A program made the position numbers and the translations under genes. From contig JAUIEM010000109.1 in NCBI GenBank assembly GCA_030428695.1, positions 1-24,810 of the forward strand: DNA of 24,810 bases. The letters run 5' to 3'. Below the pieces are notes generated by a model, which saw nothing but the letters and a program-made list of their open reading frames with translations, was not told where the DNA came from and ran no database searches. Shown here piece by piece: positions 1-24,810 of the stretch (positions are counted from its first letter, which is position 1; each line of letters begins with the position of its first letter). The stretch is from a bacterium. GTDB lineage: Bacteria; Planctomycetota; J058; JAJDCP01.

Positions 1-587
1 AGCTCTTCCATCGCCTGGAGCTCGTCGCGGGTCAGGGGCTTCTGGGAGACCTGGTTGTCGAGGTAGATCAGCATCGCCGGATGCTTGGCGCTTGCCATCA
101 GCATGTCTTCGAAGCGGCCGAACACGTGCCGGCGCAGGACGGTCTTCTCGTAGTGGGCGGCGAGCTTGTTGCACTCGGCCTTGTCGAGGCTGATCGCGAA
201 GTGGTTGCGCCAGAACTCGAGCATCACCTCCTGCAGCTGGCACTCGCTGTCGACCGCGCGGTACAGCACCGAGGTCTGGACCTCGATCGCCGCCTCGCGC
301 TCGGTCGCCATCAGCTCCGGCATGTCCATGCGCAGGGTCTCGAGGTCCTCGAGGTGCTTCTCGGTGAAGTAGTCGGGGATCATCTCGGGCCAGAGCTGCT
401 CCTCGAGCCACTCCTCCCAGCCCTGCTCGAGGACCTGGTCGACCTGGCCGGGGCGGGGTCCGAAGGCGCAACGGTTGAGGAGGTGGACGACCTTCGCGCG
501 CTCTTCGAGCTCTTCGCGGTCGACGGTCTGGCCGATCGCGACGGAAGCGAGCAGTGTGGTCAGGCAGAGGCTGACGATCGTGCGCAT
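1..587 (-). CDS. DUF1800-family exported protein (5' part only)
   Basis: The first 195 codons are present and the rest runs off the left edge. The ATG at 585-587 follows a GGGAG ribosome site. Residues 1-20 form a signal peptide (basic start, hydrophobic core, then AIGQ), so export to the periplasm or surface is expected. Family signatures seen are HLLNRCAFGPRPGQV at about 35-49, a tryptophan-rich 'GWEEWLEEQL' segment at about 56-65, FWRNHFAIS at about 125-133 and HPAMLIYLDN at about 169-178. These match the N-terminal half of DUF1800 (PF08811) proteins, common in Planctomycetota, Bacteroidota and Proteobacteria. DUF1800 genes often sit beside a DUF1501 gene, which would lie outside the window. 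The biochemical role of the family is not established. Family assignment is fairly secure; the C-terminal half cannot be judged. Confidence 0.85.
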   Translation of the reverse strand, partial: MRTIVSLCLTTLLASVAIGQTVDREELEERAKVVHLLNRCAFGPRPGQVDQVLEQGWEEWLEEQLWPEMIPDYFTEKHLEDLETLRMDMPELMATEREAAIEVQTSVLYRAVDSECQLQEVMLEFWRNHFAISLDKAECNKLAAHYEKTVLRRHVFGRFEDMLMASAKHPAMLIYLDNQVSQKPLTRDELQAMEE

Positions 588-610
588 GATGGGTCTCCCG
601 TATCCGCCAG

Positions 611-629
611 TGAATACGATTGAATACAA
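611..629. repeat. Tandem 10-bp direct repeat upstream of the DUF1800 gene
   Basis: TGAATACGA at 611-619 is followed by TGAATACAA at 621-629, a period of exactly 10 bp, about one helical turn. It lies 24-42 bp upstream of the DUF1800 start codon, in an AT-rich island within GC-rich DNA. It could be a regulator site or part of the core promoter (TATTCA on the minus strand). The repeat itself is plain; its function is inferred. Confidence 0.4.
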
Positions 630-782
630 ACGAGTTTTCTCCATCGCGGGTCGATGTGCAAGCCCGTCCATCGCGGATGGCGTCGCAAAGGCTTGTGGGC
701 CTTCGAGAAACTTTTTTTCATAAAGATCGGGGGAGCGGGTCGGCGGGTTGGATTCTGACCCACATTGTAGGACGGTGGGAGC

Positions 783-1265
783 TCAGCCGCGCTTCTTCAG
801 CGCCTCGCGCAGGACGTCCGCGACCAGGTCGGCGACGTGCTTCTTCTCCGCGACGGCCCACTGGTAGACCTCGTCGAACAGCCGCCCGCTGCCGCCGTCG
901 GCGGACTCTTCGAGCATCGCGCACATGATCGAGGTGCCGACCCGGGCGAACCAGCCCTCGGTGGTCTCGAGCTCGGTGGAGAGCCGCTGCAGGCGGTTGT
1001 GCGTGCGGGAAGGGAGCAGCTTGTCGCCGCTCGAGTCCGCGTCGGCGTGGATCTTCAGGTACAGGTCGACCGCGGTGATCACCTGCTCCTTGATCGGGAT
1101 GCCCGTCGCCTTCGAGAAGGTGTCGAGCCGCCGCGCCGTCTCCTTGGGGATGTTCGTGCTCGTGCGGTCGGAGGGTTTGCGCGGCTCGGCGAAGTCGGCC
1201 GTCGCGCCTCCGTCCAGGCAGACGACATCCTCGTAGGCAGGAGGGCGGCTGTGTTTCTGTGCCAT
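783..1265 (-). CDS. Small protein with ribbon-helix-helix-like segment
   Basis: A 160-aa protein starting at the ATG at 1263-1265. A GGGAG Shine-Dalgarno lies just upstream. Residues about 36-72 (TSTNIPKETARRLDTFSKATG, then IPIKEQVITAVDLYLK after the first stretch) have the pattern of a ribbon-helix-helix module: a short polar strand, a helix, a turn with Gly, and a second helix ending in an aliphatic 'DLYL'. The remaining 90 residues are helical, acidic and lysine-containing, with no recognised domain. No signal peptide or membrane segment is seen. It may be a DNA-binding regulator or an antitoxin-like protein, but no toxin gene adjoins it. A promoter is visible at 1293-1320, so it is probably transcribed separately from the glycosyltransferase gene upstream. 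The coding call is good; the function is tentative. Confidence 0.7.
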   Translation of the reverse strand: MAQKHSRPPAYEDVVCLDGGATADFAEPRKPSDRTSTNIPKETARRLDTFSKATGIPIKEQVITAVDLYLKIHADADSSGDKLLPSRTHNRLQRLSTELETTEGWFARVGTSIMCAMLEESADGGSGRLFDEVYQWAVAEKKHVADLVADVLREALKKRG

Positions 1266-1292
1266 CGGGAGACTCCCAGGGTGGGCGAAGCT

Positions 1293-1320
1293 ATTGTGGC
1301 ATAACCGGATCGGATTGCAA
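1293..1320 (-). promoter_or_regulatory. Sigma70-like promoter for the 783-1265 gene
   Basis: On the minus strand, TTGCAA (1315-1320) and CACAAT (1293-1298) are separated by 16 bp, each matching the consensus at 4 of 6 positions. The -10 lies 27 bp upstream of the start codon, and the gap is AT-richer than its surroundings. Predicted from sequence only. Confidence 0.45.
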
Positions 1321-1356
1321 CTTTCTAGTACGGGCGTATCCTCCCGGTGTTGGAGC

Positions 1357-2592
1357 CTACCCCCGCCGGCGCGCCGCTTCTGCCCCGGCCAGCCAGGCCT
1401 CGGCCGCGTGCGCGACCGAGTGCGTCCGCAGCATCTGCTCGCGGGCGGCGGTCCCGAGCGCGTGGCGCTGGTCCGGGTCGGCGAGCAGGGCGAGGGTCGC
1501 CTCGACGAACTCCCGCCCGTCCGCGATCCGCCCGTGCACGCCGTCCTCGAGGGGGATGCCGTCCGCGCCCCAGGCGGTCGACACCAGCGGCATCCCGCGG
1601 GCCATCGCGTCGAGGGTCTTGGTCTTGATCCCCCCGCCGTAGCGCATCGGCGCGAGGAACACCGCGTGCCGGTCGAACTCCCCGCCGAGGTCGGGGACGA
1701 AGCCCGGCAGGCGCACGGCGTCCCCGTACCGCCCCGCGAGCGTCCGCAGGTCGGGCGGCAGCCCGCCGCCGATCACGCTGAGCCGCACCCCCGGCCGGCG
1801 TGCGCGCAGGGCCGGGAAGATGTCCGCGAGCAGGTACCGCGCGGCGTCGACGTTCGGGGCGTGGGAGAAGCTGCCGACGAACATCAGGCTGTCCGCCTCC
1901 TCGCGCTCGACGCTGCGCGCGGGCGTCCCCGTGACGTCGAGGCCGAGCGGGACGACGTCGACGTGCATCCGCCCCGACAGAGCGCACAGCACCGCGCGGT
2001 CCTGGGCCGTGAAGCACATCACGCGGTCGAAGGAGCGCACGACGTCGCCCTCGAAGCGCGCCCAGCGCAGGGCGCGCAGGCCTTCGCCCAGGGCGCGCTG
2101 GCCGCGCGCCAGGCGCATCGCGCCGAAGGCCTTGATGGTGTGGATCTCGTGGGTGTCGAGCTGGACCACGCCGGGATGCTCGCGGAACAGCGCGGCGTAG
2201 GGCGCCATCTGCAGGAACTCGAAGCCGACCAGGTCGAAGGGCTCGCGGGCGAGCTCTGTCAGGCAGGCGCGCATCGCCGCCTGGCGGTACTTCTCGACGA
2301 AGTAGGGCCGCTCCGACAGCAGGCTGGCCCCGGCCGCCAGCAGCCGTGAGCCGACCAGGCGCAGGCGTCCGGACAGGCCGGTCTCGTGCTCGCTGAGGAA
2401 GGGCACCGCGTGCACCGCCGCGCAGCGCGCGCGGAGCGCTTCCACCGCCTCCTCCTCCCCGGCCCGCACGAAGGCGGCCACGGTCAGCTCGCAGCGCTCG
2501 GCGAGGCCGTCGACCAGGCGGGTCATCGCGATGCCGCCGCCGTGGCCGATGTCGTGACGTGGGAGGTAGGGACTGACGAGCAGGACGCGCAT
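1357..2592 (-). CDS. GT4-type glycosyltransferase
   Basis: A 411-aa cytosolic or membrane-peripheral glycosyltransferase that would transfer a sugar from a nucleotide-sugar donor to a glycan, lipid or protein acceptor. I start it at the ATG at 2590-2592 (MRVLLVSPYLP) rather than 16 codons upstream, because this is the normal GT-B N-terminus and a GGGGAAG ribosome site and promoter precede it. Residues 16-22 hold the glycine-rich loop (GHGGGIAM). Residues 238-262 (FVGSFSHAPNVDAARYL) begin the C-terminal Rossmann domain. Residues 317-339 (RYGGGIKTKTLDAMARGMPL) are the donor-binding region. The second Glu of the usual E-x7-E pair appears as Asp328, a conservative change. Polysaccharide or glycan assembly is likely, but no partner polysaccharide genes are adjacent, so the acceptor is unknown. 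Confidence 0.88.
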   Translation of the reverse strand: MRVLLVSPYLPRHDIGHGGGIAMTRLVDGLAERCELTVAAFVRAGEEEAVEALRARCAAVHAVPFLSEHETGLSGRLRLVGSRLLAAGASLLSERPYFVEKYRQAAMRACLTELAREPFDLVGFEFLQMAPYAALFREHPGVVQLDTHEIHTIKAFGAMRLARGQRALGEGLRALRWARFEGDVVRSFDRVMCFTAQDRAVLCALSGRMHVDVVPLGLDVTGTPARSVEREEADSLMFVGSFSHAPNVDAARYLLADIFPALRARRPGVRLSVIGGGLPPDLRTLAGRYGDAVRLPGFVPDLGGEFDRHAVFLAPMRYGGGIKTKTLDAMARGMPLVSTAWGADGIPLEDGVHGRIADGREFVEATLALLADPDQRHALGTAAREQMLRTHSVAHAAEAWLAGAEAARRRG

Positions 2593-2608
2593 GGCTTCCC
2601 CGAAAGCC
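2593..2608 (-). promoter_or_regulatory. Hairpin holding the Shine-Dalgarno of the GT4 gene
   Basis: Immediately before the start codon the minus strand reads GGCTTTCGGGGAAGCC. GGCTT pairs with AAGCC and the purine-rich TCGGGG falls in the loop or stem edge. The stem abuts the ATG. It could modulate initiation, or be chance in GC-rich DNA. Confidence 0.3.
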
Positions 2609-2612
2609 GGCG

Positions 2613-2640
2613 ATTCTACCAGCCCGACGCCGCGCGGCAA
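2613..2640 (-). promoter_or_regulatory. Sigma70-like promoter for the GT4 gene
   Basis: On the minus strand, TTGCCG (2635-2640) is followed after 16 bp by TAGAAT (2613-2618; 5 of 6 to consensus). The -10 sits about 20 bp before the GT4 start codon, giving a short leader of about 12-15 nt. It fills most of the 58-bp gap between this gene and the metallopeptidase gene. Confidence 0.5.
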
Positions 2641-2650
2641 TCCCGGGCGG

Positions 2651-5398
2651 CTACGAGCGCTCGGAGGGCTCGATGCGCACGTTCTTGAAGAAGCGCTCCA
2701 TCAGCCGATCGAGGGTCTCGTGGGTCATGCCGAAGTAGTACTCCGGCGGGCGCCGCGAGCGGTTGTAGCGGTCGTGCAGCAGCTCGAGGTAGTCGCCGCG
2801 GTAGCGCCCGTCGTCGAAGTGCATCATGAAGTACACGATCGCCCCGGCCCCGCGGTAGTTCTGCGAGATGTCCCCGCTGTCCCACTCGCGCCCGGTGCGG
2901 AAGCCGAGCATGTCGACGAAGGAGTGCTCGTCCTCCCCCTGCCGCAGCCGCCGGATGTAGCCCATGATGCGCTGGTAGTCGCTGATGCTGCCGAGGCTGA
3001 GGTACTCGCCGGCGAAGAAGGCGCTCTCGAGGTAGACCGCCGCCCCCTCCGCCAGCCAGCTCGGCGCCCCGCCGCCCCGGGACAGCTCGCCGAGGATCTG
3101 GTGGATCAGCTCGTGCTGCAGGGTCGTGAAGGACACCCGGTCGCCGTTGCAATAGAAGAAGGAGCCCCCGCGCCGCCCGCTGTAAAACCCCGCGGCCCAG
3201 TCGGTCGGCGGGTTGGCGTGGTCGCGGAACTGCTCCTGGGAGCGGTAGAGGTTCACGACCATCTTCTCGGGGATCTTCCCCATCCCGAAGATCAGCTGGG
3301 CGCCCTGGTCGCCCTTGAAGAACAGGTCGTACTGCCGGAAGACCTGCAGGAACACGGCCTCGAGCCGCTTGAGCACGGTCGCGGTCAGGTGCAGGTCGGC
3401 GGTCGAGATCAAGAGGAAGTTCTCGCTCTCGATGCGCCACGCGTTGTCGGGCTCGCTGTGCGCCTCGTTCGCGGCGCTCAGCGAGGTCCACTCGCCTGTC
3501 TGCGGGTCGAAGATCTCGCCGGCCCGGTAGCGCTCCTCCTCCCCGACCGGCATCCAGGCGAACTCGTCGGACCAGACCTCCCCGCCCTGGAGCCGCTCGG
3601 CCTCGTACTTCCGGTACCAGACCCCGTCGATCAGCACGTGGCCGAGCCCCTCGTGGGCGTCGGCGTTGTTCGGATCGAGCTTGAGCAGGGTCTGCAGGAG
3701 GTCGAAGGCCTGGCCGGCCAGCCCGGCGCGCAGGCAGTTCTCGACCGCCTTGCCGAGCCGGTTGACGGTCTTCGCCACCGCGCTCTCCAGGCGGCTCTCG
3801 AAGACCTTGTTCAGCTTGGGGAGCTCGTCCTCGCTGACCATGTGCATCACCTCGCCGAGGGCGGCGAGCACCGGCGCGCTCTGCTCCTCGTCGAGCTCGA
3901 GCCCGGCCATCACCTCGTCGATGCGTGCGCGGGCGGAGCGCGGGGCGAAGTTGCGCTCGTCCATCCAGCCGACGACCTCGGTGAGGGCGTCGAGGGCGCC
4001 GGACTTCTGCTCGTCGACGAAGGCCTCGAGCTCCTTGCGCAGCTCGTAGCGCTTGACCCGCTCGTTGTGGCGGGAGGCCTGCACGCTCGCGTGTTCGGTG
4101 GTCGGCTCCAGCGAGTTGAGCATCGCGATCACTTCGGCGCGCTCGCTGTCGAGATCCCACTCCTTGCACTGCTCGGCGAGCTCCTGCCACATGCCGGGGC
4201 CGCTCGCGTCGAGGAAGGCGTGGCGGAACCAGGCGCGCCGGTGCTCGTGGCGGACGGCGCGCAGGCTGGCGTCGCTGCGGAAGGGCCGGCCGTGCTCGTC
4301 GTAGAAGGCGAGGATCTCCGCGGCGTCCCGCAGGTCCTTCTTCGCGATGCCGAGGCTGATCTGCATGCACTCGAGCATCTCCGGGATCAGCCCCTCGCGT
4401 CCGCTGGAGCGCGCGCCCTCGTACTCCCCGGCGAGGCGCGCGAAGCGCACGTCCCAGGGCTCGACGGGCTCGGCCTCGGTCGGCGCGGGCTCGGGCTCGG
4501 CGGGCCCCTCCTCGACCTCCGGCTCGGGCGCCGGGGGCGGCGGCTCCTCGTCGTTCCCGCCGGCCTCGATCACGATCGGCGGCGGCAGCCCGTCGTCGAT
4601 CACCGGCGGCACGACCACCTCGAGCGGCGGCTCGGGCTCGGGGTCGCGGACCGCGGTCTCCGAAGGCGTGCCGGGCAGGGGCGGCAGCGGCGGAAGCGGA
4701 CGCGGGTCCTGCAGCCGCTCGGGCTGCTCGCTGCGCGGGCCCTCGGCGACAGGCGGCGGGAGAGGATCTTCCTCCTGCCCGATCGAGCGGATGAACATCA
4801 CGCACACGACCAGGATCATCAGCCCGACCCCGATCAGGAAGCGCTTGCCTTCCCGGCGCTCGGCCGCCTCGATCCACTCCGGGCGCGGGCCGGGGCGGCG
4901 TGCCCGGCGCGCGGGCTCGGGGCGCGGAGGCTCCGGCGGCAGCGCGGGCGTCGCGGCGATGGCGAAGGGCTCGGGCTCCGGCGCGGCCGGAGGTTCCGCG
5001 GCTGGCGCGACGGCGGGCGCGACCGCGGCGAAGCGCAGGATCTCGAGCTCCTCGAGGTACTCGCTGCCCGGCCCGTCCGGCTCGGAGGCCTCGAGCGCGT
5101 CGTCGGCGCGCAGGGGAAAGATCTCGCCGCAGCTGTGGGTGTAGGCCGTGCCCTCGGCGAAGGCCGGATACTTCAACCTCCGGAAACACCCGGGGCAGTG
5201 GGTGCGATGGGCGTCGCTCTCCTCGGACGAGGTGCCGAGCTCCTCCTCCGCTGACTCCTCCGTCGTCGGCCTGCGCGGCCGCTCGAGCAGGAAGCTGACC
5301 CCGCAGGCGTGGTCGAGCCGTGAGCCGGCGCGCGCCGGCGGATAGGACAGCGTCTTCGCGCAGCCCGGGCAGCGGGTCTGGAGCTTTTGTTCTGGCAT
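2651..5398 (-). CDS. Zinc-ribbon / transmembrane / peptidase-MA-like metalloprotease
   Basis: A 915-aa protein. The ATG at 5396-5398 (MPEQKLQTRCPGC) is chosen over one 25 codons upstream because a GGGAGG ribosome site precedes it and the cysteine motif follows at once. Order of parts: zinc ribbon 1 (Cys10, Cys13, His30, Cys32); zinc ribbon 2 with identical spacing (Cys68, Cys71, His88, Cys90); Pro/Glu/Ala-rich linker; one transmembrane helix at about 187-207 (FLIGVGLMILVVCVMFI); a second Pro/Glu-rich linker to about 320; a long helical region with a TPR-like unit near 560-585; and a gluzincin-type catalytic site. The last has the HELIH motif at 762-766 and Glu784 in WLAEGAAVYLE as the likely third zinc ligand. 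This resembles peptidase-MA-like/DUF1570 domains. The ribbons would lie in the cytoplasm and the protease outside it. Substrate unknown. All catalytic residues look intact. Confidence 0.85.
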   Translation of the reverse strand: MPEQKLQTRCPGCAKTLSYPPARAGSRLDHACGVSFLLERPRRPTTEESAEEELGTSSEESDAHRTHCPGCFRRLKYPAFAEGTAYTHSCGEIFPLRADDALEASEPDGPGSEYLEELEILRFAAVAPAVAPAAEPPAAPEPEPFAIAATPALPPEPPRPEPARRARRPGPRPEWIEAAERREGKRFLIGVGLMILVVCVMFIRSIGQEEDPLPPPVAEGPRSEQPERLQDPRPLPPLPPLPGTPSETAVRDPEPEPPLEVVVPPVIDDGLPPPIVIEAGGNDEEPPPPAPEPEVEEGPAEPEPAPTEAEPVEPWDVRFARLAGEYEGARSSGREGLIPEMLECMQISLGIAKKDLRDAAEILAFYDEHGRPFRSDASLRAVRHEHRRAWFRHAFLDASGPGMWQELAEQCKEWDLDSERAEVIAMLNSLEPTTEHASVQASRHNERVKRYELRKELEAFVDEQKSGALDALTEVVGWMDERNFAPRSARARIDEVMAGLELDEEQSAPVLAALGEVMHMVSEDELPKLNKVFESRLESAVAKTVNRLGKAVENCLRAGLAGQAFDLLQTLLKLDPNNADAHEGLGHVLIDGVWYRKYEAERLQGGEVWSDEFAWMPVGEEERYRAGEIFDPQTGEWTSLSAANEAHSEPDNAWRIESENFLLISTADLHLTATVLKRLEAVFLQVFRQYDLFFKGDQGAQLIFGMGKIPEKMVVNLYRSQEQFRDHANPPTDWAAGFYSGRRGGSFFYCNGDRVSFTTLQHELIHQILGELSRGGGAPSWLAEGAAVYLESAFFAGEYLSLGSISDYQRIMGYIRRLRQGEDEHSFVDMLGFRTGREWDSGDISQNYRGAGAIVYFMMHFDDGRYRGDYLELLHDRYNRSRRPPEYYFGMTHETLDRLMERFFKNVRIEPSERS

Positions 5399-5430
5399 GG
5401 AGGGGCCTCCCGTACGGGCGAGACAGACCC

Positions 5431-5436
5431 AGTGTA
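5431..5436 (-). promoter_or_regulatory. Putative -10 element (TACACT) of the metallopeptidase gene
   Basis: The minus strand reads CTACACTGGG about 33 bp upstream of the ATG. The -35 is weak (GCGACA at longer spacing). It lies in the 97-bp gap after the end of gene D, so this gene probably starts its own transcript. No hairpin-plus-T-run terminator of the preceding operon was found in this gap. Confidence 0.4.
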
Positions 5437-5495
5437 GCGCATCGCCGGGGGCCGATTGTCGCGGTTTCTTCATCCTCGCAGTTAAAGAGACAGAA

Positions 5496-8400
5496 CTACG
5501 GCCGCACGGCGGGATCCGCCGCCTGGGCGTCCGGCACGGTCAGCACCCAGCTCTCGAGCACCTTGGTCCCGATCGCAGGCACCCCGTCGGGGTTCCAGAT
5601 GTCGGCCTCGGTCACGGTGCCCGCGTCGTCGCCGGCGGGCGTCGCGTCCTCCCCGGGGTCCGGCGGAGGCGGCACGATCTTCGACGAGGGCGACTGCGCC
5701 AGCTTCCGCATCATCGCGACCAGCCGCTCGGGGTCGCGCGGCACCCGGTCCTGCGGCACCCCGAGGCGGTCGGCGCAGAGCCTGCGGCGGAAATCGCGCA
5801 CCTGCTGCGAGCGCCCGTCCTCGTGCTGCTCGTCCCACACCACCCCGGCGACCGAGCTGTCGAAGGAGAGCCCGCGCCGCGACAGGTGGGTGGTTCCGGT
5901 CAGCACGAAGCTGTCGTCGACGACCACCGTCGTCGACAGGATGCGCAGCGAGCGCCCCGCGCCGGCGGCGGGGAAGAGGACCGCCACGCGCTCGGCGAGG
6001 CCGACGGCCCAGGGCGGGCGCGGTCCGGCTTCCTCCTCCCGCAGCCTGCGCAGCGCGGCGTGCAGCAGGCCGTCGCGCACGCGCTGCTCCTGCTCCGGGG
6101 CGCCCGGGACGAGGAAGCGCGCGACGACCAGCACCAGCTGCAGCCCCGGCCGCGCGAGCATGCGGTCGCGGATGCGCTCGACCAGGTTGCGCCCGCCGCG
6201 GGTCGGATCGACGTCGAGGGCGTCGAGGGCGGGGGTCTCGATGTAGAGCAGGTCCTCCGCGCGGTCGATGGCGGACTCGAGGGCGTCGAGCCCCTCGGTC
6301 GCGCCCCAGGCGCCCAGGGAGAGGCGCCGCCCGACCAGCCGCGTCAGGCTGTTCGGGGCGCTGCCGCCGGCGAGGGTCGCGAGCGCTCCGAGCACGCCGA
6401 GGCCGGCGAGATCGAGCGGGAACAGGTAGGCGGCGCCGAGCGCGCCCGTGACCAGCCCGGTGCCGAGGAAGGACTCGAAGCCTCCCGCGGTCGTGCGCAA
6501 GAGGCTGGCCCAGACCACGGGCGCATCCCAGTCCTCGGAGACGTCCGCCGGGGCGAGGGCCAGGGCGCCGTTCGCGAGGTCGTCGAGGTCCGCGTGGCGG
6601 CGGTCCATCGCGATCTCCCAGGCCAGCATCACGCCCTCGCGGTTCAGCCGCAGGCCGGTCCCGTGGGCGTCGACCCCGCCCGGGGCGAAGGGCATGCCGT
6701 GGTGGTGCGGCAGCCCCTCGCGGTAGCGCGTCAGGCAGGGGGCCGCGCCGAGCGCCGCGAGGGGATCCGGCGGCGGAGGGATCGGCGGAGGGAAGGGCGG
6801 CGGCCAGTTGTTGATCGTCGGCTGCAGGACCGCGACAACCTCCTTGCGCTGCAGGCGCCGGGGCAGGTAGCCGGCCTCGAAGGGGTTCGCGTCGCGCGTC
6901 CGCTCGGACAGCACCGCCGGGGCGAGGGCCGCCGCATCGCTGCCGGCGGGCAGGCTGTCATGGGCCCGGGCGGTGGTCAGCACCTCGAGCCCCGGCCGGG
7001 CGAGCGGCGGGAAGGTGTCCGGGTGCCAGGGGGCGCTCCCCGGCGTGACCAGCGTCGGCGGATCGGCGAGGTCGACGGCGACCATGCCCGCGGCGAGCTG
7101 TCCTCCGGCCGGATCCTCGAGGATCTGCCCGCTCCCCGGGTTCCACGGCACCGGGCTGCCCCCGGCGAGGTCCGGGCGCTCGAGCCGCTGGGCGGGGAAC
7201 CAGGCCGTGCGCAGCTGGGGCGGCGTGCCGCCGTCGGAGGTCGTCACCGCCACGGTCACGCGCACGCTGTCGAACAGCGAGGAGCTTCCAGCGGGCAGCG
7301 GCAGCGCGAGGGCCGCGACCGCCTCGCTCCCGACGGCGAGCGCCGGTGCGCCCGCGCCGTCGCGGGCGTAGGCGAGGCCGGTGGAGGGGTCGAAGCCGAG
7401 CGCCCAGGCCCGCACCCAGGCGCCGACCAGGCCAGCGGCCAGGCGCACTCGCAGGAGCATGCGCTGGTCCTGCACCAGCCCGCCGGTCTCGGTCCCCGCC
7501 CCGACGATCGCCGCGGTCTCGAGGCCGACGAGTCGGTCGGGCGGATCGGCGACCGCCACCGCGGCCGGCGCCGTCGAGGTCGCCGCCCCCCAGCCCCGGT
7601 CGAGCTGGGGCGTGACCAGGTAGGCCCCCGGCGGCGGCGCCCCCGCGCCGGCCGGCACCCGCAGGGCGTCGAGCAGGGCGAGCGCGGCGCTGTCGAGGTC
7701 GGGGCACAGCGGCGTGAGGCCGCGCGGCATGCGCACCACCCGCGGCTTGCAGAAGGGCGCGTTCTGCAGGGCCCGGCGCCGCGCCCGCAGGGCGTCGCGG
7801 TGGAAGCCGACCGGATCGACCCCCGGCGGCGGGTCGTCCGCGTACTGGGCGGGCACGGCGTCGCCGCGCTCGATCCCGGTCAGGAAGCGCTCGGGGGAGA
7901 GCAGGGCGACGCGCACGAAGTCGCGGTGCAGGATCGGGAAGTCATCGCTCGGGTCTATCGCCTTGCCCGGCCAGTAGTCGAAGTCGTGCTCGTTGTGGGC
8001 CAGGCCGCCGGGCAGGATCACCGCGAGCGGGTCGGGGAAGGCGTTGACCGGGGGGTCGTCGGGGTCGGTCTCCTGCATCCGGATCTTCACATCCTGGTTG
8101 ACGATGCGGAAGCCGACCGGCGTGTCGCCGACCCGCAGCAGGCCCGCGGCATCCTCGTCCACCCGTTCCAGCAGCCGCGGGTCGACCGGCCCCCCGTGGG
8201 GGTTGACGAAGTGCACGGTGTGGGTGGGGTCGACCGGGCAGGTGCGGCTGTCCACGCCGCGGGCGAACAGGCCGCCGAGGGGCCCGGGCAGGCCGACGTC
8301 GTCGATGTACAGCCACCACTCCGCCACCGCCCCCGGCTCGACCGGCCGCCCGCGGGCGTCGAAGCACCACAGCCGGTAGCTCGTCTCCGGCTGCAGCTTG

Positions 8401-9077
8401 CACAGCTTGTCGGCGAGCGGCGGCACGGTGTCGGGCAGCAGCCAGCCCACCGGCAGCTCCCCTGGCCGCGCGAGCAGCCGCATCGAGCGCTCGCGGTTGA
8501 CCAGCTTGCCGCCTTCGAGGCGCAGGCCGAGCAGCTCCCAGCCATCGCCGGAGGCGGGCAGGTCGAGGACGTCGACGAACAGCGCGGCGACGTCCGACGC
8601 GGTCCAGCCCGGGTCGAGCTCGAGGCAGAACCAGCGCACCCGCTCCCGGGTCGGCGGGTCGTTCCAGGCGGCGGAGGCGGTGATCTCGGCGTTGCGGCTG
8701 CCGAAGCTCGCGTCGACGGCGGGGATCGTGCGGCTCAGCCGGTGCATCTCCTCCTCGACCTCGGCGAGCAGGCGGAAGGTGACGACCAGGCTGCCGTCGG
8801 CGAAAGGCTGCCCGCCGTCGGTGCCGCGTAGCCGGGCCAGGTCGCGGTGGCGGCGGCTGGCGTCGATCACGTACAGGCTCAGCCAGCCGGTGGCGGGCGG
8901 CATCCAGTGGTAGCCGTGCTGCTCGTCGTCGTCCGGCAGGTTGGCCAGGGGCGGAACCGTGAAGCGCACCGCCAGGCTGGTCTCGGGCGTCGGCAGCTCG
9001 ATCAGCGCGGTGTTGAACCAGGGGCCGATGGCGGGCAGCCCCTGCCCGCCCGCCCACAGTGACCAGATCGCCGCCAT
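5496..9077 (-). CDS. Operon gene D: giant protein with degenerate phospholipase-D-like C-terminal module
   Basis: An 1193-aa protein, last of four co-directional genes. Its ATG (9075-9077) directly follows the stop of gene C (TAGATG), and a GGGAGG site lies inside the end of gene C, so translation is probably coupled. No signal peptide or membrane helix is evident. Residues 1 to about 760 are beta-rich and unrecognised, followed by a proline run near 770-785. From about 790 to 1110 it resembles bacterial phospholipase-D-superfamily proteins: 'LYIET' at 944-948, the second catalytic motif region at 1047-1073, then FRRRLCADRLG at 1096-1106, equivalent to the usual RxxLWxEHLG tail. The HxKx4D spacing is exact, but His and Lys are Leu1047 and Thr1049; only Asp1054 remains, and GSxN reads GTTH (1061-1064). 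The first HKD half is also not visible. It is therefore probably catalytically dead and could be a binding or structural module. Gene call strong; PLD relation moderate. Confidence 0.85.
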   Translation of the reverse strand: MAAIWSLWAGGQGLPAIGPWFNTALIELPTPETSLAVRFTVPPLANLPDDDEQHGYHWMPPATGWLSLYVIDASRRHRDLARLRGTDGGQPFADGSLVVTFRLLAEVEEEMHRLSRTIPAVDASFGSRNAEITASAAWNDPPTRERVRWFCLELDPGWTASDVAALFVDVLDLPASGDGWELLGLRLEGGKLVNRERSMRLLARPGELPVGWLLPDTVPPLADKLCKLQPETSYRLWCFDARGRPVEPGAVAEWWLYIDDVGLPGPLGGLFARGVDSRTCPVDPTHTVHFVNPHGGPVDPRLLERVDEDAAGLLRVGDTPVGFRIVNQDVKIRMQETDPDDPPVNAFPDPLAVILPGGLAHNEHDFDYWPGKAIDPSDDFPILHRDFVRVALLSPERFLTGIERGDAVPAQYADDPPPGVDPVGFHRDALRARRRALQNAPFCKPRVVRMPRGLTPLCPDLDSAALALLDALRVPAGAGAPPPGAYLVTPQLDRGWGAATSTAPAAVAVADPPDRLVGLETAAIVGAGTETGGLVQDQRMLLRVRLAAGLVGAWVRAWALGFDPSTGLAYARDGAGAPALAVGSEAVAALALPLPAGSSSLFDSVRVTVAVTTSDGGTPPQLRTAWFPAQRLERPDLAGGSPVPWNPGSGQILEDPAGGQLAAGMVAVDLADPPTLVTPGSAPWHPDTFPPLARPGLEVLTTARAHDSLPAGSDAAALAPAVLSERTRDANPFEAGYLPRRLQRKEVVAVLQPTINNWPPPFPPPIPPPPDPLAALGAAPCLTRYREGLPHHHGMPFAPGGVDAHGTGLRLNREGVMLAWEIAMDRRHADLDDLANGALALAPADVSEDWDAPVVWASLLRTTAGGFESFLGTGLVTGALGAAYLFPLDLAGLGVLGALATLAGGSAPNSLTRLVGRRLSLGAWGATEGLDALESAIDRAEDLLYIETPALDALDVDPTRGGRNLVERIRDRMLARPGLQLVLVVARFLVPGAPEQEQRVRDGLLHAALRRLREEEAGPRPPWAVGLAERVAVLFPAAGAGRSLRILSTTVVVDDSFVLTGTTHLSRRGLSFDSSVAGVVWDEQHEDGRSQQVRDFRRRLCADRLGVPQDRVPRDPERLVAMMRKLAQSPSSKIVPPPPDPGEDATPAGDDAGTVTEADIWNPDGVPAIGTKVLESWVLTVPDAQAADPAVRP

Positions 9078-12000
9078 CTAGCGTCCTCCCGCGTCCCCTG
9101 GCGGCGGAAACACCGCGCTCCGCCAGGGGCTCATCCGCTCGAGGGGATCGACGAGCGCGATGCGGTAGCGCGTCGGCGCGCTCGGCGCGGTCGTCGTCCA
9201 CAGGTTCTTGTCGCTCGCCCGCACCTCCGCCAGCGGGCGCTCCTCGGCGCCGGGCTCGGCGACCCGCAGCAGGTAGCGGTAGCCGCCGACGCTGCCGCCC
9301 CGCAGGTCGCCGGGCGGATGCTCCCAGGTCAGCCGCACCGTCCCGGGCCGGTACTCGCTGGCCGTGAAGCCCTGCGGAGCGCCGGGCGGCGGCGCGGGGA
9401 ACCAGGTCCCGACGCGGTTGCTCGGCGGGCTCCAGGCGCCGGGCAGGGTGGAGCCCGGCAGGTCGGCCCCCTGGACCTCGACGACCCAGGCGTAGCGCAT
9501 CCAGGGCCGCAGCGGCGCATCCGTCGCGTGGGGCCAGCCGCCCGCGTCGACCAGCTCGAGGCGTCGCTTCCCGGCCTCGATCGCCCCTTCCGCGACGACC
9601 AGCATGGCGAGGGGATCAGCGACGGCGACGGTCGTGCGCCGCAGCCGCCAGCGCACGGCGGAGGTTCCTCCTCGCACGAGCTGCACCGCGAGCTGCACCT
9701 GCCCGTCCGCGCGGCCCGTGACCTCGAGCAGGGGCCGGGCCGGCGGGGCCTGGTTGGGGATGCCGCGGGGCACCAGGGTCGCGGCCTTGAAGCTGCCCTC
9801 GACCCGGGTCTCGGAGACCGGCACCACCTTGTAGAACAGCAGCACCCCGAGGCCGGCGTCGACCCGGTGGGTGAAGGAGGAGCGCCCGAGCGGCGTCGGC
9901 GTCAGCAGTTCGAAGGCCTCGCGGCCGAAGATGTCGGCCTTGTTGACGAAGTGCGCCGCGCGATCCTGGGGCAGCGCGATCGCCCGGGCCTGATTCTGGA
10001 AGCTGCGGCCGGCGAAGGCGCCGAGCCGTGTCTCGTCGCTGAAGTAGACCCGCCAGCGCGTGCGCTGCGCCGACGGCCAGTCGAGGCTGACGGTCGCGCG
10101 CCCGGTCACGTCGGGGCGGGAGGCGTAGACCAGCGTGTTCGGCAGCGAGACCGGAGGCGGCGGGCGGCGGTCGACCATCGTCACCCGCACCGCCGGCGAC
10201 CAGGCCCCGGCGTTGCCCTCGCCGTCGGTGAAGCGCGCCCGGTAGCGGCCGGAAGCCTCGGCCCGTGGCGCGAGGGGGAGTCCCGGGAAGGTGACCGCGA
10301 CGGTCTCGCCCGTGACGGTGACGCTGCTGGGCGCAGGAGGCCCCTCGAGGGTCTCGAGCTCGACGTGGGCGAGGGGCAGCGCGCCCAGGCACAGGCTCGC
10401 CGCCGGCGGGACGGGGATCGACAGCCGCAGCGCACCGGCCGCATCCCCCGTCGCCGGAGGCTCCTCGGGGGGCGTGTAGGCGCCGCGCAGGGTCGCGGCC
10501 GGCGGCGCGGGCCGCGGCAGCTCGTCGACGACCCGTGAGCGCCAGGGGCTCGCGCGGCCGAAGATGTCGACCTGCGCGAGCTTGAGGATGCCGTTCTCCC
10601 GCGGCAGCGCGAGGGACACCTTCGGGTCCTGGCCGGCCGGCGGGAAGATCAGCTTGCGCCGCCCGGTCACCCGCGCGGGATTGAGCGAGACCGGGCCGTG
10701 CGGGCCGAGCAGCGCCGCCGCGAGCCCCGCTCCGGGCAGCAGGCCGGCCAGCCCGACGTCGGCGATGCGCACGGCCTCGGGAGGAAGCAGCGGACCGTCC
10801 GCGCTCACCGACACGATCTCCGGCGCGGGGGGCGGATCGGGTGGAGCCCCCGCCACCACACAGGCGACCGCCCACAGCTCGACCGCGACCGACTGCCCGG
10901 AGACGAGGTCGCCGGTGGTGTCGAAGGCGTCCGGGAAGGGCAGCTGCGGGTCCTCGTCGGCGGCCATCGAGGCGGGCGAGCGCAGGCCGGGGGTGAGCGC
11001 GGCGAAGTCGCGCGAGTACGCGGTCCAGAGGTCGAAGTCGTAGAGGAAGCGGGCGCGGAACAGGTAGGCGATCAGATGCCCCTGCTGGTTGCTGCCGAGG
11101 CCGGTGTCGAGCCCGGCCAGCCCGAGCCAGCGCGCGACGCCGGGGTCCCGGGCGGCGAGCAGCAGCTGCTCGAGCCGTCGGCCGCGGAGGCTGCCCGCGG
11201 CGTTGCCGGTCCCGTGCAGGCCGTGGGAGAGGGTCTGCAGGTGGGGCTTGACGCTGTCGTCGAGCAGCGCCTGCAGGGTCCCGTCGAGGGTGTTCCCGCC
11301 GGGGGCGACCAGGTTCCCGTGCACCGAGCCGATCACCCCCGCCAGGCGCTGGATCTCGGCGCTCGCGGGCGAGCCGATCGGGGTACAGGCCGCCGGGTTG
11401 CCCGCCTCCGGCTGATCCTCCAGGCCGAGGGCGCGCGGGGCGCCGTAGCCGACCCGGTCCGCGCTGCCGTGCTCGGTCAGCGCCTCGTAGCGCCGGCCGC
11501 TGCGCACCGGCAGGGCGAGCAGGCTGTGCAGCCGCGACTCGTGGACCGTCATCTTCGCCGACAGCCAGAGCAGCCCTTCGACCTCCCCATCCCCGCTGAC
11601 GAACACCCGCTCGATGTGGGAGGCGCACAGCTCCCAGGGCTCGGCGCTGCGCGTGAACAGGGTCTCGAGGCGCCCGCCTACCGGGCCGCGGATCGAGACC
11701 TGCAGCGAGCCGCTGCCGAGCACCTTCACCCACACGCAGGGGTCCCAGGTCCCGGCGGGGATCAGCCCCCAGGCTCCGTCCTCGGGCACGTCGAAGGGCG
11801 GGGACAGGGGCCGCCCCTCGTTGTCCACCCAGACCGCCGGCGCGGCCTGGTCGAGGGTGGTCACCTCGGCCGCCGCCTCCCCGAGGTCGATGCGGTACAC
11901 CCCGACGGGCCGCGTCGGCAGCCCGACCAGCGGCGTCGGCAGCAGCCGCAGGTGGACCCCTGGCGCGAGGTGCGGATCGTCGTCCCCCTCGAGGGCGAGA

Positions 12001-12110
12001 GCGCCGAGGGCGAAGCGGGGCGCGAACACCCGCGCTCGGCCGTCACGGCTGGGAGGAACCAGGACGGTCGTCGTGTCTTCGCGCAGGCGCAGAACGGGCT
12101 GGAGCGGCAT
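9078..12110 (-). CDS. Operon gene C: large protein with fibronectin-III-like segments
   Basis: A 1010-aa protein. The ATG at 12108-12110 (MPLQPVLRLRED) overlaps the stop of gene B by one base (TGATG), with AGGAGG 7-12 bp upstream, which fixes this start and suggests coupled translation. The N-terminal 400 residues are unrecognised. They include a helical stretch near 280-370 (RRLEQLLLAARDPGVARWL). The C-terminal 550 residues are strand-rich with Pro-bounded units. The clearest is a fibronectin-III-like unit at about 908-1005 (PPPGAPQGFTASEY, then TVRLTWEHPPG and YRYLLRV). Weaker ones lie near 570-650 and 650-720. No signal peptide, transmembrane segment or catalytic motif is seen. Such domains typically mediate protein or glycan contacts, so a structural or adhesive part in an assembly with A, B and D is plausible. 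The function is unknown. Confidence 0.85.
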   Translation of the reverse strand: MPLQPVLRLREDTTTVLVPPSRDGRARVFAPRFALGALALEGDDDPHLAPGVHLRLLPTPLVGLPTRPVGVYRIDLGEAAAEVTTLDQAAPAVWVDNEGRPLSPPFDVPEDGAWGLIPAGTWDPCVWVKVLGSGSLQVSIRGPVGGRLETLFTRSAEPWELCASHIERVFVSGDGEVEGLLWLSAKMTVHESRLHSLLALPVRSGRRYEALTEHGSADRVGYGAPRALGLEDQPEAGNPAACTPIGSPASAEIQRLAGVIGSVHGNLVAPGGNTLDGTLQALLDDSVKPHLQTLSHGLHGTGNAAGSLRGRRLEQLLLAARDPGVARWLGLAGLDTGLGSNQQGHLIAYLFRARFLYDFDLWTAYSRDFAALTPGLRSPASMAADEDPQLPFPDAFDTTGDLVSGQSVAVELWAVACVVAGAPPDPPPAPEIVSVSADGPLLPPEAVRIADVGLAGLLPGAGLAAALLGPHGPVSLNPARVTGRRKLIFPPAGQDPKVSLALPRENGILKLAQVDIFGRASPWRSRVVDELPRPAPPAATLRGAYTPPEEPPATGDAAGALRLSIPVPPAASLCLGALPLAHVELETLEGPPAPSSVTVTGETVAVTFPGLPLAPRAEASGRYRARFTDGEGNAGAWSPAVRVTMVDRRPPPPVSLPNTLVYASRPDVTGRATVSLDWPSAQRTRWRVYFSDETRLGAFAGRSFQNQARAIALPQDRAAHFVNKADIFGREAFELLTPTPLGRSSFTHRVDAGLGVLLFYKVVPVSETRVEGSFKAATLVPRGIPNQAPPARPLLEVTGRADGQVQLAVQLVRGGTSAVRWRLRRTTVAVADPLAMLVVAEGAIEAGKRRLELVDAGGWPHATDAPLRPWMRYAWVVEVQGADLPGSTLPGAWSPPSNRVGTWFPAPPPGAPQGFTASEYRPGTVRLTWEHPPGDLRGGSVGGYRYLLRVAEPGAEERPLAEVRASDKNLWTTTAPSAPTRYRIALVDPLERMSPWRSAVFPPPGDAGGR

Positions 12111-15100
12111 CAGATGGCCTCCTGGGCGAAGCTCCGCGGACCGGCGAGCACCGCCCGCCGCGCCAGCAGACGCAGGCTTCCGGACATCACCTCGAGGACG
12201 AGCACGCCCTCCCCGGTCAGCGCGAGGGGCTCGGAGGCGGCGAACAGCAGCCGGCTGCCCGCGCGGTTGCTGCGCACGAGCTCGAGGTTCCCGCGCTTCG
12301 CGCCGTCCTCGCCCTCGACGGTCAGCCCGGCCGCGTGCAGGCGCGGCTCGCTCTTCCCGAGCTTCGGGGGATGCTCGAAGGGCTCGAGGGCGTCGAGCAG
12401 CACGCCGGCGAGCCGCCAGCCGGAGCCTCCCTCCGTCCACAGGGCGAAGCAGCGCGCCTGGTCGGGGTCCGGCAGCGGGTCGTAGCCCCAGGCGCGCAGC
12501 ACCTCCTCCAGGGCGGCGTCGTCGCCGAGCTTCGGCTCCCGGGGAGCGGAGCCGGACACGAACAGGTCGACCGGGGCGTGCGGTCCGACATCCTCCTCCA
12601 GCCGGAAGCCGAGCGCCGCGAGGGCCTGCAGCGGACCCTCGTAGCGCGAGGTGCGGAAGACCCGGCGCACGATCACGTAGGCGCCCTGGGGGCCTTCGGC
12701 CTGCAGCCGCAGCTCGTACTCGGTCCAAGGCTCGAGCGCCGCCTGGATCACGTAGCTGCCGCCGTTGTCGACCGGCTCGGACAGGCAGGGGGCCTCGCGC
12801 ATCGCCTCGGCCAGGGCGACCGTCACCGGGTTGCGCAGGCCCGCGGGCAGGGCGACGCGCTCGAGGCTGGCCGGCACCTCGATCGCGATGTCCTCGAGGT
12901 CGACGACCGTCGGCGCGGGGCGCGTGCGCCGCACCCGGGCGACGAGGGTAAGGCCGTAGGCGTCGAGCAGCCCGTCGACGTACTCGATGCCGAAGTGGGC
13001 CTGGAGGGCGTCCTTGAAGAACCAGGGGACGTCGGGCTCGGCGGGCTCGATCCCCAGCAGGTGCCGGCGCAGGGCGCGCGGGTCGAAGATGTCCTGGCCG
13101 CGCAGGTCGACCCCGACGCCCGGATCGCTGGCGAGCGGCGCGGTGCGGAAGCTGAAGCGCTGCTCGACCGGCGTCGCCCCGCCCCAGGTCGGCTCCCCGG
13201 GCTTGTCGTGGGCGTCCTCGCGCTGCCAGCCCACCCACTCCCAGGTCGCCTCGACCTCGATCTCCGCATCCGCGGGCAAGAGCCCGATGCGGTCGGCGAG
13301 GGCGCCGCTCAGGCCCTGGTTCAGGTGCTCCCGCTGGTCCGCCCGCAGCCGGGTGATCGCCTGGCTGGCGGCGACCTCGTCCGCGACCTGGCCGTGGCAG
13401 CCGAGGAACCAGATCGAGCCCTCGGGAGCGCGCAGCATCGGCGCCGCTGTGATGCGCAGCGACTGCCAGTCCGTGTCCTTCTCGCCCTCGGGCGGCGTCG
13501 CGAGGAAGGTCGCCCAGCCGTCGCCGTCAGGGAACAGCTGGCGGTGCACGGCCGTGAGCTCCCAGCCGAGCTCGCGGTCGCTGGCCAGGCCGATGACCTG
13601 CAGGCCGGCGTGGGCGACGTCCTGCTCGGTCAGGCCGACGTCCTGGGTGACCGAGAAGTGCACCTCGCGCAGCAGGGTGCCGTCCGGGACGTCGATGCGG
13701 AAGCTCTGGACGCCGTCTCCGATCGCGACCCGGCGGGAGCCCGGCGCCAGGTCGACCTTCCAGGCCAGGTCCCCGACCTCGACCCTCGCGACGCCGCGGT
13801 TCTCCAGCCAGAGCTGCACGCGGACGTCGTCGGCAAGCACGGGCAGGGTGATGTCGGCGACCAGCTTGGCGAGCAGCAGGCCGTTGCTGTACTGGCGGAA
13901 GGCCCCGTCGGAGACCGTGACGCCGCCGCTGGTGACGCGACGCTCGACGCCGAGGCTGGAGGGGGTCGGCTGGTTCGGCTGGAACTCCTCGGGCGCGTCC
14001 TCGGGCTCGAAGGAGACCATCGTCGACTCGGTCAGGCGGAGGGTCTTGCGCAGCCGCGTCGCGAGCACGACCAGCGGCTGGGCCAGCGCGGGCAGGAAGC
14101 GCACGCGCAGCAGCGACTGGCCGAGGATGCGGCCGCGGGCCCGGGCGTGGGCGGCGACGAAGCCCTGGGTCAGGGTGCCGAAGCTCCGATGCTCGACGTG
14201 CATCTCCTCCGGCAGCGTCCCGATCCGCCCGTACTCGACCCAGCGCGGATCGCTGCCCGCCTGCATCGACGCGACCTCGGCGACCGGCTGATCCCAGACC
14301 TCCTCCGCGAGCAGCACCTTGAAGCTGTCGAGGTCGATCCCGCCCTTGACGAGGTCGGCGCCGGGCGCAATCCACAGCGGCCCGGCCGGCACGGTGTCCG
14401 CCCCGAGCGCCGAGCGCCACTGCGCGGCGCCGCCGGGCTGGCACAGCCGCTCCAGGCCGTCGGCGACCGGGAGCTGGCCCTCCTCGGCGACCGGCAGGGG
14501 CAGCGAGCGCAGCTGCAGGCTCGGGTCGGCGTCGAGCAGCTGGAGGTCCCAGCCCTCCGCCTCGGAGACCAGCTCCTCGGCGACCGTCGGCCGGTGGTGG
14601 GGCAGGCCCCAGGTGCTCGGGAAGGGCCCGGGCAGCGACTGGCCGTCGGCCTTGATGCGCAGGGAGCGCAGCCGGTAGGCATACTTGAGGTCGTCGGTGC
14701 CGCAGAACTTCGCCGCCCCCCAGCCGGGGCCCGGGTCGAAGGGCTGGTGGCCGGCGGCGAGGTCGACGCCGAGCGGGTGGGCGAAGGACAGCACCGCGAC
14801 CGCGTCGGGCCAGACGACCGCGTCGTCGCCGGCCTCGGTCAGCACCCGGCCGGAGCGGTCGAGCAGCAGCATGCGGTCGATCAGGGGCGGCGGATCGGGG
14901 ATCTCGCGGGTCGGCTCGGAGCCGACCTCGATGTCGACGCAGCCCTCGATGGTGAAGAAGAAGAACGAGACCTTCGCGCACACGTGGCCGTGGAACTTCA
15001 GCGAGCTCGCCTGTTCCCCCAGCATCAGCGAGAAGCTCGCCGACACGCCGAGGGCGATCAGCCACAGATCCAGCTCCCCCTTGATCGCGACGGAGGCGCC

Positions 15101-18100
15101 GACCAGGAAGGGCTTGAAGCCGACGCCGGCGAGGAAGCGCGCCGAGAAGCGCAGGGCGAAGGGCCCGGCGGTCCACTCCGACTTCCAGCCCGCCCCGAAG
15201 CCGAAGCTGAAGCCGTCGAAGGACAGGTCGCTGCCGCCGAGCTTGCGCAGCCCGTGGGACTCGACCATCGCGTAGGCCCAGGCCCGCACTCCGAAGCTGC
15301 CGGGCAGGAAGTCGACGGTCACCGGGTCGCCGGAGCGGCCCTGGCGGCCGTCGGAGCCGATGCGCAGGTGCCACCTCAGGTCCGTGCCGAAGTGTGAGCC
15401 GACCGGTACGCTGACCTTGAACAGGGGGCTGAGGTCGAACTCCCCGCGCAGGGCGAGGGTCACCCCGTCCTCGAAGGCGACCAGCCCGGTCAGGGCGCCG
15501 ACCCCGCCCTCGCGCACCTCGGCGAGGGCGCGGGGGCTGGCGAGGATCTTCCCCCGCACCCCGAACACCACCGACGGATCCGGCCCGCCGACCGCGAGCA
15601 TGCCGTCGGCGTTGACCGTGTAGCCGCGGTCCGCGATGCTCCCGACCACGGCGCCGAGGCCGAAGGCGAAGGCGCCGTCGCGGGGCTCGTACTTCTGGTC
15701 GACCGGGGCGTCGTACCAGGCGAGCTCGCGCGCGACCGCGTCGTCCCCGGACAGCGCCCGGGCGCCGTGGCTGACGAAGCGGCCGCGCAGGCCGAACAGG
15801 CCGAGGCCGGTGCCGAGCAGGGGGATCGGCGAGGCGTAGTCGACGGCGAGCTCGACCTGGGTCATCGGCCCGTCCGTGACCAGGTGCCCGAGCGCCCGCA
15901 CGCCGACCGGGATCAGCTCGACGTCCAGGGCCGCCGTCATCTTCCCGTCGTCGAGCTCGAGCTGGCCCTCGCCGGCGATCACCCCGGGCACGTCGAGGCT
16001 GATGCGCAGGCCGCGCAGCTCGAGCTCGGCCCCGTCCTCGGTGAAGCGCACGCGCAGGGTGGCGCCGCTGACCCGGATCACGCCGAGGTCGCGGGCGAAG
16101 CTGAGGTCCATCTCCACCCAGGCCGAGCCGGTGCCGAAGCGCACCGCGATGATGTTCAGGAAGCCGCTGAGGAACCCCGGCAGCTGCCACACCCCCGGGT
16201 CGACGATCTCGAACTGCGCGTCGTCGTAGGAGAAGCCCCAGCGCTCCATCAGCGACAGCGAGGAGTCCTGCCGGTAGGTCAGGCCGACGTTCTTGTAGCG
16301 CACCCGCGCCGGCTCGGTGGTGCCGACGCCGGCCTTGGCCGGATCGACGTGCAGGTCGACCGCGTAGTCGAGGCCGATGCGGGTGTAGTGGCCCTCGCTC
16401 GCGTCGATCACCCGCCGATGCCGGGCCTCGAAGCGCTCGATCCGCACCCGCCCGTCGTCGGTCAGCCAGACGACGGCGGTCGCCGCGCCGAACAGGGCGG
16501 CGTAGCCGACGAAGCGGCTCTTCCCGTCGCTGTGCCCGTGCAGCCCTTGCAGCATCGCCGGGGCGAGGGCGAGCAGGGCGGCGGCTTCGCGGTGGCGGAA
16601 GCTGAAGATCTCGCCCGGGGCGTGCTCGACGTCGAGGGCGAGGAGGACCTCCATCGCGCCGGTGTGCTGGTCGAAGGAGAGCCCGCCGCGCACGCTCCAG
16701 ACACCGTCGGGACCCCCCTCCGGCGCGACCTCCCGGCCGTCGGGGAAGGAGATCGGCCCCGCCGGCCAGTCGACGCGCACGTCGACCAGGGTCGGCAGGA
16801 GGTCGAGGGCCGAGGCCCACACAGGGCTGTCCCAGCGCATCCCGAGGTCGAGGCGGAAGGGCGGCTTCGGTCGGGAGCGGCGCGCCTCCGGCACGGCGGC
16901 GTCCGGCCCGGGCAGCAGCACCTCGCGCACGCCCCCGCGGTCGCCCTCGAGGCGCAGGGGCTGCGCGTCGCCGGGGACATGCCGCGGGGCGAGGGCGTAG
17001 AGGTCGACACGCCGCAGCTCGCGGGCCTCGGCGTGGGCCTGCTCCCAGTCTTCGGAGCCCTCGATCTTGTCGACCGCGAACCAGGCGACCTCGAGCCGCG
17101 CGTCGAGGCTCTCCCGGTCGGGGAAGCCCGCCAGGGGGGTTCCGGAGCGGTCGGCCTGCCAGTCCGCCTCCATCTCCGCGCGCCAGGCGACCCGCTCGGC
17201 GGCGAGGCCGGCGTCGAGCAGCATGCGCCCGCCGACCGCGGCGCGGTCCCGGGCCAGGCGCAGGTTGCGAGCGCGGGAGCCGCCGGGGCTGCAGCGGCCG
17301 ACGGCGAGGAAGCAGCAGTCCGCCGGCAGCGCGCCCGCCCAGCGTTCGACCAGCGCGGCGAGCTGCTCGTGGGCGCTGCCGCCGGGCAGGTCATGGGCGC
17401 CGGGGAGCGACGGCGCGCGGCGTGGATCCTCGTCGAGCACCAGCTCGCTGCCGCCGAAGGCCTCCGGCACCAGCTTGTCCGCCGCGTCCCAGGCATCCTC
17501 CAGGGGAAACAATGCGCGCCCGCCCTCGACCCGCTCGCCGTCGACGGGGAAGAACATCCGCAGGTGCAGGGCGGCCCGATGCGTCGGCGGAACCTCGAGC
17601 CGGCGCGCGACCAGCTCGCCCTCCTGGGGGTCGTCGTCCGCCGCGCCCGGGGCGAAGTGGGGCAGCAGCGCGCCGCGCTGGTGCCAGGCGATCGCGTCGT
17701 AGCGGCCGGTCTCCACCGCCGGCCCGACGCCCGGGCCAGACAGGCCGTCGAGGCCGGCGACCAGCAGCGGGGCGCCGGGCACCACCTCGATCCGCAGCCG
17801 GCGGCGCCGGGCGGGCTGGTCCGGATCGCGCAGGGCGAGGGCGTGGCGTCCGGCCGGCAGGGTGCCGAGGGTGAGCCGCGGCCCGGTCTGGAGGATGCCG
17901 GCGGCGGGCAGCTCCCAGACCACCGCGCCCGGCACGCTGAGCTCGAGACCAGCGAGGGCCTCGGGGGCGCCGGACACGGTCAGCACGCCGGCGACGGACA
18001 GTCCGCCGCCGGACAGGCTGACGGCGGGAGCGAGGGGCTGGGCGTGGACGAACTGGTAGCGCTTCTCCTCGCCGAAGGCGAAGGTCCCGTCCTCGCGTAC

Positions 18101-19207
18101 GAAGCGGTCGGCGACGCCGAGCACCGCGCCGGGGGTCGGCAGGAACCAGCCGCTGTCCAGGCCGACCGCGGGCTTCTCGCCGGGCACGCGCCACTGGACC
18201 ATCGGCACCTGGTCCTGGTCCTCTGGCTCGGCCGGGATCTCGGGCACGTGGGCCCGCACGAGGGAGCTCCCGTCCCACGGCACCAGGCGCGGGTCGGCGC
18301 CTTCGTCCACGCCGCTCAGGGCCGTGACCGTCGAGCCGCTGCGAGCGGAGAATTCGACGCGCTCGGCGAGCCGGAAGGGGCGGCCGAGGGAGGCGCGCAG
18401 GTCGCCCTGCACGCCGCCTTCCTCCCAGCCGAGCAGGAGGTTCTCCAGGCTCGCGTTGACCTGGCCGATCGCGAACAGGTCCGGCGGCAGGTAGACCGTC
18501 GCCTGCTCGAGCATCAGCCCCTGCCAGGCCGGCCCGTGGCTGCGGGCGCGCACGGTGTGGTCGGAGATGGTGCGGCTGAGGTCGAGCTGGGCGCGCTCGA
18601 CGGTCACCCCGAGGCCGACGCCGGGTACCAGGAAGTGCGGCGGGTCGAAGGCGAGCTCGAGCAGCCCTGCCTCGGCGTCGGGGTCGAAGGGATCGGCGAC
18701 GCGCCCGAAGCTGACCTCCACCGAGCGGTTGGCGCCCGGGGCCGGGATGTCGAGCCGCAGCGAGGCGCTGGTCCGCGCCCGCAGCACGCGCCTGGTCGGG
18801 TCGGGCTGGAGGCGTGCGGGCGCGCCCGGGGTCGCGGGCACCAGCGCCGCCGGCGTCAGCGGCAGCTCGACCTCGAGCAGGTCGAAGTCGATGTCGAGCA
18901 CCAGGTCCCCCGGCGCCGGCTCGACGTCGAGGCCGGTGCGGTTCCCGCGCTGCCACTGGGCGCGGAAGGCGACCGGGGCGTTGAGCGCGGGCAGGCGGAA
19001 GGGCAGGCTCTTGCCGAACAGCCCGCCGAGCTCCTCGACGGACTGCGCCCGGCCGTCGTAAAAGAACGCGGCCGGCGAGCTGCCCGCCTCGACCTCGACG
19101 ATCGACAGGGCGGCGAGCAGCTGCAGGAGCGGCGGCGGCAGCAGCGCCTTGTAGCCGTAGCCGATGCCGACCAGGTCCGCCAGGCTCAGCCCGAGCAGCG
19201 CGCTCAT
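12110..19207 (-). CDS. Operon gene B: 2365-aa beta-rich giant with OmpA-like insert and DUF6603-like core
   Basis: The start is the ATG at 19205-19207 (MSALLGLSLADLVG), preceded by GGAG and 28 bp after the end of gene A; an ATG 23 codons upstream lies inside gene A. The hydrophobic N-terminus (to about residue 35) lacks a clear cleavage site. Residues about 613-673 look like an OmpA C-terminal domain: AVGRCSPGGSRARN, then LRLARDRA and LLDAGLAAERV, paralleling the GHTDxxGxxxxNxxLSxxRA pattern. The peptidoglycan-contacting Asp position is replaced (Cys-Ser) while the Arg655-Ala remains. Residues about 1080-1430 are amphipathic, Gly-rich strands (FGLRGRFVSHG; FAFGLGAVVGSIADRGYTV; GASVAIKGELDLWLIALGV; KVSFFFFTIEGCVDIEVG), recalling DUF6603-type proteins; that match is from memory and unverified. 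The C-terminal 900 residues are more beta-rich sequence without known motifs. No frameshift is visible over 7 kb. Function unknown. Confidence 0.85.
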   Translation of the reverse strand: MSALLGLSLADLVGIGYGYKALLPPPLLQLLAALSIVEVEAGSSPAAFFYDGRAQSVEELGGLFGKSLPFRLPALNAPVAFRAQWQRGNRTGLDVEPAPGDLVLDIDFDLLEVELPLTPAALVPATPGAPARLQPDPTRRVLRARTSASLRLDIPAPGANRSVEVSFGRVADPFDPDAEAGLLELAFDPPHFLVPGVGLGVTVERAQLDLSRTISDHTVRARSHGPAWQGLMLEQATVYLPPDLFAIGQVNASLENLLLGWEEGGVQGDLRASLGRPFRLAERVEFSARSGSTVTALSGVDEGADPRLVPWDGSSLVRAHVPEIPAEPEDQDQVPMVQWRVPGEKPAVGLDSGWFLPTPGAVLGVADRFVREDGTFAFGEEKRYQFVHAQPLAPAVSLSGGGLSVAGVLTVSGAPEALAGLELSVPGAVVWELPAAGILQTGPRLTLGTLPAGRHALALRDPDQPARRRRLRIEVVPGAPLLVAGLDGLSGPGVGPAVETGRYDAIAWHQRGALLPHFAPGAADDDPQEGELVARRLEVPPTHRAALHLRMFFPVDGERVEGGRALFPLEDAWDAADKLVPEAFGGSELVLDEDPRRAPSLPGAHDLPGGSAHEQLAALVERWAGALPADCCFLAVGRCSPGGSRARNLRLARDRAAVGGRMLLDAGLAAERVAWRAEMEADWQADRSGTPLAGFPDRESLDARLEVAWFAVDKIEGSEDWEQAHAEARELRRVDLYALAPRHVPGDAQPLRLEGDRGGVREVLLPGPDAAVPEARRSRPKPPFRLDLGMRWDSPVWASALDLLPTLVDVRVDWPAGPISFPDGREVAPEGGPDGVWSVRGGLSFDQHTGAMEVLLALDVEHAPGEIFSFRHREAAALLALAPAMLQGLHGHSDGKSRFVGYAALFGAATAVVWLTDDGRVRIERFEARHRRVIDASEGHYTRIGLDYAVDLHVDPAKAGVGTTEPARVRYKNVGLTYRQDSSLSLMERWGFSYDDAQFEIVDPGVWQLPGFLSGFLNIIAVRFGTGSAWVEMDLSFARDLGVIRVSGATLRVRFTEDGAELELRGLRISLDVPGVIAGEGQLELDDGKMTAALDVELIPVGVRALGHLVTDGPMTQVELAVDYASPIPLLGTGLGLFGLRGRFVSHGARALSGDDAVARELAWYDAPVDQKYEPRDGAFAFGLGAVVGSIADRGYTVNADGMLAVGGPDPSVVFGVRGKILASPRALAEVREGGVGALTGLVAFEDGVTLALRGEFDLSPLFKVSVPVGSHFGTDLRWHLRIGSDGRQGRSGDPVTVDFLPGSFGVRAWAYAMVESHGLRKLGGSDLSFDGFSFGFGAGWKSEWTAGPFALRFSARFLAGVGFKPFLVGASVAIKGELDLWLIALGVSASFSLMLGEQASSLKFHGHVCAKVSFFFFTIEGCVDIEVGSEPTREIPDPPPLIDRMLLLDRSGRVLTEAGDDAVVWPDAVAVLSFAHPLGVDLAAGHQPFDPGPGWGAAKFCGTDDLKYAYRLRSLRIKADGQSLPGPFPSTWGLPHHRPTVAEELVSEAEGWDLQLLDADPSLQLRSLPLPVAEEGQLPVADGLERLCQPGGAAQWRSALGADTVPAGPLWIAPGADLVKGGIDLDSFKVLLAEEVWDQPVAEVASMQAGSDPRWVEYGRIGTLPEEMHVEHRSFGTLTQGFVAAHARARGRILGQSLLRVRFLPALAQPLVVLATRLRKTLRLTESTMVSFEPEDAPEEFQPNQPTPSSLGVERRVTSGGVTVSDGAFRQYSNGLLLAKLVADITLPVLADDVRVQLWLENRGVARVEVGDLAWKVDLAPGSRRVAIGDGVQSFRIDVPDGTLLREVHFSVTQDVGLTEQDVAHAGLQVIGLASDRELGWELTAVHRQLFPDGDGWATFLATPPEGEKDTDWQSLRITAAPMLRAPEGSIWFLGCHGQVADEVAASQAITRLRADQREHLNQGLSGALADRIGLLPADAEIEVEATWEWVGWQREDAHDKPGEPTWGGATPVEQRFSFRTAPLASDPGVGVDLRGQDIFDPRALRRHLLGIEPAEPDVPWFFKDALQAHFGIEYVDGLLDAYGLTLVARVRRTRPAPTVVDLEDIAIEVPASLERVALPAGLRNPVTVALAEAMREAPCLSEPVDNGGSYVIQAALEPWTEYELRLQAEGPQGAYVIVRRVFRTSRYEGPLQALAALGFRLEEDVGPHAPVDLFVSGSAPREPKLGDDAALEEVLRAWGYDPLPDPDQARCFALWTEGGSGWRLAGVLLDALEPFEHPPKLGKSEPRLHAAGLTVEGEDGAKRGNLELVRSNRAGSRLLFAASEPLALTGEGVLVLEVMSGSLRLLARRAVLAGPRSFAQEAI

Positions 19208-19235
19208 CGCCGCTCTCCGCGGGAGGATGCGTCCA

Positions 19236-20060
19236 TCACGCCGCCCCGCGCACGACGTGGCGCCGGCCGTCCGCACCGCGGAAGCGCAGCTGCCAGCCAG
19301 CGGGCCCGCCGAGCAGCTCGGGGTTGCCGGCAGCCCGGGCGGGAGCGCTCGCCGCGCGGGCCGGAGCCAGCCGCCCGTCGCGCAGGGCGAGCACGTGCAC
19401 GCGGCCGGCGGGCGTGCGGTAGGCGAGCAGGGGAACCTCGGACGCGCACACGGCGGGCAGCCCCGCGACCTTGGCCGGGCTCTGAGCGACGGACACGACG
19501 GCCCCGTCCTCGAGGACCGCGACGATCAGCCGGCGCCCCTCTCCGACCCAGGCGAGCACCGCCCGCCGCCCCTCGGGCTCGGCGTCGCTGACCAGCGGCC
19601 CGACCGCCTTCGGCACCCCCGCCAGCGGCGCCACGTTCCATTGTCCGCGGCGCCGCGTCGCGGTGTGCACGGCGCCCGCGGCGTCGACCCAGGCGACCGT
19701 CGGCCCCTGGCGGGTGACGTGCACCGCCGGCCGGCGCAGGCTGTCGACCCGCACGACCTCTTCGGTCGCCGCGGAGGCGCCCTCGGCGAAGCGCAGCAGG
19801 CGATCGTTGCCGACCCAGGCGAAGACCGGCTCCCGCACGCCCTGGGCGACCGCCGGCGGCCGCGCGGGCCGGTGCTCGCGGTCGGCCTCGGCGCGGGCGA
19901 GCCGGCCCTTCCACTCCCCTTCGAAGTCGCGCAGGAACGGCCCGCGGGGCAGCCCCTCGAGCGGGAAGCGCAGCTCCCAGCGCGCGCCGGTGTGCAGCAT
20001 CGCGCGGTCGTCGTGGCGGTTGATGCGGAGGCGGTGGGTCTCGGCGGTGGCGGTCGGCAT
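19236..20060 (-). CDS. Operon gene A: propeller-like repeat protein
   Basis: A 274-aa protein and the first gene of the four-gene unit. The ATG at 20058-20060 (MPTATAETHRLRIN) is preceded by AGAGGA. The longer reading frame upstream runs through non-coding-looking DNA. It contains a repeating unit of about 42-47 residues whose core is a hydrophobic strand with Ala-Trp-Val followed by a Gly/Asp turn and another strand: FAWVGNDRLLR at 80, VAWVDAAGAVHTA at 122, LAWVGEGRRLIV at 169, LAYRTPAGRVHVL at 212, and a weaker WQLRFRGADGRRHVV at 256. This spacing fits beta-propeller blades of the kind that display '(P)xxAWVDxxGxVHxA'. No signal peptide is present. A 252-bp leader region with an inverted repeat lies upstream and probably carries the operon promoter. 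The role is unknown; a scaffold or recognition subunit is a guess. Confidence 0.8.
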   Translation of the reverse strand: MPTATAETHRLRINRHDDRAMLHTGARWELRFPLEGLPRGPFLRDFEGEWKGRLARAEADREHRPARPPAVAQGVREPVFAWVGNDRLLRFAEGASAATEEVVRVDSLRRPAVHVTRQGPTVAWVDAAGAVHTATRRRGQWNVAPLAGVPKAVGPLVSDAEPEGRRAVLAWVGEGRRLIVAVLEDGAVVSVAQSPAKVAGLPAVCASEVPLLAYRTPAGRVHVLALRDGRLAPARAASAPARAAGNPELLGGPAGWQLRFRGADGRRHVVRGAA

Positions 20061-20210
20061 GGCAGGTTCCTCTGGGGGTTTACGGGAGGGGGAGGAACAA
20101 ACGGCGTACCACTCCGCGGGAATGTCCGCTGCCAGGGGCGATGCCGCGGATCGGGCCTGGGAGGCGGGCTGGGGGAATCGGGACGGGAGGCGCGTGGGGC
20201 CCGGGGAGGG

Positions 20211-20245
20211 CCTGCACAACTTGCACACCTGCGCCGGTGTGCAGG
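20211..20245. repeat. Overlapping inverted/direct repeats of TGCACA between divergent genes
   Basis: TGCACACC (20222-20229) and GGTGTGCA (20236-20243) form a perfect 8-bp inverted repeat with a 6-bp spacer. A second left arm, CCTGCACA (20211-20218), pairs with TGTGCAGG (20238-20245). Thus three TGCACA half-sites lie in 35 bp, two direct and one inverted. The site sits between the start of operon gene A (minus) and the truncated secretin-like gene (plus). It looks like an operator or a switching RNA hairpin. No clear -35/-10 was found in this 252-bp gap. Confidence 0.5.
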
Positions 20246-20312
20246 GAGCAAGCGGCTGAACCTTCCGCGCCGACGGGGCGTCGGGAGGGAAAGCGTACGA
20301 CGGGAGGTCGCG

Positions 20313-20576
20313 ATGGGTGCGAAGACGATGCTGGGAGTGCTGCTGTTGGTCGGGATGGGCTTCGGGCAGGATGGGGAGCGCTTCTCCTACGAGTTGGAGT
20401 ACACCCCGCTCGTCTCACGCGGGGCGCGATTCGAGGTCGAGGAGCTGCTGCGCGACTGCTCGCTTCGGATCGGGAAGCTGATCATCCCCGACCAGGCGCT
20501 GCAGGGGGTGACGGTGCGTTTCCTCCACGACGCTACCCTCGACACCGGGAAGACGAGGAAGGCGTCCTCGACGTAG
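20313..20576 (+). pseudogene. Truncated secretin-like N-domain protein (5' remnant)
   Basis: The ATG at 20313 has a good GGGAGG site 7-12 bp upstream. It encodes a signal peptide (MGAKTMLGVLLLVGMGFGQ), then about 57 residues with the look of a secretin/STN short domain: FSYELEYTPLV at about 24-34, then LRIGKLIIPDQALQGVTVRFLHDATLD, whose first half resembles 'gkxivxdpxlxgkVTLrlxnxxLd'. After residue 77 (about 20541) the pattern stops and a stop follows at 20574-20576. The last dozen codons are the antisense of the ATPase gene. Secretin-family proteins form outer-membrane pores and are far longer, so this is probably a broken gene whose remainder was lost. The break matches the end of the neighbouring ATPase exactly. 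Family assignment is moderate; truncation is well supported. Confidence 0.6.
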
Positions 20577-21420
20577 CCGAGGAACGCGTACAGACTGTCC
20601 TTGCCGACGGAGAGCCCTTGCGAGCGCAGGTCGCGGTGGCACTTGTGGACGCTGAAGGGCCGCGCGTTGCTGGCGAGCAGCTGCCGGATGAAGGCGCGCA
20701 GCGCGGGCAGGTTGCGGACCGCGTGGCGCTCGGCGACATCGCGGAACAGCGCGACCGAGAGATAGTCCTGCAGCACCCGGATGCGCAGGGCCGCCTCGAG
20801 CCCCTGGACCTCGGGGAAGCCGCCGACGGTCAGGTACTCGCGGTAGCGCGCCTCGAAGCGCGATCGGTCCGGCGCCGAGGTGCGGGCGAGCGCGACCGGT
20901 GCGGTCTCGCCGCGGTGGCGCAGGAACTCCCCGAACGAGAAGGGCAGGATCTCCGTCGCCAGCGTGCGTCCGCGCAGGCTGCTCGCGATCTCGCGGCTCA
21001 AGAGGCGCGAAGACGATCCGGTCACGCAGATGTGCGCGTTCTCGGTGTCGAGCAAGCGGCGCAGGCTGCGCTCCCAGGCGGGGACGAGCTGGATCTCGTC
21101 GAAGAAGAACGCGCAGGGCCGCCCACGCAGCGCGGGCGTGGCGCGGTAGAACAGCTCGACCGCCCGTCCGGGGAGCTCGGCGCCGCGGGCAGCAGGCGTT
21201 CGTCCTCGAAGCCCAGGTAGAGCATCGCGTCGCGGGACCAGCCGTCCGCCAACAGCTCACGCATGCGTTGGAACAGGAACCAGGTCTTGCCCGCGCGGCG
21301 CATCCCGATCACGGCGTCGATCTTCCCCTCGAGCCAGGGCAGCCGCGCCTCGCGCGCGGTCGGAGCCGGCAGCGGCCGGCTCCGTGCGGCGGCGAGGACC
21401 TGCTCGAGAGCATCTGACAC
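20541..21420 (-). pseudogene. Frameshifted and 3'-truncated AAA ATPase with DUF4143 domain
   Basis: It starts at the GTG at 21418-21420 with AGGAG 8-12 bp upstream. The first frame (to about residue 79) holds the Walker A motif GMRRAGKTWF (39-48) and MLYLGFEDERLLP. Homology then continues in another frame from about 21184: AELPGRAVELFYRATPAL, Walker B CAFFFDEIQLV, the sensor-like ICVTGSSSRLLSREI, then the DUF4143 hallmarks YLTVGGFPEVQG and YAFLGYVEDAFLVFPV. A one-base loss at 21181-21189 therefore splits the gene. Homology ends at about 20543, some 80 residues short of the normal end (nothing like the 'KVYAVDTGL' tail). The second frame runs on to a stop at 20387, antisense to the secretin-like remnant. 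Intact members (about 380-400 aa) are widespread, patchily distributed ATPases of unclear role. Probably non-functional unless the shift is a sequencing error. Confidence 0.8.
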
Positions 21421-21485
21421 GATCGGGCTCCTCTGGGAGAACCGGGATTCGGTCTCTCTGGGAGTGACAGGATGGTGGAGATCTG

Positions 21486-21535
21486 TCCTTTTCGCAAGGA
21501 AGGATCGTGCAGCATCTGCACACGCTTCACGTGAA
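21486..21535. repeat. Cluster of three small palindromes upstream of the ATPase remnant
   Basis: In 50 bp there are TCCTT/AAGGA with a 5-bp loop (21486-21500), GTGCAG-CAT-CTGCAC (21507-21521) and the perfect 10-bp palindrome TTCACGTGAA (21526-21535). The surrounding 21421-21647 gap is AT-richer than the window and holds no credible gene. These may be regulator sites for the ATPase promoter or an edge of acquired DNA. No matching copy was found on the other side, so no target-site duplication is claimed. Confidence 0.4.
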
Positions 21536-21647
21536 CCCTGACCCTTCGTCGGAGCCCGCGACGACGTGATCCAGCCGCCGGTCGTGGCTCAGCGCACGGC
21601 CGCTCGCTCCTGTCGACCCGGGCGACACCGAAGTCGGGGGAAGTGCC

Positions 21648-22325
21648 TTACTCGAGCACCGAGCTCAGCAGCGTATCGAGGGCGCTCTTCTGCCCCGCGC
21701 ACTTCTCGGCCTCGGCGCGGTAGACTTCCTGCAGGCCGCGCAGGATCTCCTTGCGGTAGATCTCGGGCTGCAGGTGGAAGGCGTTGCGGGTGCGGTCGCT
21801 GAAGAAGGCGTTCGGCTGGGGCAGGGAGCGCCCCTCGGGGTAGAACTTCAGCACCTCGTCGAGGGCCGCCGCGGCGGTCAGACAGAGCTCGCGGCAGGCC
21901 TGGGGATCCTCGCGCATCTGCGCCGCGAGACCCTCCTCGAAGTAGCCGTAGGCGAGGTTGAGCCACTGCCCGGCGTCGAGGACCTCGGAGGCGCGCGGGG
22001 TGGGGTTGAGCACGAAGGGCAGGTTGGCGGCGGGATTCTTGACCGGCACCGTCACGTCGAAGGCGATCTGCACCTCGTCGCGGCACTTGCGGCACACGGT
22101 GACGTAGGTGTCGACCACCTTGGTGTTCAGGCTGCGCCCCTTGCGCTCCCGCAGCTGCGAGCGGTACTTCCGCCGCGTGCGCAGCTTGCCGCCGCACAGG
22201 CAGTGGCGGGTGGCGAGGTAGAGCTTGAGCTCGGCCTCGCTGTGCACGACGTGCAGCGGATCCTCGCTGCGACGCGGGGTGCGCTTGTGGTTGATGCGAC
22301 GCAGACGGTAGCGTTTCTCGGCCAT
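21648..22325 (-). CDS. Unknown 225-aa protein with split Cys pair (possible zinc site)
   Basis: The ATG at 22323-22325 (MAEKRYRLRRINHKR) is chosen because GGAGG lies 8-12 bp upstream; the frame extends 24 codons further without such a site. The first 70 residues are strongly basic. Cys42-x-Cys44 and Cys78-x2-Cys81 (CLCGGKL and VCRKCRDE) make a plausible zinc ribbon with a long basic insertion between the knuckles. Residues 120-225 are predicted helical with paired Cys144/Cys148 and no known motif. No signal peptide is seen, so it is probably cytoplasmic, and the basic zinc-ribbon half could bind nucleic acid. I do not recognise the family. It lies alone, with 105 bp to the next gene upstream. 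A possible -10 (TATCAT, 22351-22356) precedes it without a clear -35. Confidence 0.75.
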   Translation of the reverse strand: MAEKRYRLRRINHKRTPRRSEDPLHVVHSEAELKLYLATRHCLCGGKLRTRRKYRSQLRERKGRSLNTKVVDTYVTVCRKCRDEVQIAFDVTVPVKNPAANLPFVLNPTPRASEVLDAGQWLNLAYGYFEEGLAAQMREDPQACRELCLTAAAALDEVLKFYPEGRSLPQPNAFFSDRTRNAFHLQPEIYRKEILRGLQEVYRAEAEKCAGQKSALDTLLSSVLE

Positions 22326-22430
22326 CGGGAACCTCCGGGCGACCCCGATGATGATACCGCGCGAGCCCACCGAAAGGGCACGGATTCGCGCGCGCACCCC
22401 ACGCCCCGGCTGCGCCGCAGCGCGGCCCCC

Positions 22431-22910
22431 TCACCCCGGTGTGACTTCCCCACGCGGCGCGGGCGCTTCCCCTGCGAAGCTCTCCCGCAGCTCGGACAGC
22501 GGCCCGGCGAAGAAGGCGAGGGGATCGTCCGGGAAGGCCGGCCCCGTCTTCTCGAACAGCGCCTGCCCGGCGACGTTGAGCGCCAGGCCGGCGGCGAAGC
22601 TCGCGGCGGAGCCGAGCCACAGGGGGCGGAAGGGAGCGGTCAGCAGCAGCCCGGCCGCGCCACCGACGATCAGCGGCACCGAGACCTGCTGCAGCTTGCG
22701 GTGGGTCGCGTCGGTGTGGGCGCGCTCGTAGGCTTCCCGCGCCGCCTGCCAGCGCTGCTCGAAGCTGTGCCCGACCTCGGGATGGGCCTCGCGCCACGCC
22801 CGCTCGAGGGCGGCGAGGCCCGCCCCGACGCTGGCGAGCGCGGGCAGTTTCTGGCCGCTGAGCAGCATGCCGAGCCCGGCGAGCACCTTCAGCTTGTCGC
22901 GTCCGCTCAT
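22431..22910 (-). CDS. Unknown small membrane protein (two helices)
   Basis: 159 aa. I choose the ATG at 22908-22910 (MSGRDKLKVLAGLG) over one six codons upstream, because GGAGG sits 7-11 bp before it. Residues 1-75 are helical and charged, with a hydrophobic patch at 8-34 and an Arg/Glu-rich helix at 38-72. Residues about 76-92 and 96-118 are a hydrophobic hairpin (VPLIVGGAAGLLLTAPF; LWLGSAASFAAGLALNVAG), giving probably two inner-membrane helices. The tail is acidic and Pro-rich. No family is recognised. It is divergent from the zinc-ribbon gene at 23022, and both have visible promoters in the shared 111-bp gap. Confidence 0.7.
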   Translation of the reverse strand: MSGRDKLKVLAGLGMLLSGQKLPALASVGAGLAALERAWREAHPEVGHSFEQRWQAAREAYERAHTDATHRKLQQVSVPLIVGGAAGLLLTAPFRPLWLGSAASFAAGLALNVAGQALFEKTGPAFPDDPLAFFAGPLSELRESFAGEAPAPRGEVTPG

Positions 22911-22926
22911 CGCATCCTCCGCGGGC

Positions 22927-22955
22927 ATTCTGCCAGCTTCCCGGGCGGCGGGCAA
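22927..22955 (-). promoter_or_regulatory. Sigma70-like promoter for the 159-aa membrane protein gene
   Basis: On the minus strand, TTGCCC (22950-22955) and CAGAAT (22927-22932) are separated by 17 bp, each 4 of 6 to consensus. The -10 ends 17 bp before the chosen start codon, which supports the downstream ATG. Confidence 0.45.
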
Positions 22956-22972
22956 GGCCGGCGCGCGGTCGC

Positions 22973-23002
22973 TTGCGGAGTCCGGGAGGGGCGCTATAGA
23001 CT
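22973..23002 (+). promoter_or_regulatory. Sigma70-like promoter for the 49-aa zinc-ribbon gene
   Basis: TTGCGG (22973-22978) is followed by TATAGA (22995-23000; 16-bp spacing) or the overlapping TAGACT (22997-23002; 18-bp spacing), then GGGGG. The latter matches the TAGACTGGAGG upstream of the PilZ gene. The start codon is 20 bp further on. Confidence 0.5.
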
Positions 23003-23021
23003 GGGGGAAGAGGAAGACATC

Positions 23022-23171
23022 ATGCGGCCGTGGCACATCTGCGCGATCTGCGGGTTCATGTTCCAGGACATCTTCTCGCCGACGGTGAAGAAGCAGGAGA
23101 TCGTGTGCGATCACTGCCGCGGGCTCCGCCCGCTGTACGAGCTCCCCGACGCTCCTCCGCCGGCCGGCTGA
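23022..23171 (+). CDS. 49-aa zinc-ribbon miniprotein
   Basis: The ATG at 23022 is preceded by a purine-rich AAGAGGAAG ribosome site and a promoter. The protein has Cys7-x2-Cys10-x18-Cys29-x2-Cys32 (HICAICGF; VCDHCRGL), the classic four-Cys zinc ribbon, with aromatic residues around the first knuckle (FMFQDIF) and a proline-rich tail. The length, cysteine spacing, own promoter and convergent partner argue that it is a real gene despite its size. The family is not identified; it could be a rubredoxin-like or adaptor-type zinc protein, but it lacks the usual rubredoxin CPxCG second knuckle. It is convergent with the lipoprotein gene, six bases apart. Confidence 0.65.
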   Translation: MRPWHICAICGFMFQDIFSPTVKKQEIVCDHCRGLRPLYELPDAPPPAG

Positions 23172-23181
23172 GCCCGCTCAG
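23168..23181. other. Small inverted repeat spanning two convergent stop codons
   Basis: CTGAG-CCCG-CTCAG contains the TGA of the zinc-ribbon gene (23169-23171) and the complement of the TGA of the lipoprotein gene (23178-23180). A 5-bp stem with no T-run on either side is too weak to call a terminator, but its symmetry lets it serve both genes. Confidence 0.25.
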
Positions 23182-24239
23182 AACCACTCGTCCGCCCGCG
23201 CGAGCAGCTTCCGCGCCTTCTCCTGCTCGATGCGTTGCAGCGGGATGATGTCCTTCAAGGTGTCGACCGGCGCGTCGAGCGCGAACTGCAGCTCGCTCTC
23301 GAACAGCGCGCGGTCCTGCATCTTGGTCGCGTAGAACTCCGCGACCAGCACGTGGGTGCCGAGATAGGCCGGCTCGATCTCGAGGGCGCGGTCGAAGTGC
23401 TCGCGGGAGAGGGCGAGGCTGCCGCCGGCGATCGACGGGGCGACGGCGTAGTAGGTGCCGAGGTAGCGGTCGGCGGCGCCGTAGTACCACTCCGGCTCGG
23501 TCGCCCGGATGTGCTCGATCATCGCCTTCGCCTTGGTGCGGTGGAAGAGGATGAACGACAGCCCCTTCAGCCGCGCCCAGCGGCTGAGGTTGACGGTGGT
23601 CCAGTAGACGCCCGCCAGGCCCTCGACGCCGATACGGGTGACCGCGACCTCCTCCTCGACCCCGTCGCGGATCGCCTTGCGGAAGCTCGGGAAGCAGTCG
23701 AGGGCGCGCTCGCCGTGGTGCAGGCCCTGCTCGTGCAGGTGGAGCTTCTGGGCGAGCTCCTCGTCCGCCTGCAGCCCGTCGGCCATGAAGTAGTAGGTGT
23801 TCGCGAGCTTCCAGTACAGGTCGTAGAGGTGCTCGTCGAAGGGCAGCTTCGAGGCGTCGCGCAGGGAGAGGTAGCGCCGGTGCTGGCGCTCCTCGTGCTG
23901 GTCGGCGGTCTCGTCGGGTTGACGCTCGGCCGGGCCGAAGATCTCCTGCACCGGGGGCTCGAGCCCGGCGTAATACTCCTCGAGGGCCTGCTTGGTGCGG
24001 TTCTGGGCGTGGGCGAGGACCTCCTCGTACAACAGCGCGAGCTCGGCGAGCTCGCTCCAGTCGGTCCAGGCCAGCCGCAGGGAGTCGGCCTTCTGCAGGG
24101 TACGGGCGACCTCGGCGTCGCGGCCCGCCAGGCGGTCGGGGTCGAAGCTCCCGCCCCAGCCGCTCTGCCAGCCGAACTCCCGGTCGCTCACGCAGCCCGT
24201 CAACAGGGCGCCGAGCAGGACGATCCACGCCGCACGCAT
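23178..24239 (-). CDS. TRAP transporter T-component (TatT)-like lipoprotein
   Basis: A 353-aa lipoprotein. MRAAWIVLLGALLTGC is a lipoprotein signal with the lipobox LLTGC and Cys16 as the lipidated residue. The C-terminal half matches the TatT pattern known from Treponema Tp0956: GVEGLAGVYWTTVNLSRWARL at about 204-224, YYGAADRYLGTYYAVAP at 252-268, then GGSLALSREHFDRALEIEP at 272-290, a helical-repeat (TPR-like) fold that forms trimers. In spirochaetes TatT partners a TRAP permease and substrate-binding protein, but none of those genes is in this window, so here it may have another role. A Glu/Gln-rich charged insert lies at about 100-125. The ATG at 24237-24239 has a GAGGAGCTGCG leader. It likely faces the periplasm, anchored in a membrane. 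Confidence 0.8.
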   Translation of the reverse strand: MRAAWIVLLGALLTGCVSDREFGWQSGWGGSFDPDRLAGRDAEVARTLQKADSLRLAWTDWSELAELALLYEEVLAHAQNRTKQALEEYYAGLEPPVQEIFGPAERQPDETADQHEERQHRRYLSLRDASKLPFDEHLYDLYWKLANTYYFMADGLQADEELAQKLHLHEQGLHHGERALDCFPSFRKAIRDGVEEEVAVTRIGVEGLAGVYWTTVNLSRWARLKGLSFILFHRTKAKAMIEHIRATEPEWYYGAADRYLGTYYAVAPSIAGGSLALSREHFDRALEIEPAYLGTHVLVAEFYATKMQDRALFESELQFALDAPVDTLKDIIPLQRIEQEKARKLLARADEWF

Positions 24240-24270
24240 CGCAGCTCCTCGTGTGTCCAGTGGTGCTCTC

Positions 24271-24300
24271 AGTGTAGGACCGCCTCCAGCCCGCGGTCAA
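24271..24300 (-). promoter_or_regulatory. Sigma70-like promoter for the TatT-like gene
   Basis: On the minus strand, TTGACC (24295-24300; 5 of 6) and TACACT (24271-24276; 4 of 6) are separated by 18 bp. The -10 is about 31 bp upstream of the start codon and is followed by GAGAG. This is the best -35/-10 pair in the window. Confidence 0.6.
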
Positions 24301-24349
24301 CACCGGCCCGGGTGTCCGCGTCGGGGTGCGCGCGCGCCGCGCGCTGGTG

Positions 24350-24355
24350 TAGACT
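24350..24355 (+). promoter_or_regulatory. Putative -10 element (TAGACT) of the PilZ gene
   Basis: TAGACTGGAGG precedes the PilZ start by about 30 bp and matches TAGACTGGGGG before the zinc-ribbon gene. No recognisable -35 is present; the region upstream is an alternating CG tract (24327-24344). Confidence 0.4.
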
Positions 24356-24384
24356 GGAGGTGGCATCAAAGGGGGACAGGGACG

Positions 24385-24741
24385 ATGACGGAAGCCGACC
24401 GCGGAGAGCGCCGCGCGACACGCCGGATCAAGGCCGCCAAGCTACTGCAATACACACATTTCGACGCCGAGCACGCCGAACAGCGGCTCGTCGATGAGCT
24501 CGGGATGACGAGGACCCTGGACCTCAGCGAGGGAGGGCTCGCCTTCCTGTCCAGCGAGCCGCTTCCGGTCGCCTGGGGCATCGCGATCGATCTCGCCTCG
24601 GGAGACGAGCTCCTGTCGCTGCAGGCACGGATCGTGGCGGTGCAGGAGGTCGAGGAGGGAAGCTACCGGATCGGCACCCGATTCACCGGCCTCAGCGAAG
24701 AGGACCGGGAGACCCTGCGCAGGATCGTCTCAGCCGGTTGA
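24385..24741 (+). CDS. PilZ-domain protein (probable c-di-GMP receptor)
   Basis: 118 aa, essentially a single PilZ domain. The ATG at 24385 has a GGGGGACAGGG leader. The RxxxR motif is present near the N-terminus (Arg9/Arg10 to Arg13/Arg14 in RRATRR), and the D/NxSxxG motif is DLSEGG (Asp46, Ser48, Gly51). The C-terminal YRIGTRFTGLSEEDRETL matches the usual strand-plus-helix ending. Both c-di-GMP contact motifs look intact, so binding is expected. In the family such proteins act as small adaptors controlling motility, adhesion or polysaccharide output. The segment between the motifs (residues 15-42) is somewhat longer and more polar than typical. It is divergent from the TatT-like gene, with separate promoter-like elements in the 145-bp gap. 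Confidence 0.85.
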   Translation: MTEADRGERRATRRIKAAKLLQYTHFDAEHAEQRLVDELGMTRTLDLSEGGLAFLSSEPLPVAWGIAIDLASGDELLSLQARIVAVQEVEEGSYRIGTRFTGLSEEDRETLRRIVSAG

Positions 24742-24742
24742 T

Positions 24743-24810
24743 TCACCGGGATTTCGTCGCGAGGGCCCGGAGGCCGCTTGAGATCGGGCGCTTCGAGTCT
24801 TCGAGCAGCG
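24743..24810 (-). CDS. Possible 3' end of a minus-strand gene (partial)
   Basis: A minus-strand frame is open from the window edge to a TGA at 24743-24745, one base from the PilZ stop. It encodes 21 residues beginning LLEDSKRPISS and ending ALATKSR. Eighteen of 21 codons end in G or C, as in the real genes here, while the other minus frame I checked codon by codon has many A/T third positions. It is too short to identify, but the frame bias and convergent packing favour a real gene end over intergenic DNA. Confidence 0.35.
   Translation of the reverse strand, partial: LLEDSKRPISSGLRALATKSR

Follow-up and report, generated by a model that had tools for sequence, protein, structure and literature searches.

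Does a run of closely spaced genes on a planctomycete contig, three of them giant, encode a single undescribed system? The stretch of DNA analysed here, called the window, is 24,810 nucleotides long. An earlier note, made from the letters alone, had proposed that four genes on its reverse strand form such a system. On re-reading, the sizes (274, 2365, 1010 and 1193 aa), the shared − strand and the spacing given for the four ORFs, A to D, proved exact, and the frames are uninterrupted: 28 bp separate A from B, B and C overlap by 1 bp (TGATG), and the C–D gap is 0 bp. The features are as follows.

19236..20060, − strand: gene A, 274 aa; an open frame without a family match and without a relative among the ORFs of B-bearing loci
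12110..19207, − strand: gene B, 2365 aa, the largest of the B-C-D unit; 25 protein relatives, eight genome-contig loci and two plasmids
17138..17365, − strand: putative OmpA-like domain of B (about residues 615–690); family profile against solved OmpA-like domains
14921..16462, − strand: core of B (about residues 916–1429); structure model, putative remote DUF6603 relative
9078..12110, − strand: gene C, 1010 aa, whose start overlaps the B stop by 1 bp; eight-member alignment, weak fn3-type matches
5496..9077, − strand: gene D, 1193 aa, beginning right after the C stop; seven-member alignment, co-occurrence with B in Myxococcota
5748..6290, − strand: PLD-like lobe of D (about residues 930–1110); D profile matches to PLDc_2 proteins, motif columns

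The size of the frames had been offered as an argument for the system. The sizes hold, but as evidence they do not, because the G+C content of the window is high (0.725–0.780 in 1-kb windows) and antisense ORFs of 1020, 1144 and 1274 aa are also present; ORF length is therefore weak evidence of coding. Third-position G+C reaches 0.97 in gene B and 0.96 in gene D, and this, together with full-length relatives of B, C and D, indicates that these three genes are coding. Antisense ORFs of more than 1000 aa would favour reading B, C, D and A as spurious long frames of high-G+C DNA, but the full-length relatives, including those in Alginatibacterium (L004), where codons are much less rich in G+C, leave that reading practically no chance. 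It is refuted for B, C and D, while gene A is without such coding support. No Rfam match, tRNA gene or near-identical plasmid DNA was found for the window.

The conserved unit and gene A

A protein database search returned 25 relatives of B with 20–32% identity over the alignment; among the aligned relatives, identity is 27–34% for C and 30–36% for D. Scanning genome contigs with the B alignment gave eight loci, and a plasmid search found B in pAMI4 of Paracoccus aminophilus and pRtrCIAT899c of Rhizobium tropici. Phylum surveys added G624, G696, G702 and G737 in Myxococcota and G850 in the phylum of G001, a Gemmatimonas MAG. The window and the contig-scan, plasmid and phylum-survey loci make up 16 readable B-bearing loci, a count that leaves out the 25 database relatives and includes two pairs of congeners (Nannocystis and Corallococcus). 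In 11 of the 16, the window included, B, C and D lie in the same order and closely spaced, in Myxococcota, Gemmatimonadota and Alpha-, Beta- and Gammaproteobacteria.

The window
L002: Gemmatimonas MAG
L003 and L008: Nannocystis, L008 in broken pieces
L004: Alginatibacterium
L006: Corallococcus llansteffanensis; a contig end cuts D, with the remainder on G004:C421
L007: Derxia
L027/L028: G702
L032: R. tropici
L042: G850, with B in two frames
L044: G624, with B seemingly divided between two contigs

The R. tropici copy is highly divergent, its C being seen by profile only (E 5.2e-9), and order and spacing are kept. Across nine loci, with starts inferred, C–D gaps are 0–10 bp, and B and C either overlap, by 4 bp at most, or lie up to about 45 bp apart. 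The check put forward in the earlier note, whether the neighbourhood recurs in distant taxa, is thus positive for B-C-D, and it supports a conserved set of these three genes that does not include A.

The remaining five loci comprise one plasmid with B and C only and four loci with an incomplete B. On pAMI4 of Paracoccus, D is nowhere on the 438 kb. L001 and L005 are short contigs from which the presence of C and D cannot be told. G696 carries B on two short contigs and G737 a 256-residue piece of it; no C or D was found in either assembly, and these are two of the five B-positive Myxococcota.

Among 377 sampled Myxococcota genomes, B was detected in five (E <= 1e-40), D in three (E <= 1e-15) and C in three (E <= 1e-10), and C and D share the same three genomes, all of them B-positive. 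The hypergeometric P for the co-occurrence of D with B is 1.1e-6, a value that treats genomes as independent, counts the seed genome G002 and is based on the best two candidates per genome. Independent occurrence of C or D, which the earlier note had said would speak against a system, was not seen among these genomes. B is rare elsewhere too, being found in one of 398 sampled Pseudomonadota genomes, the seed itself, and in two of 298 genomes of the phylum to which G001 belongs, again including the seed.

A tree of the B core, built by a quick method from 39 rows with many long branches flagged, mixes phyla: Nannocystis groups with Derxia, Gemmatimonas with Aquabacterium, and Paracoccus with Alginatibacterium. 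These cross-phylum groups and the two plasmid copies suggest horizontal spread of B, and that B-C-D may have been transferred between phyla. Between two Corallococcus copies, B has a dN/dS of 0.24 (1603 codons), a ratio that indicates purifying selection on B in this pair. Between two Nannocystis copies, one of them a broken locus, the values are 0.51 for part of C (261 codons) and 0.46 for D (867 codons).

The kept order and the co-occurrence, maintained across wide divergence and apparent transfer, indicate that B, C and D act together, and we are nearly certain that they are one functional unit. The three proteins might instead do related but separate jobs and be merely co-regulated, for example as independent surface or storage proteins. 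The Paracoccus plasmid, with its B and C and no D, would fit this, and contact between the proteins is something that we infer; however, co-occurrence and order preserved through such divergence and apparent transfer argue against separate jobs, which we consider unlikely.

Gene A differs from the other three. Searches of Pfam, NCBIfam, PHROGs and PADLOC gave it no convincing match, and the ORFs of B-bearing loci include no relative of it at E <= 10. A same-strand gene also lies directly before B in L002 and G702, and both were compared with A: the similarity of the G702 gene (L027) is at chance level, with 28 of 500 shuffles scoring as high, as is that of the L002 gene, whose score was reached by 410 of 500 shuffles. 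Judged among B loci, A may fairly be described as a lineage-specific, variable upstream gene outside the conserved B-C-D unit. The four-gene system therefore reduces to three genes, since A does not recur, and the propeller-like label given to A found support in no analysis.

Pfam, NCBIfam, PHROGs and PADLOC likewise gave no convincing match for B, C or D. No literature on the unit was found by title or start of abstract in the sources covered, which exclude most subscription journals and all preprints. Judged against these four libraries and the literature searched, B-C-D is a new conserved gene system.

Recognised and possible folds in D, B and C

The D profile matches two ordinary PLD proteins, L045 (G004:C793, E 4.8e-9) and L046 (G005:C1, E 5.9e-7), both of which Pfam assigns to PLDc_2 and both of which retain His and Lys of the motif. 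A second profile search recovered L045; L046 was missed with default filters and scored 25.6 bits with the filters off. The catalytic motif of phospholipase D is HxK(x4)D. In the D family, Lys is absent from 13 of 13 sequences and His from 12 of 13, Asp is kept in all 13, and none keeps both His and Lys. The motif His survives in one D, L044 of G624; in the window's D, both His and Lys are replaced and Asp is kept. These comparisons give good support to the homology of the C-terminal lobe of D with PLDs that keep His and Lys, and equally to D being a PLD fold without the catalytic residues, in which catalysis is predicted to be lost. The dead PLD-like domain of the earlier note is borne out in both respects. 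D is related through this lobe to the PLDc_2/cardiolipin-synthase superfamily, but D, a protein of about 1100–1300 aa, differs in ending with a single recognised lobe and in lacking the Lys. Searching the protein database with the D profile returned only three D proteins already known, and nothing usable came from comparing D with the PDB by sequence. The full model of D was unusable (mean pLDDT 46). Its Foldseek list, mostly antibodies with Pseudomonas PldA at E 0.02–0.03, was discounted as the product of too poor a model.

In B, the family profile matched solved OmpA-like domains in the PDB at about residues 615–690 (best E 1.1e-4). Pfam OmpA gave a weak match in four of ten family members, the three scores shown all lying under the cut-off. 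Peptidoglycan-binding OmpA domains have a conserved Asp and Arg that bind diaminopimelate. Judged by eye, the Arg column is invariant in B, and Asp is present in three of ten members and absent in the window. A degenerate OmpA-like domain is thus supported by profile comparison at the level of the B family, and the OmpA-like label given earlier holds at that level; the window's own B has no Pfam OmpA match and, searched alone against the PDB by sequence, gave nothing usable. The likeness to the OmpA C-terminal domain lies in the profile match, whereas the binding Asp is missing in seven of ten members (by eye) and, outside this domain, B does not resemble OmpA.

The model of the B core, with a mean pLDDT of 77 and a pTM of 0.50, consists of long antiparallel strands that are hydrophobic on one face. 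Over 36 sequences, the two strand faces average +2.2 and −0.9, a difference of 3.1, compared with 1.27 (sd 0.18) when residues are shuffled within each strand. Any ordinary beta-sandwich would be expected to show alternating hydrophobic faces as well, and one-sided hydrophobic strands are therefore not proof of lipid binding. Foldseek and VIA, a second look at the Foldseek matches in which absence proves nothing, both matched the core to outer-membrane barrels. Among the best 22 Foldseek rows, TM-scores by query are <= 0.19 and rmsd is 18–56 A; the porin matches in VIA have an rmsd near 8 A. The viral fold library gave three weak matches to the core at E <0.001, discounted for TM-scores of <= 0.13. 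The long amphipathic antiparallel strands of the modelled core resemble those of LptD, usher and porin beta-barrels and of ApoB-100, a Foldseek match; B has no profile-level sequence relation to these proteins and no evident Sec-type N-terminus, and closure into a barrel is not visible in the modelled core with the tools used.

These matches raise the possibility that B is an outer-membrane protein, with the core as a very large barrel, the OmpA-like domain as a periplasmic anchor, and C and D as surface-exposed, adhesin-like partners. None of the N-termini viewed in B and its relatives looks like a Sec signal, which is consistent with the absence of Sec signals recorded earlier. The core sits in the middle of the protein with about 900 residues after it, the Asp that binds peptidoglycan is confined to three of ten members, and the structural matches have the low TM-scores, large rmsd values and modest pTM given above. 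Furthermore, the name of P0026, a divergent relative of B, assigns it to an Actinobacteria MAG; if that label is correct, its host would lack an outer membrane of this kind. We regard an outer-membrane B as rather unlikely, and the likeness of its core to outer-membrane barrels nevertheless counts against a purely soluble protein.

The earlier note also called B DUF6603-like. DUF6603 appeared in the A2 set for one of ten B members (E 0.081). The B of Paracoccus matches DUF6603 (PF20248) at E 1.4e-5 with 21.1 bits, against a Pfam cut-off of 27 bits, and that of G702 scores 11.9 bits; no tested B reaches the curated cut-off, and below-cut-off matches at E <= 1 also occurred in three of 14 control genomes. 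The window's B has no DUF6603 match in Pfam. The label therefore survives in a remote form, through the Paracoccus B, and fails for the window's B, and the B core may be described as a remote relative of DUF6603 by sequence. True DUF6603 genes in Nannocystis RBIL2 and G624 lie in closely spaced runs of giant genes, according to crude gene calls, and seven of their neighbours have no Pfam family above cut-off. These operons resemble B-C-D in their tight runs of giant genes and in the remote relation to the B core, but no sequence similarity to B, C or D was detected among the neighbours of DUF6603 there. There may be a wider class of giant-protein operons with DUF6603, of which B-C-D would form one branch. 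By eye, a PGVHLHWALPDAL-like stretch seemed to link C to the L059 and L060 proteins, but profile search gave this similarity no support.

For C, the matches are to Pfam fn3 (E 0.22) and, in the PDB, to the interleukin-21 receptor (E 0.023). They suggest weakly that C is fibronectin-III-like, and to that extent the FN3-like label stands.

Neighbouring genes and possible function

The genes around B-C-D were considered as a clue to its role. In Nannocystis RBIL2 (L003), Pfam identifies a VgrG, a DUF4123/Tsi6 protein and a PAAR-Ntox46 effector upstream. A CD-NTase (SMODS) and an AAA ATPase are found no more than about 3 kb from D in Corallococcus llansteffanensis. Both findings would suit a reading of B-C-D as cargo or accessory of a contractile or type VI-like injection system, or as part of a conflict locus. 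However, such neighbours were not recognised at the other loci, most of which were judged by eye without a library search. The VgrG/PAAR neighbourhood was set aside as a clue, being limited to Nannocystis (L003 by Pfam, L008 by eye). A PADLOC scan of A–D gave only DpdK in C (E 0.038) and matched no defence system; B relatives are absent from phage records, and B and D from viral contigs. In the PHROGs scan of A–D, the only match was phrog_31 in C (E 0.67). We consider a role in injection or conflict improbable, and neighbouring genes do not decide the function of B-C-D.

Our preferred reading, offered tentatively since we think it more apt to be wrong in some part than right as a whole, is that B-C-D forms a soluble assembly in which B holds a lipid, membrane or hydrophobic partner and D is a non-catalytic binder. 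The cassette would spread horizontally as a three-gene unit of giant, mostly beta-stranded proteins. Translational coupling would have B, C and D made in fixed proportion, to yield one soluble multi-protein assembly. B would be a large sheet whose hydrophobic face binds lipid, rests on a membrane or shields a hydrophobic partner; C would serve as an Ig/fibronectin-like spacer; and D would have retained the phospholipase-D fold for binding after the loss of catalysis. Computation shows the unit with its conservation and co-occurrence, the loss of PLD catalytic residues and, in the modelled strands, hydrophobicity concentrated on one side; we infer that the proteins assemble physically, are soluble and bind lipid or membrane, and what each of them does. 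Several copies count against a soluble assembly of all three proteins, namely pAMI4, which is without D, G696 and G737, which are without C and D, and the D of G624, which keeps its His.

A bolder form of the proposal, and a long shot in our estimation, is that B-C-D builds a lipid-carrying or membrane-coating particle, analogous and not homologous to the apolipoprotein B particles of animals, and encoded by one cross-phylum cassette. The amphipathic beta-sheet of B would hold lipid, the dead PLD fold would recognise lipid head groups, and Ig-like spacers would close the shell.

Our study reveals a conserved 14-kb unit of giant proteins in at least three phyla, unnamed by Pfam, NCBIfam, PHROGs or PADLOC, whose products probably make parts of one machine. 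It offers a well-defined target: it has three genes, some copies lie on plasmids, and others are in named strains such as Corallococcus llansteffanensis, Derxia gummosa and Alginatibacterium sediminis. No mention of DUF6603 was found in the literature searched. Since the DUF6603 genes seen here likewise lie in tight runs of giant genes, B-C-D may give this Pfam family of unknown function a genomic context.

Flanks of the operon and neighbours of B-C-D elsewhere

Two genes border the operon in the window.

Genes flanking A-D in the window
20387-21420, upstream of A: AAA_14/DUF4143 ATPase gene, split into overlapping frames
2651-5473, - strand (the same as D): 940-aa gene matching DUF1570 (E 4.5e-5)

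The 940-aa gene starts 22 bp downstream of D, and it had no match among the ORFs of the B-C-D loci. Elsewhere, other genes lie near the unit. In Nannocystis RBIL2, genes for a VgrG, a DUF4123/Tsi6 protein and a PAAR-Ntox46 effector lie upstream of B-C-D (stretch L003:3409-9414), and in Corallococcus llansteffanensis the D end is adjoined by an AAA ATPase and a SMODS CD-NTase (stretch L047:2657-5036).

Divergent, partial and broken copies

The divergent D of the Myxococcota genome G624 (stretch L044:5226-9233) retains the His of the PLD motif HxK...D and lacks the Lys. In a second Myxococcota genome, G737, a 366-aa ORF (stretch L031:9720-10820) covers only the first ~256 residues of B, and neither C nor D was found in this genome; this ORF may be either a remnant or a short form of B. 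In Nannocystis pusilla (stretch L008), the B copy is spread over many frames, while C and D lie in fewer pieces, and these frame breaks may reflect either assembly error or decay.

Runs of giant genes around DUF6603

True members of DUF6603, a Pfam family remotely like the B core, were observed in Nannocystis RBIL2 and G624 (stretches L057, L058, L059 and L060), where they lie amid closely spaced series of further giant genes. A Pfam scan of seven neighbours of the DUF6603 genes returned no family above its cut-off. By eye, two of these neighbours (L059 and L060) share a similar 'PGVHLHWALPDAL'-like stretch at their start. The DUF6603 genes with giant neighbours possibly represent a wider undescribed class.
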